Part shown: one piece after another, positions 1 through 64,000 of the stretch
How the letters are laid out: each line of letters opens with the position of its first letter
How positions within the stretch are numbered: position 1 is the stretch's first letter
Assembly: GCF_000384295.1 (NCBI RefSeq)
Contig: NZ_KB913037.1
Coordinates: 1,593,975 to 1,657,974, forward strand
DNA from: Amycolatopsis balhimycina FH 1894
GTDB taxonomy: Bacteria; Actinomycetota; Actinomycetes; Mycobacteriales; Pseudonocardiaceae
Direction: 5' to 3'
Length of the DNA stretch: 64,000 bases
Position numbers and translations under genes: made by a program
The notes under the pieces: generated by a model
What the model saw: the letters and a program-made list of their open reading frames with translations, nothing else
Told to the model about the DNA's origin: nothing
Databases searched by the model: none

Positions 1-610
1 GCTGGCCCGCCTGGGGCACGGGGCGCTGCGCACGGCAGGCGTGGCGCTCGCCGTGACGGCGGCCGCCGTCGTCATCGGGGTACTGCTCGGCATGGCCGGC
101 CCGGCCGGCGCCGGGCTGACCGAAGTGCTGTCGACGCTGCCGGCCGTGCTGGCCGGGCTGCTGACGACCGCCGTGACCGGACCGTCGGTGTGGGGCGCGG
201 CGTGCGCGGTGTGCCTGGTCGGCTGGACTCCCTACGCCGCCCAGACCGCGGCGCTGCTCGAACAGGAACGAGCCACCGGCTACCTGCGAGCGTCGATCTC
301 GTTCGGCGCGGGCCCGGTGCACCTGCTGCGTCACCACCTGCTGCCCGCGGTGCTGCCCGCCGTCGTCCGCAACGCGGTCCTGCGGCTGCCCACCACGATC
401 CTGGTCCTGGCCTCCCTCGGGTTCCTCGGGCTGGGCGAGCAGCCACCCACCCCGGAATGGGGCCGGCTCCTCGCGGAGAACCAGCCGTACCTGGAGCTGG
501 CGCCGTGGACCACCCTCGCGCCGGCTTCGGCACTCGTCCTGCTGTCCGTGCTCGCCGCGGCCGCTTCACCGCGCCGTGTGCCATCGCGAAAGCAGGTTCG
601 CCGGGGCTAA
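1..610 (+). CDS. DppC/OppC-type ABC transporter permease, 3' part
   Basis: The frame is open from base 2, so the true start lies left of the window. What remains is the C-terminal ~200 residues of an inner-membrane permease of the peptide/nickel (DppC) type. It has several hydrophobic segments, the cytoplasmic loop that contacts the ATPase (around SFGAGPVHLLRHHLLPAVLP), and the family-typical LGFLGLGEQPPTPEWG stretch before the last membrane span. It presumably belongs to a peptide-type importer continuing upstream. It ends 57 bases before the RraA-like gene on the same strand. Its substrate cannot be told. Confidence 0.85.
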   Translation, partial: LARLGHGALRTAGVALAVTAAAVVIGVLLGMAGPAGAGLTEVLSTLPAVLAGLLTTAVTGPSVWGAACAVCLVGWTPYAAQTAALLEQERATGYLRASISFGAGPVHLLRHHLLPAVLPAVVRNAVLRLPTTILVLASLGFLGLGEQPPTPEWGRLLAENQPYLELAPWTTLAPASALVLLSVLAAAASPRRVPSRKQVRRG

Positions 611-667
611 GCTCGGATCGAACTCTCCGATGGTTACGGTCAGCGCGGCCCCAGGGAGCTTGACGAC

Positions 668-1408
668 GTGGTCGAAACACCCGACATCGTTCGCCCGCCC
701 GCCGAGCTCAGTGCGGCCCTCGCGGCCATCGGCAGCGCGACGGCCAGCGGCGAGCTCAGCCGCATGGGCATCCGCAGCGCGTTCATCCGTGGTCCGGTTT
801 CGGTCACCCCCGGCGTCCGCGTGGCCGGTCCGGCGCTGACGCTGCAGTTCCTGCCGAAACGGGAGGACCGCTACCCCGTCGACGAGTACGAAGAACCGGA
901 GAAGCAGCTGCACCGGCACGTCATGTACCACGCCCAGCCCGGCGACATGATCGTCGTCGACGCGCGCGGCGACATGAGCAGCGGCGTGTTCGGCGAGATG
1001 ATGCTGACCTACTTCAAGGGCCGTGGCGGCGCCGGCGTGGTGATCGACGGGTGCCTGCGCGACATCGGCGAGGCCAAGCAGCTCGGCCTGGGGCTGTGGA
1101 TCCGGGGCGCCACCCCGAACTTCCACGCCCAGACCGGCATCGTCCCGGCCGCCGTCAACGTGCCGGTGGCGTGCGGTGGCACGCTCGTCGAGCCGGGCGA
1201 CATCGTCGTCGCCGACGACGACGGGGCGGTCGTCGTCCCGGTCAAGCTCGCCCCCGCCCTGCTGGCGGCCGCGCAGGAGCACGCGGAATGGGAGGAGTTC
1301 TCCCGGATCCGGCTGGCCGAGGGCGGCGACCTGCGGCGGTACTACCCGCTGTCGGACGAGGCCCGGCCCGAGTACGAACAGTGGCGTGCCGAACAAGGCC
1401 GGGACTGA
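668..1408 (+). CDS. RraA / HMG-aldolase family protein
   Basis: The 246-residue product matches the RraA-like fold shared by 4-hydroxy-4-methyl-2-oxoglutarate/oxaloacetate aldolases and RNase E inhibitor RraA. The diagnostic core is present: GDMIVVD (residues 92-98), then GVVIDGCLRD (123-132) with the Arg131-Asp132 pair that binds substrate and metal in the aldolases. Start is GTG at 668, preceded by AGGGAG. Actinomycetes use such proteins as pyruvate-releasing aldolases or sugar-acid enzymes, so a catabolic role fits the neighbouring sugar-acid genes better than RNase control. The gene converges on the ABC permease gene with one base between stop codons. Exact substrate unknown. Confidence 0.8.
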   Translation: MVETPDIVRPPAELSAALAAIGSATASGELSRMGIRSAFIRGPVSVTPGVRVAGPALTLQFLPKREDRYPVDEYEEPEKQLHRHVMYHAQPGDMIVVDARGDMSSGVFGEMMLTYFKGRGGAGVVIDGCLRDIGEAKQLGLGLWIRGATPNFHAQTGIVPAAVNVPVACGGTLVEPGDIVVADDDGAVVVPVKLAPALLAAAQEHAEWEEFSRIRLAEGGDLRRYYPLSDEARPEYEQWRAEQGRD

Positions 1409-1409
1409 C

Positions 1410-3419
1410 TCATCCCTTCACGGCCCCCGCGGTGAGGCCCTCGGTCAGGAACCGCTGCCCGAACCCGTACATGAGCACGACCGGGATGCTGATCAGCAGC
1501 GAGGCCGCGGCCAGCTGCCCCTGCGGCACGACGTCGCCGAAGATCATCGACTGCATGCCGACGGGCAGCGTCTTGTAGTCGTTCTTGGTGATGAACACGA
1601 AGGCGAACAGGAACTCGTTCCACGCGTTGGTGAGCGTGAACAGCGCGACCGCGAGCAGGCCCGGCTTGGCCAGCGGCAGCACGATCCGCATGAACGCCCC
1701 GAACCGCGTGCAGCCGTCGACCAGCGCGGCCTCCTCGAGATCGGCCGGGATCGACTTGAAGTAGCCGACGAGCAGCCACGTCGCGAACGGCAGGGTGAAC
1801 GTGGGGTAGGCGAGCACGAGCGACCACAACGAGTCGTTGAGCCCGATCCCGCTCATCAGCTGGTACAGCGGGATGAACAGCAGCGCGCCCGGCATCACGT
1901 AGGTGAGCAGGATCGTCACCGTGAAGCTCTCCGAACCCCGGAACTTGAGCCGCGCCAGCGCATACCCGGCCAGCGCCGCGCAGACCAGGGCGATCGCGGT
2001 GGACGCCACCGACACCAGGATCGTGTTGACGTACCAGGTGCCGAACGCCCGGCCCGTGAACAGGTTGGTGAACTGCTCGGTGCTCCACGGGGTCGGCCAG
2101 AGGTCGTCGGTGCGCGCGACGATCTGGTCGTCCGACTTGAAGGCCGTCACCGTCATCCAGTAGAGCGGGGCGAGCACGAAGCCCAGCAGACCCACGAGCG
2201 CGATCCCCGAGCCGGTGCCGCCGACCAGGCGCGCGGCCAGCCGCTTGCTCCGCGCGGCGAGCGCGGAGACGACCCGGCCGACGGCGGCCGCGAGCACCAC
2301 GAACACGCCCAGCACGAGCGCGGCCTTCCACACTATGTGCGGCGACGCCCAGACCAGCACGAGGATCGAGGCCACGACGATCACCCACGGCAGCGCCCGG
2401 CGCTGGACGGGACTCAGCCGCCTGCGCCCCAGGTCGGCCGCGCCCGGCCGGTCGCTGCGTCGCATCATCCGCACGAGGATCACCACGAGGATGCCGATGA
2501 TCGGCAGCATCACCAGCGTGACCGCGGCGCCCGCGCCCAGCTGCAGCTGCTGGATGGCCTTCGAGTAAGCCACCATCACGTACGGGGCGGTGGCGTCCCC
2601 CGGCCCGCCCTGGGTCATCAGCCAGATCAGGTCGAAGTTGTTGAACGTCCAGATCGACGACAGCAGCACCGTCACGATCATGACGGGACGCAGGCCCGGC
2701 AAAGTGATGTGCACGAAGCGCTGCCACGGCGAGGCGCCGTCCACCATCGCCGCCTCGTGGAGACCGCTGTCGATGGCCTTGAGCCCGGCGAGGAACGTCA
2801 CCGTGAAGAACGGGATGCCCTTCCAGACGTTGACCAGGATGACCGACGGCAGCGCGAGCGCGGGATCGGACAGCCACTCCGCGGGCCACTTGTCGACCAG
2901 CCCGATCGCCGCGAGGCCGGGCCCGATCCCGGAGTCGGTGAGCAGGACGTTGACGCTGCCGAAGATCGGGTCGAGCAGCGACCGCCAGGTGAAGGCCGTG
3001 ACGACCGTCGGGATCACCCACGGCAGCAGGATCACCCCGGCGATGATCGCCCGGCCGCGGCGCATGTGGTGCAGCATCAGCGCCGCGATGAGACCGAGTG
3101 TCACCTTGAAGATCTCGGCGTACGCGGTGAAGACGAACGAATTGAGCACGCCCTTGTGGAACAGGGCGTCGTCGATGAGGGCGGTGTAGTTGTCCAGCCC
3201 GACGAAGACCGTCTCCGCACCGTGGCGCTCCGTGGCGCTGGTCAAGATCGAGCCGGCGATCGGGACCAGGATCAGGCCGGCGACCAGCACCAGCGTCGGC
3301 CCGATGAACACCGCGGCGAGGCGCCAGTCGCGCCCGAACCGCCGCTGCGCGCGCGTGAGCGAGGACGACGCGCCTGGCGCCGGACGGGCCGGAGCCGGGC
3401 GCGGACGCAACACAGTCAC
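1410..3419 (-). CDS. Fused MalF-MalG type sugar ABC permease
   Basis: At 669 residues this is about twice the usual permease length. It holds two complete binding-protein-dependent permease domains in one chain. The first half (about 30-320) is MalF-like, with an ATPase-contacting EAA loop HEAAMVDGA (221-229). The second half (about 400-665) is MalG-like, with LEEAALVDGC (561-570). Between them lie two extra hydrophobic stretches (343-360 and 363-382), which could restore the orientation of the second half. The gene overlaps the binding-protein gene by 4 bases (ATGA), so the two are translationally coupled. No ATPase gene is nearby; such importers often borrow a shared MsiK/MsmX-type ATPase. 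I see no frameshift or cryptic stop. Confidence 0.88.
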   Translation of the reverse strand: MTVLRPRPAPARPAPGASSSLTRAQRRFGRDWRLAAVFIGPTLVLVAGLILVPIAGSILTSATERHGAETVFVGLDNYTALIDDALFHKGVLNSFVFTAYAEIFKVTLGLIAALMLHHMRRGRAIIAGVILLPWVIPTVVTAFTWRSLLDPIFGSVNVLLTDSGIGPGLAAIGLVDKWPAEWLSDPALALPSVILVNVWKGIPFFTVTFLAGLKAIDSGLHEAAMVDGASPWQRFVHITLPGLRPVMIVTVLLSSIWTFNNFDLIWLMTQGGPGDATAPYVMVAYSKAIQQLQLGAGAAVTLVMLPIIGILVVILVRMMRRSDRPGAADLGRRRLSPVQRRALPWVIVVASILVLVWASPHIVWKAALVLGVFVVLAAAVGRVVSALAARSKRLAARLVGGTGSGIALVGLLGFVLAPLYWMTVTAFKSDDQIVARTDDLWPTPWSTEQFTNLFTGRAFGTWYVNTILVSVASTAIALVCAALAGYALARLKFRGSESFTVTILLTYVMPGALLFIPLYQLMSGIGLNDSLWSLVLAYPTFTLPFATWLLVGYFKSIPADLEEAALVDGCTRFGAFMRIVLPLAKPGLLAVALFTLTNAWNEFLFAFVFITKNDYKTLPVGMQSMIFGDVVPQGQLAAASLLISIPVVLMYGFGQRFLTEGLTAGAVKG

Positions 3420-4840
3420 TGCCGGTAGCCCTGTTGCTCGAAGATCTGGACGATCCGCCCGTGGGTCACGGCAACGGCGTCGGCGGGCCGGGTGCCCTGG
3501 ACGACCGACTGCATCATGTCGGTCAGCAGATAGGCGGCGAGGGCGGCCTGCTCGCCGGGGCTCGGGGCCTGGGGGAACGTGTAGCCGGTCCTGGTCTTCA
3601 TCGGGAGCGGCGCGCGGGTTTGCTCCCGCAGCGCGGCGAAGGCCGGGTCACCGCTCGTGTAGTACGGGTCGGAGTCCCACACCTTGTCCCACGAGGGGTT
3701 GACCAGGCATGGTGCTTCCTTCGCGACACCGAGCAGCGCGCTCCCGCCGACCATGAACTTAGCCACCAGCTTGGCGAGACCCGGGTTCTTCGCTCCCTTG
3801 AACACGACGAACGAATTGGACTCGCCGTAGGCGAGTGGCCGGTCGATCGCCGGCCCGGTGGCGCCGTTGAACGGGTGCGTGTTGGCGTAGACCGGGTTCT
3901 TCTTGGTCTTCGAGTCGGCGTAGACGCTGTACTGGTTGAGCGTGAGCCCCAGGATCCCGGCCAGCCAGTTCTCGTTGTTGCTCGAGTCGGTCCAGCTGCC
4001 GATCCCGAGTGGCAGCATCGGCTTGTACTTCGGGTTCGTGTAGATGTCGCCGATGAACGTGACGGCTTCGACGGTCTCCGGCGAGTTGAACACCACCTTC
4101 GTGCCGGTGTTGTCCGCGATCGCCCCGCCGTAGGTGTTGATGACGTTCTGGATGAAGCCGTTGGCGTCGCCGGAGCGGTTCACCGTGAGCCCCCAGCCGA
4201 AGCGCCGCTTCGCCGGGTCGGAGACCGCCAACGCGTTGTCGCGCAGCTCTTCCCACGTGTAGTAGGGCTTGAGCGGGAGCCCCTTCTCCTGGTACCAGTC
4301 CTTGCGCAGGTACATCCCGGACGCGATGAAGTGGTAAGGGATCGCGAACCAGCGCCCGTCGAACACGCAGAACTTGGTCGACGCCGTCGCGGGCTCGCCG
4401 TAGAGCGCGCGCATCTCCTCGACCACGTCGGTGACGTCGGTGAGGGCGCCGAGGTTGTGGAGCTGGCCGACGAACCGCCGGTCGCTCATGAAGGCCAGAT
4501 CGCGGTTGGTGCCCGCCTTCACCTCGGCGTCCATCTTCGCGACCATGTCGCCGGCGTCGCCGGAGACCAGGTCGTTGCGGATCGTGGTGCCGGTGGCCTG
4601 CGCGAACACCTGCAACGACTTGTCCAGCGCCTTGTTGGCGGCCTCCGAGTACAGCTTCTGCGAGAGCATCCCCACCGACCCGCCGCGGAGCGCGGCAGCC
4701 TGGTCGAGCAGCGCTTTGGGCACCTGGACGTCGACCTGTGGCGGGGCGGCGGGGCCGCTTCCGCAGCCGGCGAGACCGAGCACGCCCAGCGCGCTCACCC
4801 CCAGGAAGGTGCGTCTCGACCACTCCGTGTTCTCTGCCAT
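3416..4840 (-). CDS. Sugar ABC transporter substrate-binding lipoprotein (family 1)
   Basis: This 474-residue extracellular solute-binding protein begins with a twin-arginine-like N-terminus (SRRTFLGVSALGVLGLAGC). The signal ends in the lipobox LAGC, so it should be a membrane-anchored lipoprotein on the cell surface. The body has the size and the aromatic-rich pattern of family 1 sugar-binding proteins (for example the YFAIPYHF-like stretch in the first lobe). Its stop overlaps the start of the fused permease gene, and it lies 73 bases after the Gfo/Idh gene on the same strand. The likely ligand is a sugar or sugar acid handled by that dehydrogenase and the divergent dehydratase. Confidence 0.87.
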   Translation of the reverse strand: MAENTEWSRRTFLGVSALGVLGLAGCGSGPAAPPQVDVQVPKALLDQAAALRGGSVGMLSQKLYSEAANKALDKSLQVFAQATGTTIRNDLVSGDAGDMVAKMDAEVKAGTNRDLAFMSDRRFVGQLHNLGALTDVTDVVEEMRALYGEPATASTKFCVFDGRWFAIPYHFIASGMYLRKDWYQEKGLPLKPYYTWEELRDNALAVSDPAKRRFGWGLTVNRSGDANGFIQNVINTYGGAIADNTGTKVVFNSPETVEAVTFIGDIYTNPKYKPMLPLGIGSWTDSSNNENWLAGILGLTLNQYSVYADSKTKKNPVYANTHPFNGATGPAIDRPLAYGESNSFVVFKGAKNPGLAKLVAKFMVGGSALLGVAKEAPCLVNPSWDKVWDSDPYYTSGDPAFAALREQTRAPLPMKTRTGYTFPQAPSPGEQAALAAYLLTDMMQSVVQGTRPADAVAVTHGRIVQIFEQQGYRQ

Positions 4841-4913
4841 GACAACTCCTCATACCGACGGGGCGACGGTGCAACCGGCGGGACAGCGGGGCGAGTGCCG
4901 CGCTGCGGGTCGT

Positions 4914-6062
4914 TCATGCGGCGAAGGACGCCGTACTGCTGATGCGTTGTCCTGGCAGCCCGTCGAACAGCCCGGTCGCGCCACGGGGCCGCCACAGCGG
5001 CACCGGGCCCGCGGCGGGCACGGCGTCAAGTGCCAGAGCTGCCGCCCGTTCCGCGGAGTCGAACGCCCGCTGGACGACCATCGCGTTGGCCACGCTTTGG
5101 GCAACGCTGCCGACCGGCCGCCCGCCGAACTGCACGGCGTCGGCGAAGTCGACGAGTTCCGCGCGGTAGCCGTTGTCGCTGCCGCGGAAGACCATCGTGT
5201 GGGTGGTGGCGTCGGGACTGCTGCGCGTCACGCGGCGCTCCGACTCGGATCCGGCGAGCACGAGCACGCCCTCGGTGCCGTACAGCCGCATCTCATTGGG
5301 TTCGGGCGGCACCGGGATTTCGGGGAAGGACGCGGTGTAGTTGCCGATGGCGCCTCCGGTGAAGACGAGGTTGAGCGTGAGGTCCGACGGTGCGTCGATC
5401 GTGCTGTTGGCTGCCTGTACGGCACCGTGCACCCGGGCGATGTCGCCGCACAGCAGCCGGATCTGGGCGATGTGGTGCACGCCGAAGTCGAGGTGCACGC
5501 CACCGCGGTACTGCGGCCGCTGTCGCCACGGCGTGCCGGTGAACCCGCCCGCCCGGGGCACCGACCGGCCGGCGTGCCGCCACGCCATCAGGTGCGGGCG
5601 GCCGATCGCGCCGTCGTCGAGCAGCGCACGGGCGTAGCGCAGATCATCGCGGTAGAAGTAGTTCTCCCCCACCACGAAGGTGCGGTCCGGGTGCCCGGCC
5701 GCCAGGGCCAGGAAGCCCGCGGCCTGCTCCGCGTCGGCACCGGCCGGCTTCTCGCAGAACACGTCCTTGCCTGCCGCGAGCGCGTCGCACGCCACCTCGT
5801 ACAGGTGCGGGATCGGCACCGAGATCAGCACGGCGTCCACGTCGTCGCGGGCCAGCAACGCGGCCCGGTCGGCGGCGGCCCGGGCCGGCTCGACCCCGCT
5901 GTAGCCGGCGAACCGCTTGCGCTGGTCCACAGAGGCGTCGGTGAACGCGGTGACGACGAACCGATCGGCGAGCCCGCACAACGCCGGCCAGTGCAGCTTT
6001 TCGACCGCGAGCCCGGTGCCGATCAGCCCCAGCCGGATCGGCCGGATCGCAGGTGCTGCCAT
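4914..6062 (-). CDS. Gfo/Idh/MocA family NAD(P)-dependent oxidoreductase
   Basis: The 382-residue product has an N-terminal Rossmann domain with LGLIGTGLAVEKLHWPAL near residue 11. It also has the family motif EKPAG, where the lysine takes part in catalysis, and a central GVHLDFGVHHIAQ segment matching the G-x3-D-x-G-x-H substrate-site signature. Such enzymes oxidise or epimerise sugars and inositols with NAD(P). The gene sits between the GntR regulator (46 bases upstream) and the binding-protein gene, all on the minus strand, so it probably acts on the sugar imported by that transporter. The specific sugar cannot be read from the sequence. Confidence 0.87.
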   Translation of the reverse strand: MAAPAIRPIRLGLIGTGLAVEKLHWPALCGLADRFVVTAFTDASVDQRKRFAGYSGVEPARAAADRAALLARDDVDAVLISVPIPHLYEVACDALAAGKDVFCEKPAGADAEQAAGFLALAAGHPDRTFVVGENYFYRDDLRYARALLDDGAIGRPHLMAWRHAGRSVPRAGGFTGTPWRQRPQYRGGVHLDFGVHHIAQIRLLCGDIARVHGAVQAANSTIDAPSDLTLNLVFTGGAIGNYTASFPEIPVPPEPNEMRLYGTEGVLVLAGSESERRVTRSSPDATTHTMVFRGSDNGYRAELVDFADAVQFGGRPVGSVAQSVANAMVVQRAFDSAERAAALALDAVPAAGPVPLWRPRGATGLFDGLPGQRISSTASFAA

Positions 6063-6108
6063 GGCTCGTCCGTCCTCGTCATCGGTTCCGGATCGGTCGT
6101 GCAGTGTG

Positions 6109-6843
6109 TCAGCGACGCTTGCTTCGCTGCCCCTTCTCCGCGAGGAGCGTGGAGTAGTTGTTGCTCAGGTGCCTGCGCATCGCCGCCCGGGCACCTTCCG
6201 GATCGCGCGCCACGAGCGCCTCGTAGATCTCCGTGTGCTGGGCGGTGGCGCGGTGCAGCCCGGCCGGCGCCTCGTTGGTGACGCGCCGGCTGGCCGTGCC
6301 GAGCCAGCGGGCGGAGTACATGATCCGGTCGAGGATGCGGTTGTCGGCCGCCCGGCAGATCTCCATGTGGAATTCGTGGTCGACCTCGAGGTAGGCCTCG
6401 GGGTCCGTCTCGAGCGCCGCCATGCGGCCGATCTCGTCCCCGAGCCGGGCCAGCGTCTCGTCGGTGATGCTGGCCGCGGCCATGGCGGCCAGTTCGGGCT
6501 CGAGCAGTGCGCGCATCTGGTGCAGTTCCTGCAGCAGCTCCTCGACGCTTTCCGTGGGCAGCCACTCGATCAGCAACGGGCTCAGGTAGTCCCACTCCGC
6601 GCGGGGGCGCACGACGACGCGGCGGCCCTGCGCGACGTCGACGATGTCGAGCGAGGCGAGGATCTTGAGCGTCTCCCGCGCCACCACCCGGGAGACCCCG
6701 AACTCACTCGAGATCTCGAGCTCCGACGGGGCCCGGCCGTCCTCGATTTCGCCGCTGACGATGCGCCGGGTCAGGTGGGCCGCCACCTGCACCGGAAGAG
6801 TCCGGACCTTGACAGCGTCCGGAGACTCTTGTCTCCTTGGCAT
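6109..6843 (-). CDS. GntR/FadR (FCD) family transcriptional regulator
   Basis: This 244-residue regulator has an N-terminal winged helix (about 12-75) with the GntR recognition pattern SELEISSEFGVSRVVARETL. It is followed by an all-helical FCD ligand-binding domain with the metal-binding histidine signature (DHEFHMEICRAADN and QHTEIYEAL). FCD regulators usually sense sugar acids or carboxylates. It heads the minus-strand Gfo/Idh-transporter set and is divergent from the dehydratase gene, so it most likely controls both, probably through the site at 6852-6864. Start is the ATG at 6843; no good ribosome-binding site is visible. Confidence 0.88.
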   Translation of the reverse strand: MPRRQESPDAVKVRTLPVQVAAHLTRRIVSGEIEDGRAPSELEISSEFGVSRVVARETLKILASLDIVDVAQGRRVVVRPRAEWDYLSPLLIEWLPTESVEELLQELHQMRALLEPELAAMAAASITDETLARLGDEIGRMAALETDPEAYLEVDHEFHMEICRAADNRILDRIMYSARWLGTASRRVTNEAPAGLHRATAQHTEIYEALVARDPEGARAAMRRHLSNNYSTLLAEKGQRSKRR

Positions 6844-6851
6844 GTCATCAG

Positions 6852-6864
6852 CTTATAGGACAAG
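6852..6864. promoter_or_regulatory. Candidate GntR/FCD operator
   Basis: The 73-base region between the divergent GntR and dehydratase genes contains CTTATAGGACAAG, an imperfect inverted repeat with CTT.T / A.AAG ends. Its size and position fit an FCD-type operator. Assignment rests on position and partial symmetry only. Confidence 0.4.
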
Positions 6865-6915
6865 TTGAGCTTCGCGACAGTCCGTTTTTCGGCACTACCC
6901 GGCGGCGGGAGAGCA

Positions 6916-8073
6916 ATGCGGATCGTGAACGTGACGACGGCGGTGGTGGCCTACCACGGTGAGGCCACGCTGGTGCGGATCGACACCGACGAGGGCCTCA
7001 GCGGGTTCGGCGAGGCCAATCCCGATGCCGGCGCGGGTGCCGTCGTCGGGATGATCGGTTCCCTGACGCCGCTCCTGATCGGCGAGGACCCGCGCAACGT
7101 CGAGCGCTGCTGGGAGAAACTGCGCCGCAGCAAGGTTTTCGCGGGCGCCCAGGGCGGGGTGTTCGTGATCGCCCTGTCCGGGATCGAGCTCGCGCTGTGG
7201 GACCTCGCGGGTAAGGCCGCCGGGCAGCCGGTCCACCGGCTGCTCGGCGGGAAGTTCCGCGACCGGATCCGCCTCTACGCCGACTGCGGCGACGGCGACG
7301 ACCCGGCGGGCTCGATCGCCGGCTGCGTCGACCGGGCCCAGCGGATGGTCGCCGAAGGCTTCACCGCCCTCAAGTTCGACATCGACGACCTGCACCACCC
7401 GGCCAAGTTCGACGCCTTCAACCACACGATCAACGCCGCCGAGCTGCGCTCGATGGTCGAGCGCGTGGCAGCGGTCCGGGAAGCGATCGGACCGGACGTC
7501 GAGCTGGCCATCGACCTCCACGCCCGCTACGACGTGCCGAGCGCGTGCCGGATCTCGTGGGAGCTCGAGCCGTTCCACCTGATGTGGCTCGAAGAGCCGC
7601 TGCCGGCGGAGAACATCGACGCGCTGGTGCGGGTGCGCGCGCAGACCCGCACGCCGATCTGCGCGGGAGAAAACCTTTACCTGCGCTGGGGATTCCGCGA
7701 GCTGCTCGAACGCGGCGCCGTGGACGTGATCGAGCCGGACGTGCCGAAGTGCGGCGGCCTCGCCGAGGCGAAGAAGATCGCCAACCTCGCGGAGCTGCAC
7801 TACATTCCCTTCGCACCACACCTGGTGTCGACACCGCTGGGCACGATGGCCACCTCGCACCAGTGCACGGCGATCCCCAACTTCCTGGTCCAGGAATGGC
7901 ACGCCCTCGAGGAGCGCGCGGTGTGGGACAGCTACGTCCACGCCCCCGACGGCAGCGGCTCGATCGTCAAGGACGGCTACATCACGCTCCCCGACACTCC
8001 CGGCATCGGCGTGGAGCTCGACATGGACGGCGTCCGGGCCCACGCCGTCGCGGGCTACGGGGTGTTCGAGTAG
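6916..8073 (+). CDS. Enolase-superfamily sugar-acid dehydratase (mandelate racemase/MLE type)
   Basis: I chose the ATG at 6916 because it follows GCGGGAGAGC and starts the family-typical MRIVNVTTAVV; an in-frame codon at 6865 would add 17 unlikely residues. The 385-residue product keeps the superfamily architecture: capping domain, then a barrel with Lys153 (TALKFDID), metal ligands Asp200 (AIDLHARYD), Glu226 (WLEEPLP) and Glu252 (AGENLY), and the His-Asp dyad Asp275/His302 (EPDVPKCGG, APHLVSTP). This set matches acid-sugar dehydratases of the galactonate/mannonate kind, which form 2-keto-3-deoxy acids. It is divergent from the GntR regulator. The exact acid sugar is not determinable. Confidence 0.87.
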   Translation: MRIVNVTTAVVAYHGEATLVRIDTDEGLSGFGEANPDAGAGAVVGMIGSLTPLLIGEDPRNVERCWEKLRRSKVFAGAQGGVFVIALSGIELALWDLAGKAAGQPVHRLLGGKFRDRIRLYADCGDGDDPAGSIAGCVDRAQRMVAEGFTALKFDIDDLHHPAKFDAFNHTINAAELRSMVERVAAVREAIGPDVELAIDLHARYDVPSACRISWELEPFHLMWLEEPLPAENIDALVRVRAQTRTPICAGENLYLRWGFRELLERGAVDVIEPDVPKCGGLAEAKKIANLAELHYIPFAPHLVSTPLGTMATSHQCTAIPNFLVQEWHALEERAVWDSYVHAPDGSGSIVKDGYITLPDTPGIGVELDMDGVRAHAVAGYGVFE

Positions 8074-8122
8074 CGGAGCCGATCACCCGGCCGCGCGCGG
8101 GAGAAGGACCTCACAGCCGTCC

Positions 8123-8947
8123 TCATTTCGCGAGCAAGGTGAGCAGCCGGGCCACCTCGTCCCGGACCGCGTCCCGGCCGGGGGCGATGTAGCGGCGGGG
8201 GTCGGTGAGAGCCGTGTGCGCCCCGAGCGTCGAACGCACAGCTTCGGTGAGCACCTGGTTCAACCGCGTTCCGATGTTGACCTTGGCGATGCCGCTCGCC
8301 ACCGCCCCGCACAGTCCCTCGTCGGGCACGCCCGAGGAACCGTGCAGCACGAGCGGCACCGGAACGCTGCGGGCGAGCGCGGCGATCAGCTCCTCGTCGA
8401 GCACCGCACTGCGGTCGGCCATGGCGTGCGACGATCCGACCGCCACCGCGAGCGAGTCCACGCCGGTCGCGGCGACGAACTCGCGGGCCTCGGCCGGGTC
8501 CGTGCGCACGCCGGGCGCGTGGGCGCCGTCCTTGCCGCCGATCTCGCCGAGTTCCGCCTCGACGCGGCAGCCCTGGGCGTGGCAGCGTTCGACGACGGCT
8601 TTCGTCCTGGCCACGTTCTCGGCGTAGGGCAGCGCGGCGGCGTCGAACATGACGGACGTGATGCCCAGGTCGAGCCCCTCGCGGATCAGCTCCTCGTCCT
8701 CGACGTGATCGAGGTGGACCAGGACGGGCACGGTCGCGGTCTCGGCCAGCCGCAGGCAGGCGAGCGCGAACGGCGCGAGCGAACCGTGGTAGCGGACGGC
8801 GTTCTGCGAAATCTGCAGCACCACCGGGAACCCGCTGCGCTCCGCGCCGGCCACGACGGCTTCGGCGTGCTCGATCAGGATCGCGTTGAACGCCCCGATC
8901 GCGCGTCGCTGCGCTCGCAGGTCGTCCAGCACCGTGGCCCAGTTCAT
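8123..8947 (-). CDS. Class II tagatose/fructose-1,6-bisphosphate aldolase (GatY/KbaY type)
   Basis: The start is the ATG at 8947, which overlaps the stop of the upstream kinase gene by 4 bases. The 274-residue product is a zinc class II aldolase. It has VHLDH (78-82) with catalytic Asp80 and zinc-binding His81, the SVMFDAAALPYAENV segment, EAELGEIGGKDG (130-141) and HGSSGV near the C-terminus. It should split a ketose-1,6-bisphosphate into dihydroxyacetone phosphate and glyceraldehyde 3-phosphate. As the last gene of an operon with an AgaS-type isomerase and a PfkB kinase, tagatose 1,6-bisphosphate is the best guess, although fructose 1,6-bisphosphate cannot be excluded. Confidence 0.88.
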   Translation of the reverse strand: MNWATVLDDLRAQRRAIGAFNAILIEHAEAVVAGAERSGFPVVLQISQNAVRYHGSLAPFALACLRLAETATVPVLVHLDHVEDEELIREGLDLGITSVMFDAAALPYAENVARTKAVVERCHAQGCRVEAELGEIGGKDGAHAPGVRTDPAEAREFVAATGVDSLAVAVGSSHAMADRSAVLDEELIAALARSVPVPLVLHGSSGVPDEGLCGAVASGIAKVNIGTRLNQVLTEAVRSTLGAHTALTDPRRYIAPGRDAVRDEVARLLTLLAK

Positions 8948-9876
8948 CGCATCCTCTCCACCTTCACGGCACTGATCCACCGGTCCCTGGCCGCGACGTC
9001 GATCTCGCCGGCGACCGGCCGCAGCACGGCGGCGGCCGACGTGGCGACCACGTCCGCGAGAGCAACCGGCCAGTCCACTTCGGACACTCCACCGGCGGCG
9101 GCCAGCTGTAGCGCCAGCGCGGCGGCTCCGGCGTCTCCGGCACCGGCCGAGTTGCCGGTGACGACCTCGGCGGGCCAGGCGCGCCAAGCACCCCGGGCGG
9201 TCACGGCGATCGCCCCTTCGGGGCCCAAGGTCGCGACCACCGCCGGGGCTCCCGCGGCCACGAGGTCCTGACAGGCGTCGACTCCGGGTCCGGCCAGTTC
9301 CGCCAGCTCGTCCTCGTTCGGCATGAGCACCGCCCCGCTGCCGGCGGCCTCGCGGAGGGCGGCGCCGGAGACATCGGCGATGACCGGCACGTCGTGCCGG
9401 GCGCACAGCCGGGCCGCCGTCGCCGGGACGTCGGCGCTCAGGCCCACCGGCACGCTTCCGGAGATCACGACGGCTCCCACCCCGGCCGCGAGCTCGGCGC
9501 GGAGAGCCTCGAGGATGCCGGTTTCCGCGGTCGCGTCAACCGGGGAGCCGGCCTCCTGCACCATCGTCGTCCCGTCGGCGGGAGTCACCACCGCCACGGT
9601 CCGCCGCACCGCGGGCAGCGCCGGGACGAGCCGGTGGGCGAGGCCCAGCCGGTCCAGCCCGTCCCGGAACTCGTCGGGCGTCCGGGTCGTGGTCAGCGCC
9701 AGCACCAGGCTCCGGCCGCCCAGTTCGCGGACCACCGCCGCGACGTTGACGCCCTTGCCGCCCGCGCGGGACCGGACGCCCGATACCCGCGTGGTCCCGC
9801 CGAGGTGCAGCGCGTCGGCCCGGTAGGTCACGTCGATCGCGGGGTTGAGGGTGATGGTGACGATCCGCGGCGTCAT
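8944..9876 (-). CDS. PfkB-family 1-phosphofructokinase / tagatose-6-phosphate kinase
   Basis: This 310-residue ribokinase-superfamily enzyme has the N-terminal TLNPAIDVTY typical of phosphofructo- and tagatose-6-phosphate kinases. It also has the GGKGVNVA signature (39-46) and the C-terminal anion-hole motif AGAGDAGAA, with the likely catalytic base Asp248. It should phosphorylate a ketose phosphate to the bisphosphate used by the next gene's aldolase. It overlaps the EamA gene upstream and the aldolase gene downstream by 4 bases each, so the three are co-translated. Context favours tagatose 6-phosphate. Confidence 0.88.
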   Translation of the reverse strand: MTPRIVTITLNPAIDVTYRADALHLGGTTRVSGVRSRAGGKGVNVAAVVRELGGRSLVLALTTTRTPDEFRDGLDRLGLAHRLVPALPAVRRTVAVVTPADGTTMVQEAGSPVDATAETGILEALRAELAAGVGAVVISGSVPVGLSADVPATAARLCARHDVPVIADVSGAALREAAGSGAVLMPNEDELAELAGPGVDACQDLVAAGAPAVVATLGPEGAIAVTARGAWRAWPAEVVTGNSAGAGDAGAAALALQLAAAGGVSEVDWPVALADVVATSAAAVLRPVAGEIDVAARDRWISAVKVERMR

Positions 9877-10790
9877 AGCGCGGCGCTGCCGAGGACCGGC
9901 TCGGTGGTCTTTTCCGCGCGGTACACCATCAGGGTCGAACCGGCCAGGGCCAGCACGATGCCCGCGATCTGGAACCCGGTGGGTGCGGCGCCGAAGAACA
10001 GCAGCGACAGGACGATGGTCAGCACAGGAGCGAGCGCGTTGGTCACCGGCGCCACGATCGACGCCTTGCCCCGGCTCATCGCCATCACGAGGAACAGCGC
10101 GCCGACCGAGTTGAGCAGCTGGGTCCCCGCGGTGAGCGCGGGCGCCTGCCACGGAAACGCCAGCGGGAGCCCGCCCATCATCAGCACCGCGACCGGGATC
10201 AGCAGCAACCCGCTGACGGTCATCCAGCCGAACGTCGAAGCGTCGTCCACCCCGGCGAGCGCGGCCTTGCGCATGAAGAACGCCTGGACACCCCACGCCA
10301 CGCAGACTCCCGCGGCCAGCACCAGGTAGAGCCACCCGCTGTCGCCGCCGTCACCGGTGGAGACGGAGAACAGCACGACGGCGACGAGCGCGAGCAGCAC
10401 GCCGGCCCACGACCACCCGCCGAGCCGTTCCCGCAGCACGGCGAACGCCAGCAACACCGTGACCGCGGGCGAAAGCGCGACGATCGGGAAGATCACGTAG
10501 GCCGGTCCGATGGTGAGGGCCTTGAACAGCAGCAGCTGTCCCCCCGCCCCGGTGAGCCCGATCAGCAGCCCGTACCCGGCGGCGACCCGGCCGCGGTCGA
10601 ACTTCTTGCCCCGCAGCGAGAACCACGCGGGCACGAGCATGGTCAGCGCCCAGACCACGTACACCATCGGGTCGGGGTAGGCGTAGAGCTTGGTGGGCAG
10701 GCTGGAAATGGCCCCCCACACCCCCCAGAACACCACCAGCAGTCCCGCGTACGGGATCCAGCCGCGGGTGGGCACACCTGATCCGGTCAT
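9873..10790 (-). CDS. EamA/DMT-superfamily membrane transporter
   Basis: The 305-residue product has about ten hydrophobic helices arranged as two EamA repeats (first ends near LRERLGGW, second near VLALAGSTLMVYR), typical of drug/metabolite transporters. GAGGAG lies just before its ATG. It sits between the amino-sugar kinase and the PfkB kinase in the same operon. It may therefore move the amino sugar or a pathway by-product across the membrane; direction and substrate are unknown. Most characterised DMT members export, but several carry sugars. Confidence 0.85.
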   Translation of the reverse strand: MTGSGVPTRGWIPYAGLLVVFWGVWGAISSLPTKLYAYPDPMVYVVWALTMLVPAWFSLRGKKFDRGRVAAGYGLLIGLTGAGGQLLLFKALTIGPAYVIFPIVALSPAVTVLLAFAVLRERLGGWSWAGVLLALVAVVLFSVSTGDGGDSGWLYLVLAAGVCVAWGVQAFFMRKAALAGVDDASTFGWMTVSGLLLIPVAVLMMGGLPLAFPWQAPALTAGTQLLNSVGALFLVMAMSRGKASIVAPVTNALAPVLTIVLSLLFFGAAPTGFQIAGIVLALAGSTLMVYRAEKTTEPVLGSAAL

Positions 10791-10799
10791 CTCGGCTCC

Positions 10800-11756
10800 T
10801 CAGTGAGGCAGGGACGCGGTGGAGTGGACTTGCCCGGCACGCAACGGGTGTCCGTGCAGGCGTGCCGCGTAGAGCGCGGCACCGATGTGCGGTTCCAGCA
10901 GTGGCTCACGCAGGTCGTACTCGAGGGAAAGCGCGTCGCGGAACGACGACAGCACGTGCGCCGACCCGAACATGCCACCGGAGTACGACACCGGAACCCG
11001 TTGTGCGGCGTCGAATCCGAGCGCTCCCCGGCCGACATCCACGAGCAGCGCGAGCTCCCGCCCGGCTTCCCGGAGCACTCCGGTCGCGACCGCGTCGCCG
11101 GCCTCCGCGGCCCGGGCCACGACCTTGCTCAGCGTCGCGACCTTGCCCCGGTCGCCGTGCCACTGGTTCACGACGACGTCGATCGCGTCGAAGTCGGCGG
11201 CGAGGCCGAGGGACTGGCGCATTTCCGCCACGAGCGGCCCGGCGGGCAGCCGCCCGTCGACCATGCGGCTGAACGCGTTCAGGCCCTGGATCGCCACCCA
11301 GTAGCCGGAGCCTTCGTCACCGAACAGCTCGCTCCAGCCGCCACCGCGCCACTGCTTGCCTTCGTGCTCGCCGTAGGCGATCGAGCCGGTGCCGGCGACG
11401 ACGTTGATGCCGTCGATCGCCCCCAGCGACCCGGCCCAGCCGCAGATCATGTCGTTGCCGCAGCGATAGTTTCCCGAACCGAGGATCCTGGCCGGTACCG
11501 CGTCGAGCACCGGCACGTCGGCACTGATCTCCCCGTAGGCAGGCAAGCCGAAGAAGGCGTACGTGATGTCCGAGACCGGAATACCCGCGGCGTGGCACAC
11601 TTCGCCGATCCCCTGGCGCAACAGGGGTTCCACGATCTGCAGACCTTCGCTCAGGTAGTACACGCTCGCGGTCCTGGCCTCCGCGACGACCCGGCCGTCG
11701 AGATCGACCAGGCAGAACGCCGTCTTCGTCCCCCCACCATCGACACCGAGGAACAC
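10800..11756 (-). CDS. BadF/BcrA-type amino-sugar kinase
   Basis: The GTG start at 11756 follows GGAGGTGAGC. The 318-residue product is an ASKHA-fold kinase of the family that includes N-acetylglucosamine kinase and the bacterial glucosamine kinase GspK. It has phosphate-1 loop GVDGGGTK (4-11), a catalytic Asp102 in GNDMICGWAG, phosphate-2 loop AGTGSIAYG (121-129) and GDEGSGYW (146-153). It should phosphorylate a hexosamine at O6 in the cytoplasm. It lies directly after the AgaS-type gene and ahead of the tagatose-phosphate enzymes. No deacetylase gene is present in the operon, so a free amino sugar such as galactosamine is the simplest substrate. Confidence 0.85.
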   Translation of the reverse strand: MFLGVDGGGTKTAFCLVDLDGRVVAEARTASVYYLSEGLQIVEPLLRQGIGEVCHAAGIPVSDITYAFFGLPAYGEISADVPVLDAVPARILGSGNYRCGNDMICGWAGSLGAIDGINVVAGTGSIAYGEHEGKQWRGGGWSELFGDEGSGYWVAIQGLNAFSRMVDGRLPAGPLVAEMRQSLGLAADFDAIDVVVNQWHGDRGKVATLSKVVARAAEAGDAVATGVLREAGRELALLVDVGRGALGFDAAQRVPVSYSGGMFGSAHVLSSFRDALSLEYDLREPLLEPHIGAALYAARLHGHPLRAGQVHSTASLPH

Positions 11757-11757
11757 T

Positions 11758-12888
11758 TCAGCTCACCTCCGGAGGCGCGAATTCGTGGATGACCACGCCC
11801 TGCACGACGCGGTTCACCTCCCCTTCGGGGAACGGGTTGTCCGGGGTGACGCCGAGGGCGAGCGAGCAGGCGAGCGCCGTGGTCTGCGCGGCGATCACGA
11901 CGAGCAACGCGTAACCGGCAACGGGTACGCCGGGTGGCGAGGGCACGGGCCAGATCCGTGCGCCACCGACCTCTCCCGCGTCGTCCCCGCCCACCACGAC
12001 CACCCGCTCCTCGCCGAGTGACTGCACCAGCTCGCGCGCGATGTCCACGTCATAGCGCCGCGCGTGCGGATCGATGGAGAGGAAGACCACGGCGATGGTG
12101 CGCTCGTCGAGCACCGACTTCGGTCCGTGCCGGAAGCCCAGCGCGGAATCGGCGAGGCCGACCACCTCACCCCGGGTCAGCTCGAGGCACTTGAGCGCGG
12201 CCTCCCGGGCCAGCCCGCGAAGCGGCCCGGAGCCCAGGAACACCAGCCGGGCCGGCTTGGCGCCGGAAATCGCCGGCGCGTGTTCCGCGGCACCGTCGAG
12301 CACCGCCGACCCGGCGCGCGCCAGCGCGTCGACGTCGACGTCCACGCCGAAGGCGAGCAGTGCCGCCAGCGCCATCCCGGTGAACGAGGAGGTCATCGCG
12401 AATCCGCGGTCGTTGACCTCGTCCGGAAGGTTCACGACGACCGCGTTCCCGGCGCCGGACCACCGCCGTGCCAGCCGGCCGCCCGGGTCGCACGTGATCA
12501 CCAGGTGCCGCAGCTCCGGCGCCAGCCGCTGCAGCAGGTCCGCCGCCGCGACGGACTCGGGGCTGTTGCCACTGCGCGCGAAGGACACCAGCAGGATCGG
12601 CCGGTCGTCCACGACCACGGCACCCGGGTCGGCGACGATCTCCGTGGTCGCGATCGCCTCGACCGGCCGGCCGAGGTGGCGCGCGAGATCGCGGGCCACG
12701 ACCTCGCCGACGAACGCCGAGGTACCCGCACCGGTGAGCACGATCCGCCACCCGGAGAGCCCGATCAGCTTCCCGATTTCCGGCCGGGCCCGCCGCACGG
12801 CCTCCGCCACCCGGATCCAGGTGGCGGGCTGCTGCTCGATCTCCCGCGCGGTCCAGCTGTCGCCGGGCCACCGCCCGCTGCTCTGCAT
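11758..12888 (-). CDS. agaS: SIS-domain amino-sugar-phosphate deaminase/isomerase (AgaS-like)
   Basis: This 376-residue protein has two SIS domains. The first carries the phosphosugar-binding GAGTSAFVG (53-61) and SFARSGNSPES (102-112), and the second holds GLADSALGFRHGPKS. The size and the HGPKS element match AgaS, which converts galactosamine 6-phosphate to tagatose 6-phosphate plus ammonia, and the related NagB-II glucosamine-6-phosphate deaminases. It is the first gene of a five-gene minus-strand operon with a good GGAGG before its ATG. A matching operator lies upstream in the gap shared with deoR. The downstream kinase and aldolase favour the tagatose route over the fructose route. Confidence 0.82.
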   Translation of the reverse strand: MQSSGRWPGDSWTAREIEQQPATWIRVAEAVRRARPEIGKLIGLSGWRIVLTGAGTSAFVGEVVARDLARHLGRPVEAIATTEIVADPGAVVVDDRPILLVSFARSGNSPESVAAADLLQRLAPELRHLVITCDPGGRLARRWSGAGNAVVVNLPDEVNDRGFAMTSSFTGMALAALLAFGVDVDVDALARAGSAVLDGAAEHAPAISGAKPARLVFLGSGPLRGLAREAALKCLELTRGEVVGLADSALGFRHGPKSVLDERTIAVVFLSIDPHARRYDVDIARELVQSLGEERVVVVGGDDAGEVGGARIWPVPSPPGVPVAGYALLVVIAAQTTALACSLALGVTPDNPFPEGEVNRVVQGVVIHEFAPPEVS

Positions 12889-12905
12889 AGGTGTTGCCTC
12901 CGATT

Positions 12906-12924
12906 TCCGGGACGTTCTCCCGGA
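12906..12924 (-). promoter_or_regulatory. Leader hairpin before the agaS operon
   Basis: Perfect 7-bp arms TCCGGGA / TCCCGGA with a 5-base loop fall in the untranslated leader of the operon, a few bases before its ribosome-binding site. This could affect translation or mRNA stability; no function is shown. Confidence 0.35.
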
Positions 12925-12964
12925 GACTCATCCGCTCCCCGCGCCAGGGGCAAGGTTCGGTGTC

Positions 12965-12992
12965 CAAATGCGCATCCGGATTGAGCGTTTCG
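12965..12992. promoter_or_regulatory. Candidate DeoR operator 1 (agaS-deoR gap)
   Basis: This 28-base element starts CAAATGCGCAT and ends TTGAGCGTTTCG. It matches the perfect palindrome at 13820-13847 at 22 of 28 positions. It overlaps the likely -35 of deoR and stands upstream of agaS, which is where an autoregulated repressor should bind. Confidence 0.65.
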
Positions 12993-13008
12993 CCGGCTGT
13001 CGTAGGCT
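12981..13008 (+). promoter_or_regulatory. Likely deoR promoter, possibly leaderless
   Basis: TTGAGC (12981-12986), a 16-base spacer and TAGGCT (13003-13008) place the transcription start at or next to the ATG at 13015. The message could therefore be leaderless; no ribosome-binding site is visible before the ATG. The -35 lies within operator 1. Confidence 0.5.
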
Positions 13009-13014
13009 CGGCCC

Positions 13015-13821
13015 ATGTCCACGCGGAAACGGCGCACCACCCGGGCCGAGCGGCTCTCGGAGCTGTTGCGGGTGCTCGCGGACACCGGTTCGCTGCACGT
13101 GGGTGAGCTCAGCGCGCGGTTCGGCGTCTCCTCCGCCACGCTGCGGCGCGATCTGGCCAAATTGGCGGAACAGCGGCTGCTGACCCGCACCCACGGCGGC
13201 GCGCGGCCCCGGGGGCACACGAACGAGGTGCCGCCGCCCTACCGGGAAAGCCGTTCCCGGGACGCCAAACGCGCCATCGTGCACGCGGCGATCCGCACGT
13301 TGCCCGCCGGCAAGCACGTCATCGCCCTGACCGGCGGCTCGACCACGAGCGAACTCGCCAGGGAGCTGCCGGGCCGGGCGGATCTGACGGTGGTCACGAA
13401 CGCGTTGAACATCGCGATGGACCTGGCCCTGCACCCGCGGCTGAAGCTGGTCGTCGTCGGTGGCGTCGCCCGGCCGCAGTCCTACGAGCTGGTCGGCCCC
13501 TGGGCCGAGCACGTGCTGGCCTCGATCAGCGTCGGAACGGCTTTCGTCGGTGTGGACGGCATCGACGCGACGGCGGGCATCACCACCCACGACGAGAACG
13601 AGGCCAGGACCAACCGCGCCATGCTCGGCCGCGCCCAGCGGGTGGTCGTGCTGGCCGACGGCAGCAAGCTCGGGCGGACCACCCTCGCCCGCATGGGTGA
13701 CATCCAGGACGTGCACGAGGTCATCACCGACGCCTCCGCCGCACCCGGCGCGGTCGCGGCGATCCGCCGGGCCGGTGTCCGGGTCACCGTCGTCGAGGTC
13801 GGTGCCACCGCGGAGCGGTGA
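13015..13821 (+). CDS. DeoR-family transcriptional repressor of the galactosamine genes
   Basis: The 268-residue regulator has an N-terminal DeoR helix-turn-helix (about 10-62; HVGELSARFGVSSATLRRDL), followed by the family linker LTRTHGGARP. The C-terminal sugar-phosphate-binding DeoRC domain contains the phosphate loop ALTGGSTTSELA and the VADGSKLGRTTLARMG segment near the end. DeoR proteins of this type sense phosphosugars. It lies between the divergent agaS operon and the GH114 gene, and both its flanks carry the same 28-bp operator-like element. It therefore probably coordinates extracellular polymer cleavage with intracellular catabolism. Confidence 0.9.
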   Translation: MSTRKRRTTRAERLSELLRVLADTGSLHVGELSARFGVSSATLRRDLAKLAEQRLLTRTHGGARPRGHTNEVPPPYRESRSRDAKRAIVHAAIRTLPAGKHVIALTGGSTTSELARELPGRADLTVVTNALNIAMDLALHPRLKLVVVGGVARPQSYELVGPWAEHVLASISVGTAFVGVDGIDATAGITTHDENEARTNRAMLGRAQRVVVLADGSKLGRTTLARMGDIQDVHEVITDASAAPGAVAAIRRAGVRVTVVEVGATAER

Positions 13822-13847
13822 AACGCGCATCGCGAATGCGCGTTTCG
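13820..13847. promoter_or_regulatory. Candidate DeoR operator 2 (upstream of GH114 gene)
   Basis: Two perfect 11-bp arms, GAAACGCGCAT and ATGCGCGTTTC, are separated by CGCGA. The element begins at the last codons of deoR and abuts the GH114 promoter. There is no T-run after it, and its close match to the site at 12965 argues for an operator rather than a terminator. Confidence 0.65.
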
Positions 13848-13876
13848 TTGACCGCGGTGATCGTCCTGCCTACCTT
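13848..13876 (+). promoter_or_regulatory. Likely promoter of the GH114 gene
   Basis: TTGACC (13848-13853), a 17-base spacer and TACCTT (13871-13876) lie directly after operator 2, about 35 bases before the ATG. A repressor bound at operator 2 would touch the -35 box. Confidence 0.5.
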
Positions 13877-13911
13877 TCGCCGACAACAGCCCCGACGATG
13901 ATGGAGTCCGG

Positions 13912-14727
13912 ATGAAGCGTTCTCTCCCCGTCCCCGGCAAGCGATTCGCTTCTTTCACGGCGGCGGGCGCACTGGCCGCCGGCCTGCTCGCCGCGGCCGC
14001 CGCCCCGGCCTCGGCCGCGGTCACCCTGCCCCCGCAGGCCGCCGGGTTCGACTACCAGATCGGCGGCGCCTACACCCCGCCGTCCGGGGTGCAGATCGTC
14101 AGCCGCGACTTCTCGGCGGCCCCCGCGAGCGGCAAGTACAACATCTGCTACCTCAACGCTTTCCAGGCGCAGAAGGGCGCGGACGGCGAATGGCAGAGCG
14201 ACCTGCTGCTCCGCGATGCGAACGGCAACAAGGTAGTCGACCCTGACTGGAAGGAAACCCTGCTCGACCTGCGCACCGCCGACAAGCGCAGCCGGGTGGC
14301 GGCCAAGGTCGGCAGCTGGATCGACACGTGCGCTTCGAAGGGGTACCAGGCGATCGAGCCGGACAACTACGACAGCTACAGCCGGTCCAAGAACCTGCTC
14401 ACCACAACGCACGCGCAGGAGTACATCAAGCTCCTGTCCGCCTACGCCCACGGCAAGAACCTCGCCATCGCCCAGAAGAACACCCCGGAATTGGCCGGCA
14501 ACCGGGTCGCCAACGGCCTCGACTTCGCCGTCACCGAAGAATGCGGTGAATACGAGGAGTGCGCCGACTACGCCGGCCCGTTCAACAACCGGGTGGTCGA
14601 CGTCGAGTACACCGCTTCGGGCATGAGCAAGGGCTGCCCGGAGTGGAAGAGCAAGATCAGCATCGTCCGGCGTGACCTGTACGTGGTGCCCCAGGGGACG
14701 AGCGGGTACGTCCGCAAGACCTGCTGA
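13912..14727 (+). CDS. Secreted GH114 endo-alpha-1,4-polygalactosaminidase
   Basis: The 271-residue product starts with a clear Sec signal peptide, with cleavage likely after APASA near residue 35. The mature part is a GH114-type TIM barrel. It has the GYQAIEPDNYDSY segment (144-156) with acidic residues Glu149 and Asp151, and FAVTEECGEYEEC (205-217) with Glu209/Glu210, at the positions where this family keeps its acidic catalytic pair. Three or more cysteines suggest disulfides. GH114 enzymes cut alpha-1,4-linked galactosamine polymers such as fungal galactosaminogalactan. The divergent operon encodes galactosamine-phosphate catabolism and shares the operator, which strongly supports this function. 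The exact catalytic residues are assigned by motif, not alignment. Confidence 0.85.
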   Translation: MKRSLPVPGKRFASFTAAGALAAGLLAAAAAPASAAVTLPPQAAGFDYQIGGAYTPPSGVQIVSRDFSAAPASGKYNICYLNAFQAQKGADGEWQSDLLLRDANGNKVVDPDWKETLLDLRTADKRSRVAAKVGSWIDTCASKGYQAIEPDNYDSYSRSKNLLTTTHAQEYIKLLSAYAHGKNLAIAQKNTPELAGNRVANGLDFAVTEECGEYEECADYAGPFNNRVVDVEYTASGMSKGCPEWKSKISIVRRDLYVVPQGTSGYVRKTC

Positions 14728-14737
14728 CGCGCGCACC

Positions 14738-14766
14738 TTGACACGTTCGATCGCGCTCGCTTTACT
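14738..14766 (+). promoter_or_regulatory. Likely promoter of the ABC-GH4 operon
   Basis: A consensus TTGACA (14738-14743), a 17-base spacer and TTTACT (14761-14766) lie 11 bases after the GH114 stop and about 180 bases before the binding-protein start. No copy of the DeoR operator is visible here, so this operon may be controlled separately. Confidence 0.55.
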
Positions 14767-14942
14767 GCTGTCCACGTCGCAACGAACACCCGACGTCAGA
14801 GGTATGCCCAGCCGGTATGTCGGTTCCCCCGCGAGCCCGGACTGAGTCGCCAGGACCTCTTCGAGAGTCCGAGGCGGGGTCGTGCCCACCATCATCCGGA
14901 GTTTTCGATGATGTCGTTTCCGTTCCCCGGCAAGGCACCCTG

Positions 14943-16208
14943 ATGGACCGCCGCGGATTCCTGCGCGGCGCCGGCGGTCTGGCCCTCGGTGCCGCCCTCG
15001 CCGGCTGCGGCCCGGCGCGGGCCACCGGGGGCCCGGTCACCGTCGAGATCTGGCACGGCCAGACCGACACCGGCAAGAAGGTGCTCGACGCGCTCGTCGC
15101 GGACTTCCACCGGACCCACCCCGGGATCCGGATCGACCTGGGCGGCGGCGTCCTCGCCGACGCGATGCTCCAGAAGATCACCGCGGCGCTCGCGTCCGGG
15201 TCGTTCCCGGACATCGCCTACGTCTTCGGTTCGGACCTCGCCAGCGTGGCGCGCAGCCCCAGCGTCGTCGACGTCACCGGCCTCGTCGACGCGGGCCCCG
15301 GCTTCTGGGCACCGGCCCGGGAAGCGGTCACCGTCAACGGCCGCGTCCGCGCGGTCCCGGCGCTGCTCGACTCACTGGCCGTGGTGTGCAACAAGGAGCT
15401 GTTCGCCAACGCCGGGCTCCCGTTGCCCGCCGCGGGCTGGACGTGGGCCGACTTCGTCGGCACAGCACGGAAACTCACCGACGCGGGCAGCGGCACCTTC
15501 GGCACCGCCTGGCCCGCCACCGGCGACGAGGACACCGTGTGGCGGCTGTGGCCGATGATCTGGGACCTCGGCGGCGACGTCATCGGCGCCGGCGGACGCG
15601 GCATCGGGTTCGCCGACCAGGGCGTCCGTGTCCTCGAAGTCGTCCGCGACCTCGCCGCGGCGCACGCCGTGTACCTCGACCCGAAGACCGGCAGCGAGCA
15701 GATGTACCAGGCGTTCGAAGCCGGTCACATCGGCATGGTCGCGACCGGCCCGTGGCAGCTGCCGGACATCACCGACGCCGGGATCGACTACGCGGTCGTG
15801 CCGCTGCCGAGCTTCAGCGGCCGTCCGGTCACCATCTCCGGCCCGGACACCTGGACGCTGTTCGACAACGGCGAAGAGCGCGTAGCGGCCGCCCAGACGT
15901 TCCTGTCCTGGCTGGCGGACCCGGCCCAGGACGTCCGCTGGGACGACGGCGCGGGCAGCCTCCCGCTGAGCCGCCGGACGCAGCAACTGCCCGCGTGGCA
16001 GGAGAAAACCGCCGAGACCCCCGGCCTGCCGGTCTTCGTCGACGCGCTGGAGAACGCTCGCGTCCGGCCCGTGCACCCGGCCTACCCCCAGGTGTCGCAG
16101 GCCCTCGGCACCGCGATCGTCGCTGTGCTACTCGGCCGGGCGACGCCGGCCGACGCGCTGCGCGACTGCGCCGCGGCCGCGAACGCCGCCTTGATCATTC
16201 CGCGATAG
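14943..16208 (+). CDS. Sugar ABC transporter substrate-binding lipoprotein (family 1)
   Basis: I chose the ATG at 14943 because it begins MDRRGFLRGAGGLALGAALAGC, a twin-arginine-type lipoprotein signal with lipobox LAGC; the 42 in-frame residues upstream look non-coding. The mature protein has the family 1 pattern: VEIWHGQTDTGKK at the start, ASGSFPDIAYVFGSD, and aromatic-rich ligand-site segments (WTWADFV, VWRLWPMIWDLGG). It should capture an oligosaccharide outside the cell and deliver it to the two permeases that follow 9 bases downstream. Lying next to a GH114 endo-enzyme, oligo-galactosamine or a galactoside is a reasonable ligand. Confidence 0.88.
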   Translation: MDRRGFLRGAGGLALGAALAGCGPARATGGPVTVEIWHGQTDTGKKVLDALVADFHRTHPGIRIDLGGGVLADAMLQKITAALASGSFPDIAYVFGSDLASVARSPSVVDVTGLVDAGPGFWAPAREAVTVNGRVRAVPALLDSLAVVCNKELFANAGLPLPAAGWTWADFVGTARKLTDAGSGTFGTAWPATGDEDTVWRLWPMIWDLGGDVIGAGGRGIGFADQGVRVLEVVRDLAAAHAVYLDPKTGSEQMYQAFEAGHIGMVATGPWQLPDITDAGIDYAVVPLPSFSGRPVTISGPDTWTLFDNGEERVAAAQTFLSWLADPAQDVRWDDGAGSLPLSRRTQQLPAWQEKTAETPGLPVFVDALENARVRPVHPAYPQVSQALGTAIVAVLLGRATPADALRDCAAAANAALIIPR

Positions 16209-16217
16209 GGAGCCGCC

Positions 16218-17132
16218 ATGCCCGGACTGCCGAGGCCCATCACCGTCACACCCGTACAACACCGGCGGCGCCGTGAGACCGCGACCGCGTGGGCGTACGT
16301 CTCCCCCGCCGTGCTCATCATCCTCGGCCTCGGCGTGGTACCCGTGGCTTGGTCGCTCGTGCTGTCCTTCCAGGCCGACGACCTGGTGACGCCGAGCCAT
16401 TGGGTGGGCCTGGACAACTACGCCGCGCTCGCCCAGGACCCGCACTTCGCCCAGGCCGTGGGGAACACCGTGCTGTACACGGTGCTCTACGTCCCGCTCA
16501 GCATCCTGTTCGGGTTCCTGCTGGCGCAGGCGCTGAACCGGCGCATCCGCCTGGTCGGCGTCTACCGGACGCTCGTGTTCGTCCCGTTCGTGCTGTCGGC
16601 GACGGCCCAGGGCGTGCTGTTCTCCTTCATCCTCGACCCGCAGTTCGGCGCGGCCAATTCGCTGCTGCACCACCTCGGCGTGTCGCCGCAAGGCTTCCTG
16701 ACCGACCCGGCGCAGGCGCTGCTGGTGCTGGTCGGCATCACGCTGTGGAGCGGGACCGGCTTCTGTGTCGTGGTGTACCTCGCCGCGCTGCAGGACGTCC
16801 CGCCGTCGCTGGTCGAGGCCGCGCGGCTGGACGGTGCCGGAACGTGGCGGGTGCTCCGGCACGTGACGCTGCCCGCGGTCACCCCGGTGACGGCGTTCCT
16901 CGTGCTGTGGCAGCTGATCACGTCGCTGCAGGTGTTCGACCTGGTCTACGTGACGACCAAGGGCGGCCCGCTCGGCTCGACGACGGTCATCGTCTACTTC
17001 GTCTGGGAGCAGGCGTTCAAGAACTTCACCGCCGGCTACGGCGCGGCGTCGGCCTACGTGCTCGCGCTGGCCCTGCTGGTCGTCGTGGTCGCGGTTCGCG
17101 TGCTGCGCCGTCCCGGGAAGGCGCTCCGATGA
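16218..17132 (+). CDS. Sugar ABC transporter permease, MalF type
   Basis: This 304-residue inner-membrane permease has six hydrophobic segments and the EAA loop VEAARLDGAGTWRVLRHVTLP that docks on the ATPase. It lies 9 bases after the binding-protein gene and overlaps the next permease by 4 bases (ATGA). No ATPase gene lies in this operon, so a shared ATPase elsewhere is expected. Confidence 0.88.
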   Translation: MPGLPRPITVTPVQHRRRRETATAWAYVSPAVLIILGLGVVPVAWSLVLSFQADDLVTPSHWVGLDNYAALAQDPHFAQAVGNTVLYTVLYVPLSILFGFLLAQALNRRIRLVGVYRTLVFVPFVLSATAQGVLFSFILDPQFGAANSLLHHLGVSPQGFLTDPAQALLVLVGITLWSGTGFCVVVYLAALQDVPPSLVEAARLDGAGTWRVLRHVTLPAVTPVTAFLVLWQLITSLQVFDLVYVTTKGGPLGSTTVIVYFVWEQAFKNFTAGYGAASAYVLALALLVVVVAVRVLRRPGKALR

Positions 17133-18019
17133 CGATACAGCCGACACGGCCCGCCCGGCTCGACGTGTCCGCGACCCACACCGCGCTGCCCGTGCTGCGC
17201 CGGCCCCGGCTGCCCTTCAGTCCCTGGCACCTGCTGCTCGTGCCGCTGGCGCTGCTGTTCGCGGCGCCGCTGGTGTGGCTGCTGCTCAGCTCCGTGATGA
17301 GCAACGCCGAGATCAACCGGTTCCCGCCCGCGCTGTGGCCGTCCCATGTGGACTTCTCGGGGTACCGCTATGTCCTCGACAACGCGCTGTTCGTGCGCTG
17401 GTTCACGAACTCGCTGATCGTCTCGGCGGTGACCGTCGTGTCGAACCTGCTGTTCGGCACGCTGGGCGGGTACGCGTTCGCGCGGATGCGGTTCACCGGC
17501 TCGCGGACACTGCTCGCGCTGATGGTCGCGACGATGGCGATCCCCTTCCAGCTCACCATGATCCCGACGTTCCTGGTGATGAAGAAGCTCGGCCTGATCG
17601 ACACCCTCGGCGCGCTCATCGTGCCGTCGCTGGTGACGCCGTTCGCGGTGTTCCTGCTGCGCCAGTTCTTCCTGTCGCTGCCCCGGGAGCTCGAAGAGGC
17701 GGCGTGGATCGACGGCTGCTCGCGGTTGCGCGTGCTGTTCACCATTGTGCTTCCGCTGTCGCGGCCCGCGCTGAGCACGGTGGCCGTGCTGACGTTCCTC
17801 AGCACGTGGAACGACCTGACCTGGCCGCTGATCGCCGTCAACCACGACACGACCTACACGCTGCAGCTGGGGCTCACGACGTTCCAGGGCCAGCACCACA
17901 CGAACTGGGCCGCGGTGATGGCGGGCAACGTCATCACCGTGCTGCCCGTGCTGCTGGCCTTCCTCGGCGCGCAGAAGACGTTCATCCAGTCGGTCACTTC
18001 CAGCGGGCTCAAGAGCTGA
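17129..18019 (+). CDS. Sugar ABC transporter permease, MalG type
   Basis: The ATG at 17129 overlaps the stop of the MalF-type gene. The 296-residue product has six membrane spans, the MalG-typical FTNSLIVS region and an EAA loop LEEAAWIDGCSRLRVLFTIV. It forms the channel with the preceding permease. It is followed 32 bases later by the GH4 gene, which likely processes the imported sugar. Confidence 0.9.
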   Translation: MTIQPTRPARLDVSATHTALPVLRRPRLPFSPWHLLLVPLALLFAAPLVWLLLSSVMSNAEINRFPPALWPSHVDFSGYRYVLDNALFVRWFTNSLIVSAVTVVSNLLFGTLGGYAFARMRFTGSRTLLALMVATMAIPFQLTMIPTFLVMKKLGLIDTLGALIVPSLVTPFAVFLLRQFFLSLPRELEEAAWIDGCSRLRVLFTIVLPLSRPALSTVAVLTFLSTWNDLTWPLIAVNHDTTYTLQLGLTTFQGQHHTNWAAVMAGNVITVLPVLLAFLGAQKTFIQSVTSSGLKS

Positions 18020-18051
18020 CTGTCCACTTCGCACAATCGGATCGGATCTCC

Positions 18052-19359
18052 ATGCCTACCAAGATCACCTTCGTCGGCGCGGGCAGCGTCGTGTTCACCC
18101 AGGGCCTCCTGGCAGACCTGTTCGCCTACCCGGAGCTGGACGGCGTGCACGTCGCCCTGCACGACATCGACCCGGACCGGTTGGCGACCGCATTGGCCGC
18201 GGCCCAGCGGATCGCCGCCGTGCGGGGCGTCAAACCGGTGCTCACCGCGCACGCGGACCGCCGGGAAGCGTTGTCCGGCGCGGACTTCGTCGTGAACATC
18301 GTCCAGATCGGCATGGGAGAGGCGACGCACACCGACTTCGAGGTCCCGGCGCGCTACGGCGTGCGCCAGACCATCGGCGACACCCTCGGCATCGGCGGGA
18401 TCTTCCGCGCGCTGCGGACGTTCCCCTTCCTCAAGGCGCTCGGGGCGGACATCGCCGACGTCTGCCCGGAGGCCTGGCTGCTGAACTACACGAACCCGAT
18501 GGCGATGAACGTCCAGTACCTGAGCGAAGCCACCGCGCTGACGCGGGTCGTCGGGCTGTGCCATTCGGTGTACTGGACCGTGCACGGGCTCGCCGAGCTC
18601 ATCGGGGTGCCGTTCGACGAGGTCACCTACGTCGCGGCCGGCGTCAACCACCAGGCGTGGGTGCTGCGGTTCGAGCACGCGGGCGCCGACCTCTACCCGC
18701 GGCTGCGGGAGCTGGCCGAGTCCGACGAGCAGCTGCGGCGGCGCGTCCGGTTCGACATGCTGCGACGGCTCGGCTACTACCCGACGGAGACCAGCGAGCA
18801 CTCGGCCGAGTACGTGCCCTGGTACCTCAAGCACGACAGCGAGATCGAGCGCCTGCGGTTGCCGATCGGGGACTACCTCGGCATCGTCGCGGAGAACGAA
18901 GCCGAGTACGAACGGACCCGGCGGGCGATCGCGGCCGACGAGCCGCTGCCGGTCGAAGGCACCGGCGAATCCGCGCCGCAGATCATCCACAGCCTGGTCA
19001 CCGACACCCCCCGGACCGTCTACGGCAACGTCGTCAACCGGGGCCTGATCGAGAACCTGCCCTCCGGCGGCGTGGTCGAGGTGCCGTGCCTGGTCGACGG
19101 CACCGGCGTCCGGCCGACCCGGATCGGCGCGCTGCCGCCGCAGCTGGCGGCGCTCAACCGGACGTACCTGAGCGTCGACGACCTCGTCGTGCGCGCGGCC
19201 GTCGAAGACGACCCACGCCACATCCGCCACGCGGCGATGACCGACCCCGCCACGGCGGCCACGCTGCCGGTCGAGCGGATCTTCGAGCTGTGCGACGACC
19301 TCGTCCGCGCCCACGGCGACCGGCTCCAGCCCGCCCTGCGCGCCGTCCTCGGCCACTGA
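18052..19359 (+). CDS. GH4 NAD+/Mn2+-dependent alpha-glycosidase (MelA/AglA type)
   Basis: The 435-residue product starts with a Rossmann fold (ITFVGAGSVVF, GAGS 9-12) typical of GH4, whose members use NAD+ redox chemistry to cleave glycosidic bonds. It has the NYTNPM motif (145-150), the metal ligands Cys170/His171 in GLCHS, and His200 in GVNHQAW. These features match alpha-galactosidases and alpha-galacturonidases of the family. It has no signal peptide, so it acts inside the cell on sugars delivered by the ABC importer it follows. Beside a polygalactosaminidase it could be an alpha-galactosidase for galactose units of galactosaminogalactan, or an alpha-galactosaminidase; the latter would be a new activity for GH4. 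Confidence 0.88.
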   Translation: MPTKITFVGAGSVVFTQGLLADLFAYPELDGVHVALHDIDPDRLATALAAAQRIAAVRGVKPVLTAHADRREALSGADFVVNIVQIGMGEATHTDFEVPARYGVRQTIGDTLGIGGIFRALRTFPFLKALGADIADVCPEAWLLNYTNPMAMNVQYLSEATALTRVVGLCHSVYWTVHGLAELIGVPFDEVTYVAAGVNHQAWVLRFEHAGADLYPRLRELAESDEQLRRRVRFDMLRRLGYYPTETSEHSAEYVPWYLKHDSEIERLRLPIGDYLGIVAENEAEYERTRRAIAADEPLPVEGTGESAPQIIHSLVTDTPRTVYGNVVNRGLIENLPSGGVVEVPCLVDGTGVRPTRIGALPPQLAALNRTYLSVDDLVVRAAVEDDPRHIRHAAMTDPATAATLPVERIFELCDDLVRAHGDRLQPALRAVLGH

Positions 19360-19450
19360 CGCGCGTGATCTGCCACCCCGGCGGCGGCTGTCAGTGCCAT
19401 CGTCCTGCGGGAGCATGGAACACCGGCTGTCATCGGACGAAGGAGTTCGC

Positions 19451-20692
19451 ATGGTCACCGCGTTCAACCGTCGTACCGTCCTGGTCACCGGCGCCGGCCT
19501 CACCGCCGGCGCCGCGTTGCCAGGCATCGCCCACGTCGCCCCGGCCGGCCGCGTGGGGTTCACCCTCAACGCCGAGACACTCGACGGCGGCGAGCAGATC
19601 ACGTCGATCACCCTCGAAACCTCCCGGATCGGGCCTCTCGACCCCGCCGGCCTGACCACCGGCACGTTCAGCGTGCACGTGAAGGCGACCAGCCCGATCG
19701 ACACGGGCGGTCAGGACATCGGCTACGACCTCGACCGGCCGGTGACGGCCGCCCTGCTCGACCGCCACGGCAACATCGTCCTCGAGCTGAGCCACGGCGA
19801 AGGCCAGATCGGCGGCGGCACCCTCGGCTACATCGGCAGCAAGGGCCGCAACGTCCGGCTCGACCTCGGCTACACCGTCACGCAGAACACCCCCGTGCGG
19901 CTACGGGACGGCCGGCCGATCTCCTTCGCCGGGTTCAGGCAGGGCCGTTCGGCCAACCCCGAGGTCGACGCCTTCAGCTACCACGCCTCGCGTTCCGGGA
20001 TGAAGTACCGGCTGTACTCCCCCTCGTCCGGACGCGGCCGGCGGCCCTTGATCGTCTGGCTGCACGGCGGCGGCGAAGGCGCTTCCCTGCCCGACAACTA
20101 CTACGACAACGAAACCACGTTGCGCGGCAATCGCGGTGCGCTGGGCTTCGCCACCCCGGAAGCGCAATCGATCTTCGACGGCGCTTACGTGGTCGCACCG
20201 CAAAGCACGTCCGCCTGGATGGACGACGGCCCCCGCTTCGCCCCGCTCATCCACGAGATCATCCAGGACGTGCTCCGCACGCAGCCCGTCGACCCTGCCC
20301 GCATTTACGTCGCCGGGTGCAGCAACGGCGGCTACATGACGGTGAAGATGACCACGGTGTACCCCACCACGTTCGCCGCGTCGGTACCGATCTGCGGAGT
20401 CGTCACGGCCCGGAGGGCGGGCGACCCACCGCTGGTTCCCGACGCCGAGCTGACCGCGATCAGCACGCCCACCTGGCTGGTCGCCTCCCGCGACGACGCC
20501 ACGGTGGACCCGCAGGCCAACACGGTCCACGCGAGCGAGCTCATCCCCCGTGCCACGCTGACGCTCTACGACCACGTCGTCTGGAACGGCCATCAGTTCC
20601 TCGGTCATTTCTCGTGGATCTACGTGGCCCGCAACGACCCGAGTGCCGGCGGTACCCACCTCTGGCAGTGGATGGCCGGCCGGCGTCGCTGA
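19451..20692 (+). CDS. Secreted alpha/beta-hydrolase esterase with N-terminal beta domain
   Basis: Start chosen at ATG 19451 after AAGGAG. It gives a twin-arginine-like leader (FNRRTVLVTGAGLTAGAALPG). Residues up to about 150 look like an Ig-like beta domain, followed by an alpha/beta-hydrolase fold. The oxyanion segment IVWLHGGGEG, the nucleophile elbow GCSNGGYM, an acidic SRDDATVD and a late GHQFLGH supply a Ser-Asp-His triad. The arrangement resembles Thermotoga EstA-like and PHB-depolymerase-like esterases. It follows the GH4 gene by 91 bases on the same strand. It may remove acyl or acetyl groups from the polysaccharide, but that is only an inference from location. Confidence 0.78.
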   Translation: MVTAFNRRTVLVTGAGLTAGAALPGIAHVAPAGRVGFTLNAETLDGGEQITSITLETSRIGPLDPAGLTTGTFSVHVKATSPIDTGGQDIGYDLDRPVTAALLDRHGNIVLELSHGEGQIGGGTLGYIGSKGRNVRLDLGYTVTQNTPVRLRDGRPISFAGFRQGRSANPEVDAFSYHASRSGMKYRLYSPSSGRGRRPLIVWLHGGGEGASLPDNYYDNETTLRGNRGALGFATPEAQSIFDGAYVVAPQSTSAWMDDGPRFAPLIHEIIQDVLRTQPVDPARIYVAGCSNGGYMTVKMTTVYPTTFAASVPICGVVTARRAGDPPLVPDAELTAISTPTWLVASRDDATVDPQANTVHASELIPRATLTLYDHVVWNGHQFLGHFSWIYVARNDPSAGGTHLWQWMAGRRR

Positions 20693-21176
20693 ACCAAGCC
20701 GCGGAGTCGCCGCACGAGGCAATGCTGCCGGCGCTTTCGCTGTCGCCACCCCGGCGGCTGGGCGGGCCCGGCGAAGTCTTGGCAGAGCCGGCCGCAGCGA
20801 TGTCATGAACGACCCTTTCACCTCGTCGGACGAGGTGAAAGGGTCGTTCAAGTGGTCTGGCGAGTCGCCGACCCGGCCGCTTCACCGCCGGCAGCCGAGC
20901 AGGCCGGTTCCGGAGGTCTTGAATGCTTCAGCCGGGCGACCGGAACTCACCGGTACCACTCGACCGGGCCGGAAGACCGTGCAGGGTCCTATTTGGACGA
21001 GACCGTGATCACCGGCGCCGCCTTTCGGAGTAACCCTCGAGGTTCGGCTCGTTCAGGTGAAACATCTTGATCATGTGCGGCGATGTCCGCGTCGTGCGAT
21101 GGATGTGGCGGTTCAGTGGTGTGGTTCTGACGGGCGTCGTGGTTGCGCCGCCGAGGAGAGAAGGCGGTGCCGGCGA
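20693..21176. other. 484-base non-coding gap between converging genes
   Basis: Apart from the long palindrome at 20806-20850 I see no supported gene, RNA or operator here. The palindrome may end transcription of both flanking genes. Confidence 0.6.
20806..20850. repeat. Perfect 45-base palindromic element (TGAACGACCCTTTCA type)
   Basis: Two perfect 22-base arms, the first starting TGAACGACCCTTTCACC and the second ending GGTGAAAGGGTCGTTCA, surround a single central G. It lies in the gap between the converging esterase and TetR genes. It could fold as a very strong hairpin and serve as a bidirectional terminator, or be a copy of a dispersed palindromic repeat. Confidence 0.85.
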
Positions 21177-21770
21177 TCATCGGACGGGCGGCCAGATCGT
21201 CATGATCGAGCGCGCGGTCGACTCGAGCTCGTCTCGGTCGGCGCCGTCGCGGGATCGCATGGACATGCCCAGCACGGTGGTCCAGATCACCGCGGCCAGC
21301 GCGTCCGGCTCCATGTCTCGCGGCAGTTCACCGGCGTCGGCCGCCGCGCGCGTCTCGCGTCGCAGCCGCTCCTGCACGGACGACCGCAACTCGGCGAGCC
21401 GGGCGAGCAGAATCGGCTCCCCGGTCGGCGCCGCCGCGGTGTTCACCATGCAGCCTCTCGGCAGTCCTGGCGTCGAGTAGAACCGCGCGATGCCCAGCAG
21501 CATCGCCGCGATCGCGTCCCGCCTGGCCCCCGGCACCGCGAGCGTCTCGTCGAGGAACTGGACGAAGCTGCCGTAGTACAGGTCCAGCACCTCGAGGAAC
21601 AGAGCGCGTTTGTCCCCGAACGCCGCGTACAGGCTCGGTGGTCCGATGCCCAGGCGGCGGGTCAGGTCGGCGATCGAGGTCGACTCGAACCCCTGCTCCC
21701 AGAACGCCTGCAGCGCACCCTCGAGCGCGACGGTGCGATCGAATCCGCGGGGTCGCCCCAATGCTGCCAT
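21177..21770 (-). CDS. TetR-family transcriptional regulator
   Basis: This 197-residue protein has an N-terminal TetR helix-turn-helix (about 8-60; SIADLTRRLGIGPPSLYAAFGDKRALF) and a helical ligand-binding C-terminus containing LPRGCMVNTAAAP, a stretch common in AcrR-like regulators. It is divergent from the epoxide hydrolase gene with 78 bases between starts, and a symmetric site lies in that gap. It probably represses itself and the hydrolase-reductase pair. Confidence 0.88.
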   Translation of the reverse strand: MAALGRPRGFDRTVALEGALQAFWEQGFESTSIADLTRRLGIGPPSLYAAFGDKRALFLEVLDLYYGSFVQFLDETLAVPGARRDAIAAMLLGIARFYSTPGLPRGCMVNTAAAPTGEPILLARLAELRSSVQERLRRETRAAADAGELPRDMEPDALAAVIWTTVLGMSMRSRDGADRDELESTARSIMTIWPPVR

Positions 21771-21790
21771 GACCCCATTCTAGAACACCG

Positions 21791-21822
21791 ACTACAGATG
21801 TCTGCTAGCCTACTTCTGTAGT
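21791..21822. promoter_or_regulatory. Candidate TetR operator
   Basis: ACTACAGA (21791-21798) and its exact inverse TCTGTAGT (21815-21822), 16 bases apart, lie midway between the divergent TetR and hydrolase genes. A further TTACAGAT copy follows 6 bases later (21829-21836). Confidence 0.55.
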
Positions 21823-21848
21823 CACGATTACAGATCGGGAGCAGCTCC

Positions 21849-22790
21849 ATGAAGCAGGCGTACATCGAGACCAACGGCATCACGCTGAACGTGGTCGAGG
21901 AGGGCGATGGCCCGGCCGTGCTGTTCGTGCACGGCTTCCCCGACGGGTGGCGGGGCTGGCGCAGGCAGATGGCGGCGGTCGCGGCCGCGGGCTACCGCGC
22001 GATATCGCTGGACATGCGCGGCTACGGCGACTCCTCCAAGCCCGAAGACCCCGCGCGCTACACGATCTTCTACGGCGTCGGAGACCTCGTCGGCGTCCTC
22101 TCGGAACTCGGGATCGAGCGCGCCACCCTCGTCGGCCACGACTTCGGGGCGACGGTGAGCTGGAGTGCGGCGATGATGCGGCCGGATCTCTTCGACGCGG
22201 TCTTCTGCCTCAGCGTCCCGCCGGTGCTCCCGGGTGGCCCCAGCATGCTCGAGCGGCTGAAGTCCGCCGGCAAGGAGGACGACTTCTACATGTTCCGGCA
22301 GATGCGGCCCGAGGCCGACCGGGAGTGGGCGGACGCCGCCACGACCCTGCCCGGCATGCTCTACTGGACGTCAGGGCTGCCCGATCCTGCCGAGGCGTGG
22401 GATCCGATGGACCCGAACAAGAGCCTCAACCGGCCGTCGCCGATCGGCATCCCGCCCTTCGCCGACCGGGAGGACGTCGAGGCGGCGATCGCGGGCTTCG
22501 AACGCGACGGCTTCCACGGCCCGCTCAACAGCTACCGCGCCATGCAGCCCTACTTCGACGAGGCGGGAGCCTTCGCCGGGGCGAAGATCCAGCAGCCCGC
22601 CTTCTTCGCGTTCGGCACGGAGGACGGCATGGTCCGGATGCGCGCGTTCAAGGAGGGGGATCTCACCGGGAGCGTGCCGAACCTCGAGGGGTACCTGCCG
22701 ATCGAGGGCGTGGGCCACTGGCCGCAGCTCGAGGCGCCGGAGATCGTGAACGAGGCGCTGGTCGGCTTCCTCCGGAAGAGGAAAGGCTGA
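21849..22790 (+). CDS. Epoxide-hydrolase-like alpha/beta hydrolase
   Basis: The 313-residue product carries the soluble epoxide hydrolase pattern: VLFVHGFPDGW (25-34) for the oxyanion hole, nucleophile Asp98 in GHDFGATVSW, and a C-terminal GVGHWPQLEAP giving the catalytic histidine. An aspartate nucleophile distinguishes it from serine esterases and matches epoxide hydrolases or dehalogenases. It has no signal peptide. A TetR gene is divergent and an NmrA-like reductase gene follows, so it is probably part of an inducible detoxification unit. Confidence 0.85.
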   Translation: MKQAYIETNGITLNVVEEGDGPAVLFVHGFPDGWRGWRRQMAAVAAAGYRAISLDMRGYGDSSKPEDPARYTIFYGVGDLVGVLSELGIERATLVGHDFGATVSWSAAMMRPDLFDAVFCLSVPPVLPGGPSMLERLKSAGKEDDFYMFRQMRPEADREWADAATTLPGMLYWTSGLPDPAEAWDPMDPNKSLNRPSPIGIPPFADREDVEAAIAGFERDGFHGPLNSYRAMQPYFDEAGAFAGAKIQQPAFFAFGTEDGMVRMRAFKEGDLTGSVPNLEGYLPIEGVGHWPQLEAPEIVNEALVGFLRKRKG

Positions 22791-22849
22791 CGGGCCCCGG
22801 CGCGGCCGGTCCCTTCGCACTCATGTCGACTACCACCAGGAGCACCCCC

Positions 22850-23719
22850 ATGAAGCTCGCCGTCTCCGGTGCCTCGGGCCACCTCGGCCGTCAGGTCACC
22901 GCCCTTCTGCTCAACCAGGTCTCGCCCGCCGACGTCGTCCTGCTCACCCGCAGCCCGGACGGACTCGCCGATGCCGCCGCCCGCGGCGCCGACGTCCGGC
23001 CCGCCGACTTCGACGATCCGGCCGGGCTCGCGGAAGCACTCGCGGGCGTCGAGCGCCTGCTGCTCATCAGCACCGACGCGGTCGGCCAGAGCGTGGCGCA
23101 GCACCGGGCGGCCATCGACGCCGCGGTCGCCGCCGGCGTCCGGCACGTGGTCTACACCTCGCTGTACCGCCCGGAGGAGGGCAACCCGGCCGCCGCCGCC
23201 GGCGCGCACCGCGAGACCGAAGAGGCCCTCCGTGCGAGCCCGCTCGCGTGGACGTTCCTGCGCAACAACCTCTACGCCGAGAACCAGATCCAGGCGGTCG
23301 CCCAGGCCGTCGCCTCGGGCCGGCTCGTGACCAACGCGCGGGACGGCGGCATCGCCTACGTCTCCCGCGAGGACTGCGCCGCGGCGGCCGCCGCCGTGCT
23401 GACGAGCGAGGGGCACGCCGGAAAGGCCTACGACATCACCGGGCCCGCCACGGTCTCCGCCGACGACCTCGCCGCACTGGGCACGACGCTGACCGGCGCA
23501 CCGGTCGCGGTCGTCCAGGTCGACGACGACGCGCTGATCGCCGGGCTGGTCGCGCACGGGCTGCCCGAGCCGGCCGCCCCGTGGATCGCGTCCTTCGGGG
23601 TCGCCACGCGCGAAGGCTGGCTCGATCAGCCGAGCACCGCGGTGCAGGACCTCACCGGCCGCGCGCCGGTCTCCCTCCACGACGTGCTGAAGACCCACCT
23701 GGCCGAGCTGACCGTGTAA
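22850..23719 (+). CDS. NmrA-like NAD(P)H-binding reductase (QorB type)
   Basis: The ATG at 22850 follows CAGGAGC and starts MKLAVSGASGHLGRQV, with the nucleotide-binding GASGHLG (7-13). The 289-residue product has the atypical-SDR pattern of NmrA/quinone oxidoreductase 2 proteins (HVVYTSLYRPEE, WTFLRNNLYAEN, AYDITGPATVS). It probably reduces quinones or acts as a redox sensor. It follows the epoxide hydrolase by 59 bases on the same strand and is likely under the same TetR. Confidence 0.86.
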   Translation: MKLAVSGASGHLGRQVTALLLNQVSPADVVLLTRSPDGLADAAARGADVRPADFDDPAGLAEALAGVERLLLISTDAVGQSVAQHRAAIDAAVAAGVRHVVYTSLYRPEEGNPAAAAGAHRETEEALRASPLAWTFLRNNLYAENQIQAVAQAVASGRLVTNARDGGIAYVSREDCAAAAAAVLTSEGHAGKAYDITGPATVSADDLAALGTTLTGAPVAVVQVDDDALIAGLVAHGLPEPAAPWIASFGVATREGWLDQPSTAVQDLTGRAPVSLHDVLKTHLAELTV

Positions 23720-23733
23720 GCCCCGCCGCAAGC

Positions 23734-23774
23734 CGTCGAGGTCCCGGCGGCCGGCGCAGCCGTGGACCTCGACG
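23734..23774. terminator. Bidirectional terminator hairpin
   Basis: Perfect 11-bp arms CGTCGAGGTCC / GGACCTCGACG with a 19-base GC-rich loop lie between the converging NmrA-like and SDR genes. There is no T-run, which is usual in such GC-rich DNA. Confidence 0.6.
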
Positions 23775-23781
23775 GGCGCCC

Positions 23782-24555
23782 TCAGGCTCCGGCGCCGCCG
23801 TCGACCGGGACGATCGCGCCGGTCACCATCGAGGCGCGGTCGCTGAGCAGCCACGCGGCCACCTCGGCCACCTCTCGGGGCTCCGCCATGCGGCCGAGGG
23901 GGGTCGCCGCGTTGTTGGCCTCGACGATGCCCGGGGACACCGCCTCCCACGCGTCGATCATCTCCGTGGCGGTGCCGCCGGGGGTGATGCCGTTCACCCG
24001 GATACCTTGCGGACCCCAGGTCACGGCCGCGGTCTCGGTGATGCTGTTCAGCGCGCGCTTCATGGCGCCGTAGGCGGGAAGCGCGGGGTTCGCGCGGCGG
24101 CTGCCGATGCTGGAGGTGTTGACGATCGCCCCGCCGCCGGTGCGTCGCATGAGTGCGGCCTCGGCGGTCATGGCGGTCCAGTGCGCACGGAAGTTCACGG
24201 CGAACTGCGCGTCGATGTCCTCGTCGCTGGTGGTGTCGAGCGGGCCGGGCGACTGGATCACCGCGCCGTTGTTGAAGGCGCCGTCGAGCCGTCCGTGCAG
24301 CTGCTCCACGCGGTCGACCGCCGCGCGGACGCTCACGCCGTCGGCGAGGTCCAGGGTGACGGCGTCGGCGACGCCGCCGTCCGCGCGGATCTCGGTGACG
24401 ATCCGCTGGAGAGCCTCCGTGCCGCGGGAGGCGAGCACGACGGCGGCGCCCTCGGCGGCGAAGAGCCGGGCCGCGGCGGCACCGATGCCCCGGCTGGCAC
24501 CGGTGATGAACACGACCTTGCCGGTGAGCAGGCCGATCGAATCGCTGTTGGTCAT
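23782..24555 (-). CDS. Short-chain dehydrogenase/reductase
   Basis: This classical SDR of 257 residues has cofactor loop TGASRGIG, FNNGA in place of NNAG, the catalytic Ser in NTSSIGSRR and the YGAMK pair (Tyr and Lys). The C-terminal PVDGG motif is also present. Its substrate is unknown. Its ATG overlaps, on the opposite strand, the first codon of the truncated MmyB-type regulator, so there is no room for an ordinary promoter on that side. This suggests a deletion next to the gene. Confidence 0.87.
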   Translation of the reverse strand: MTNSDSIGLLTGKVVFITGASRGIGAAAARLFAAEGAAVVLASRGTEALQRIVTEIRADGGVADAVTLDLADGVSVRAAVDRVEQLHGRLDGAFNNGAVIQSPGPLDTTSDEDIDAQFAVNFRAHWTAMTAEAALMRRTGGGAIVNTSSIGSRRANPALPAYGAMKRALNSITETAAVTWGPQGIRVNGITPGGTATEMIDAWEAVSPGIVEANNAATPLGRMAEPREVAEVAAWLLSDRASMVTGAIVPVDGGAGA

Positions 24556-25222
24556 GCCTCCAGCGTCACCGCAACCGAGCGCGCTGCGCCTGACCGACGC
24601 CGAGTCCGGCCATCTCCACGTCCTGGCCGGCACCGCGCCGATCGGGTCCGGCACCCACCGCCGCGACGTCCGTCCCAGCATCCTGACGCTCCTGGACCGG
24701 CTCCCGCAGACGGCCGGGTTCGTGATCTCCGCGATCTTCGAAGTCCTCGCGTGGAACGACCTGGCGGCCGCGCTCATGGAAGACTTCGCCGCACTCGCCC
24801 CGCGAGACCGCAACCTCGCGCGCAGGGCGTTCCTCGGGCCGCCGCGTCCCGACGCGGCGCTGTACGGGGTTTCCGACCTCGCCGAGTTCCGGCACCACGT
24901 GGTGATCGAACTGCGGGTCGTCCACGCACGGTACCCCTCGGACCCCGCCGTGACCGGCCTCGTCGAAGAACTCCTCGACGGCAGCCCCGAGTTCGCCCGG
25001 CTCTGGGAACGACGCGACATCCAGGCGACGCCGATGCTCACCAAGACGTTCCGGCACCCGGCCGTCGGCGAGATCACGGTCGACTGCGACTCCCTCACGC
25101 TCGCCGACCGCGACCAGCACCTCGTGCTCTACACCGCACCGCCCGGATCCCGTGACAGCGAGGCACTGGCCCTGCTGAACGTGCTGGGCCCCGAGGGCGT
25201 CCGCGCGAGCGGACCGCTTTAG
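24554..25222 (+). pseudogene. MmyB-type regulator lacking its helix-turn-helix
   Basis: The 222 codons match only the ligand-binding half of MmyB-like regulators (LAWNDLAAALMEDFAAL, ERDxATPM-like RRDIQATPM, FRHPAVGEITVDCDSL). It begins at LRLTDAESGHLHVLAG, which in the intact homologue at 25509-26411 corresponds to about residue 78 (LTFSAEETRHLHSLAA). The DNA-binding domain is thus missing, and the only start overlaps the start of the opposing SDR gene. I read it as a 5'-deleted remnant. A ligand-binding-only product made from ATG 24554 cannot be excluded. Confidence 0.7.
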
Positions 25223-25240
25223 CAATCGTCACCCGCTTAG

Positions 25241-25552
25241 GTGCCGGCCGCGCGCCACAGCGCTCGGAGTGACCGGCTGCGCTTGCACCGCACCACCGCC
25301 GTTCAGGGCCCGGTTTTCGAGAAGTTCCTCGGCATGTCCGACGGCCGCCGGGTGAGCGTCGCCGGAGAACCGGCGATCTGGATCGACCGGCCGCACCAGC
25401 TGATGTACGTCGACCGGGCCGGGGAACGGCGCACCGAAACGGCCCGCCTCGCCGCGCAGTCGCTGATCTGGCAGCGAGGCGCGGTCACCTACCGGCTCGA
25501 AGGCGCGTTCACCCTCGAGGACGCGGTGAAGATCGCGGCGACGGTCTCGTGA
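25241..25552 (+). pseudogene. C-terminal fragment of an anti-sigma/sensor-like protein
   Basis: About 80 codons ending GAVTYRLEGAFTLEDAVKIAATVS resemble the C-terminal domain of actinobacterial membrane-linked anti-sigma or sensor proteins, which end with a similar WQRG..TYRLEG pattern. Nothing like the rest of such a protein precedes it, and the codons before about 25305 look random. Its 3' end runs 44 bases into the opposing MmyB-type gene. Probably a decayed fragment. Confidence 0.4.
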
Positions 25553-26411
25553 CCGCAGGCTCCACCCTGCTGGGTGCGTCGAGCAGGCCGGTCAGCAGTT
25601 GGAGTCGTTCGTGGTCCGGGCCGCCCGGCTCGGCGGTGTAGACGATGAGCACGGGACCGGGAGCGCCCGGCATGGGGTAGGCGTCCCAGTCCAGGTTCAG
25701 CTCGCCGACCAGCGGGTGGTCGACGCGCATCTTGCCGCGTGTGGTGTCCTCGACGTCGTGGCGGGCCCACAGCGTCGCGAACTCGTCGCTGCGCACGGCC
25801 AGCTCACCCACCAGCTCGACCGCGCGGGGGTGCCCCGGCTCGGCGGCGACCTGGGCCCGCAGCATTCCGGTCAGCTCGGCGACGGTCGCCGCCCGTTCCG
25901 GGCACGCCTGGCCGGCCTCCGGGTGCAGTAACAGCGCGAGCAGGTTCCGCTCGGTCCGGGGCAGCTCGGTGAACGTGCCGAGCAGCGCGCCGGCCAGGGG
26001 GTTCCAGGCCAGCAGGTCCAGGAAGCGCCCGACGACCAGGGCGGGCGAGGTCGTCGCGTGCAGCAGCCGCAGCGTGGTCTCCGGCACTTCCTCCGCCGGG
26101 TACGAGCGCACCGGGCGGGCTGGGGTGCGTGCGGCGGCGGCGAGGCTGTGCAGGTGCCGCGTCTCCTCGGCGGAAAAGGTCAGCGCCCGGGCGATGGCGT
26201 CGAGGACCTGGTCGGAGGGCCGCACGTCGCGGCCCTGCTCCATGCGCTGGTAGTAGTCCGAGCTCACGCCGGCCAGCAGGGCCAGTTCCTCGCGGCGCAG
26301 CCCGGCGACGCGCCGCCGCGGACCGGGTTCCAGGCCCACGTCCTGGGGTCGCAGCCGGGTTCGCCGGGTCCGCAGGAAGTCGGCGAGCGCGCGGCGGGGG
26401 TCGTCGGTCAT
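25509..26411 (-). CDS. MmyB-type XRE transcriptional regulator
   Basis: I start at ATG 26411 (MTDDPRRALADFL). The 300-residue product has an N-terminal XRE helix-turn-helix (about 10-90; GLRREELALLAGVSSDYYQRMEQGRD). The MmyB-like ligand-binding domain follows (LLAWNPLAGALLGTF, WARHDVEDTTRGKMRVDHPLVGEL, VLIVYTAEPGGPD), thought to bind fatty-acid-like ligands. It is divergent from the quinone reductase gene with 131 bases between starts. This class very often controls the adjacent short-chain or zinc-type reductase, as is likely here. Confidence 0.88.
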   Translation of the reverse strand: MTDDPRRALADFLRTRRTRLRPQDVGLEPGPRRRVAGLRREELALLAGVSSDYYQRMEQGRDVRPSDQVLDAIARALTFSAEETRHLHSLAAAARTPARPVRSYPAEEVPETTLRLLHATTSPALVVGRFLDLLAWNPLAGALLGTFTELPRTERNLLALLLHPEAGQACPERAATVAELTGMLRAQVAAEPGHPRAVELVGELAVRSDEFATLWARHDVEDTTRGKMRVDHPLVGELNLDWDAYPMPGAPGPVLIVYTAEPGGPDHERLQLLTGLLDAPSRVEPAVTRPSPRSSPRPRG

Positions 26412-26542
26412 CGACCCAGTATGCCGGTGGGGTGACCGGCGAGGGTGGGTCTGGCGGTCCCAGGAAAACCCGAACGCCCGTGCGGTCGCGAACAGGCCCC
26501 AGGATCGGTGCCGTACCAGCCGATCACGGAAGGAAACGCGAC

Positions 26543-27493
26543 ATGAAGGCCGCACAGATCACGAGCTTCGGAACGCCGGACGTCCTGCGGGTCACCGAGA
26601 CCGAACGCCCCACGCCCGGTGCCGGTGAGGTCCTGGTGGCGGTCGAGGCGTCCAGTGTGAACGGACACGACACGATCGTCCGCGCCGGCGGGCTGAAGAT
26701 GGTGTCGGGCCGCGCGTTCCCGATCGGCGTCGGCCTGGACTTCGCCGGTACCGTCGTCACGACCGGCGCCGGTGTCGAGGGCTACCGCGCCGGGGACCGG
26801 GTTTGGGGCATGGTGCACCCGCGGCAGCGGCACGTCACCGCCGCGGCGGCGGAGTACGTCGTGGTTCCCGCCGACCGCATCGGTCTCGCTCCCGCCGGTG
26901 TCTCGTCGGTCGAGGCGGCGTCCCTGGTCGTCGCCGGCAGCACCGCGTTGATCGCGTTACGAGACAGCGTGCGGCTGGGCGACGGCGAACGGGTCCTCGT
27001 CCGTGGCGCGGCCGGCGGTGTCGGTACCGCGGCGGTGCAGCTGGCGCACGCGATGGGCGGTCACGTCACCGCGCTGGCCCGCGACCGCCACGCCGCGGCC
27101 CTGCGTGAGCTGGGGGCCGACGAGGTCCTCGACTACGGCACGACCACCTCGGCCGAGCTCGGGCCGTTCGACGTCATCGTCGACACGGTCGGCTCCGAGT
27201 TGCACTGCTACCGCGGCAGGCTGGCCAAGGGCGGCCGGATGGTCACCGTCGGGCTGTCGGCCCCCGCACTGGCCGCGATCGCGGCGTCGGCCATCCACGG
27301 CTCCCGGCGCATCCGCACGTTCAGCGCCAATCCCGGCTCCGCCGTGCTGGACGGTCTGGCCGGCTTCGTCACCTCCGGCGCGCTGCGCCCGACGGTCCAC
27401 AGCGTGTACCCGCTGACCGACATCGCCGCCGCGCACCAGGCCTTCGAACAGGGCGGCGTCATGGGAAAACACATGCTCGCCGTCTCCCGCTGA
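26543..27493 (+). CDS. Zinc-independent NADPH:quinone reductase (MDR family)
   Basis: The ATG at 26543 follows GGAAGGAA. The 316-residue enzyme has an N-terminal GroES-like domain (to about 120) without the catalytic-zinc cysteines, then a Rossmann domain with VRGAAGGVGTAAVQLA. It resembles quinone oxidoreductases and enoyl reductases that use NADPH. It sits alone between the divergent MmyB-type regulator, its likely controller, and a converging ABC ATPase gene. Confidence 0.88.
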   Translation: MKAAQITSFGTPDVLRVTETERPTPGAGEVLVAVEASSVNGHDTIVRAGGLKMVSGRAFPIGVGLDFAGTVVTTGAGVEGYRAGDRVWGMVHPRQRHVTAAAAEYVVVPADRIGLAPAGVSSVEAASLVVAGSTALIALRDSVRLGDGERVLVRGAAGGVGTAAVQLAHAMGGHVTALARDRHAAALRELGADEVLDYGTTTSAELGPFDVIVDTVGSELHCYRGRLAKGGRMVTVGLSAPALAAIAASAIHGSRRIRTFSANPGSAVLDGLAGFVTSGALRPTVHSVYPLTDIAAAHQAFEQGGVMGKHMLAVSR

Positions 27494-27566
27494 CGCACCG
27501 GTCCGGTACTCGTTCGTTGCTGGGGGCTGGGTACGTCGCTGGTGCTCGGTGACGGCAGGTTCACCC

Positions 27567-29138
27567 TCACCTTCCCGTCGGGCTTAGCCCGTTCCGCACC
27601 CGGCGCCCGGGAATCGCCGCCAGCAGCTCCTTCGTGTACTCCGAGCGCGGCTCGTGCAACACCTGGGCCGCCGGGCCCAGCTCGACCAGCGCGCCGTCCC
27701 GCAGGACGCCCACGTGGTCCGCGAGCTGCCGGACCACGGCCAAATCGTGCGAAATGAACAGGTAGGACAACCCCAGCTCGGCCTGCAGTTCGTCCAGCAG
27801 ACGCAGGATCTGGGCCTGTACCGACACGTCGAGCGCCGACACCGGCTCGTCACAGACCACCAGGTCCGGTCGCAGCGCGAGGGCCCTGGCGATCGCGACC
27901 CGCTGCCGCTGGCCGCCCGACAGTTCCGACGGTTTCCGGCGCGCCACCGAAGCCGGCAGGGCCACCTGGTCCAGCAGCTCGGGAACACGGGCGCGCCGGT
28001 CCGGCACCCCGAACGCCCGCAACGGTTCCGCGACGACGTCTTCGATGGAGAACTTCGGGTTCAGCGACGCGTACGGGTTCTGGTAGACGATCTGCATCCG
28101 GCGTCGCAGCCGGCGCAGTTCGTCGCCTTGGAGAGCGGTGATGTCCTGGCCGTCGAACAGCACCGAGCCGTCCGTCGGCGATTCCAGGCGCAGCACCATC
28201 CGCGCCGTCGTCGACTTTCCCGAGCCGGACTCGCCGACCAGCGCCAGGGTCTGCCGGCGCGGGATGTCGAACGAGATCCCGTCGACCGCGCGGATCCCGC
28301 CGTCGAACGTCTTCGCGAGGTCTCGCACCGAAACCAGCGGCTCGCTCGGTGCCGCGGGTGGCCGGGAAGCGCCCGTCATGCTCGGCGCCGCCGCGAGCAG
28401 CTGCCGGGTGTAAGGGTGCGTCGGCGCGCTGACGACCGACGCCCCCTCCTCGACCACTTCACCTTGCGACAGCACCACGATCCGTGCCGCGCGATCGGCC
28501 GCGACGCCGAGGTCGTGGGTGATGAGCAGGATCGCCGTGCCCGATTCGGCGGCCAGCGACGTCAGGTGGTCGAGGATCCGCCGCTGCACGGTGACGTCCA
28601 GCGCCGAGGTCGGCTCGTCGGCGATGATCAGCTTCGGCCGCCCGGCCAGCGCGGACGCGATGAGCACGCGCTGCCGCAGTCCCCCGGACAGCTGGTGGGG
28701 ATACTGCCGCGCCCGCAGCTCCGGCCGGGGCACGCCCGCGCGTTCCAGCAGCTCGATCGCCTGCGTCGACGCCGATCGCCGGTCCGCGAGACCGTGGATC
28801 TTCAGCACCTCCGCGACCTGGTCGCCGACCCGGTGCACCGGGTTCAGCGAGACCGCCGGGTCCTGCGGCACCAGGGCGATCTCGCGCCCGCGGACCCCGC
28901 GCCACTGCTTGTCCGACAGCGACAGCAGGTCCCGGCCGTCGAAGGTGATCGAGCCGCCGTCGATCCGGCCGCCGCGGGGCAGCAGGCCGATCGCCGCGTG
29001 GGCCGTGGTCGACTTGCCCGAGCCCGATTCGCCGACGACGGCGACCACTTCGCCCGCCTCGATGCCCAGGCTGACATCCCGGACGGCCGGGACTCCTCCG
29101 TACGACACCGCCAGGTCCGCGATCCGCAACAGGGTCAT
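27567..29138 (-). CDS. Fused DppD-DppF ABC ATPase, importer A
   Basis: I start at ATG 29138 ([15 protein letters not shown]), which overlaps the permease stop by 4 bases. The 523-residue product contains two complete peptide-type ABC ATPase domains. Each has Walker A (GESGSGKST, twice), signature (LSGGLRQRV in the first, LSGGQRQRV in the second), a Walker B aspartate ([20 protein letters not shown]) and an H-loop histidine. It energises the importer encoded by the next three upstream genes. Fusion of D and F is common in actinomycetes. Confidence 0.92.
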
Positions 29139-29968
29139 CGGTCTCCTCCGTCCAGTGCCCGGGACAGCCGGTTCGCGGCGAGCACCACCGCCGCGACCGT
29201 GAGGCCCGGGAACGTCGTCATCCACCAGGCCGTGCCCAGGAAACTGCGCCCGCCCGCGACAAGCGCGCCCCACTCCGGCGTCGGCGGCGTCGCCCCGAAG
29301 CCGAGGAAGCTCAGCGCGGACACCTCGAGCACGGCCGTGCCGAGAGTGAGCGTCGCCAGGGCCAGCACCGGGCCCGCCGCGTTCGGCAGGACGTGCCGCA
29401 GCAACACGCCCGACCAGCGCACTCCGCTGGCGCGAGCGGCTTCGACGAACACACCGTTTCGCACGCGAAGCACCTCCGCGCGCATGACCCGCGCGAAGGA
29501 CGCGAGGTTCGCGATGCCGACGGCGATCGCCACGTTCGTCGTGCCGAAGCCCAGCGCCGTGACCAGGGCCAGCGACAGCAGGATCGGCGGGATGGCCAGG
29601 AAGACGTCGACGACCCGCATGATCACCGAATCGGCCCAGCCGCCGCGGAACCCGGCGAGCAGGCCGAGCGCCGAGCCGGCCACCAGGGCCACGAGCACGG
29701 CGATCGCGGTGGCCCGCAGCGAGAGCGACGCGCCGTGGATCACCCGCGCGTAGACGTCACGGCCGGTCTCGTCGGTGCCGAACAGGTGCCGCAGCGATGG
29801 GCCGTGCAGCCGTTCCTTCGGGACGCCGGTGATCGGGTCGTACCCGGTCAGCAGCGCCGGCACGAAGGCCGCGAGCAGCACGAACGCCACCACGGCGACG
29901 GCGAGGACCAGCCCGGGCGGCACTTTCACGTGAAAGTGCCGCCCGGGGGCTTGGGCGAGGTCAACCAC
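29135..29968 (-). CDS. DppC-type permease, importer A, with palindrome inside the frame
   Basis: This 277-residue permease has six hydrophobic segments, the EAA-type loop ([25 protein letters not shown]) and the family-typical [16 protein letters not shown]. Its GTG start overlaps the dppB stop by 8 bases. Codons 8-19, encoding [12 protein letters not shown], coincide exactly with a perfect 36-bp palindrome, so this part of the cytoplasmic N-terminus may come from an inserted repeat. An alternative is that the real start lies downstream, but no ATG or GTG with a ribosome-binding site stands out. Confidence 0.88.
29912..29947. repeat. Perfect 36-bp palindrome inside the dppC-like gene
   Basis: The sequence reads the same on both strands over 36 bases: CCCGGGCGGCACTTTCACG followed by its exact inverse. 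The core TTTCACGTGAAA is of the kind found as a dispersed palindromic repeat in related genomes. It occupies exactly 12 codons of the permease gene in frame. Confidence 0.88.
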
Positions 29969-30914
29969 GGGCCACCTCCGGCGTCCGCGCGATGCGCGGG
30001 TCGAGCAGCGGGTACAGCAGGTCGACGACCAGGTTGAGCACCACGAACACCAGCGCGGCCAGCACGATCACCGCCTGCACCACCGGGACGTCCTGCGCGG
30101 TGACGGCGGCCGCGGTGATCCGGCCGACGCCGTCGCGCGAGAAGACCGTCTCGGTGATCACCGAGCCCGCGACGAGGTTGCCCGCCACGACGCCGGCGAC
30201 GGTCAGCGTCGGCACGGCGGCGTTGCGCAGCAGGTGTCCGAAGTGGACGCGCCAGCGGCTCGCGCCCTTGGCCGCGGCGATCTCCGCGTACGGTTCTGCC
30301 TGCTGCGTGGCCAGGCTCTTCGCCAGCACCTGCCCGATGATCGCGCCGGTCGGCAGGGCCAGGGTGATCGCGGGGAGGATCACCGCCGAGAAGCCCTGCG
30401 TGCCCAGTGCGGGCAGCAGCCGCAGCCGGAACGAGAAAAACTGGATCAGCAGCAGCCCGACCCAGAACGGCGGCAGCGAGATCGCCAGCGACGGCAGGGA
30501 CAACAGGGCCTGCCGCAGCCAGCGGAGCCGGGTGAACGTGCCGAGGAACGCCGAGCCGCCGCCGAACAGCACCGCGAACACCAGCGCCGGCCCGGTCACC
30601 GCGAGCGTCGGCGGCAGCGCCGTGACGACCATGTGCGTCGCGTCGTCGCCGGTGGCGACGCTGCGCCCGAAGTCGCCGTGCAGCGCCGAGACCAGCCGTT
30701 TCAGGTACTGCACGGGCAGCGGCGAGTCGAGGCCGTACTCCGCGCGGGCGGCGGCGAGCTGCCCGGGCGTCGCCGACGAACCCGCCTCACCACTGGCGAG
30801 CTTCGCCGAAACGGCGTCCCCCGGCAGCAGGTAGAGGATCAGGAACGACAGCGTGAACGCCGCCCACAGCACGAACACCGCCTGCGCGACGCGGCGGAGC
30901 AGATAGCGTCTCAC
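29961..30914 (-). CDS. DppB-type permease, importer A
   Basis: The GTG at 30914 overlaps the binding-protein stop (GTGA) and begins VRRYLLRRVAQAVFVLWAA, a normal DppB N-terminus. The 317-residue product has six membrane spans and the typical YLLPGD segment and EIAAAKGASRWRVHFGHLLRNA loop. It pairs with the DppC-type product of the next gene to form the transmembrane channel. Confidence 0.9.
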   Translation of the reverse strand: MRRYLLRRVAQAVFVLWAAFTLSFLILYLLPGDAVSAKLASGEAGSSATPGQLAAARAEYGLDSPLPVQYLKRLVSALHGDFGRSVATGDDATHMVVTALPPTLAVTGPALVFAVLFGGGSAFLGTFTRLRWLRQALLSLPSLAISLPPFWVGLLLIQFFSFRLRLLPALGTQGFSAVILPAITLALPTGAIIGQVLAKSLATQQAEPYAEIAAAKGASRWRVHFGHLLRNAAVPTLTVAGVVAGNLVAGSVITETVFSRDGVGRITAAAVTAQDVPVVQAVIVLAALVFVVLNLVVDLLYPLLDPRIARTPEVARG

Positions 30915-32521
30915 GACAGCCACGCGTCGAACAGCTGCAGCCGCGACGACGCCTCGAAGTCGACGGCGTGCGCCTTCGAGCTCAGCGCGACGACCTGGGT
31001 CAGCTCGAACACCGGGATCGCGTAGGCGTGGCCGACGATCAGCTTCTGCGCCTCGTCGGCGGACGGCTTGCGCCTGACGGTGTCCACAGTGGACGATTGA
31101 GCGTCCAGCGCACCATCCAGGGGGTTGCCCGGGACCAGCTTGCTGCGGTTGCCGGCCTTGGTGGAGAACTGGCTGCGCAGGATGTCCGGGTCGGCGCGGG
31201 TCACGTTGTACCAGAGGAAGTCGTAGTTGCCGCTCAGCTGGATCTGCGTGGTCTCGGCCGTCGTGTGCTGCTCGATCTTCAGATCGAAGCCGATCTTGCG
31301 CAGCTGCTGCTGGATCAGCTCCAGCGCGCTGCGGTTCTGGTTGAACACCGGCGAGAACACGACGGACGCGCTCAGCTTCTGCCCGTTCTTGGCGCGGATC
31401 CCATCGGGGCCGGGCACCCAGCCGTCGCCGTCCAGCAGCGCGGCGGCGCCCTTCTGGTCGTACGCGAGCTGCTGTGAGAGGTCGCTGTGCAGCGGCGTCG
31501 CCGAGCCCAGGATGCTGGTCGCGGCCTTGTAGCTGGGTGTCAGGACGGTGTTCACGACCTCGGTGCGGTCGACGCCCTTGAGCACGGCTTGGCGCACCTT
31601 CTCGTCGGTGAGCACGCCGCGTGTGGTGTTGGCGTGCAGGTTGAACACGACGCCGGGGTTGGGCCGGATGTTCTCGGTGAAGCCGTTGCCGGTGAACTGC
31701 GGCTCGTCGACCGGCTGGATGTCGGTGGCCGCGTCGAGCTGGCCGGAGGCGAGGCTGCCGGTGCGGACGCCCGGCTCGGGCACGATCTTGTAGTCGATCT
31801 TGTCGAGGTAAGCCTCGCCCTGGTGCTTGAACAGCGAGGACCCCCAGCTGTAGCCCTTCCGCTTGGCCAGCACGATTTCCTGGTTCTGCTTCAGGCTTTC
31901 GAAGACGAACGGGCCGGACCCGATCAGGCCGTTGCCCTGGCAGCGCTGCTCCGGGGTCTGCTTGAACGCCGCGGGAGCCAGGACGCCGAGCGAGACCGTC
32001 GAACTGGCCTGCAGGAACTGGGCGCTGGGTGCGGAGAACTCGATCCGGACGGTCTGCGGGTCGACGACTGCCGACGCCTTGTACGCGGCCAGGTAGCCGA
32101 AGCCGAGCTGGGCCTTCGTGCCGAGAGCCTTGATACCGTCGAAGCTCGTCTTCACGGCGGCCGCGTCGACCGGGCTGCCGTCGGAGAAGGTCGCGCCGGA
32201 CCGCAGGTGGAAGGTGAACGCCCTCGAATCGGCGCTGGTCTCCCACTTCTCGGCCAGCCACGGCTTGATCTCGCCGGTCTTCGGGTCCTGGTCGGTGAGC
32301 GAGTCGACCAGCTGACGGCCGACGTTGATCGACGCGTTCGTGGCGATCTGCTGCGGGTCGATGCAGTCGGGTGCGGACGAAATGCCGAGCCGCAGCGTGC
32401 CGCCGGGCTTCGGCGGCCCCGCGTCGGCCGCCTGTTCGGTACCCGCCGCGGAGCAGGCGGTCAGCAGCACGGGCAAGGCGAGCAGGGCCGCGGCGTTGCG
32501 GGCACGGGAAACAGGGGACAC
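30911..32521 (-). CDS. Family 5 substrate-binding lipoprotein, importer A
   Basis: I start at GTG 32521, which follows GGAGG by 6 bases and leads straight into a lipoprotein signal (ARNAAALLALPVLLTAC, lipobox LTAC). Longer in-frame extensions upstream lack any signal logic. The 536-residue protein is a peptide/opine/nickel-type (SBP_bac_5) binding protein, with GGTLRLGISS at the start of the mature part and the WYNVTRADPDILRSQF stretch late in the fold. It delivers substrate to the permeases encoded next. The substrate is unknown. Confidence 0.87.
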   Translation of the reverse strand: MSPVSRARNAAALLALPVLLTACSAAGTEQAADAGPPKPGGTLRLGISSAPDCIDPQQIATNASINVGRQLVDSLTDQDPKTGEIKPWLAEKWETSADSRAFTFHLRSGATFSDGSPVDAAAVKTSFDGIKALGTKAQLGFGYLAAYKASAVVDPQTVRIEFSAPSAQFLQASSTVSLGVLAPAAFKQTPEQRCQGNGLIGSGPFVFESLKQNQEIVLAKRKGYSWGSSLFKHQGEAYLDKIDYKIVPEPGVRTGSLASGQLDAATDIQPVDEPQFTGNGFTENIRPNPGVVFNLHANTTRGVLTDEKVRQAVLKGVDRTEVVNTVLTPSYKAATSILGSATPLHSDLSQQLAYDQKGAAALLDGDGWVPGPDGIRAKNGQKLSASVVFSPVFNQNRSALELIQQQLRKIGFDLKIEQHTTAETTQIQLSGNYDFLWYNVTRADPDILRSQFSTKAGNRSKLVPGNPLDGALDAQSSTVDTVRRKPSADEAQKLIVGHAYAIPVFELTQVVALSSKAHAVDFEASSRLQLFDAWLS

Positions 32522-32731
32522 CGGACGGCCTCCAGCGGGGAGCGGTTGTGTGTTCGAAGGCGACGCTAGCCAGAGACTTGAGGCCGTCCCACTGGGCGAA
32601 CCGGCATCCCATCCCCTGGCACCGCGGCGAGACGCCCTTGACACGCAAGCGTTTTGTGCTCGGACGCCGCTCGGCGGTCCACATCCTGAACGTGCGTGCG
32701 CCGCGGCGGTGCACCGGATAGCTGTAGAGAC

Positions 32732-32812
32732 ATGACTTCTCGCAGCCTGCACGTCGCCGTGGAGCTGGATGGCGAGCCCGAGCTGCAGGACCGCGGCGTC
32801 TACTGCCTTAGC
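32732..32812 (+). pseudogene. Possible N-terminal remnant of a luciferase-like monooxygenase
   Basis: An ATG at 32732 opens MTSRSLHVAVELDGEPELQD and is soon lost into the tail of the opposing ATPase gene. The first ten residues resemble the start of class-C flavin-dependent monooxygenases, which often accompany peptide-type ABC importers. The match is short, so this is only a suggestion. The remainder of the gap between the two importers (32522-32807) shows nothing I can support. Confidence 0.2.
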
Positions 32813-34517
32813 GCAGCTGCCGCCAGGCTTCGCGGCGCCGGCGCTGAGCCTCCGGGTCGGCGACCGGCGCCGCCGACAGCAGCCGCTGCGTGTACGGGTG
32901 CGCCGGTGCGGTCAGGACGTCCTTGGCCGGGCCCTGCTCGACGACGTGCCCGCGGTGCATCACCGCGACCCGGTCGGCGAGCTGCTCGATCACCGCGAGG
33001 TCGTGGCTGATGAACAGGCAGGCGAAGCCGAACTCGTGCCGCAGCTCGCGCAGCAGGTCGAGGATCCGGGCCTGGATGGTGACGTCGAGCGCGCTCGTCG
33101 GCTCGTCGGCCACCAGCAGGTCCGGCCGCAGGGCCAGCGCCCGCGCGATGCAGGCGCGCTGGCGCTGGCCACCCGACAGCTCGTGCGGGTAACGCGCGGC
33201 CAGCGACGGCGACAGCTGCACAGCGGAAAGCAGCTCCGCGACCCGGCTGTCCACTTCGGACCCGCGAGCCGCCCGGTGCAGCCGCAGCGGCGTCGCGACG
33301 CTCTCCCCCACCGTCGTCCGCGGGTTCAACGACGACAGCGGATCCTGGAACACCATGCCGATCCGGCGTCGCAGCGCCTTCGCCGCCCGGCCGCGCACCC
33401 GGGTGATGTCCGCGTCCCCGATGTGCACCGACCCCGCCGTGGGCGTGATCAAGCCGGTGACCGCCCGGGCCACCGTGCTCTTGCCCGAGCCCGACTCCCC
33501 GACCAGGCCGAGGACCTCCCCCGGCGCCACGTGCAGGTTGACCCCCGCGGCGGCGTGCACGGCCAGCGCGCGGAACCGGCCGCGGTAGGTGACCGCCAGG
33601 TCCGTCACGCGCAGCAGCGGTGCCTCGGCAGGCACGTCGGGGACCGACGCCACCGCCGGGTGCTCCCCGGCGGCGACGTGCCCCGGCCCGACCGAAACGT
33701 CCGCGGCCAGCGCGCGTTCGAGCCCGGTCGTCGCCGCGCTGCTGAGCGAGACGACCGAGCCGAGCAGCTGCCGCGTGTAGTCCTCGGCCGGCGCGGTGAA
33801 GATCGCCTCGACGGCGCCCTGCTCGACGACGCGGCCGTCGTGCATCACGACGACCCGGTCGGCGAGGTCGGCGACCACGCCCATGTCGTGCGTGATCAAC
33901 AGGATCGCCGTGCCCAGCCGTGCCCGCAGGTCCCGCAGGAGCTCGAGGATCTCCGCCTGCACGGTGACGTCCAGCGCGGTGGTCGGCTCGTCGGCGATCA
34001 GCAGCTTCGGCTCGTTCGCCACCGCCATCGCGATCACCACGCGCTGCAGCTGCCCGCCGGACAGTTCGTGCGGGTAGGACCGGAGCCGCGCACGCGGGTC
34101 CGGCAGCCCGACCAGGCCGAGCAGCTCGACCGCGCGTTCCCGAGCCGCCGCGGCGGTGACGTCGCGGTGCGCGCGGATCGCCTCGACGAGCTGGTCCCCG
34201 ATGGTGAACACCGGGTTCAGCGCGCTCATCGGCTCCTGGAACACCATCCCGACGTCCCCGCCGCGGACTTCCCGCAGCTCGTCCGGGGTCAGCTCGTAGA
34301 GGTCCCGCCCGGCCAGCTCCGCGCGGCCTGTTACGCGGGCCGCGGGCGGGAGCAGGCCGAGCAGGGACATCGCGGTGACCGTCTTGCCGGAGCCGGACTC
34401 CCCGACCACCGCGACGACCTCGCCCGCGCCGACCTCGTAGCCGACCCCGCGGACGGCTTCGACGTCCCCGAACGAGACCGCCACGTCGTGCAGCCGCAGG
34501 AGCCCGGCTCCGGTCAC
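32808..34517 (-). CDS. Fused DppD-DppF ABC ATPase, importer B
   Basis: The 569-residue product has two full peptide-type ATPase domains (Walker A GESGSGKT and GESGSGKST; signatures LSGGQLQRV and LSGGQRQRA; Walker [11 protein letters not shown] and [10 protein letters not shown]). A linker of about 40 residues rich in Ala, Val and Pro joins the halves. Its GTG start overlaps the binding-protein stop by 4 bases (GTGA). It is the last gene of the minus-strand operon starting at 38131. Confidence 0.92.
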
Positions 34518-36187
34518 TGGACGAGCCCGAACTTGCGGTAGTCGACGTAGGCCGGGAAGCGCCCGATCCGGACGTCACCGACCTGCGAGCCGTGCAGGAA
34601 CGAGTTGCGGGTGTAGATCAGCGGCACCACCGGCGAGTCGGCGAGGATCTTCTTGTCCAGCGCCGCCCACTTCTTGCCTGCCTCGGCCGGGTCCACCGTG
34701 GCCTGCGCCTCGGCGATCAGCGCGTCGACCTCGGGGTTGCTGTAGCGGGACTCGTTGTACCCGCCGTTGCCGATCTCGGTGGACTGGAACAGCGGCTGGA
34801 TGTTCGCGTTGGCCGAGGGGATGTCCGGCTGCCACGAGGTGAGCGTCAGGTCGAAGTCCGAGAGGCCCTTGGTGTCCACTTCGGACGTGTAGGTGTCGTC
34901 GTCGAGCGGCTTGATCGTGGCCTTGATGTTCGCCCGGGCCAGCGAAGCCTGGATCGCCGCGGCCTTCTCCGGGAAACCCCGTTCGTTGTGGGTGGCCATG
35001 ACCAGGCCGTCGAGCCCGTTCGGGAAGCCCGCCTCGGCCAGCAGCTGCTTGGCCTTCGCCGGGTCGCCGGACGGCGGCGCCGGGTACAGGTCGTACTGAT
35101 CACGCCCCTGCAGGCCGGGCGTGATCAGCGTGGTGGCGACGTCACCGGCCAGCTGGGGGCTGCCGGCGCTGGCCACCTGGAACGCGGCCTTGTCGACGGC
35201 GTACTGGAACGCCTGGCGCACCTTCGGGTTCTTCAGGTTGCCGCGCTGGGTGTTCAGCGAAAGGTAGGCCAGCGCCCCGGATTCCGACGTCACCAGCCGT
35301 GACTTCGCCGAGGCGTTGCCCTGGATCTGCGCCAGCTGGGCGGGCGAGGCGAACGTCATGCCGAAGGCGGCACGGTCCTTGCCCGTGTCGTCGACCAGGC
35401 GCTTGGAGATGACCCCGGTGTCCTGGCCGAGCTCGAAGTCGATGGTGTCCGGGTTGGCCAGCCGCGTCTTGTCCTCGTCGCGGCTCCAGTTCGGGTTGCG
35501 CGTCAGCTTCGCCGACTTGCCGCGCTCGTAGCTCTGCAGCTGGTACGGGCCGGACGCGACCGGGTGGTCGCCGTAGTTCGCTTCGGCGCCCTTGCCCTTC
35601 GGCACCGGCGAGAACGCCGGGGTGCTGGCGACCCAGTTGAAGTCGCCGTAGGCGCGGGCGAGGTGGAAGACGATGGTCTTGGCGTCCGGCGTCTGGACGG
35701 TGTCGAGTTCCTTGCCGCCGTCGAACGGGCCCTTGTACGCCAGGCCCGGCGAGAGCAGGTCCTTGTGGTAGGCCAGACCGCCGGAGAAGGCGGCAGCGAA
35801 CGAGCGCTCCAGACCCCACTTGACGTCTTCGCTCTTGATCGGCGTTCCGTCGGCGTACTTCAGGCCGTCCTTCAGGGTGAACGTCCAGGTCTTGCCGCCG
35901 TCGCTGGGCCGTCCGGTGTCGGTGGCCAGGTCGGGCACGATCGTGGTGTCCTTGCCCGGCGCGACGTCCCACGACGTCAGCCGCCGGTGGATCAGCCCGA
36001 GCGTGGTGACGACCAGGTTCGAGCTCTTCGCCGGGTCCCAGGTGATCGACGGCGCGTCGTTGAGCAGGACGAGGGTGCCGCCCGGTTTGACGGTGCCGCC
36101 CTGTCCGGCGGGTGTGTCGTTGGCCCCGCACGCCGTCAGCAGCATGACGGCGGCCAGCACCCCCACGGCGAACCGCAGCTGTTTCAT
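34514..36187 (-). CDS. Family 5 substrate-binding lipoprotein, importer B
   Basis: The 557-residue product begins with a lipoprotein signal (RFAVGVLAAVMLLTAC). It is an SBP_bac_5 peptide-type binding protein with GGTLVLLNDAPSITWDP at the start of the mature part, KTWTFTLKDGLKYADGTPI and the C-terminal SPVVPLIYTRNSFL. AAGGGG precedes its ATG. It lies between the DppB and fused ATPase genes of the same operon. The ligand is undetermined. Confidence 0.9.
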   Translation of the reverse strand: MKQLRFAVGVLAAVMLLTACGANDTPAGQGGTVKPGGTLVLLNDAPSITWDPAKSSNLVVTTLGLIHRRLTSWDVAPGKDTTIVPDLATDTGRPSDGGKTWTFTLKDGLKYADGTPIKSEDVKWGLERSFAAAFSGGLAYHKDLLSPGLAYKGPFDGGKELDTVQTPDAKTIVFHLARAYGDFNWVASTPAFSPVPKGKGAEANYGDHPVASGPYQLQSYERGKSAKLTRNPNWSRDEDKTRLANPDTIDFELGQDTGVISKRLVDDTGKDRAAFGMTFASPAQLAQIQGNASAKSRLVTSESGALAYLSLNTQRGNLKNPKVRQAFQYAVDKAAFQVASAGSPQLAGDVATTLITPGLQGRDQYDLYPAPPSGDPAKAKQLLAEAGFPNGLDGLVMATHNERGFPEKAAAIQASLARANIKATIKPLDDDTYTSEVDTKGLSDFDLTLTSWQPDIPSANANIQPLFQSTEIGNGGYNESRYSNPEVDALIAEAQATVDPAEAGKKWAALDKKILADSPVVPLIYTRNSFLHGSQVGDVRIGRFPAYVDYRKFGLVQ

Positions 36188-36197
36188 CGTGTCCCCT

Positions 36198-37193
36198 TCA
36201 AACGAGGCGCGCCCGCGGATCGAGCGCGCCGTAGCAGAGATCGACCAGGAAGTTCAGGACCGTCACCAGCAGGGCCGAGAACAGCGTCACGCCCAGCAGC
36301 ACCGGCAGGTTGAGCGACGCGATCGCGTCGACGAGCAGCCGCCCGACCCCGGCCATGCCGAAGATCCGCTCGGTGATCACCGTCCCGGCCAGCAGGCCGC
36401 CGAGGTCGACGCCGAACACCGTGACCACCGGCAGCAGGACGTTGCGCAAAGCGTGCCGCCCCACCACCTTCCGCTCGGTGAGGCCCTTGGCCCGCGCGGT
36501 GCGGACGTAGTCCTCGCCGAGGGTTTCCAGCATCTGGCCGCGGGTCAGCCGCGCGTAGATGGCAGCGTGCAGGAAGGCCAGGACGAACCACGGCAGCACG
36601 AGGTGCCAGGCCCACTGGGCGGGGTTTTCGCTCAGGGGCACATAACCGGACTTCGGCACGACGTCGAGCGCGAACGCGAAGATCGTGATCCCGATCATCC
36701 CGGCCAGGTAGGCGGGCATGGACACGCCGGTCATCGCGGCGGCCATCGTGATCCGGTCGACGGCCGTGCCGCGGCGCAGCGCCGAAAGCACGCCGAGCCC
36801 GACGCCGAGGACGATCCAGATCACGGCCGCACCCAGCGCGACGGAGAAGCTGACCTCGATCCGGCCGCCGATCTCGCTGAGCACGTCGACGTTGTTCTGG
36901 AAGTCGTAGCCGAAGCAGGGGGCGGCGCAGTGGATCGCCGCGGTACCCGTGCCGAACGTGCGGCCGCCGACGATCCCGCCGAGGAAGTCGAGGAACTGCC
37001 GGTACCACGGGACGTCGTAGCCCATGAACTCCCGCGCGAGCCGGAGTCCTTCCGGCGAGCACGGGCGGCCGCACGCCATCCGGGCGGGGTCGGCGGGCAG
37101 GACGTAGAACACCACGAACGTCACGAAGGCGACGACGAGCAGGACCAGGAGCATCCCGGCGAAGCGGGTGGCGACGAAGCGGGCGGTGCGCAT
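36198..37193 (-). CDS. DppB-type permease, importer B
   Basis: This 331-residue permease has six spans and the family loop DYVRTARAKGLTERKVVGRHAL. A long extracellular insertion (about 60-105), with cysteines in CGRPC and IHCAAPCFGY, could form disulfides and is unusual for plain DppB. Its ATG overlaps the stop of the DppC-type gene by one base. Its stop is 10 bases before the binding-protein start. Confidence 0.9.
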   Translation of the reverse strand: MRTARFVATRFAGMLLVLLVVAFVTFVVFYVLPADPARMACGRPCSPEGLRLAREFMGYDVPWYRQFLDFLGGIVGGRTFGTGTAAIHCAAPCFGYDFQNNVDVLSEIGGRIEVSFSVALGAAVIWIVLGVGLGVLSALRRGTAVDRITMAAAMTGVSMPAYLAGMIGITIFAFALDVVPKSGYVPLSENPAQWAWHLVLPWFVLAFLHAAIYARLTRGQMLETLGEDYVRTARAKGLTERKVVGRHALRNVLLPVVTVFGVDLGGLLAGTVITERIFGMAGVGRLLVDAIASLNLPVLLGVTLFSALLVTVLNFLVDLCYGALDPRARLV

Positions 37194-38131
37194 CAGGCCG
37201 CACCTCCCGAGCGCGGATCGAGCGCGTCGCGAACGGCGTCGCCGACGACGTTGAAGGCCAGCGTGATGAGGAACAGCAGGAGGCCGGGGAAGACCAGGTA
37301 CATCGGGTCGGTTTCGAAGAAGTCGATGGCGGTGCTGATCGTGCGCCCCCAGCTGGGCGTCGGAGGCAGGACGCCGACGCCCAGGAACGACAGCGCGGCC
37401 TCACTGCCGATCATCGACGGGATGGACAGGCTGGCGACGACGATGATCGGCGCCCAGAGGTTGGGCAGCAGTTCCTTCGTGATCACGTGCCACGGCCCGC
37501 CGCCGATGACCTTGGCGGCGGCGACGAAATCGCGTCGGGACAGCGTCAGGGCCTGCGCCCGCACGATCCTGGCCACGCGCGGCCAGCCGAAGAGCCCGAG
37601 CACGACGATCAACGTGACCTGCCGCGGGAAGTCGACCGGCAGGACCGCGCCGAGCGCGACCATGAAGATCAGGTACGGGAACCCGAGGATGACGTCGGCG
37701 GTCCAGGTCACCAGGCGGTCCCACCAGCCGCCGAGGTAGCCGGCGCTGACTCCGATCACGACACCGAGGGCGGTGGCGAGCACGGTGGCGCCGAGCCCGA
37801 CGAGCAACGACGTCCGCGCGCCGTGCGCGACGAGCGCGAAGAGGTCGACACCGGTCAGCGGCTCGACACCGAACCAGTGCGCCCCGCTCACCCCGCCCAG
37901 CGTCCCCGCCGGGAGCCCGGTCGGGCCGAGTGTGGCGATGTCCGGGACCAGGCTCTGCCCTTCGACTCCGGCGAACAGATCGGCCCCGGCGGCGAGCAGC
38001 ACGATGCCGACGACCAGGAGCGCACAGACGGACGTCCACCGCCCGGAGCGGACGGCACGCCACACCGCGGCCGGCAGGGAACGTGCCGCGAGGGCCGGGA
38101 CACCGGCGGGTGTCGGCGGAGGTTTGACCAC
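37193..38131 (-). CDS. DppC-type permease, importer B (first gene of operon)
   Basis: The GTG at 38131 follows GAAGGTGCT. The 312-residue product has six membrane spans, the DFVAAAKVIGGGPWHVITKELLPN loop and LSFLGVGVLPPTPSWG near the end, all typical of DppC. The operon order here is C-B-A-DF, unlike the A-B-C-DF order of importer A, so the two sets are not simple tandem copies. Confidence 0.9.
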   Translation of the reverse strand: MVKPPPTPAGVPALAARSLPAAVWRAVRSGRWTSVCALLVVGIVLLAAGADLFAGVEGQSLVPDIATLGPTGLPAGTLGGVSGAHWFGVEPLTGVDLFALVAHGARTSLLVGLGATVLATALGVVIGVSAGYLGGWWDRLVTWTADVILGFPYLIFMVALGAVLPVDFPRQVTLIVVLGLFGWPRVARIVRAQALTLSRRDFVAAAKVIGGGPWHVITKELLPNLWAPIIVVASLSIPSMIGSEAALSFLGVGVLPPTPSWGRTISTAIDFFETDPMYLVFPGLLLFLITLAFNVVGDAVRDALDPRSGGAA

Positions 38132-38276
38132 AGCACCTTCAAGGTTCAGCCGATCGAGTGACGATCAGGACCTTATGGAAGTTCCACTGCCGAACCCAGT
38201 GATCGACCCACCATCCCACTATCTGGACGGTAAGTCGCCGACGGCGCGGGTGATTTATCTGTTGATGCCCGTTTTG

Positions 38277-38310
38277 TGTCCACTGAGCGGACGTCGACCG
38301 CTCATAGGAC
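38277..38310. terminator. Hairpin after the truncated epimerase gene
   Basis: Arms GTCC..TGAGCGG and CCGCTCA..GGAC (two internal mismatches) enclose a 7-base loop. The hairpin lies 3 bases beyond the stop of the epimerase remnant on the minus strand, where it would terminate. It may instead be a regulatory site for the importer operon starting at 38131. Confidence 0.45.
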
Positions 38311-38313
38311 GGT

Positions 38314-38612
38314 TCAGCGGGCGAAGTAGTGGCCCGCGTCGAGGTCGGCGAGCAGCCCGGGACGAGCCGGGTGCCAGTCCATCAGCTTCCGGGTGATGGC
38401 GCTGGAGGCGGGCGTGTCCATCGCGAAGATCGGGCCGAGCCAGCCGAAGTGCTCGGCCGACTGCTCCACGGGGACGGACGTGACCGGCAGGTGCAGGTGG
38501 TCGCCGATGCGCTCGGCGATCCGGCGCACCGGGATGCCCTCGTCGCCGACCGCGTGCAGCCTGCTGCCCGCGGGCGTGTGCTCCAAGGCCAGCCGGTACA
38601 GCAGCGCGGTGT
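38314..38612 (-). pseudogene. C-terminal remnant of an NAD-dependent epimerase/SDR
   Basis: The last ~99 codons (DTALLYRLALEHTPAGSR...LLADLDAGHYF) match the C-terminus of extended SDR epimerases, including GSRLHAVGDEGIPVRRIA and the final PGLLADLDAGHY. The Rossmann half is absent. The homology stops exactly at the outer end of the long palindrome at 38611-38663, which suggests the gene was cut there by insertion or deletion. The only in-frame ATG or GTG starts give a non-functional stub. Confidence 0.75.
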
Positions 38613-38663
38613 CTTGAATGACTCATTCAGGTCTCTGGAGGTCCTGAATGAGTCATTCAAGAC
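38611..38663. repeat. Palindromic element with 21-base arms (TGAATGACTCATTCA type)
   Basis: Perfect 21-base arms begin GTCTTGAATGACTCATTCAG and end CTGAATGAGTCATTCAAGAC, with an 11-base loop. Each arm itself contains the short palindrome TGAATGACTCATTCA or TGAATGAGTCATTCA. It forms the breakpoint of the epimerase remnant and resembles in style the element at 20806. Confidence 0.85.
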
Positions 38664-38727
38664 CTCCGGCGAGCCGCCGATCCGCGAACCGGGCGCGACT
38701 TTGCCGGCCCCCGGGCGACGTGATCGA

Positions 38728-40209
38728 TCAGCCCTCGATTTCCCCGCTGCCGGCCAGCCGGTCGAGCAGGATCGCGGCCGCCATGACGTCCGGGCTCAGT
38801 GACCGGTCGGCCATGTCCGGGTCCAGTGCGCGGTCGGCCAGCCGGTAGGCGGCGGCGAGCGGACTGGCCGGATCCGGCTCGATGGATCGCTGTCGCAGCG
38901 TCCGCATGGCCGCCACGAGCTCGCACGCCAGCACCAGCCGGAACGCGCGGGCCGCACGCAACGCCTGACCGGCGGACTGGAACGCGAAGCTCGAATGGTC
39001 CTCGACGCCCCGGGAGACGACCGCGTGCCCGAGGCCGGCCGGCTGGGCCATGCCGCGCACCTCGGCCAGCGCCGAGTGCGCGCTGTATTCGAGGATCATG
39101 ATCCCGGAACTGCCGGTCGCGCCCTCGGCGAGGAAGGGCCGCTGCGCGGTGAATCCCGGTTCGCTCAGCGTGGTCAGCCGCGCGGTGGACAGCTGCCCGG
39201 TGTGCAGCAGCGCGAGTTTCGTCGTGTCCAGGGCCATGCCCAGGTAAGCGCAGTGGAAGCCGCCGTGGTGGTACGCGGCGTCGTCCTCGGCCGAGATCAG
39301 CGGGTTCTCCGCGGCCGCGTTGAGCTCGACGGACAGCACCCGCTCCAGTCCGTCGACGGCATCCACGGCGAGCCCGGTGATCTGGGGGAAACACCGGTAG
39401 CCGTAGGGATCCTGGATTCTCGCCCGCTGCCGCGGCGGCGTGCCGATCAAGCGCCGCATCCGCGCGGCGGCGAGCACCTGGCCGGGGTGCGGCCGGGCGC
39501 GGTGGACCCGCTCGGCCAACGGTTCCAGCGACGCATCGACGGCCAAAAAGGACAGTCCCGCGACCAGGCTGGTCGCGGCGACCAGGTCCCGCACCATCCG
39601 CCAGGCCAGGGACGCCAGGCCGATGGTCAGCGCGTTGCTGCTGATCAGCGCGAGGGCGTCGCCCGGTTCGAGGGTGATCGGCGGCGGGGTGGCGCGGCCG
39701 CCGAGCCACGGCCGTTCGCCGAGCATGACCAGCCCGGTTTCGGCGAGCGCGGTCAGATCGCCGGTGCCGATCGCCCCGAACTCGTGCACGGCCGGGTAGG
39801 CGCCGGCGTTGAGCGCGGCGGTCAGCGTTTCGGCGACGGCCGGCGGCAGTCCGGCACCGCCGGCCAGCAGCTGGTTGATCCGGACCGCCAGCATCGCGCG
39901 GGCCTGTTCCTCCGGCAGCAGGTCGCCGATCCCGCCGGCGTGGCTGCGCAGCAGCCGGAGCCCGTGCTCGGCGCGGTCGCTCGCGGACACGCTCTCGGTC
40001 CGGTTGGCGCCGACCCCGGTGTTGCGTCCGTAGACGAGTTGCCGGTCGACGATTTCCCGGGAGGCCCGCGCCGAGGCGGCCATCCGCTTGCGGCCGGTGT
40101 CGTCGAGCAGGACCGTTGCCCGTTCACACGCCACCCTGATGAGCTGGTCGGCGCTCAACGTGCGGCCGTCGAGCACCACGGGCGCGACCGTCCCGATCAC
40201 CGACGTCAT
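38728..40209 (-). CDS. Histidine/aromatic ammonia-lyase homologue with a variant (GTG) MIO triad
   Basis: The 493-residue product is a clear aromatic amino acid lyase. It has LVYGRNTGVGANR with the catalytic Tyr60, QDPYGYRCFPQITG (266-279), ENPLIS (301-306), HGGFHCAYLGMALD (315-328) and GVEDHSSFAFQSAG. The segment that normally reads G-Ala-Ser-Gly-Asp-Leu, and cyclises to the MIO electrophile, here reads AIGTGDLTALAE. Gly148-Thr149-Gly150 replace the triad and one residue is missing upstream. The usual MIO cannot form from it. A good GGAGGAG precedes the ATG. It is divergent from an OpuC/EgtU-type importer operon, so it may eliminate an amine from an imported betaine-like substrate such as ergothioneine. 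Confidence 0.85.
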   Translation of the reverse strand: MTSVIGTVAPVVLDGRTLSADQLIRVACERATVLLDDTGRKRMAASARASREIVDRQLVYGRNTGVGANRTESVSASDRAEHGLRLLRSHAGGIGDLLPEEQARAMLAVRINQLLAGGAGLPPAVAETLTAALNAGAYPAVHEFGAIGTGDLTALAETGLVMLGERPWLGGRATPPPITLEPGDALALISSNALTIGLASLAWRMVRDLVAATSLVAGLSFLAVDASLEPLAERVHRARPHPGQVLAAARMRRLIGTPPRQRARIQDPYGYRCFPQITGLAVDAVDGLERVLSVELNAAAENPLISAEDDAAYHHGGFHCAYLGMALDTTKLALLHTGQLSTARLTTLSEPGFTAQRPFLAEGATGSSGIMILEYSAHSALAEVRGMAQPAGLGHAVVSRGVEDHSSFAFQSAGQALRAARAFRLVLACELVAAMRTLRQRSIEPDPASPLAAAYRLADRALDPDMADRSLSPDVMAAAILLDRLAGSGEIEG

Positions 40210-40293
40210 GTCGATCTCCTCCGGACACGGGTCATCGCGGACGGCAGCCGGACCGGCTCGTGTTTCCGGTCGGTTAACGCCCGCGACTGAACC

Positions 40294-40322
40294 TTGACAT
40301 ACGCGTATTCGCTACGAACTAT
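40294..40322 (+). promoter_or_regulatory. Likely promoter of the betaine-type ABC operon
   Basis: A consensus TTGACA (40294-40299), a 17-base spacer and AACTAT (40317-40322) lie in an unusually AT-rich gap just before the operator-like repeats and the first gene. Confidence 0.55.
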
Positions 40323-40325
40323 GCA

Positions 40326-40356
40326 TGAAGATATTCACTCACTTCAAGGGGTGAAG
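40326..40356. promoter_or_regulatory. Candidate RpiR operators (two TGAA/TTCA sites)
   Basis: TGAAGATATTCA (40326-40337) and CTTCAAGGGGTGAAG (40342-40356) are adjacent inverted repeats built on TGAA/TTCA half-sites, between the -10 box and the first codon. The ribosome-binding AAGGGG lies in the loop of the second. The last gene of the operon encodes an RpiR regulator. Confidence 0.5.
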
Positions 40357-40360
40357 ATAG

Positions 40361-41497
40361 TTGATCAGGTTTGAGTCGGTGACGAAGCGCTTCCCTGGCG
40401 GTGCCACGGCGGTGCACGAGTTGGACATGACCATGCCGGCGGGACAGCTCACCGTCCTCGTCGGCACGTCAGGATGTGGGAAGACCACCACACTCCGGAT
40501 GATCAACCGGATGGTCGAGGCGACCTCCGGTGCGGTCACAGTGGACGGTCGCAACGTGCGCGACCTGCCGGAAGCCGCCTTGCGAAGGGGCATCGGCTAT
40601 GTGATCCAGCAGTCCGGGTTGTTTCCCCATCGGACAGTCCGGGACAACATCGGCACGGTGCCGCGGCTGCTCGGCTGGTCGAAACGCAAGATCCGGGACC
40701 GCACCGACGAGCTGCTGGAGACGGTCGGGCTGGCGGAGCAGCTGGCCGACCGGTACCCGCACCAGCTCTCCGGTGGGCAGCAGCAGCGCGTCGGGGTGGC
40801 CCGCGCGCTGGCCGCCGATCCGCCGGTCCTGCTGATGGACGAACCGTTCGGCGCGGTCGATCCGGTGGTCCGCGGCCGCCTGCAGGAGGAGCTGCTCAGC
40901 CTGCAGCGCCGGCTGCAAAAGACGATCGTGTTCGTCACGCACGACATCGACGAGGCGGTGAAGCTGGGCGACCGGATCGCGATCTTCCGCGTCGGCGGCA
41001 AGCTCGCCCAGTACGCGGCGCCTGCCGAACTGCTCGCCCATCCGGCCGACGAGTTCGTCGCCGACTTCCTCGGCGAGCAGCGCGGGCTGAAACTGCTGTC
41101 CCTGCGCTCGCTCGACGGCGTGCCGATCCGGCCGGTCACCACCGTCCGCGCCGACACCCCGGTCGCCGAAGCGCGGTCGGCGACCGGTGACCAGCAGTGG
41201 CTGCTCGCCGTGACAGCAGATGGCCGGCCGGTCGGCTGGGTCGACCGGCACCGGCTTCCGGCGACCGGAGTGGTCGCTGACGGCGAGATCTTCCCGGCCG
41301 GCGGCCTGCGGCCCGACGCGTCTTTGCTGTCCGCATTGGACAACGCGATGTCCGCGCCGACCGGGCTCGCCGTCCGGCTCGACGAACACGGTGCGGTGGC
41401 AGGCGTTTCCGATCAGCGGGAGATCGGCGAGCTCGCCGCCGGCTTCCGGGCCGGGATCGTCGCCGAGGTCGCCGCGCACGAGGTGCCGTCCTCATGA
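40361..41497 (+). CDS. Quaternary-amine ABC importer ATPase (ProV/OpuCA type)
   Basis: The start is TTG at 40361, 9 bases after AAGGGG. The 378-residue ATPase has Walker A GTSGCGKTT, the family-typical GYVIQQSGLFPHRTVRDNI, signature LSGGQQQRV and Walker B LLMDEPFGAVD. After about residue 245 a degenerate CBS-like regulatory region follows, as in glycine betaine/choline importers. It powers the two permeases that follow and overlaps the first by 4 bases. The order ATPase-permease-permease-binding protein matches the opuC operon. Confidence 0.9.
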   Translation: MIRFESVTKRFPGGATAVHELDMTMPAGQLTVLVGTSGCGKTTTLRMINRMVEATSGAVTVDGRNVRDLPEAALRRGIGYVIQQSGLFPHRTVRDNIGTVPRLLGWSKRKIRDRTDELLETVGLAEQLADRYPHQLSGGQQQRVGVARALAADPPVLLMDEPFGAVDPVVRGRLQEELLSLQRRLQKTIVFVTHDIDEAVKLGDRIAIFRVGGKLAQYAAPAELLAHPADEFVADFLGEQRGLKLLSLRSLDGVPIRPVTTVRADTPVAEARSATGDQQWLLAVTADGRPVGWVDRHRLPATGVVADGEIFPAGGLRPDASLLSALDNAMSAPTGLAVRLDEHGAVAGVSDQREIGELAAGFRAGIVAEVAAHEVPSS

Positions 41498-42123
41498 TGT
41501 GGTCGTGGATTCCCGCCCACACCGGTGCCTTGTGGACGCTGGTGCTCACCCACACCGAGATGACCGCGATCGCGGTGCTGCTCGGGCTGGTGATCGCGTT
41601 GCCGCTCGGGGTGCTCGCGCACCGGTTGCCCGTGCTGCGCGGCCCGATCACGGCGATCAGCGGTGTGCTGTTCACGGTGCCCTCGCTCGCGCTGTTCATC
41701 CTGCTGCTGCCGATCACCGGGCTGACCGAGACGACCGCCATCGCCGGACTGACCGTCTACACCCTGGTCGTGCTGGTACGCAACATCGTCGAGGGGCTGG
41801 CCGGGGTGTCCCCGCAGGTCCGCCAGGCGGCCAGGGCGATGGGCTACACCCGGCTGCACACCCTGTTCGCGGTGGAGCTGCCGCTCGCCCTGCCGGTGAT
41901 CATGGCCGGCGTCCGGATGGCGACCGTGATGACGATCAGCCTGGTCAGCGTCGCCGGATTCATCGGCTACGGCGCGCTCGGCCAGTTGTTCATCGACGGC
42001 TTCCAGCGCGACTTTCCCACCCCGATCGTCGTCGGCGTGGTGCTGACGCTGCTGCTCGCGCTGGTCGCCGACGGGTTGCTGGTCGGTGCGCAGCGCGTGC
42101 TCACCCCGTGGACCAGGAAGTAG
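41494..42123 (+). CDS. Quaternary-amine ABC importer permease (OpuCB type)
   Basis: This 209-residue permease has about six hydrophobic helices and the EAA-type loop QVRQAARAMGYTRLHTLFAVELP. The final portion ends in FIGYGALGQLFIDGFQRDFPTP, typical of OpuC/ProW-like permeases. Its ATG overlaps the ATPase stop by 4 bases. It likely pairs with the next permease for import of a trimethylammonium compound. Confidence 0.9.
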   Translation: MMWSWIPAHTGALWTLVLTHTEMTAIAVLLGLVIALPLGVLAHRLPVLRGPITAISGVLFTVPSLALFILLLPITGLTETTAIAGLTVYTLVVLVRNIVEGLAGVSPQVRQAARAMGYTRLHTLFAVELPLALPVIMAGVRMATVMTISLVSVAGFIGYGALGQLFIDGFQRDFPTPIVVGVVLTLLLALVADGLLVGAQRVLTPWTRK

Positions 42124-42132
42124 GGCCGCGTC

Positions 42133-42822
42133 ATGTTCGGTATCTTCGGCTCGGTCTTCGGCTGGCTGACCAGCGGTGCGCACTGGGCGGGCACCGGCGG
42201 GGTGGCCAACCGGGTGCTGGAGCACCTGCAGTACTCCCTGTTGTCCACGCTCGCCGCGATGGTCGTCGCGCTGCCGATCGGCCTGCTCATCGGGCACACC
42301 GGCCGAGGTGCGTTCCTGGCCATCAACATCAGCGGCTTCGGCCGGGCGCTGCCCACCGTCGGGCTCGTCACCCTGGTGTTCCTGGTCAGCGGGCTGAGCC
42401 TGTGGCCGGTGTACGTCGCGCTGGTGGTGCTGGCCGTTCCCGTGATCATCACCAACACCTACGCCGGCATGGCCGCGGTCGACCGGGAGGTGCGTGACGC
42501 CGCGCGCGGCGTCGGGATGACCGGCCTCCAGGTGCTGTGGGAGATCGAGATCCCCCTGGCACTGCCCCTGATCATCGCCGGCATCCGGCTGGCCGCGGTG
42601 CAGGTGATCGCCACCGCGACCATCGCCGCGTACATCAGCTTCGGCGGTCTCGGCCGCTACCTGTTCGACGGGCTTGCCCAGCGCGACCTCACCCAGGTGC
42701 TCGCCGGCGCTGTGCTCGTCGCCGTCCTGGCCATCACGGTGGACCTCGCGTTCACCGGGCTGCAGCGGAGTCTCGTACCACGGGGCATTGCGCTGCGGCG
42801 ACGTCAAAACAACGACGCCTAG
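42133..42822 (+). CDS. Quaternary-amine ABC importer permease (OpuCD type)
   Basis: The 229-residue product has six membrane spans with the loop EVRDAARGVGMTGLQVLWEIEIPLALP and the AAYISFGGLGRYLFDGLAQRD ending typical of the second OpuC permease. It begins 9 bases after the first permease gene and lies 53 bases before the binding-protein gene. Confidence 0.9.
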   Translation: MFGIFGSVFGWLTSGAHWAGTGGVANRVLEHLQYSLLSTLAAMVVALPIGLLIGHTGRGAFLAINISGFGRALPTVGLVTLVFLVSGLSLWPVYVALVVLAVPVIITNTYAGMAAVDREVRDAARGVGMTGLQVLWEIEIPLALPLIIAGIRLAAVQVIATATIAAYISFGGLGRYLFDGLAQRDLTQVLAGAVLVAVLAITVDLAFTGLQRSLVPRGIALRRRQNNDA

Positions 42823-42875
42823 CCGGCCGAGCTGTACCCGACCCACCTCAGTACCCGCGTTCGTCGAGGAGCTCC

Positions 42876-43814
42876 GTGAAGAACCGCATCGGCTTGATCG
42901 CCACCACCGCCATCACCACCGCCGTCACCACTGTCCTGCTCGCCGGTTGTTCCGGTGGCGTCGACTCGCTCAACCAGCCCGCCAGCGGGTCCGCTTCGAA
43001 CAGCGGTGGCGGCGCCATCACCGTCGGCACGGCCAACTACACCGAAAACGTCGTGCTCGGCTACCTCTACGCCGGCGTGCTCAAGGCCAAGGGTGTCACC
43101 GTCACCGTCAAGCCCAACCTCGGTTCCCGTGAGGTGATCATCCCGGCGTTGCAGCACGGCGACATCGACCTGCTGCCGGAGTACCAGGGCAGCCTGCTCG
43201 CCTACCTGAAGCCGGACGCCAAGCAGAGCAGCGCCGCGGACGTGCAGCAGGCGCTGACCGCCGCGCTGCCCGCCGGGCTGAAGGTGCTTCCGTATGCGGC
43301 CGCCGAGGACGCCGACGTGTACGCGGTCACCAAGGCCACCGCCGACAAGTACAACCTGCACTCACTGGCCGACCTGGCCGCGCACAACGGCCAGCTCGTG
43401 TTCGGCGGACCGGCCGAGGACCAGACCCGGTACGCTGGAATCGTCGGCCTCGAGCAGGTGTATGGGGCGCGGTTCAAGGAATTCAAGGCCCTGGACGCGG
43501 ACGGGCCGCTGACCAAGGGAGCGTTGGGCAAAGGTGACATCGACGTGGCGAACTTGTTCAGCACGGACGTGGACATCCAGCGCAAGGGCTGGGTCGTGCT
43601 CACCGACCCGAAGCACCTCATCGCCGCTCAGCACATCGTGCCGCTGATCAGCTCCGCCAAGCCGAATCCGGCGGTGGAAAGCGCGCTGGCCCAGCTCAAC
43701 GACAAGCTGACCACCGACGCCCTCAGCCAACTGGATTCCAAAGTGGACAACGACAAGGCCGACCCGGACCAGGTCGCCGCCGACTGGCTGAAGCAGGAGG
43801 GGATTGTTTCGTGA
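42876..43814 (+). CDS. OpuCC/EgtU-type substrate-binding lipoprotein
   Basis: The GTG at 42876 follows GAGGAG. The 312-residue product has a lipoprotein signal ending LLAGC. The mature domain is of the OpuAC-like type that binds choline, glycine betaine or, in EgtU proteins, ergothioneine: ITVGTANYTENVVLGYLYAG, HGDIDLLPEYQGSLLAYL and VFGGPAEDQTRYAGIVGLEQVYG. The DLLPEYQGS segment is typical of the betaine-binding pocket. Its stop overlaps the RpiR start by 4 bases. Confidence 0.88.
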   Translation: MKNRIGLIATTAITTAVTTVLLAGCSGGVDSLNQPASGSASNSGGGAITVGTANYTENVVLGYLYAGVLKAKGVTVTVKPNLGSREVIIPALQHGDIDLLPEYQGSLLAYLKPDAKQSSAADVQQALTAALPAGLKVLPYAAAEDADVYAVTKATADKYNLHSLADLAAHNGQLVFGGPAEDQTRYAGIVGLEQVYGARFKEFKALDADGPLTKGALGKGDIDVANLFSTDVDIQRKGWVVLTDPKHLIAAQHIVPLISSAKPNPAVESALAQLNDKLTTDALSQLDSKVDNDKADPDQVAADWLKQEGIVS

Positions 43815-44689
43815 CCCAACCGGATCTCGGGTCGGCAGAGGACACCGGATGGATGAGAGCCAGGATGCACGACCTGTTCGGCGGGCATCGGCTGTCCCCG
43901 TCGCAACGGCGGATCGCGCAGTACCTGCTCGACCATCCGCGGGAGGCGGTGTTCCTCAGCAGCGTCGACATCGCGGAGAAGGTGGGCGTCAGCCAGCCGT
44001 CGGTGACGAGGTTCGCCACCGCGCTCGGCTTCGACGGCTTCCCGGAGTTCCGCAGCGCGCTGCGATCGGCCCTGCTGGCCCGCCCGGCGGACCAGCCGGC
44101 CGCCGGGGTGCGCAACGAGATCCAGCTGTTGATCGACGCCGAGATCCGGAATCTGGAAACTCTGCGGGACACGTTGGCGGACCTCGGTCCGCTGCACAAA
44201 GTATCGGCCGCGCTGGCGGCGTCGCGCCCGTTGCCCGTGATCGGGCTGCGGGTGTCGGCGCCGCTGGCACAGCTTTTCGGCTATTTCGCGGCGAAGGTAC
44301 TGCCCGACGTCCGGGTGCTCGACGTTCCCGGTTCGACGCTCGAAGACGGACTGACCCGGGCAGCCGAGACCGGCGCCGAATGGGTACTCGTGTTCGCGCT
44401 GCCCCGCCATCCGGCGGAGACCAAGAAGGCGATGCTCTGGGCACGGCGGGTCGGCCTGAAGATCGCCCTGGTCACCGACCAGCGACTCAGCCCGCTGGCC
44501 GAGCATGCGGACGTCGTGCTGGCCGCGCCGGTCTGCTCGGACTTCGCGTTCGACTCGCACGCCGGGGCGACCGTGCTGTGCACGGCGCTGCTGCACACGG
44601 TGCTCGGCGCCACCCCGACCGACCAGCAGGCCAGCCTGGACCTGTTCGAGACCACCGCGGAGGAACGCCAGATCTTCCTGTCCAGATGA
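43811..44689 (+). CDS. RpiR/MurR-family regulator with SIS domain
   Basis: The 292-residue regulator has an N-terminal RpiR helix-turn-helix (about 25-95; LSSVDIAEKVGVSQPSVTRFATALGF) and a C-terminal SIS domain (about 130-275) with weak phosphosugar loops. It is translationally coupled to the binding-protein gene (GTGA). It probably controls this operon and perhaps the divergent lyase through the TGAA/TTCA sites at 40326-40356. A SIS domain normally senses a phosphosugar, which would be unexpected for a betaine operon. Confidence 0.87.
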   Translation: MTQPDLGSAEDTGWMRARMHDLFGGHRLSPSQRRIAQYLLDHPREAVFLSSVDIAEKVGVSQPSVTRFATALGFDGFPEFRSALRSALLARPADQPAAGVRNEIQLLIDAEIRNLETLRDTLADLGPLHKVSAALAASRPLPVIGLRVSAPLAQLFGYFAAKVLPDVRVLDVPGSTLEDGLTRAAETGAEWVLVFALPRHPAETKKAMLWARRVGLKIALVTDQRLSPLAEHADVVLAAPVCSDFAFDSHAGATVLCTALLHTVLGATPTDQQASLDLFETTAEERQIFLSR

Positions 44690-44719
44690 CAGGGCCGAGG
44701 GCGGCAAAACTCGTTTTGG

Positions 44720-47482
44720 TCAGCTGCGCGCCGTGGGTTCCGCCAGGCCGGCGAGGCGGGCCTGCAGGCGCTCGTGGCGGAACTGGTACACGCCGCCGAC
44801 CTGGCGGAGGACGCCGCGGCGGTGGGCGTCGGCGAGGAAACCCATCAAGTGCCACGGCAGGTGACCGCGAGCGGCGAGCCACAGGCGCATCATCGTGAAC
44901 GCGCCCCACGCGCGGGCGAGGCAGACGGCGAGCCCGACCGCGAGCCCGAACAGGATCCCGGCGATGACGGCCTGCGTGGCGCTGGTGGCGCGCGGGAGCA
45001 CCTGACCACCGACGACCGCGCCCGCCAGCCCGTAGGCGATGCCGCCCGCGGTCCCGAGCATGAAACGGCCGAGCAGCCCGGAGGCGAGGCCGGTGGCCAG
45101 TGCCAGCACCAGGTCGAAGTCGCCGCCCAGAATCGTGACGAACCGGGTCTCGTTGGTGAGCGCGAAGGCGATTCCCCAGAACGGGCCCATGCACATCACG
45201 AACGACAGGGTGTAGGCCAGGGCCGCGGTCCGGTCGCCGCGCAGCACGGTGGCCGGGCTGGTCACCGTGCCGGCGTCGATCGGGGTGTCCAGCCAGACGT
45301 GGGGTGCGATGGCCAGCCCGAACAGCACGGCGAGCAGGGCGATGACGGGCGGTGACAGCGACCAGCCCAGTGCGAGCAGGCTGCCGGCGACGGCGCCGGC
45401 GAGGAACCGCCAGAGGAAACGGCTCGTCGTCCGGTGGAAGCGGAGCTCGACCCGAAGTGGTCCCGGCCGCTCGCCGAGCGTGTGCGCCAACCAGCCCGCG
45501 AGACCGAACGACAGGCCGTAGACAAGGCCGGCGATCGGGCCGGCGGCGACCCAGCCGGTCGCCGCGAACAGCAGGGCGGGTGGCAGGCCGAGGTAGAGCC
45601 CGGCGACATGGCGAGGCATCATCCGGTCGAGACGCCACCAGGCGAGGTCCCGGGTCCGCTGGTCCTGCAACCGCCGTGCGAGGAATCCGAGCCACCGCTC
45701 GGCCTGCCGCGGGTCGTAGGTCCGCGGCGTGACCGGCCGGCCGTCCGGAGCGGGTGGTGTGGGGCGATGGGCGTAGCCGGCGGGAAGGTAGGCGTCCAGA
45801 AGATGGTCTTCGATCAGCTCCGGACCGCCGAACCGGTCGGTGTCGCACAGTTCGCCGGGATCCGTTTTCGGATCCGCGTAGGCGGCTCTGGCCAGGTCGA
45901 CCATCAGCGGGGTGCGCAGCGCCTGAGCGAGCGGGCTGTCCGGCTGCCGGCGCAGCCGTTGCTCGACGGGCCGCCACCGGGTCTCGCCGGCTCTCGTCCG
46001 CGCGGTCAGGAACTCGATGGCGGCCTCGGCCCCGACCGGCTCGATCTCCACCACGGCGGCTCTGGCGAGGAGGGAACCGCTCTGTGTCACGGCTTTCTCG
46101 TACTCCGTGGCGCGGCAGGTCACCACCAGCGGACTACCGTCGGCGACGGCGCGGTCGAGTGCGTCGATCGCCGCGGCGTGCAGCGCGGGCGGGATCTCGT
46201 CCAGGCCGTCCAGCACCGGGACGATCCTGCGGTCGGACACCAGCCGGGTCGCCGCGTCGGCGCCGTACACGGCCTTGTTGCCGAGGCCGGGATAGTCCTC
46301 CACCAGTTTGGCGGCCAGCCAGTGCCGCAGGTGCTCCCGGTGCGGATTCCAGGACGCCAACGGCAGCAGCACCGGGACCGGTTCCCCCTCGCGCCGGTCG
46401 GCGAGCAGGCCGAGGGTGAACAGCATCGCCAGGACGGACTTGCCGGCGCCCGGGTCACCGAGGACGACCAGCTGCCGGGAGCGCACCTGCCGGAACTTGG
46501 CGACGACGTCGCGGAGATCACCGCTGAACACGAGCCGTTCGCCCCGGCTCGCGACGTCGTGGCGGGAGAGCGCGGCCCCGGCGGTGACCGGCCGTCCGGT
46601 GCTCGACCAGGTGAGCGGGACGGGTTCGGGCCGGTTGAGCGACCGCAGCTCGACCTCAGCCGTCCACTGCCGGGCGACGGCCGCCGCGAGCTGCCGCGGT
46701 GCGCGGTCGGCCGGCACCGGTGGGCTGCCGGTGGCGGGCGACGACTTGCCGCGCGTCCCGGCGAGGATGCGTGCCTGCTGCGCCCGCAGTCCGGGCCCGG
46801 GTTCCACGCCGAGCTCGCCGGCCAACCTGGCGCGCAGGGCGCCGAACACCGCGAGCGCGTCGGCCGGCCGGCCGCAGCCGTCGAGCGCCGCCATCAACTG
46901 GCCGTGCATGCGCTCGCGCAGCGGGTGGAACGCGACCAGCTCGCCCAGCTCTTCGACGACAGCCTGATGGTCACCCAGCTGGAGCTGCCACTCGGCACAC
47001 GTCTCGATGGCGTTGTACCGCTGCTCGTTCAGCTTGGTGATGGGCCCGGCCAGCGCGATCGCGTCCAACCCGTCGAGGGCGGGGCCACGCCACAGCCGCA
47101 ACGCGTCGCGGGCGGTGGCGACCGCCCGCCGCCGGCTGCCCTCGGCCGCGAACTGGTGCGCCACAACCATGCCACGCTGGAACCGGATGGCGTCGAGCTC
47201 GTCGTCGCCGATCGACAGCTGGTAACCGGGTCCATCCGTGATGATGACGTCGCGTTCGCGGCCCAGCCGCTCACGAAGCACCGACACGCAGTTCTGGATC
47301 TGCTTCGTGGCTGTCACGGGTGGTTCGTCGTGCCAGACCGCATCGACCAATCGGGCGACGGGCACGACGGAGTTGGCGGCGAGCAGGAGCGCGGCCAGTA
47401 CCCGTTGATGCCGGGGGCTCGGCACCATGACCCTGCCTGCGTCGGTCCAGACCTCCAGCGTTCCGAGCACGCGGAAATCCAT
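44720..47482 (-). CDS. SARP-NACHT fusion with a polytopic membrane domain
   Basis: The 920-residue product combines three parts. Residues 1-95 form an OmpR-like winged helix and about 97-242 a BTAD helical domain, as in SARP regulators (AfsR/DnrI). About 335-620 is a NACHT-type NTPase with Walker A GDPGAGKS (342-349) and Walker B VPVLDGLDEI (421-430). About 625-880 contains many hydrophobic helices, followed by a conserved tail GVLRQVGGVYQFRHERLQ. SARP and NTPase fusion is known in AfsR, but a membrane-embedded C-terminus in place of TPR sensor repeats is unusual. It may tether the regulator to the membrane. It converges on the RpiR gene. Confidence 0.88.
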   Translation of the reverse strand: MDFRVLGTLEVWTDAGRVMVPSPRHQRVLAALLLAANSVVPVARLVDAVWHDEPPVTATKQIQNCVSVLRERLGRERDVIITDGPGYQLSIGDDELDAIRFQRGMVVAHQFAAEGSRRRAVATARDALRLWRGPALDGLDAIALAGPITKLNEQRYNAIETCAEWQLQLGDHQAVVEELGELVAFHPLRERMHGQLMAALDGCGRPADALAVFGALRARLAGELGVEPGPGLRAQQARILAGTRGKSSPATGSPPVPADRAPRQLAAAVARQWTAEVELRSLNRPEPVPLTWSSTGRPVTAGAALSRHDVASRGERLVFSGDLRDVVAKFRQVRSRQLVVLGDPGAGKSVLAMLFTLGLLADRREGEPVPVLLPLASWNPHREHLRHWLAAKLVEDYPGLGNKAVYGADAATRLVSDRRIVPVLDGLDEIPPALHAAAIDALDRAVADGSPLVVTCRATEYEKAVTQSGSLLARAAVVEIEPVGAEAAIEFLTARTRAGETRWRPVEQRLRRQPDSPLAQALRTPLMVDLARAAYADPKTDPGELCDTDRFGGPELIEDHLLDAYLPAGYAHRPTPPAPDGRPVTPRTYDPRQAERWLGFLARRLQDQRTRDLAWWRLDRMMPRHVAGLYLGLPPALLFAATGWVAAGPIAGLVYGLSFGLAGWLAHTLGERPGPLRVELRFHRTTSRFLWRFLAGAVAGSLLALGWSLSPPVIALLAVLFGLAIAPHVWLDTPIDAGTVTSPATVLRGDRTAALAYTLSFVMCMGPFWGIAFALTNETRFVTILGGDFDLVLALATGLASGLLGRFMLGTAGGIAYGLAGAVVGGQVLPRATSATQAVIAGILFGLAVGLAVCLARAWGAFTMMRLWLAARGHLPWHLMGFLADAHRRGVLRQVGGVYQFRHERLQARLAGLAEPTARS

Positions 47483-47898
47483 TGGGCAGCCTCATCCCCC
47501 ACTGTGTCCTGGGCACACCGAATGCTAGCTCACCAGCGGGTATGCCCAGCAGATCCGCCCGGAGGACGCGGGGAGGACAAGCCGGGGACGCTCTCGGACA
47601 TCGTGGTGCCTGCCGCGCGGCTGGGGGTTCGTCGGTGGGCACGGGCTCCGGCCGGTGTCCACCGACGGCAACCGCGGGACCTACCAGGCGTGGATCGCCA
47701 CCCTGGGAACGGCGCCCACCGCGATGCGGCAGGTGAGCACGAGGCTCTGCCTTGCCGGGAGCGCGTTGTCGTTCTTGTCGCTGTGGTTCCTGCTGTTCCT
47801 GGTCCCGTTCGCCCGGCGACGCCGGCACGACAACGTGACGCGTCAACGCGGGCGACGAACGCCGCGTTCTCGAACTCCCGCTGTGCGGCCACCACATG
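47483..47898. other. 416-base gap with only a doubtful small frame
   Basis: Between the SARP-NACHT and DUF5662 genes I find no repeat or clear promoter. The one candidate gene is a plus-strand frame starting GTG 47655, listed separately. Confidence 0.5.
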
Positions 47899-48008
47899 TC
47901 ATGGCACGGCGTTTCCGTCTGGTTCTGCGGCCAGCCACCCGAAGTGGCGCGCGGTGTTCACCAGGATGTCCATCAGCTGTGGTGCGATACCGAACCGTTC
48001 GCGGTTGA
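47655..48008 (+). CDS. Possible small single-span membrane protein
   Basis: A 117-codon frame from GTG 47655 encodes one good membrane helix (LCLAGSALSFLSLWFLLFLV) followed by a basic cluster FARRRRHD, consistent with a small membrane protein. The last third is antisense to the DUF5662 gene and looks non-coding. No convincing ribosome-binding site or known family is seen. May be chance. Confidence 0.28.
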   Translation: MSTDGNRGTYQAWIATLGTAPTAMRQVSTRLCLAGSALSFLSLWFLLFLVPFARRRRHDNVTRQRGRRTPRSRTPAVRPPHVMARRFRLVLRPATRSGARCSPGCPSAVVRYRTVRG

Positions 48009-48384
48009 TCGTCAGGCTCTCTGCGAGATCACCGTGCGGGGTGCGTTCGGTGGCCGCCTTCCAGTCCGCCAGCATCTCGAGCAGGTCGACCAGGGTCATG
48101 CCGTTGATCCCGTCGGCGAAGTGCTCCGGGTGATGACGGTTGTGCGCGTAATGGTGTCGCAGCCCCTCGCCCATCGCGTCGACCAGGGTCCGATACTCCA
48201 CGCTGCCGTAGGTCGCGGCGCGCAGTTGCGGCACGACCTCGTCGTAGACGGCCTGCTCCGGCTCGCGGGTCTTGCTCAGGTCGTGTCGGACCGACCGGTC
48301 GAGCAGCTCCTTGATCAGCTCGCCCATCAGCTCGGCGACTCGCAGGCTGTGCCAGAGAGTGTCTGGCGTGGAGTCGTACGACAT
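47899..48384 (-). CDS. DUF5662 family protein
   Basis: I start at ATG 48384 because AGGAGG lies 9 bases upstream; a GTG at 48390 would be only 3 bases from it. The 161-residue product has the DUF5662 signature: RHDLSKTREPE, then HHYAHNRHHPEHFADGI and MTLVDLLEMLADWKAA. The spaced His/Asp residues resemble a metal-dependent HD-type site, but no activity is known. Its start is embedded in the end of the upstream MFS gene, so it is probably co-transcribed with the lipoprotein-MFS pair. Confidence 0.82.
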   Translation of the reverse strand: MSYDSTPDTLWHSLRVAELMGELIKELLDRSVRHDLSKTREPEQAVYDEVVPQLRAATYGSVEYRTLVDAMGEGLRHHYAHNRHHPEHFADGINGMTLVDLLEMLADWKAATERTPHGDLAESLTINRERFGIAPQLMDILVNTARHFGWLAAEPDGNAVP

Positions 48385-48386
48385 GC

Positions 48387-49931
48387 TCACGTACCTCCTG
48401 ATGTGGGCCGGCCCGGCTCACCACTCACGGCCGTCCGGGGTGTCCGGCCGCCGATGGCCACGGCGACGGCCGCGCCTGCCAGGCAGACCGTGGACGTGAT
48501 CAGGAAGATCGCGCGGTATTCGGTCAGCAGCGCCTCGCGGACCGCACCGAGGTAGCCGGCGAGGGCGTGGTCGTAGGCCGGCGCGGACGGGAACAGGATC
48601 CGGAGCGGCGGGTTCAGCGACGCGGTCAACGTGTGGAAGTAGTGCAGGCCGAAGGCGGACACGGCGGCGACGCCGACCAGCATGCCGGTCATCCGCGCGA
48701 CCACGACCGCGGCCGACGCGACGCCGTGCTGGGCGCGCGGCACGGCGCGCAGCGCGACGGCCGACAGCGGGGCGATGACCAGGCCGAGCCCGAGTCCGGC
48801 CAGCGCCAGGTCGACGTCGAGGCGCGGCAGCCCCAGGACGGACCTGGCCGCGAGAACGTCGGCGGGCCAGTGGGACATCAGCAGGTAGCCGCCGGCCGCG
48901 ATCAGCATCCCGGCGCCGGCGATCCAGCGTTCGCCGAGCCGCGTGGCGAGCAGGCCGCCGAGCAGCGCGCCGACCGGCAGCGCGACCAGGAACCTCAGGA
49001 GGAGCTCGACACTGCCGCCGTCGTCGCGGCCGAGCAACGTCTGCGCGAACAGGTCGACGTCGACCAGCGTGATCATCAACGCCGCCCCCGCGGCGACGCT
49101 CGTCCCGAGTGCGGCGAGGAACGGCCGCAGTGACACGTTCGCGGTGTCGATGAGCCGGACCTCGGCGCGCGACTCCCACCAGAGGAACGCGACCAGGCCG
49201 ATCCCGGCGCCGATCAGGAACGGCACCCCCCACGGCGGCAGCACCTGCTCGCGCGGATCCGGATTGTCCAGGCCGATGACGAGCAACGCCAGGGTGAGCG
49301 CCAGCAGCAGGACACCAACGAGGTCCACGCGCGGCCGCTCGGCGGGTTTCCCGCCACGCACGGAAACCTGCACCGCGACGGCGGCCAGCACGGTCAGCGG
49401 CACGTTCACCCAGAACACGCCGCGCCAGCCGGTCGCGGCGGCCAGCCCGATGCCGTAAAGCGGCCCGAGCACACTGCCGAGCTCCTGCGCGGCGCCGACG
49501 GCCCCCAGCACGGCGGAGCGGCGGTTCCCCGGCCACAGATCCGCGGCCAGCGCGAGGGTCACCGGAAGCAGCGCGCCCCCGGCGGTCCCCTGGATCACCC
49601 GGCCCACGACCAGTACCGGCACCGTGCCGGCCAGCGCGGTGACGACCGACCCGGCGAGGAAACCGCCAAGGCAGGCCTGCAGCAGCAGCTTGCGGCCGAA
49701 CCGGTCGGAGGCCTGGCCGAGCAGCGGCATCGCGGCCACGTAGCCGAGCAGGTAGCCGGTGATGACCGGCGTGACGATCTCCAGCCGGTTCACCGGAATG
49801 CTCAGGTCGTCGATGATCTGCCGCAGCAGGCCGACCACGACATAGGTGTCCAGCGCGCCGAGCAGCACGGCGAGACCGCCGGCGCCGACCGCGAGCGCGC
49901 GGCCGCCGCGCGAGCCGATCAGCCCGGTCAC
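48387..49931 (-). CDS. 14-helix MFS transporter (DHA2; P55/Rv1410c-like)
   Basis: This 514-residue major facilitator has about 14 hydrophobic helices, with DRFGRK after helix 2 and the DHA2-type motif C region ([14 protein letters not shown]). Its length and its coupling (GTGA overlap) to an LprG-type lipoprotein gene match the mycobacterial lprG-p55 pair, which moves triacylated lipids to the cell surface and affects drug tolerance. The assignment rests mainly on this pairing. Confidence 0.85.
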
Positions 49932-50608
49932 GCCGGCGCGGTCACGGTGACCGGCTTGTCCACGTCGGACAGCGTCACGTCCACGCTGGCGCCGCCCTGG
50001 TACCCCAGCGAAGCCTTGACCGGCAGGTGGCCGCCGTCCTGGCGGAGCCAGAAGGTGGCGTTCGCGTCCGAGGACACCCCCGGCACCAGGGCGGCCAGCG
50101 CGTCCTTCGGCACCGTCCCGGTGACGCGGTACGTCGGAGTGCCGTCGACGTCTTCCTTCCCGGCCGTCTTCGGGCCCTGGACCGAGGACAGCACCTTCGG
50201 GATGCCGCGCTGCGGGTCGAGGATCGCGGACGGGTCGTAGATCGAGGAGCTGAGCACCGCGGGGATCCGCTGGAACCCGCCGGTGGGCCCCTTGATGTAC
50301 AGCGAGCCGTTCACCAGGACGAACTGGGCGTCGACGACCTGGCCCATCAGCTCCAGCGTGCCGGTGCCCTTCGCGCCACCGCCGTTCGCCTTGGTCAGGT
50401 CACCGTCGAGGCTGTGCACGCTCAGGCCCGGCACGGTGCCGTTGACCTTCAGCGTGAAGTGCGTGCTGGTGATACCACCCGCCGCCGTCGCGCTGTCCTT
50501 GAGCAGGGCACCGGCGTCGGGCAGCGACGCGTCACCGCCCGAGGAGCAGCCGGTGACGATCGCCGCGCCCAGGGCCATCGCCGCGAGCAGAGTACGCCGC
50601 AGAATCAT
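49928..50608 (-). CDS. lprG: LprG/LppX-family lipid-binding lipoprotein
   Basis: The 226-residue product has a lipoprotein signal ([12 protein letters not shown], lipobox VTGC). The mature domain is of the LppX/LprAFG half-barrel type: [20 protein letters not shown], a [15 protein letters not shown] stretch, and a C-terminal [17 protein letters not shown]. Such proteins hold the acyl chains of glycolipids and triacylglycerol in a pocket and hand them to the P55 transporter. It overlaps the MFS gene by 4 bases. Confidence 0.86.
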
Positions 50609-51044
50609 GCGCCCACCCTAGAACAGGAGCCGCACTCCGGAACAGACCGCCTCGCGATCGTGATGGGGTGACCGGAACCGGCCGTTCACACGGAGAACGG
50701 CCCGGGTCTACAAAGGACGCAACACGGTCAAAGGTGCTGGGCGCGCCCGACTGGCATCAGCGTCGAACGTGTGTCGGCGGTCGGGGTGGCGATGGGGACC
50801 GTGCGCCGCGACCGGTTCGGCCGGCGGCACGAACCGGCACGGCGACGGCGCTACCAGCTGTGCACGGCGGTGTTCGTGGTGAAGTGCGGCATCGCCACGG
50901 CCGTGCAGATGCCGCTGTACCTGGCCGGGCAGACCACCGCGCTCGGCATCGCGGCCACGCTGCTGGGAGGTGCCCCTGCGGCGGCCTGCCTCTACCTGAG
51001 CCGGCGGATCCTCCGCGAAGACCCCCCGACGCCTGGTGGCAAGG
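50609..51044. other. 436-base gap containing one possible small gene
   Basis: Bases 50609-50770 hold nothing I can support. From 50771 a plus-strand frame encodes a plausible small membrane protein, listed separately. Confidence 0.45.
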
Positions 51045-51166
51045 TCACAACCGGCCGGTGCGCTCGATCACCTGGCCGGCGAAGTCGAGCATCCGGTCAA
51101 GGCTGGGAGACACGGCGAAGGCATCGACGAACGCTTCGTCCACACCGGACTCGGCGTGGCGCTTGA
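50771..51166 (+). CDS. Possible small two-helix membrane protein
   Basis: The frame can start at GTG 50771 or ATG 50792. It encodes a basic N-terminus and two hydrophobic helices (QLCTAVFVVKCGIATAVQM and TALGIAATLLGGAPAAACLYL) followed by SRRILREDPPTPGG, which reads like a real membrane protein. After about residue 85 the frame is antisense to the LLM oxidoreductase gene and becomes arginine-rich nonsense. The genuine C-terminus may have been lost. No family recognised. Confidence 0.35.
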   Translation: MSAVGVAMGTVRRDRFGRRHEPARRRRYQLCTAVFVVKCGIATAVQMPLYLAGQTTALGIAATLLGGAPAAACLYLSRRILREDPPTPGGKVTTGRCARSPGRRSRASGQGWETRRRHRRTLRPHRTRRGA

Positions 51167-51935
51167 GGTTGTCCGCGAGTACGTCGATCGACACGTCCGG
51201 TTCGAGGTTGATGCGCATCGCCGTCTTCAGCGCGTCAGGATCGCGGCCGGCGTCCTGCGCGGCACTGCGGGCGATCGACCACAGCCGGTCGGCGACCTCG
51301 TCCGGCAGCCCCTCGAACCCGAGCCAGCCGGTGCCGCTGCGGCCGACCCGGCGCATCGCGGCCTCGCTGGCCCCGCCGATCCAGATCGGCGGGCCGCCCG
51401 CCTGGACCGGGCGCAGGTCGGCGTGCACCGGCGGCAAGGAGAGGAACTCGCTGTCCCAGGACACCGGATTGGTCGTCCACCACGCGTGCAGGAACGCCAG
51501 CAGGTCATCGAGCATCTTGCCGCGCCGATGCCAGTCCGCGCCGCGGGTGATGTCGTACTCGTCCTTCATCCACCCTAGCCCCACGCCGATGTCAAGACGG
51601 CCGTTGCTGAGCACGTCGAGGGTGGTCAGCAGCCGGGCGAGGTGCGGCGGCTCGAAGTAGAACGTGCTGAGCGTGCTGGCGTTGAGCCGCACCCGGCTGG
51701 TCGCCGTCGCGGCGACGGTCCACAGCAGCAGCGGATCGAGGTAACGCGTCATCTGCGGCGGGTACGGCTGCTCCTTGCCCGGATAGGTGCTGTGCATTTC
51801 AACGGGCGTGACCAGGCGATCGCCGACCCACAGCGTGTCGTAGCCAAGGTCTTCGAGTCCGCGGCAGAACGCGCTCAGGCCGGCGGCGCCGCTGACAGCG
51901 GGCCCGACGATGGGAATTGCGAAACCCAGCTTCAT
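51045..51935 (-). CDS. LLM-class F420-dependent oxidoreductase
   Basis: The 296-residue luciferase-like barrel begins MKLGFAIPIVGP and has the features of F420-dependent members: GLEDLGYDTLWVGDRL, LTTLDVLSNGRLDIGVGLGW and PPIWIGGASEAAMRRVGR. GAAAGGA-like bases (GAAAGGA) precede the ATG. It follows a predicted F420:NADP oxidoreductase gene by 45 bases in the same operon, which suggests that F420H2 made by its neighbour feeds it. The substrate is unknown. Confidence 0.85.
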   Translation of the reverse strand: MKLGFAIPIVGPAVSGAAGLSAFCRGLEDLGYDTLWVGDRLVTPVEMHSTYPGKEQPYPPQMTRYLDPLLLWTVAATATSRVRLNASTLSTFYFEPPHLARLLTTLDVLSNGRLDIGVGLGWMKDEYDITRGADWHRRGKMLDDLLAFLHAWWTTNPVSWDSEFLSLPPVHADLRPVQAGGPPIWIGGASEAAMRRVGRSGTGWLGFEGLPDEVADRLWSIARSAAQDAGRDPDALKTAMRINLEPDVSIDVLADNLKRHAESGVDEAFVDAFAVSPSLDRMLDFAGQVIERTGRL

Positions 51936-51980
51936 CGCGAGAATCCTTTCCAGGCCATCTGATATCGGGGGTGGTGCGGC

Positions 51981-52610
51981 TCAGCCGGCAAGTTCGGTGA
52001 CGCCGAGGGCGAAGTCCCAGTTCCCCACGCCGTGGCGGGCCAGGCCCATCGTGACCACGCCCGCACCTTCCAGCCAGTACGCCATCTTCAGGTCGCCGAC
52101 GTCCAGCGGGCGCAGTCCGAGGCTCTTGATGAACGCCTCCACGCCCGCCTTGGCCTGCGCGTCGTCGCCGGCGATGAAGACGGCGGGGCGGCCCTTCTCC
52201 AGGACGTGCCGGAAGATCGTGTTGAACGCCTTCACCACGCTGGCATCGGCCGGGGCCGCCTTCGCGGCTTCCTGGGCGATCGAGGTGCCCTCGCCGTGGG
52301 CCAGCCCGTCGGCCGCGGAATTGAACGGGTTGCTGATTTCGACGATGACCTTGCCCGCGAGGGCGTCTCCGTAGTGGGCGACGACCGGAACGACGCCGTC
52401 GGCCAGCAGGGCCACGATGACGATGTCCCCGGCCGGGACGGCGCCCCACTCGCCCGTCGTGGCGCTGCCGCCGAGCGCCTTGGCCAGGTCGGCGGCTTTG
52501 GACCGGTCGCGGCCCATGATCTCGACGGTGTTGCCGCCCGCCACCGCCCGCGCGCCGATGGTGCGGGCCATGTTCCCGGTGCCGATGATGCTGATGCTGA
52601 TGCTGCTCAT
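51981..52610 (-). CDS. F420-dependent NADP oxidoreductase family protein
   Basis: This 209-residue Rossmann protein has SIIGTGNMARTIGARA (7-22), the GRDRSKA loop after strand 2, VEISNPFN and VVKAFNTIFRHVL. These are typical of F420H2:NADP+ oxidoreductases and their short relatives (NAD-binding domain 2). It probably exchanges hydride between NADPH and F420, or is a related dinucleotide reductase. It lies in the middle of an SDR-reductase-LLM operon divergent from a TetR gene. Confidence 0.85.
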   Translation of the reverse strand: MSSISISIIGTGNMARTIGARAVAGGNTVEIMGRDRSKAADLAKALGGSATTGEWGAVPAGDIVIVALLADGVVPVVAHYGDALAGKVIVEISNPFNSAADGLAHGEGTSIAQEAAKAAPADASVVKAFNTIFRHVLEKGRPAVFIAGDDAQAKAGVEAFIKSLGLRPLDVGDLKMAYWLEGAGVVTMGLARHGVGNWDFALGVTELAG

Positions 52611-52653
52611 GAGGTGTCCCGTCTTGATTGACGATCGAAAAGGTCGACTGCCC

Positions 52654-53388
52654 TCAGATCGCCGCGACGCCGCCGTCGACGGCCAGTTCCATCCCGTTCA
52701 CGTAGCTCGAGTCGTCCGAGGCGAGGAACAGCGCGACCGTCGCGATCTCGTCGGGGTGGCCCATCTTTCCCCGCGGGATCAGCGACTCGAACTGCCGCTT
52801 CGTCTCCTCGTCGAACAGCTCCTCCTGCTTCGGCGTGGCGACCTGGCCGGGGGTCAGCACGTTCACCCGGATCCGCCGGTCCTTCAGCTCGGACAGCCAC
52901 ACGCGGGCGTAGGCCTGCTGCACGGCCTTGCTCGCCGCGTACACACTCCACTCGGGATAGCCCTTGAGCGAAGCGTTCGACCCGGTCATGAAGATCGAGC
53001 CGCCGTCGTTGAACAGCGGCAGCGCCTTCTGCACCGTGAAGAGCGTGCCGCGCGCGTTGAGCCCGAAGGTGGCATCGAAGTGCTCCTCGGTGATCTCGCC
53101 GAGCTTGCGCTGCTCGCCCGTGCCGGCGCTGGCCCACAACACGTCGATCGCGCCTTTTTCCTGCTTGACCGTGTCGAACAAGCGGTCCAGGTCGTCCAGG
53201 TCGGCCGCGTCGCCCTGCACGCCGGTCACGTTCCGGCCGATCAGCTCGACGGCGTCGTCCAGCGCCTCCTTCCGCCGGCCCGAGAGGAAAACATGCGCTC
53301 CTTCGTCGACGAACAGCTTGGCGCCGGCCAGCGCCAAGCCACTCGTTCCGCCCGTGATCACCGCGACCTTGCCGTCGAGCTTTCCCAC
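52654..53388 (-). CDS. Short-chain dehydrogenase/reductase
   Basis: I prefer GTG 53388 (MGKLDGKVAVITGG), since GGGAG lies 5 bases upstream; a second GTG two codons earlier overlaps that site. The ~244-residue classical SDR has GGTSGLALAG in the cofactor loop, a catalytic Ser (MTGSNASLKG) and YAASK. It ends ELAVDGGVAAI. It is the first gene of the TetR-controlled operon. Confidence 0.88.
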   Translation of the reverse strand: MGKLDGKVAVITGGTSGLALAGAKLFVDEGAHVFLSGRRKEALDDAVELIGRNVTGVQGDAADLDDLDRLFDTVKQEKGAIDVLWASAGTGEQRKLGEITEEHFDATFGLNARGTLFTVQKALPLFNDGGSIFMTGSNASLKGYPEWSVYAASKAVQQAYARVWLSELKDRRIRVNVLTPGQVATPKQEELFDEETKRQFESLIPRGKMGHPDEIATVALFLASDDSSYVNGMELAVDGGVAAI

Positions 53389-53408
53389 GATCACTCCCTT
53401 GCCTCAGT

Positions 53409-53474
53409 TATGTACACCGATCTGTGTTCTTAACGTAGCGGGCAATCACCTGAGACGCAAGCTATGTACACCGA
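53409..53474. promoter_or_regulatory. Direct pair of TetR operator-like sites
   Basis: TATGTACACCGA occurs twice, at 53409-53420 and 53463-53474, in the same orientation. One copy is near each divergent gene. The second continues to GCGGTACC, giving a bulged inverted repeat (GTACACCG / CGGTAC). The spacing suits one operator per promoter. Confidence 0.6.
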
Positions 53475-53503
53475 GCGGTACCTAACTCGGCTAGACTGGG
53501 GGC

Positions 53504-54127
53504 ATGACGGAGTTGGAGAAGGGCCCTCAAGGCCGGCGCCGCGGCCGGGGCGCACGCGAGCGCATCCTCAGCGCGTCACAGCAGCTGTTCCGCGAGCAAG
53601 GCATCAACCAGACCGGCATGGACCAGCTCTGCGCGGTCGCCCAGGTGTCGAAGCGCACGGCCTACCAGCACTTCTCCGGCAAGGACGAACTCGTGGCCGA
53701 ATACCTGCGCCGGTTCGATCCCGACGTCATGCCCGGAGTGTTCGACCGGACCGACCTCACGCCCCGCGAACGGCTTCTCGCTGTGTTCGAGGCGCCCGTG
53801 AACGCAACAGAGGACGACATCACGCCCCTGTGCCCCTTCATCGGGGCGGCCGTCGAAATCCACGACCCCGGCCACCCCGCACGCCAACGCGCTCACGACT
53901 ACAAGAAAGCCGTTGCCGCACGGCTGGCCGAGACTGCCCGCGAAGCCGGCGCCACCAACCCCGACGAACTCGGCGAACAACTGGCGCTGCTGCTCGACGG
54001 CGCCTCGGCCCGCAACCGGGCCCTCAACGCCGAAACCTTCCCCACCGCCGCCGCCATCGCCGCCGTCCTCATCGACAACGCCATCCCGACAGCAGCTGGC
54101 ACGGTCGCCGCGCGGTCGAACACATAA
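53504..54127 (+). CDS. TetR-family transcriptional regulator
   Basis: The 207-residue product has a TetR helix-turn-helix (about 17-65; GMDQLCAVAQVSKRTAYQHFSGKDELVAEYL) and a helical ligand domain with PLCPFIGAAVEI. TAGACT at 53492-53497 lies only 7 bases before the ATG, so the message may be leaderless. It is divergent from the SDR/F420 operon and likely represses both directions through the repeated TATGTACACCGA sites. It converges on the KAP-type gene with 3 bases between stops. Confidence 0.88.
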   Translation: MTELEKGPQGRRRGRGARERILSASQQLFREQGINQTGMDQLCAVAQVSKRTAYQHFSGKDELVAEYLRRFDPDVMPGVFDRTDLTPRERLLAVFEAPVNATEDDITPLCPFIGAAVEIHDPGHPARQRAHDYKKAVAARLAETAREAGATNPDELGEQLALLLDGASARNRALNAETFPTAAAIAAVLIDNAIPTAAGTVAARSNT

Positions 54128-54130
54128 CAC

Positions 54131-56713
54131 TCACGAGTCCATCGTCCAGGCCGTGCGGAAGAGCCGGGTGTGCGCGATCGAAATCCCGGGACTCAGCGCG
54201 AGTGACCGCCGCGCCGTGGCCAGCGTCGACAGGCATTTCGCGCCGCTGCCGGGTTTCTCGGCCTCGCGGATGCGCTCGCCGACCTCGGCCGGGTCGAAGA
54301 ACTCCAGCACCGTGGCGGCGAAGAGCAGGAACGCCGCCAGTTCGCTCCCGAGGCGCGCCGCCGCCGGGATCAGCTCTCCCGGCGCCGCGGTGGGGGCCCA
54401 CGAGGTCAGCTCGTCGTGCCACTTCAGCAGCGACGGCGCCGTGGCCTCGGCGGGCGTGAGGTCCGCGACCTTGGTGAGCAGGTCGATGTTCAAGGCGTCG
54501 AACGGGTCCCGCATCAGCTCGTGCCGGATCGCGTCGGCCCGCGCTTCCGCCTCACGGCGGCACATGGCGAGCGCGGCCGTGCCGAGCTCGATTTCGTCAC
54601 CGGTGCCGCGGTGGGACACGAGTTCCCGCGCGCTGCGCCGCAGATCCCGGGCGAGCCCGCCGGAAAGGACGTAACACAGACCGACGAATGGCTTCGTCCA
54701 GCCGAGCAGGAGCCCGTAGACGATCTTCCGCGAACACCGCATGTCCAGCAGGCGCACGGAAAGCACGTCGTCGAACGCGCTGTCGAAAACGTCCCGGAAC
54801 GGCGCGCCGCGGCGCTCGAAGCCGGCGGCGGCGTCCTCGGACACCGAGACCAGGAAGAAGCACCCGGTGACGCCGAAGACGCTTTTGATGTCGTTGAGGA
54901 AGTTCTCGACGTCCTGGTACGAGCGGAGCTTGTCCAGCTCGTCCACGCCGATCACGACGACGTGCTGCTGCGCCACCGCGGCCAGGAACGCGCGCAGGTC
55001 CCCGACCAGCTCGGGATAGGTTTTCGCGATCTCCTGGCGGGTCTCACCGCGCTTGCCGCCGACGTCGAACCCGATCGCGCCGCCGGCCTTCACCGCCACC
55101 GACCGCTCGTGCGCGAAGCTCTGCTGGTACCGGATTCCGCGCAGCCGCTCGACCGCCAGCTCACGCAGCTGCAGCTCTTCGGAGAACGGTAGCTCGTCGG
55201 GAAAGTCCATCCTGGACAGCAGGTCGCGAGCTCCGTCGGCCAGCACGAACGCCGGGATGCCGATCAGCGCACCTGCCACTGCCCCCACCAGCTGCCAGGT
55301 GGGGCTCTGCCAGCCGTTCCCGGCGGTGACCATGATCAGCCCGTCGACCACCAGCGCGGTGACGACCACTGCCGGCCACACCCGGTCTTTGCGCCGTGCC
55401 CGAAAGGTGCCACGCGCGAAGTTCACTTTCACGTTCCGGACGAACTGCATGGTCGTGGTGAACATGGCCACGACGAGCAACAACGTACCGGCGTCGGCGA
55501 ACGGATGCGCGACCCACAGCGGCCCGTGGAGACCCACCAGGACCAGCAGTCCGGCGGTGACGGCCAGCGCGCCGCCCCCCAGCACCATCAGCCACGCGTG
55601 GGCCCAGCGCAGCGACATCCCCGCGAACCGGGGTTCGGGTTCGGGCTCGCTTTCCGGCCGGGCGATCGTGTCGCCGCCGATCACCCGCTTGCACAGCTCG
55701 GCGTAGAGGTGCAGGACGAAGTCACGGGGCTGGTAGGCGACCGGCGCCGAAACGACCACGCCGAGCCGCGGGCGATTCCCGGTCGACCGCTCGTGCTCCT
55801 CGTCGTCGGGCAGGCCGCGCACCCCGCGTGTGGTGGCGAAGAACCGCACGAGTGTCGACTTGCCGACGCCGCGCGGCCCGGCGATCCCGAAGCTGCCGTC
55901 GCTACGCTCGCGGATCATGCGTTCCAGCCGCTCGTAGGCATCGGTGAGCACGATCCGCTCGGTGGTGACGCTCTGCCGCAGCCCGTCGAAGGACTTGACG
56001 CGCATCCGCGGCGCCGTTTCCTCGGTCACGGCGGTGTTCAGGGCTGTCAACGCGCAGCTGAACACCGCCGCTTCCAGCGCCTGGACAGTATCCTTGCGCT
56101 GGACTTCCCAGTCGGTTTCCAATGCGCGAAACTCGAGCGCCTCCCGTGCCCGGGGGCGGGCGGCCGCCAACAGGTCCGCCTCCCGCAACACCATTTCCGC
56201 GAGCAGATATTCACAGTCGTACAGCTCAGCTCTCAGCGCCTCGGCCGGGTCGTAAGGGAAGTCCCCAGAGCGCGGCACGACCACGTTCGTCCGGCGTTCC
56301 ATCCGCAGCCGGATCTGCCTCAGCTCGTGAATGCGCTCAGCTGACGGCTCCACCAGGCTGAAGTCGTCGACCACACTCCGCAACGCCATGACGCCTTCGA
56401 CGAGCCCGGTCAGCTCCTCGGCGCCGACCGGCCCCGCTGCCTCCACGAGCAACTCGTGCAGGCGGTTCCCCACCATCTCGGTACGGTCGAACTGCTCGCG
56501 CACGGACGAGAAGAGCATCTCGCGGTTCGCCACGATGACCGCGTGGAGGTCCGGTGGATCTTGGAGGGTCTCCAGTTCCTCCCGGATCTCCCTCCGCGAC
56601 CGCACGGCGGCGATCGCTTCGACGAACAGGTCGTCGAGATCCTGCGAAAACGGGCCCTTGGTCGGCCTCGGCATCGGATCCAGCTGTCCGGACATCACAC
56701 CAGGGAGTCGCAC
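54131..56713 (-). CDS. KAP-type P-loop NTPase with membrane helices inside the NTPase domain
   Basis: The product is up to 860 residues. The GTG start at 56713 or an ATG six codons later are both possible; neither has a good ribosome-binding site. After a ~260-residue helical N-terminus comes Walker A GPRGVGKSTLVRFF (279-292). About four hydrophobic helices (371-396, 409-425, 445-464, 473-493) follow, and only then Walker B VVVIGVDELDKL (585-596). Membrane helices inserted between Walker A and B are the hallmark of KAP NTPases (Kidins220/PifA family), some of which exclude phages. A sensor region and helical C-terminus follow. The gene stands alone. Confidence 0.8.
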   Translation of the reverse strand: MRLPGVMSGQLDPMPRPTKGPFSQDLDDLFVEAIAAVRSRREIREELETLQDPPDLHAVIVANREMLFSSVREQFDRTEMVGNRLHELLVEAAGPVGAEELTGLVEGVMALRSVVDDFSLVEPSAERIHELRQIRLRMERRTNVVVPRSGDFPYDPAEALRAELYDCEYLLAEMVLREADLLAAARPRAREALEFRALETDWEVQRKDTVQALEAAVFSCALTALNTAVTEETAPRMRVKSFDGLRQSVTTERIVLTDAYERLERMIRERSDGSFGIAGPRGVGKSTLVRFFATTRGVRGLPDDEEHERSTGNRPRLGVVVSAPVAYQPRDFVLHLYAELCKRVIGGDTIARPESEPEPEPRFAGMSLRWAHAWLMVLGGGALAVTAGLLVLVGLHGPLWVAHPFADAGTLLLVVAMFTTTMQFVRNVKVNFARGTFRARRKDRVWPAVVVTALVVDGLIMVTAGNGWQSPTWQLVGAVAGALIGIPAFVLADGARDLLSRMDFPDELPFSEELQLRELAVERLRGIRYQQSFAHERSVAVKAGGAIGFDVGGKRGETRQEIAKTYPELVGDLRAFLAAVAQQHVVVIGVDELDKLRSYQDVENFLNDIKSVFGVTGCFFLVSVSEDAAAGFERRGAPFRDVFDSAFDDVLSVRLLDMRCSRKIVYGLLLGWTKPFVGLCYVLSGGLARDLRRSARELVSHRGTGDEIELGTAALAMCRREAEARADAIRHELMRDPFDALNIDLLTKVADLTPAEATAPSLLKWHDELTSWAPTAAPGELIPAAARLGSELAAFLLFAATVLEFFDPAEVGERIREAEKPGSGAKCLSTLATARRSLALSPGISIAHTRLFRTAWTMDS

Positions 56714-56840
56714 CGGCCGGACCAGGCGCTACAGGGCCGTTAGCGGACCTTCCGCACTCTTGTTCATCTTCAGTTCATCTGCTTGTCGTCTCATGGGGTA
56801 CGTCACCGGAAGGACGACCGAAGCCGAGAAAGGTCCCGAG

Positions 56841-57077
56841 ATGAGCACTCCGACGTTGGACACGATGGCTTCCGAGCAGCTGGACCTCCACTTCGCCCAG
56901 CTCGAAGACCGGCTGGACCAGGACTACTCGGAGGTCACCCGAGCCCGGCTCCACGACTTGGTCGGCCACGAGCGCGCCCGGTTCGCCGGCGCTCGCATCC
57001 ACGCCTTCGTCCCGATCCTGGTCGAACGGGCCGTCCGGGTGGCGTTGACCGCTCCGGGCCGGCACCGGAAAGACTGA
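56841..57077 (+). CDS. Small three-helix-bundle dimerisation-domain protein
   Basis: The ATG at 56841 follows AAAGGTCCCG. The 78-residue product is helical, with LEDRLDQDYSEVTRARLHDLV and a conserved-looking ARFAGARIHAFVPILVERAVR. This pattern matches a common actinobacterial small domain annotated as a three-helix-bundle dimerisation domain. Its role is unknown. It is the only plus-strand gene between the KAP and folP-like genes. Confidence 0.72.
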   Translation: MSTPTLDTMASEQLDLHFAQLEDRLDQDYSEVTRARLHDLVGHERARFAGARIHAFVPILVERAVRVALTAPGRHRKD

Positions 57078-57083
57078 TCTGCC

Positions 57084-58004
57084 TCAGCCGGCGTGGTCCG
57101 TGGCCGGGGGCTCGTGGCGCAGCGATTCCGCGAGCGCGAGGGCGGGGTCCACGGCGAGCTCGCCGAGCAGCGCCGCGCGCACGGTCAGGTACTCGCGCAC
57201 GGCGCCGACGTCGTGCACGCGCAGGATGTGCCCGCCGGCATCCGTGCAGTAGCCGACGGCGGCCAGCGTTCCCGCCAGCCGGCGGCTCGGGCACCGGTCG
57301 ATGAGGGCGCCGATGAAGTCCTTGCGCGACACCGCTATCAGCAGCGGCCGGCCCAGCGCGTGCAGATCGTTCAGGTGCCGGAGGACGTCGATGGTCTGGC
57401 CAGGGGTCTTGGCGAAATCCGGCCCGGGGTCGAGGATCAGGGCTTCCTCGGGTACGCCACGAGCCGTCGCCACCGCCATGCGCTCGGCGAGGAAGGCGAG
57501 GACGTCCTGGGTGACGTCCGAGTAGCGGCTCGCGTCCTGCAGCCGTTGTTTGGGGGCGGCCCGGGTGTGCATCAGGACGAGGGCTGCGCCCGTCCTCGCG
57601 CACACGTCGGCCAGCCTCGGATCACGCAGCCCGCTGACGTCGTTGACCAGGACCGCGCCGGCCGCGATGGCGGCTTCGGCGACCTCGGGCTTGTAGGTGT
57701 CCACGGAGACCAGGGCGCCCAGCTCGCGGGTGATCCGTTCGATCACCGGCACCACCCGGTCGATCTCCTCCTGCACGGCGACCGCCGGCACGTTGGTGAT
57801 CGCGGACTCGCCGCCGACGTCGATGAGGTCCGCGCCTTCTTCGAGCAGCTGGGCCGCGTGGGCGAGCTGGGCGTCGGCGGTGCCGACCAGCGCGCCGTCG
57901 GAGAACGACTCGGGCGAGGCGTTGACGACGCCCATCAGCCACGGCCGGCCGCCCAGCTCGAGCGTGCGGCCGGCCGCCGGGACCGTGAAACGGCGGATCA
58001 TCAT
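57084..58004 (-). CDS. Dihydropteroate synthase homologue with altered loops
   Basis: The 306-residue TIM barrel keeps the DHPS frame: GVVNASPESFSDG (25-37), SVDTYKPEVA (100-109), VNDVSG (120-125), DPGPDFAKT and SRKDFIGAL. However, the first signature is usually N-V-T-P-D-S-F-S-D, and the p-aminobenzoate loop usually reads GGESTRPG. Here they are NASPESFSD and GGESAITN, so the conserved Thr-Arg-Pro is gone. Folate synthesis by this copy is doubtful; FolP2-type relatives in actinobacteria lack DHPS activity. It is coupled by ATGA to the upstream SDR gene. Confidence 0.82.
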   Translation of the reverse strand: MMIRRFTVPAAGRTLELGGRPWLMGVVNASPESFSDGALVGTADAQLAHAAQLLEEGADLIDVGGESAITNVPAVAVQEEIDRVVPVIERITRELGALVSVDTYKPEVAEAAIAAGAVLVNDVSGLRDPRLADVCARTGAALVLMHTRAAPKQRLQDASRYSDVTQDVLAFLAERMAVATARGVPEEALILDPGPDFAKTPGQTIDVLRHLNDLHALGRPLLIAVSRKDFIGALIDRCPSRRLAGTLAAVGYCTDAGGHILRVHDVGAVREYLTVRAALLGELAVDPALALAESLRHEPPATDHAG

Positions 58005-58861
58005 CCGGCCCCGGACGCTTCGAACGACGTCGAGACGCTCACGTGTTCCCAGGTGTCGAGTTCGCGGGCGATCTCGGCGAGCTTGCCGCGGACCGCCTGG
58101 TGGGCGTCGGCGCCCAGCGGCAGCCGCAGCGGCGGGTCGGCCGTCTCGACGGCGGTGATGATGGCGGCGGCACCCCGCGCCGGGTCTCCCGGCTGCAGGC
58201 CGTCGAACCGCCGCATCGTGCCGGCGAGCTCGTCGACCGACGCGTACTCGGCCAGCCGCCGCTCGGCCCGGCGCAGGCCCTTCCCCATCCAGTTGGTGCG
58301 GAATCCGCCGGGTTCGACGACGGTGACGGCGATGCCGAGCGGTTTCAGCTCGGCCATCAGGGCCTCCGACAGTCCTTCCAGGGCGAACTTCGACGCGTTG
58401 TACAGCCCGAGACCGGCCTGGCCCCGGAACCCCGCGATCGAACTGATGTTGACCAGATGACCACCCCCGCGCGCACGCAGGTGGGGCAGCAGCGCCCGGA
58501 TCAGGCGAAGCGGGCCGAAGAAGTTGGTGTCCATCTGATGCCGCAGTTCGTCTTCGCCGACCTCCTCGACGGCGCCGACCAGCCCGTAGCCCGCGTTGTT
58601 GACCAGGACGTCGATGTGCCCGGCCAGCCGCACGGCCTCAGCGGCCCGGTCCGCGAGCACCTCCGGCCCGTCGGTGGTGTCGAGCTGCACGGCGAACGCC
58701 CGGCCCGGGGCGAGCGCTTCGAAGGCGGCCGACTGACGCTCGTCGCGCAGCGTCCCGACGACGACGCCCCCGCGGTCGAGGACCTGCTCGGCGAGGGCGC
58801 GGCCCAGCCCGCCCGACACGCCCGTGATCAGCCAGTGCCGCGGCTGCGCGTCCGGTGCCAT
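58001..58861 (-). CDS. Short-chain dehydrogenase/reductase
   Basis: I start at ATG 58861 because GAGAGG lies 8 bases upstream; a GTG three codons earlier has no such site. The ~286-residue SDR has TGVSGGLGRALA, the NNAGYG motif, NISSIAGFRGQ with the catalytic serine, and YNASKFALEG. It belongs to the larger classical group (YdaD/DltE-like oxidoreductases). It overlaps the DHPS-like gene by 4 bases. Confidence 0.87.
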   Translation of the reverse strand: MAPDAQPRHWLITGVSGGLGRALAEQVLDRGGVVVGTLRDERQSAAFEALAPGRAFAVQLDTTDGPEVLADRAAEAVRLAGHIDVLVNNAGYGLVGAVEEVGEDELRHQMDTNFFGPLRLIRALLPHLRARGGGHLVNISSIAGFRGQAGLGLYNASKFALEGLSEALMAELKPLGIAVTVVEPGGFRTNWMGKGLRRAERRLAEYASVDELAGTMRRFDGLQPGDPARGAAAIITAVETADPPLRLPLGADAHQAVRGKLAEIARELDTWEHVSVSTSFEASGAG

Positions 58862-58888
58862 CGTCGCCACCTCTCACCAGCATCAGAA

Positions 58889-58898
58889 TAATTATCTA
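58889..58898. promoter_or_regulatory. TAATTATCTA element, copy 1
   Basis: TAATTATCTA lies 28 bases upstream of the SDR-DHPS operon, in locally AT-rich DNA with GATA 10 bases further on. The same 10-mer on the minus strand precedes the acyl-CoA dehydrogenase operon (63074-63083). It may be a shared regulator site. Confidence 0.4.
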
Positions 58899-58993
58899 GC
58901 TGAATAGACGATAGAGACGGCCCTTCGGGCTGTCAACGAATCCGGCGGCGAGCCCGCCCGGCGCCGCGCTCGCGAACCGGTCATCCGGTACTA

Positions 58994-59014
58994 TGAGTTC
59001 ACTCAATCAACTCA
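58994..59014. promoter_or_regulatory. Candidate operator of the second GntR gene
   Basis: TGAGTT (58994-58999) and AACTCA (59009-59014) form a 6-bp inverted repeat 9 bases apart, directly before the AAGGGGG ribosome-binding region of the GntR gene. An autoregulatory site is plausible. Confidence 0.4.
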
Positions 59015-59026
59015 AGGGGGAACAGG

Positions 59027-59782
59027 ATGACCGCCGCGTCCAGAACGAGCATCGTGCGCGTGCCGAAGGCGGGCGAGATGATCGCTGCCGACCTGCGGCG
59101 CCAGATCGTCCTCGGCGAGCTGGCGAAGGACGACGTGCTGCCCTCCGAGACAGCCTTGATGGAGCGGTACGGCGTGTCCCGGCCGACTTTGCGTGAGGCG
59201 TTCCGCATCCTCGAATCGGAGCAGCTGATCAACATCCGGCGTGGCGCTCGCGGCGGGGCTCGCGTGCTGGTGCCCGACTCCCGGGTCGCCGCCCGCTATG
59301 CCGGCCTGCTCCTGCAGTACCGCAAGGCGTCCATCGCCGACGTCTACGAAGCTCGCAGCCTCCTGGAAACCGCCGCCGTGCGCACCCTCGCGGCCAAGCG
59401 CACCGCCACGGACCTGCAGGTGCTGACCGAGCTCGTCGAAAAGGGCGAGACGCTCATCGGCAACGCGGTGGGTTACGCCGAACACGACGCGGACTTCCAC
59501 GAGCTGCTGGTGAAGCTGTCCGGCAACGACACGCTCGACGTGCTCGCCGGGATGCTCTTCCACCTCATCGACGCCCACCACCGCGCCTATGCCGCCACGC
59601 AGGACGACGTTCCCGCGTTCGCCTCGGCCAAGGTCGTCCAGCGCGCCCATGTCAAGTTGCTGGACCTGATCCAGGCGCGGGACGCCGACGGGGCGACGGA
59701 GTTCTGGCGCAAGCACCTCAAGCAGGTCAGCAACTACATGACCCGCGGCGAGGTGCCGGAGCTCGTCGACATCCTGTCCTGA
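59027..59782 (+). CDS. GntR/FadR (FCD) family transcriptional regulator
   Basis: The ATG at 59027 follows AAGGGGGAACAGG. The 251-residue product has a winged helix with LPSETALMERYGVSRPTLREAFRIL (about 40-65). An FCD domain follows, with EARSLLETAAV, HDADFHELLVKLSGND and KVVQRAHVKLLDLI giving the metal-binding residues. FadR-type regulators often sense acyl-CoA or acids. It converges on the enoyl-CoA hydratase gene, whose operon it may regulate. Confidence 0.88.
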   Translation: MTAASRTSIVRVPKAGEMIAADLRRQIVLGELAKDDVLPSETALMERYGVSRPTLREAFRILESEQLINIRRGARGGARVLVPDSRVAARYAGLLLQYRKASIADVYEARSLLETAAVRTLAAKRTATDLQVLTELVEKGETLIGNAVGYAEHDADFHELLVKLSGNDTLDVLAGMLFHLIDAHHRAYAATQDDVPAFASAKVVQRAHVKLLDLIQARDADGATEFWRKHLKQVSNYMTRGEVPELVDILS

Positions 59783-59788
59783 ACCCCC

Positions 59789-60640
59789 TTACGGCCGGAA
59801 AGCCTCCTCCGGCCACCACGGCCAGCCCGGCGGCAGGCCGGTGCTGACCCGCCCGGGAAACGCCGGCGGGCGTTTGGCCAGGAACGACTCGATGCCCTCC
59901 GCCGCGTCCGGACCGCCGCCGAGCTCGCCCATCAGCCGCGAGTCGAGCCGGTGCGCGGCCATCGGATGCGCTTCGCCGAGCATCCGCCACATCAGCTGAC
60001 GGGAGAGCGCGACCGACACAGGCGCGGTGTTCGCTGCGATCTCGCGCGCGATGCCGATGGCGGCGGGCAGCAGTTCGTCCGGCTCGTGCACGGACCGGAC
60101 CAGGCCGCCCGCGAGCGCCTCGGCGGCGTCGAAGATCCGGCCGGTGGCGACCCATTCCATGGCGCGTTGCATGCCCACGGCCCGGGGCAGGAACCAGGCG
60201 GCCGCGGACTCCGGCACGATGCCGCGGCGGGCGTAGACGAACCCGAACCGGGCGGTGGTGGACGCGAGCCGGATGTCCATCGGCAGGGTCAGCCCGGCGC
60301 CCGCCCCGACCGCCGGGCCGTTGACCGCGGCGATCACCGGCTTGGTACTCGCGTAGAGCCGCAGCGCGACGAGGCCGCCGAGGTCCCGGTGCTCCGCACC
60401 CGCCTCGCGGTGGTCGAACGCGCCACTTCCGGCACCGAGGTCGGCGCCCGCGCAGAAGGCCCGACCGGCGCCGGTGACGATGATCGCCCGCACCTCGTCG
60501 TCGGCGTCGGCGGCGTCCAGGACGGCGAGCAGTTCCCGCACGAGGTCGGGGGTGATCGCGTTGAGCCTTCCGGGCCGGTCGAGGGTGACCGTCAGGACGC
60601 CGGCGTCGAGGGCGGTCAGCAGGGTTTCGTAGCCGGACAC
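59789..60640 (-). CDS. Enoyl-CoA hydratase/isomerase (crotonase family)
   Basis: I start at GTG 60640 (MSGYETLLTALD), 8 bases after the acyl-CoA dehydrogenase stop. The 283-residue crotonase has the oxyanion segments GRAFCAGADLG and AAVNGPAVGAGAGL, and a catalytic-region glutamate in GIVPESAAAWFLPRAVG. The C-terminus carries an extra tail (about 250-283). It should hydrate or isomerise an enoyl-CoA made by the dehydrogenases upstream. Confidence 0.88.
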   Translation of the reverse strand: MSGYETLLTALDAGVLTVTLDRPGRLNAITPDLVRELLAVLDAADADDEVRAIIVTGAGRAFCAGADLGAGSGAFDHREAGAEHRDLGGLVALRLYASTKPVIAAVNGPAVGAGAGLTLPMDIRLASTTARFGFVYARRGIVPESAAAWFLPRAVGMQRAMEWVATGRIFDAAEALAGGLVRSVHEPDELLPAAIGIAREIAANTAPVSVALSRQLMWRMLGEAHPMAAHRLDSRLMGELGGGPDAAEGIESFLAKRPPAFPGRVSTGLPPGWPWWPEEAFRP

Positions 60641-60648
60641 GGGCGGGC

Positions 60649-61770
60649 TCAGACGCCGAGCGCCGCGAGCAGCCGCTCGTGGTAGGCCGCGGGGCCGCCG
60701 AAGAGCAGCTGGGCGGACTTGGCGCGGCGGAAGTGCAGGTGTGCCGAATGTTCCCAGGTGAACCCGATCCCACCGTGCACCTGGATGTTCTCCATGGCGG
60801 CGAAGAGGTAGGCACGGGAACAGCAGGCATGTGCCGCCGCCGCGGCCGCCGGCAGCCCGGCGGGGTCCTCGTCGTGCAGCCGGGCGGCTTCGCGGGCCGT
60901 CGCCTCGGCCAGCTCGACGTGCACCAGCATGTCCGCGCACTTGTGCTTGACCGCCTGGAACGAGCCGATGGGCCGGCCGAACTGGTGGCGGGTCCGGGCG
61001 TACTCGGCGGCGGTTTCCAGCACCCGGCGCGCTCCCCCGGCCTGTTCGGCCGCGAGGCAGACGGACGCGACGTCGAGCACCGGTCCGAAGACGCACTCCC
61101 CCGCACCGTCCTCGCCGACCCGTGTCGCCGGTGCGGCCTCGAAGGTGACCTGTGCCTGCGCTCGCGTGGCGTCCAGCGAACGCAGGGCTTCGGCACGCAC
61201 CCCCGGCGCCTGCCGATCCACGGCGAACAGCGAAAGGCCGACGCCCGCACGGGCCACGACCAGCAGCAGGTCGGCGGTGGTCCCGTCGATCACGAAGCTC
61301 TTGCGCCCGGTCAACGACCACTGGCCCGGCGAAGTCTCCTCCGCCACCGTAGTGATCCGGCGGGGGCCCCACGCGCCGTCGGCCTCGGTCACCGCCAAGG
61401 CCGCCGTCGTCGTGCCCGCCGCGATTCCCGGCAGGTACCGCGCGCAGGCGACGTCGTCACCGGCGGCCAGGAGCGTGGTGGCGGCCAGGACGACGGAGGA
61501 AAAGAACGGCGCGCACAGCAGCGAGCGGCCCATCTCCTCCAGCACGACACCCAGCTCCACCAGCCCGAAACCGTCGCCGCCGTAGGCTTCCGGAATGGCG
61601 AGACCGGCCAGCCGCAGTTCGCCGGACAGCTGCGCCCACACCTTGGGGTCGAACGGTGCTTCGGACTCGATCAGCTCCCGCGCGGCTTCCTCGCCCGAGA
61701 CCGCCTCGAGGAAGTCGCGCACGGTCGCGCGCAACGCGTCGAGGTCTTCCTGCGAAGTCGCTGTCGTCAC
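60649..61770 (-). CDS. Acyl-CoA dehydrogenase
   Basis: The GTG at 61770 follows AGGAGG and overlaps the stop of the second dehydrogenase gene (GTGA). The 373-residue FAD enzyme has AIPEAYGGDGFGLVELGVVLEEMG, ALAVTEADGAWG, and the late YARTRHQFGRPIGSFQAVKHKCADM. IQVHGGIGFTWEHSAHLHFRRAK closes the C-terminal region. The usual catalytic Glu position near the end is not obvious. It may pair with the other dehydrogenase as an alpha2beta2 complex, known for steroid and side-chain degraders. Confidence 0.88.
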   Translation of the reverse strand: MTTATSQEDLDALRATVRDFLEAVSGEEAARELIESEAPFDPKVWAQLSGELRLAGLAIPEAYGGDGFGLVELGVVLEEMGRSLLCAPFFSSVVLAATTLLAAGDDVACARYLPGIAAGTTTAALAVTEADGAWGPRRITTVAEETSPGQWSLTGRKSFVIDGTTADLLLVVARAGVGLSLFAVDRQAPGVRAEALRSLDATRAQAQVTFEAAPATRVGEDGAGECVFGPVLDVASVCLAAEQAGGARRVLETAAEYARTRHQFGRPIGSFQAVKHKCADMLVHVELAEATAREAARLHDEDPAGLPAAAAAAHACCSRAYLFAAMENIQVHGGIGFTWEHSAHLHFRRAKSAQLLFGGPAAYHERLLAALGV

Positions 61771-63050
61771 GACCGGCCTCCTTGGTCCGCCACGGAATGG
61801 CGCAGCGCGCGAAACGGCGACCGGGTGTCGATGCCCGGTTCCTTCGGCAGGCCGAGCACCCGTTCCGCGAGGATGTTCTTCATGATTTCCTCGGTGCCAC
61901 CGAGGATTCGCAACGCGGGGGTGGCCAGCAGCAGCTCGGTCCAGGCGAAGGTTCCCCACTCGCCGGTGTCGGCGATCACTCGCTGACCCAGCACGTCCGC
62001 TGCGAAGTGCGCGGCCTTGGTGAGGTTCTGCGCGTACATCAGCTTCGACACCGACATCTCCGGTCCCGGCGCCACCCCGGCCCGCATCCGTCGGATCGCC
62101 CGCGCGTTCAGCTGCGCGGTGGCGGTCAGGTCGACGAGCAGTTCGGCCAGCCTGGCGCGCAGCGCGCCATCGTCTTCGTGACCGGCTGCCCGCATCAACG
62201 CGGCCAGCCGGTCCGGCGTCAGAGCCGCGCTCACCGCGCCGACACCTTCGTTGCCGACCGTCGCCCGCTCGTTCATCAGGGTGGTCAGCGCGACCGTCCA
62301 GCCCCCGTCGACGTCGCCGAGCCGATGGTCGTCGGGGACCCGGACGTCGGTCAGGAAGACCTCGTTGAAGTCGGCGCCGCCGGTCATCTGGCGCAGCGGC
62401 CGGACCTCGACGCCGGGTGCGTCCATCGGCACGAGGAACGCGGTGATGCCGCGGTGCTTGGGGGCGTCCGGGTCGGTCCGGGCCAGGGCGAGGCCGATCT
62501 GGCTGAGGTGCGCGACCGACGTCCACACCTTCTGTCCATTGAGGACCCAATCCGCGCCGTCACGCACCGCCGTAGTACGTACGGCCGCGAGGTCGGACCC
62601 GGCGCCGGGCTCGCTGAACAGCTGGCAGGCGATGGCGTCGCCGCGGTACATCGCCGGCAGCCACCGGTCCTTCAGGTGCTGCCGCGCGTGGGCCAGGATG
62701 GTCGGGCCGACCATCCCCAGCCCGACCACACCGATCGTGCCGGTGTCCGGCACGTCGTACTCCGCCTCGACGGCGTCGTAGAGCATGTCGTGGACGGCGG
62801 TCAGGCCCCGCCCGCCGTACTCGGGCGGGCCGGTGATCCAGCCGAACCCGTTTTCGTACCGGGTCCGCTGCCAGGCCCGCGCGCGATCCACCGCGGCCCG
62901 TTCGACGTCCGGCGGGTCGGCGCTGAAGTAGGCCACCCGGTCGTCGCCGTCACCCCAGCGGAACGCGGCGGGCTCGGGCCGGCGATCGGCGTGCGCGTCG
63001 AGGAACCGGCGGACCTCGTCGACGAAGTCCGGTTCGAGGTCGTGCTGCAT
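61767..63050 (-). CDS. Acyl-CoA dehydrogenase, second subunit type
   Basis: The 427-residue product has WITGPPEYGGRGLTAVHDMLYDAVEAE, CQLFSEPGAGSDLA and VLNGQKVWTSVAHLSQIGLALARTD in the FAD and substrate regions. LRILGGTEEIMKNILAERVLGLP lies at the end. It differs strongly from the next gene product. Two adjacent, coupled and dissimilar acyl-CoA dehydrogenase genes are typical of heteromeric FadE pairs in actinobacterial side-chain or steroid catabolism. Confidence 0.88.
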   Translation of the reverse strand: MQHDLEPDFVDEVRRFLDAHADRRPEPAAFRWGDGDDRVAYFSADPPDVERAAVDRARAWQRTRYENGFGWITGPPEYGGRGLTAVHDMLYDAVEAEYDVPDTGTIGVVGLGMVGPTILAHARQHLKDRWLPAMYRGDAIACQLFSEPGAGSDLAAVRTTAVRDGADWVLNGQKVWTSVAHLSQIGLALARTDPDAPKHRGITAFLVPMDAPGVEVRPLRQMTGGADFNEVFLTDVRVPDDHRLGDVDGGWTVALTTLMNERATVGNEGVGAVSAALTPDRLAALMRAAGHEDDGALRARLAELLVDLTATAQLNARAIRRMRAGVAPGPEMSVSKLMYAQNLTKAAHFAADVLGQRVIADTGEWGTFAWTELLLATPALRILGGTEEIMKNILAERVLGLPKEPGIDTRSPFRALRHSVADQGGRS

Positions 63051-63073
63051 CGGGCAACCCTATCATTAATAGG

Positions 63074-63083
63074 TAGATAATTA
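63074..63083. promoter_or_regulatory. TAATTATCTA element, copy 2 (minus strand)
   Basis: The minus strand reads TAATTATCTA here, followed by CCTATTAATGATA, in the 35-base gap between the LuxC-type gene and the dehydrogenase gene. It repeats the element at 58889. This AT-rich island could hold a promoter or operator for the dehydrogenase genes. Confidence 0.4.
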
Positions 63084-63085
63084 CA

Positions 63086-64000
63086 CTATCCCTCGTCGCT
63101 GACCCAGCGGACCAGCCGCTGCAGCGGGTAGAAGCCGTCGTGCGGCAGCCCGGCCTCGACGACCGGAACGTGCCCGAGCGTCACGATGCGCTGGGCGCCC
63201 GCCGCGGCGAGCGCGTCCCGCAGCGACTCCTTGCGGGACGCGGGATAGACGCCGACGCTCTGCGTGGCGACGTTGATCCGGCCCAGCGCGTCCTCGAGCC
63301 GGTCCACCGGCACGACGTTCGCCACCTTGCACTCGGGATGGAAGTCGACCGGCTCCTCGGTGCGCACCACCAGCCCGTGGCCCTCGTAGCCACCGAACAC
63401 CCGGGCGTACGGCGCCAGGTCCCGCAGTGCTTCCACTTCGGCGCGGATCTCGGCGGGCACCGGGTTCCCCACCGCCGACCCGAGCCTGCGGGCGACGCCA
63501 AGCCGCGGGAGCAGCGCGGCAGCGAACCGGTCGGCGTCCTCGGCACTGCCCTCGACGTACTGGAACCGGCTGGCCGCGCACGCCTGCTGGTCCATCAGCA
63601 TGATGTCCTGCGCGGCGGCCTCCGCGGCTTCCGTCACCGCGGCGGCGGAACCGAACGCTTCCCGTCCGATCAGGGAAACCGACGTCTTGGGATCGAACGA
63701 CACCAGCTCGAAGCCGGGGCCCACGTAGGCGCGGGCACTGCGCAACGACGCCTCGCCGCCCCAGGCGGCGAGCTTGTCGAAGAACTGCGGCCGGAACAGC
63801 ACCGACTCGACCTCGGTGTCCCCGCCACGCCAGTAGGCGGCGGAGCACGAGCGGGTGGTCGGGTGGCCGGGCGCCACCGCGTGCAGGCCGGCGAGCAGCA
63901 GACTGGTCGAGTAGAGGTCGTTCGACGGCAGCTTGAACAGGTTGACCCCCTTGGTGAGGGCGGCCCGCAGCAGCGAAACCGCGCCGACACCGGGGGCGTT
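63086..64000 (-). CDS. LuxC-type acyl-CoA reductase, C-terminal part
   Basis: The frame is open to the window edge, so the N-terminus lies to the right. The visible ~305 residues match LuxC-like long-chain acyl-CoA reductases, which reduce acyl-CoA to an aldehyde with NADPH. GVGAVSLLRAALTKGVNLFKLPSND resembles the nucleotide-site region, DQQACAASRFQYVEG (about the middle) holds the catalytic cysteine, and FHPECKVANVVPVDRLEDAL lies near the end. It is upstream of the two acyl-CoA dehydrogenase genes on the same strand with 35 bases between. In that context it may make an aldehyde from a CoA thioester. Confidence 0.82.
   Translation of the reverse strand, partial: NAPGVGAVSLLRAALTKGVNLFKLPSNDLYSTSLLLAGLHAVAPGHPTTRSCSAAYWRGGDTEVESVLFRPQFFDKLAAWGGEASLRSARAYVGPGFELVSFDPKTSVSLIGREAFGSAAAVTEAAEAAAQDIMLMDQQACAASRFQYVEGSAEDADRFAAALLPRLGVARRLGSAVGNPVPAEIRAEVEALRDLAPYARVFGGYEGHGLVVRTEEPVDFHPECKVANVVPVDRLEDALGRINVATQSVGVYPASRKESLRDALAAAGAQRIVTLGHVPVVEAGLPHDGFYPLQRLVRWVSDEG

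Follow-up and report, generated by a model that had tools for sequence, protein, structure and literature searches.

A two-module Amycolatopsis locus predicted to consume alpha-1,4-linked galactosamine polymers

Background

Among described systems, the aga/gam (kba) regulon of E. coli shares with the locus reported here the AgaS step, the tagatose-6-phosphate route, a class II aldolase and an AgaR-type repressor, which in E. coli binds before agaR, kbaZ and agaS (PMC3668189). As described in that source, the sugars enter E. coli through a PTS, KbaZ and the AgaA deacetylase take part, and none of the 13 clustered genes encodes a polysaccharide hydrolase. The Amycolatopsis locus has instead a BadF kinase, EamA and ABC transporters and a PfkB kinase, lacks KbaZ, and adds a GH114 and a GH4 enzyme.

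On the side of the hydrolases, Ega3 (Aspergillus fumigatus), FsGH114 (Fusarium solani) and the Pseudomonas sp. 881 enzyme belong to the same Pfam family as the GH114 protein of this locus and have the same Asp/Glu pair, which has been proven to be catalytic in Ega3 (Asp189/Glu247; PMC12054363). These are described as single enzymes, without a catabolic locus, whereas the protein studied here sits in one. Bacterial endo-galactosaminidases are so far poorly understood; a 2025 structural paper calls bacterial GH114 enzymes "elusive", reports that attempts to obtain soluble bacterial GH114 proteins from E. coli had failed, and leaves open why there are four such bacterial families (PMC12054363). 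Galactosaminidase activity in an actinomycete, Streptomyces griseus, has been known since 1975, with no sequence attached to it (cited in PMC12054363). That activity aside, the statement in an earlier note on this DNA that no dedicated locus of this kind had been described in an actinomycete held in the literature that we searched.

Results

The window, that is, the whole stretch of 64,000 nucleotides analyzed, comes from the chromosome of an Amycolatopsis, a soil actinomycete, and the locus, comprising aga, GH114, ABC and GH4 genes, occupies positions 8123-19359. Gene calls and Pfam searches found all seven genes named in the earlier note in the places it had given. However, 14727, given there as the end, is not the limit of the cluster. 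The aga/GH114 part makes up just one half of the system. Next to GH114 on the downstream side, and on the same strand, are genes for a sugar ABC importer and a GH4 enzyme, overlooked before although they are the most constant partners of GH114, and these extend the cluster to 19359. The features are as follows.

8123..8947, minus strand: class II ketose-bisphosphate aldolase of the GatY/KbaY/Fba type (PF01116), predicted tagatose-1,6-bisphosphate aldolase
8944..9876, minus strand: PfkB-family hexose-phosphate kinase (PF00294), predicted tagatose-6-phosphate kinase
9873..10790, minus strand: EamA/DMT transporter (PF00892, 94 bits), predicted galactosamine permease
10800..11756, minus strand: BadF/NagK-type kinase (PF01869), predicted galactosamine 6-kinase
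11758..12888, minus strand: AgaS-family SIS protein (TIGR02815, 3c3j), predicted galactosamine-6-phosphate deaminase/isomerase
12964..12991, minus strand: predicted operator in the agaS-deoR intergenic region, GAAACGCTCAATCCGGATGCGCATTTGG, with counterparts in Amycolatopsis and Lentzea
13015..13821, plus strand: DeoR-family regulator, AgaR-like (PF00455, PF08220; NF040755 AgaR)
13820..13847, plus strand: second predicted operator, a perfect 11-bp inverted repeat immediately 5' of the GH114 start
13912..14727, plus strand: secreted GH114 (PF03537), predicted endo-alpha-1,4-galactosaminidase, signal peptide recognized by eye
14943..16208, plus strand: sugar ABC solute-binding lipoprotein (PF01547, 131 bits), twin-arginine and lipobox motifs recognized by eye
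16218..17132, plus strand: sugar ABC permease 1 (PF00528)
17129..18019, plus strand: sugar ABC permease 2 (PF00528)
18052..19359, plus strand: cytoplasmic GH4 of the alpha-galactosidase subfamily (PF02056, PF11975), predicted exo-alpha-galactosaminidase/galactosidase

We consider it probable that the locus is a two-module system for consuming polymers of alpha-1,4-linked galactosamine, with polygalactosamine and fungal galactosaminogalactan as examples; the latter is a plausible natural substrate. The secreted GH114 would make endo-cuts in the polymer outside the cell, the ABC importer would take up the resulting oligosaccharides, and the cytoplasmic GH4 would remove alpha-galactosamine and/or alpha-galactose units from their ends inside. 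Free galactosamine, which might also enter through the EamA permease, would be converted to galactosamine 6-phosphate by the BadF kinase and deaminated to tagatose 6-phosphate by AgaS, from which PfkB and the aldolase would yield triose phosphates.

The GH114 protein belongs to family PF03537 (180 bits against a cut-off of 27, E 5.5e-53). Among PDB chains at E<=0.01 it matched Ega3 (6oj1, E 6.9e-12; 6ojb) and 9ep6; the GH191 chain 2aam of T. maritima gave no match at that threshold. The PDB labels 9ep6 an alpha-galactosidase; we treat it as FsGH114, its code being mentioned in PMC12054363. The predicted catalytic residues D151 and E209 align with Asp189 and Glu247 of Ega3, and the pair is invariant in the alignment of all 44 distinct GH114 rows, window included.

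The minus-strand aga genes overlap or nearly touch one another. The aldolase reading frame had been listed from 9406, but this was over-extended and the real start is at about 8947. Its product matched PF01116 with 268 bits (cut-off 25.5), and the BadF kinase matched PF01869 with 164 bits (cut-off 31.5). The AgaS protein aligns near full length to the tagatose-6-phosphate isomerase-type chain 3c3j (E 3.7e-81) and belongs to the AgaS family, despite a TIGR02815 score (E 1.3e-119, residues 12-370, 399.5 bits) under the curated cut-off of 529. PfkB, aldolase and DeoR likewise fall under the cut-offs of models for named enzymes, and this counts against our reading: PfkB reached 203 bits for TIGR03168 (cut-off 216) and 100 for the LacC model (cut-off 410), the NCBIfam GatY, KbaY and Fba models all matched the aldolase below their cut-offs, and DeoR scored 191 against 260 for NF040755.

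For comparison, neighbors within 10 kb were counted at 35 distinct AgaS loci from elsewhere than the window; this set includes 11 near-copies of the cluster studied here. BadF was kept in 34 and EamA in 32, so the grouping of the aga genes is not due to chance; an aldolase was present in 24. PfkB occurred at 18 loci, GatZ/KbaZ at 9, neither at 8 and both at none, and this mutual exclusion indicates tagatose 6-phosphate. The earlier note expected GatZ/KbaY-type steps to finish the route; the window has no GatZ relative, and PfkB seems to take its place.

The same genes could in principle serve glucosamine (chitosan) catabolism, with BadF making glucosamine 6-phosphate and the SIS protein acting as glucosamine-6-phosphate deaminase. 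The solved kinases nearest to BadF are GlcNAc/MurNAc kinases (8zo3, E 1.8e-26), and the SIS protein does match GlmD. That match (E 6e-14) is, however, far weaker than the one to the AgaS family. Moreover, if fructose 6-phosphate were the product, there would be no need for PfkB or GatZ, one of which stands at 27 of the 35 loci, or for the window's aldolase, and GH114 with an alpha-galactosidase-type GH4 would be the wrong hydrolases. We regard this explanation as very unlikely.

Less clear is the acetylation state of the galactosamine polymer. The lack of a deacetylase gene had been read as fitting a free-amine polymer, and indeed no agaA is clustered with agaS in the window, where a single NagA query also found no match; with that query, a nagA-like gene lay within 10 kb of AgaS in just 1 of the 35 loci, in Aeromonas. 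In published work, agaS with no accompanying agaA is taken as a mark of the use of galactosamine in place of GalNAc (PMC5583593). Nevertheless, the missing deacetylase is weak evidence, because a nagA gene is found elsewhere in the genome, at 4.97 Mb, and nagA can replace agaA in E. coli (PMC3668189); GalNAc use is therefore conceivable. In that case the natural substrate would be GalNAc-rich galactosaminogalactan or another GalNAc glycan, and the unlinked NagA would de-acetylate GalNAc 6-phosphate. Docking is reported to fit acetylated and non-acetylated oligomers equally into the FsGH114 groove, whereas fungal GH114 is described as acting on more de-acetylated polymer (PMC12054363). With nagA so rarely near AgaS, an N-acetylated natural substrate appears unlikely to us.

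The DeoR protein may act as an AgaR-like repressor at two operators, controlling the aga operon and GH114. A 28-bp predicted operator sequence is common to the agaS-deoR gap and the site before GH114. With a matrix built from the agaS-deoR sites at 12 further loci, 11 of them distinct, the window's pre-GH114 site scored 32.4 and the next unrelated place 9.4; with six more distant loci alone, the values were 28.6 versus 15.8. A pattern from both window sites, allowing at most 3 mismatches, occurred only at those two places in the 10.9-Mb genome, and the reversed control at 1. Both sites are present in all 12 full clusters, but genome G256 has a weak pre-GH114 site (17.9), which goes against our reading. 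Also against it, two Amycolatopsis genomes (G234 and G252) carry the same GH114 type unlinked to agaS, with no operator above threshold. The interval from GH114 to the ABC genes yielded no operator, and co-regulation of the ABC genes and GH4 is predicted from their position.

The proposal that GH114 and the aga operon form one unit was borne out within the genus, where 13 of 16 AgaS-bearing genomes have AgaS no more than 1.6 kb from GH114 and the operator is common to both. Outside it, agaS is not beside GH114, the exception being Lentzea albida, with a distant GH114 3.4 kb beyond its aga operon. Of the 11 family genomes in which AgaS is full-length, 2 showed adjacency, both of the window's genus, as did 1 of 7 class-level AgaS genomes, the window's own; PF03537 exceeded its cut-off somewhere in the genome in 10 of the 11, versus 70 of 200 overall. 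GH114 is therefore no constant part of the aga operon, being adjacent in this genus only and, in the two genomes mentioned, located elsewhere. Also against our reading, the 12 full clusters together make up a single young clade. The GH114 tree shows that two modules were fused to give the window's cluster.

The second module contains the importer and GH4. A solute-binding protein and two permeases were found, and no ABC ATPase gene was seen within the cluster; in CUT1-type sugar ABC importers the ATPase can be a shared one supplied from elsewhere (MsiK). The GH4 protein belongs to the NCBI alpha-galactosidase subfamily NF011657 (574.5 bits, cut-off 486), as do MelA-type enzymes, and CHSV stands at its cysteine motif in 51 of 56 close rows, which we take to be a further likeness to the MelA type. 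It differs in its predicted natural substrate, an aminosugar oligomer, since the clade mostly adjoins GH114 or sugar-phosphate pathway genes; the enzyme would then tolerate a 2-amino group.

A GH4 of the window's type was present in 26 of 80 genomes of the genus, with GH114 within 4.1 kb in all 26, although 9 of the 35 GH114-bearing genomes lacked it. At family level, GH114 lay within 6.4 kb in 14 of 15 GH4-bearing genomes (one with a GH4 fragment). At class level it stood at 7 of 21 loci whose GH4 was at least 48% identical and at none of 14 with more distant GH4. On the GH4 tree the pairing takes at least 5 changes, versus a shuffled mean of 22.8; it recurs in other families and runs throughout a 30-row clade spanning three families. 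The aga genes also associate with GH4: among class-level AgaS genomes other than the window's own, 4 of 6 have GH4 within 4.3 kb, and in two other families GH4 relatives adjoin AgaS and BadF. In three genomes of one other genus (L092-L094), GH114, ABC genes, a distant SIS protein, PfkB, aldolase, GH4 and DeoR lie in one locus. DeoR (9 of 14) and ABC genes (13 of 14) are common beside distant GH4 too and hence do not discriminate.

It could be argued that two separate systems are neighbors here by chance, aga/GH114 for galactosamine and an ordinary melibiose/raffinose-like ABC-GH4 system for alpha-galactosides. Known members of this GH4 subfamily act on neutral alpha-galactosides, the cluster is a fusion, and no operator precedes the ABC genes. 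At class level, 14 of the 21 close GH4 loci lack GH114 and BadF is found in only 4, both of which count against our reading. A neutral alpha-galactoside system, however, has no clear reason to keep its GH4 beside GH114, as across the genus and the 30-row clade, or beside AgaS and BadF, and we judge this explanation unlikely.

The galactosamine polymer might instead be the organism's own, a Pel-like exopolysaccharide or biofilm matrix being turned over, Pel being a related bacterial polymer cut by related hydrolases (PMC12054363). A full importer and catabolic pathway suits feeding better, and self-turnover is in our view highly improbable. PF11997, presumably the PelF glycosyltransferase, has no match in the window's own genome; among 14 control genomes it matched in one, T. 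maritima.

Discussion

If consumption of a foreign galactosamine polymer is what the locus is for, its conservation gives one direct answer to why bacteria hold endo-galactosaminidase families: they eat the polymer. The locus also names candidate partners, namely GH4 for oligomers plus a kinase and a permease for galactosamine, and its enzyme pair and transporter are candidates for use in breaking the fungal galactosaminogalactan matrix. The predicted operator provides a handle for finding the regulon in other genomes. More tentatively, but as a serious possibility, the actinomycete GH4 subfamily may be a dedicated intracellular NAD-dependent exo-alpha-1,4-galactosaminidase, which with GH114 and the ABC importer would constitute the first described bacterial galactosaminogalactan utilization system, modular and widespread in several actinomycete families.

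What sets the locus apart from PULs and actinobacterial CAZyme-ABC clusters is the class of its predicted substrate: the literature searched yielded no locus of this design for alpha-1,4-galactosaminan. In its organization it resembles them, combining a secreted endo-enzyme, a lipoprotein-dependent ABC importer, a cytoplasmic exo-enzyme and a local regulator.

Organization of the gene cluster

The genome carrying the window is a single contig of 10.86 Mb, and the nearest named records to the window AgaS, a predicted galactosamine-6-phosphate deaminase/isomerase, are from Amycolatopsis species (85–90% identity). The aga, DeoR and GH114 genes named in an earlier note are all present, but the cluster is longer than that note had it, with a solute-binding protein, two permeases and GH4 continuing to 19359. 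The genes considered are:

12888 down to 8123, minus strand: aga operon, comprising agaS, a BadF/NagK-type kinase, an EamA transporter, a PfkB kinase and a class II aldolase, the genes overlapping or almost touching
plus strand: DeoR regulator, then a secreted PF03537 protein (GH114)
four genes after GH114, ending at 19359, plus strand: solute-binding protein, two sugar-ABC permeases, GH4 glycosidase
4914–6062, upstream: Gfo/Idh oxidoreductase
6109–6843, upstream: FadR-type regulator
6919–8073, upstream: galactonate-dehydratase-like enolase protein

The solute-binding protein has twin-arginine and lipobox motifs, and GH4 has no evident signal peptide. The three genes at 4914–8073 were not counted in the cluster because they are seldom kept in relatives' loci. 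Within the fetched flanks of six named Amycolatopsis loci, the dehydratase and FadR genes are kept in one (L046) and the dehydratase alone, 5 kb away, in another (L038); all three are absent from the fetched flanks of five of five further full clusters, i.e. those with aga operon, GH114 and ABC-GH4 genes. Upstream of them, at 1413–3203, is a second sugar-type ABC permease pair (~30% identical), and together these genes probably form a separate sugar-acid system. Directly after GH4, an esterase-like protein (19394–20692) has an S9-like match over the cut-off and weak EstA Ig-like and PHB-esterase matches; no counterpart was seen in relatives' loci among the matches listed.

GH4 is the constant partner of GH114

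GH114 and GH4 are both placed by sequence. Among PDB chains at E ≤ 0.01, the window GH114 matches the solved Ega3 chains (6oj1, 6ojb) and 9ep6, with no match to the GH191 chain 2aam. Residues D151 and E209 align with Asp189/Glu247 of Ega3, the catalytic pair according to a 2025 structure paper (PMC12054363), and neither position varies in any of the 44 distinct rows, the window's included. This is the one PF03537 match in the window's genome; in the family set (200 Pseudonocardiaceae genomes), 73 have a match at E ≤ 0.001 and 70 one over the cut-off. GH4 scores 574.5 bits against the NCBI alpha-galactosidase subfamily model (cut-off 486).

In the genus set of 80 Amycolatopsis genomes, GH4 was found in 26 (E ≤ 1e-40), GH114 in 35 (E ≤ 1e-15) and AgaS in 16 (E ≤ 1e-40). 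GH4 could belong to an unrelated melibiose system that merely lies next door, but we set this reading aside because GH114 is within 4.1 kb in all 26 genomes having GH4, either as GH114-SBP-permease-permease-GH4 or with GH4 adjoining GH114. Nine genomes of the genus have GH114 without GH4. The pairing extends to the family set, where GH4 occurs in 15 genomes with GH114 at most 6.4 kb away in 14, in one case from a GH4 fragment. A GH4 remnant beside GH114 in genome G027 (L101:9724–10146), one third of the gene and with a stop codon, is an apparent decay of the pair.

In the class set (394 genomes), GH4 was found in 33 and AgaS in 7 (E ≤ 1e-50). Thirty-five class-level GH4 loci were fetched; in 21 the GH4 identity is 48% or more ("close"), and 14 are more distant. 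Of the close loci, 7 have GH114 within 10 kb, 4 have AgaS and 4 BadF; over the same distance, PfkB or aldolase accompanies GH4 in 16, DeoR in 18 and the two ABC permeases in 19. At the distant loci GH114, AgaS and BadF are all absent, and 4 have PfkB or aldolase; DeoR and ABC do not tell the groups apart, being frequent at distant loci as well (9/14 and 13/14). On the GH4 tree (70 rows, many of them near-copies, identical rows and matches under 85% coverage having been excluded), the GH114 label needs at least 5 changes versus a shuffled mean of 22.8, and GH114 is linked throughout one clade of 30 rows from three families; rooting of this and the GH114 tree was by midpoint only. Twenty-three positions separate close from distant GH4, from which nothing firm can be said of amine recognition, and the open-licence literature matches yielded no pertinent account of the GH4 "CHSV" motif. 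Some GH4-ABC-DeoR operons (L068–L071, L092–L094) have PfkB and aldolase genes; BadF was not detected in them by tblastn with window proteins, and a distant SIS protein was detected in L068 and L092–L094.

The sugar handled by the aga operon

Thirty-five distinct AgaS loci outside the window were compared, 11 of them near-copies of the window's cluster, after removal of duplicates (L030, L032, L033, L034). BadF lies within 10 kb of AgaS in 34 and EamA in 32. PfkB is present in 18, GatZ/KbaZ (PF08013, confirmed in three loci) in 9, both in none and neither in 8; these loci were searched by tblastn, using the window's proteins as queries, which distant SIS, PfkB or BadF proteins may escape, and one SIS protein (L055:11905–12816) was detected by Pfam alone. 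The two genes thus behave as if they were interchangeable ways of handling tagatose 6-phosphate. Glucosamine or chitosan catabolism was set aside on this alternation, since PfkB and GatZ/KbaZ never co-occur at these AgaS loci, a pattern that favours galactosamine.

In E. coli, agaS is required for use of both GalNAc and galactosamine, and AgaS is proposed to be a galactosamine-6-phosphate deaminase/isomerase (PMC3668189). GalNAc catabolism was set aside here; with a single NagA query, a nagA-like gene was found near AgaS in only 1 of 35 loci, that of Aeromonas, which is also the sole locus without BadF. The 64-kb window likewise has no GatZ relative and, by that one query, no NagA relative. 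The earlier note took the missing deacetylase to fit a free-amine polymer; nagA is present at 4.97 Mb in the same genome, so the absence of a deacetylase gene from the cluster is suggestive only.

In other Pseudonocardiaceae, AgaS-BadF-EamA adjoins a melibiase/GH31-like protein of 690 aa that has a twin-arginine-like leader (L027:5390–7459, L030:12490–14562), and a similar ORF is at L029:5487–7559; the protein is perhaps a secreted exo-enzyme that provides the EamA permease with galactosamine or GalNAc. By eye, a polysaccharide-deacetylase-like ORF lies several kb from AgaS-BadF-EamA in two genomes of one genus (L028:2786–3454, L031:14828–15496).

Linkage of the two modules

GH114 is within 1.6 kb of AgaS in 13 of the 16 genus genomes with AgaS, namely 12 full clusters and G256, where ~240 kb separates the aga-GH114 genes from a distinct GH114-ABC-GH4 cluster; agaS has no adjoining GH114 in G234, G235 and G252. 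Direct linkage fails outside the genus. Full-length AgaS occurs in 11 of the 200 family genomes, with GH114 beside it only in the two of the genus, and GH114 is near AgaS in none of six other class genomes with AgaS. The expectation that the genes be kept together in relatives is thus borne out within the genus but not beyond it. A PF03537 gene over the cut-off is present somewhere in 10 of those 11 genomes, versus 70/200 overall.

Looser associations are also found. The six aga genes are retained in four Lentzea species, with no GH114 next to them; Lentzea albida has a 40%-identical GH114 3.4 kb beyond the operon, and two of these genomes have GH114-ABC-GH4 elsewhere (L097, L098). In two other families of the class, AgaS and BadF lie 2–4 kb from GH4 (L059, L060, L062, L063). 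Three genomes of one Pseudonocardiaceae genus (L092–L094) combine GH114, ABC, SIS, PfkB, aldolase, GH4 and DeoR in a single locus, with SIS proteins 31–32% identical to AgaS.

The GH114 tree (44 rows, excluding those under 75% coverage, with a stop or identical) sets type a (support 96/90) apart from type b. Type a comprises the copies of the 12 full clusters, the aga-linked copy of G256 and the unlinked copies of G234 and G252; type b comprises the GH4-associated copies of the remaining genus members, and one in G085 without GH4. In the window's clade, type-a GH114 adjoins the ABC-GH4 set found with type b elsewhere in the genus. The simplest account would be that the aga-GH114 and GH114-GH4 partnerships met in this clade, and that the GH114-GH4 pairing outlasted replacement of the GH114 gene.

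A predicted shared operator

A 28-bp site occurs both between agaS and deoR and between deoR and GH114; the second copy forms a perfect 11-bp inverted repeat. At up to 3 mismatches, a pattern based on the two sites finds only these two places in the whole genome (reversed control, 1 match), figures that are optimistic as both sites had been seen beforehand. Weight matrices containing no pre-GH114 site are a fairer test, although the window's agaS-deoR site served as seed in finding the sites on which they were trained. Trained on agaS-deoR sites from 12 further loci, of which 11 are distinct, a matrix scores the window agaS-deoR site 46.0, the pre-GH114 site 32.4 and the best unrelated place 9.4; with six more distant loci only, the values are 33.2, 28.6 and 15.8. 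Every one of the 12 full clusters has both predicted operators. In Lentzea, related sites precede deoR, and weaker ones (22–25) occur in another family at the AgaS loci L062, L063 and L088. Counter-evidence is that no site was found before the ABC genes or at the type-a GH114 copies lying apart from agaS in G234 and G252, and that the pre-GH114 one in G256 is weak.

Proposed route and comparison with known systems

Most likely, the secreted GH114 would cleave alpha-1,4-galactosamine chains outside the cell, with the oligomers taken in by the ABC importer. Actinomycetes have a shared ATPase, MsiK, which this importer probably borrows, as no ATPase gene was seen in the cluster. GH4 would then remove alpha-galacto-configured units from the oligomer end. 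ChbF, a GH4 enzyme of E. coli, has de-acetylated chitobiose phosphate as a substrate, and the NAD-dependent GH109 acts on alpha-GalNAc, so by analogy a 2-amino group should in principle be no bar to GH4-type cleavage. Free galactosamine would enter via EamA, and BadF, AgaS, PfkB and the aldolase would convert it to ammonia and triose phosphates. The system could instead turn over a self-made Pel polymer, but we set this aside, as the absence from the window's genome of any match to PF11997, which we take to be PelF, speaks against it. Since galactosaminogalactan, a plausible substrate, contains alpha-1,4-galactose too (PMC3213105), GH4 may also clear galactose.

Among the open-licence literature matches listed, in which few subscription journals were covered, there is no description of a galactosaminan utilisation locus or of GH4 linked to GH114, nor anything pertinent on galactosamine kinases. 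To that extent the earlier note's statement that no dedicated locus had been described holds, though galactosaminidase activity is known, without sequence, from the actinomycete Streptomyces griseus (cited in PMC12054363). GH114 has been assigned to a set of co-occurring GH families linked to the fungal cell wall, and the text available mentions no GH4 among its partners (PMC7922503). The catabolic steps themselves are already known from E. coli and others.
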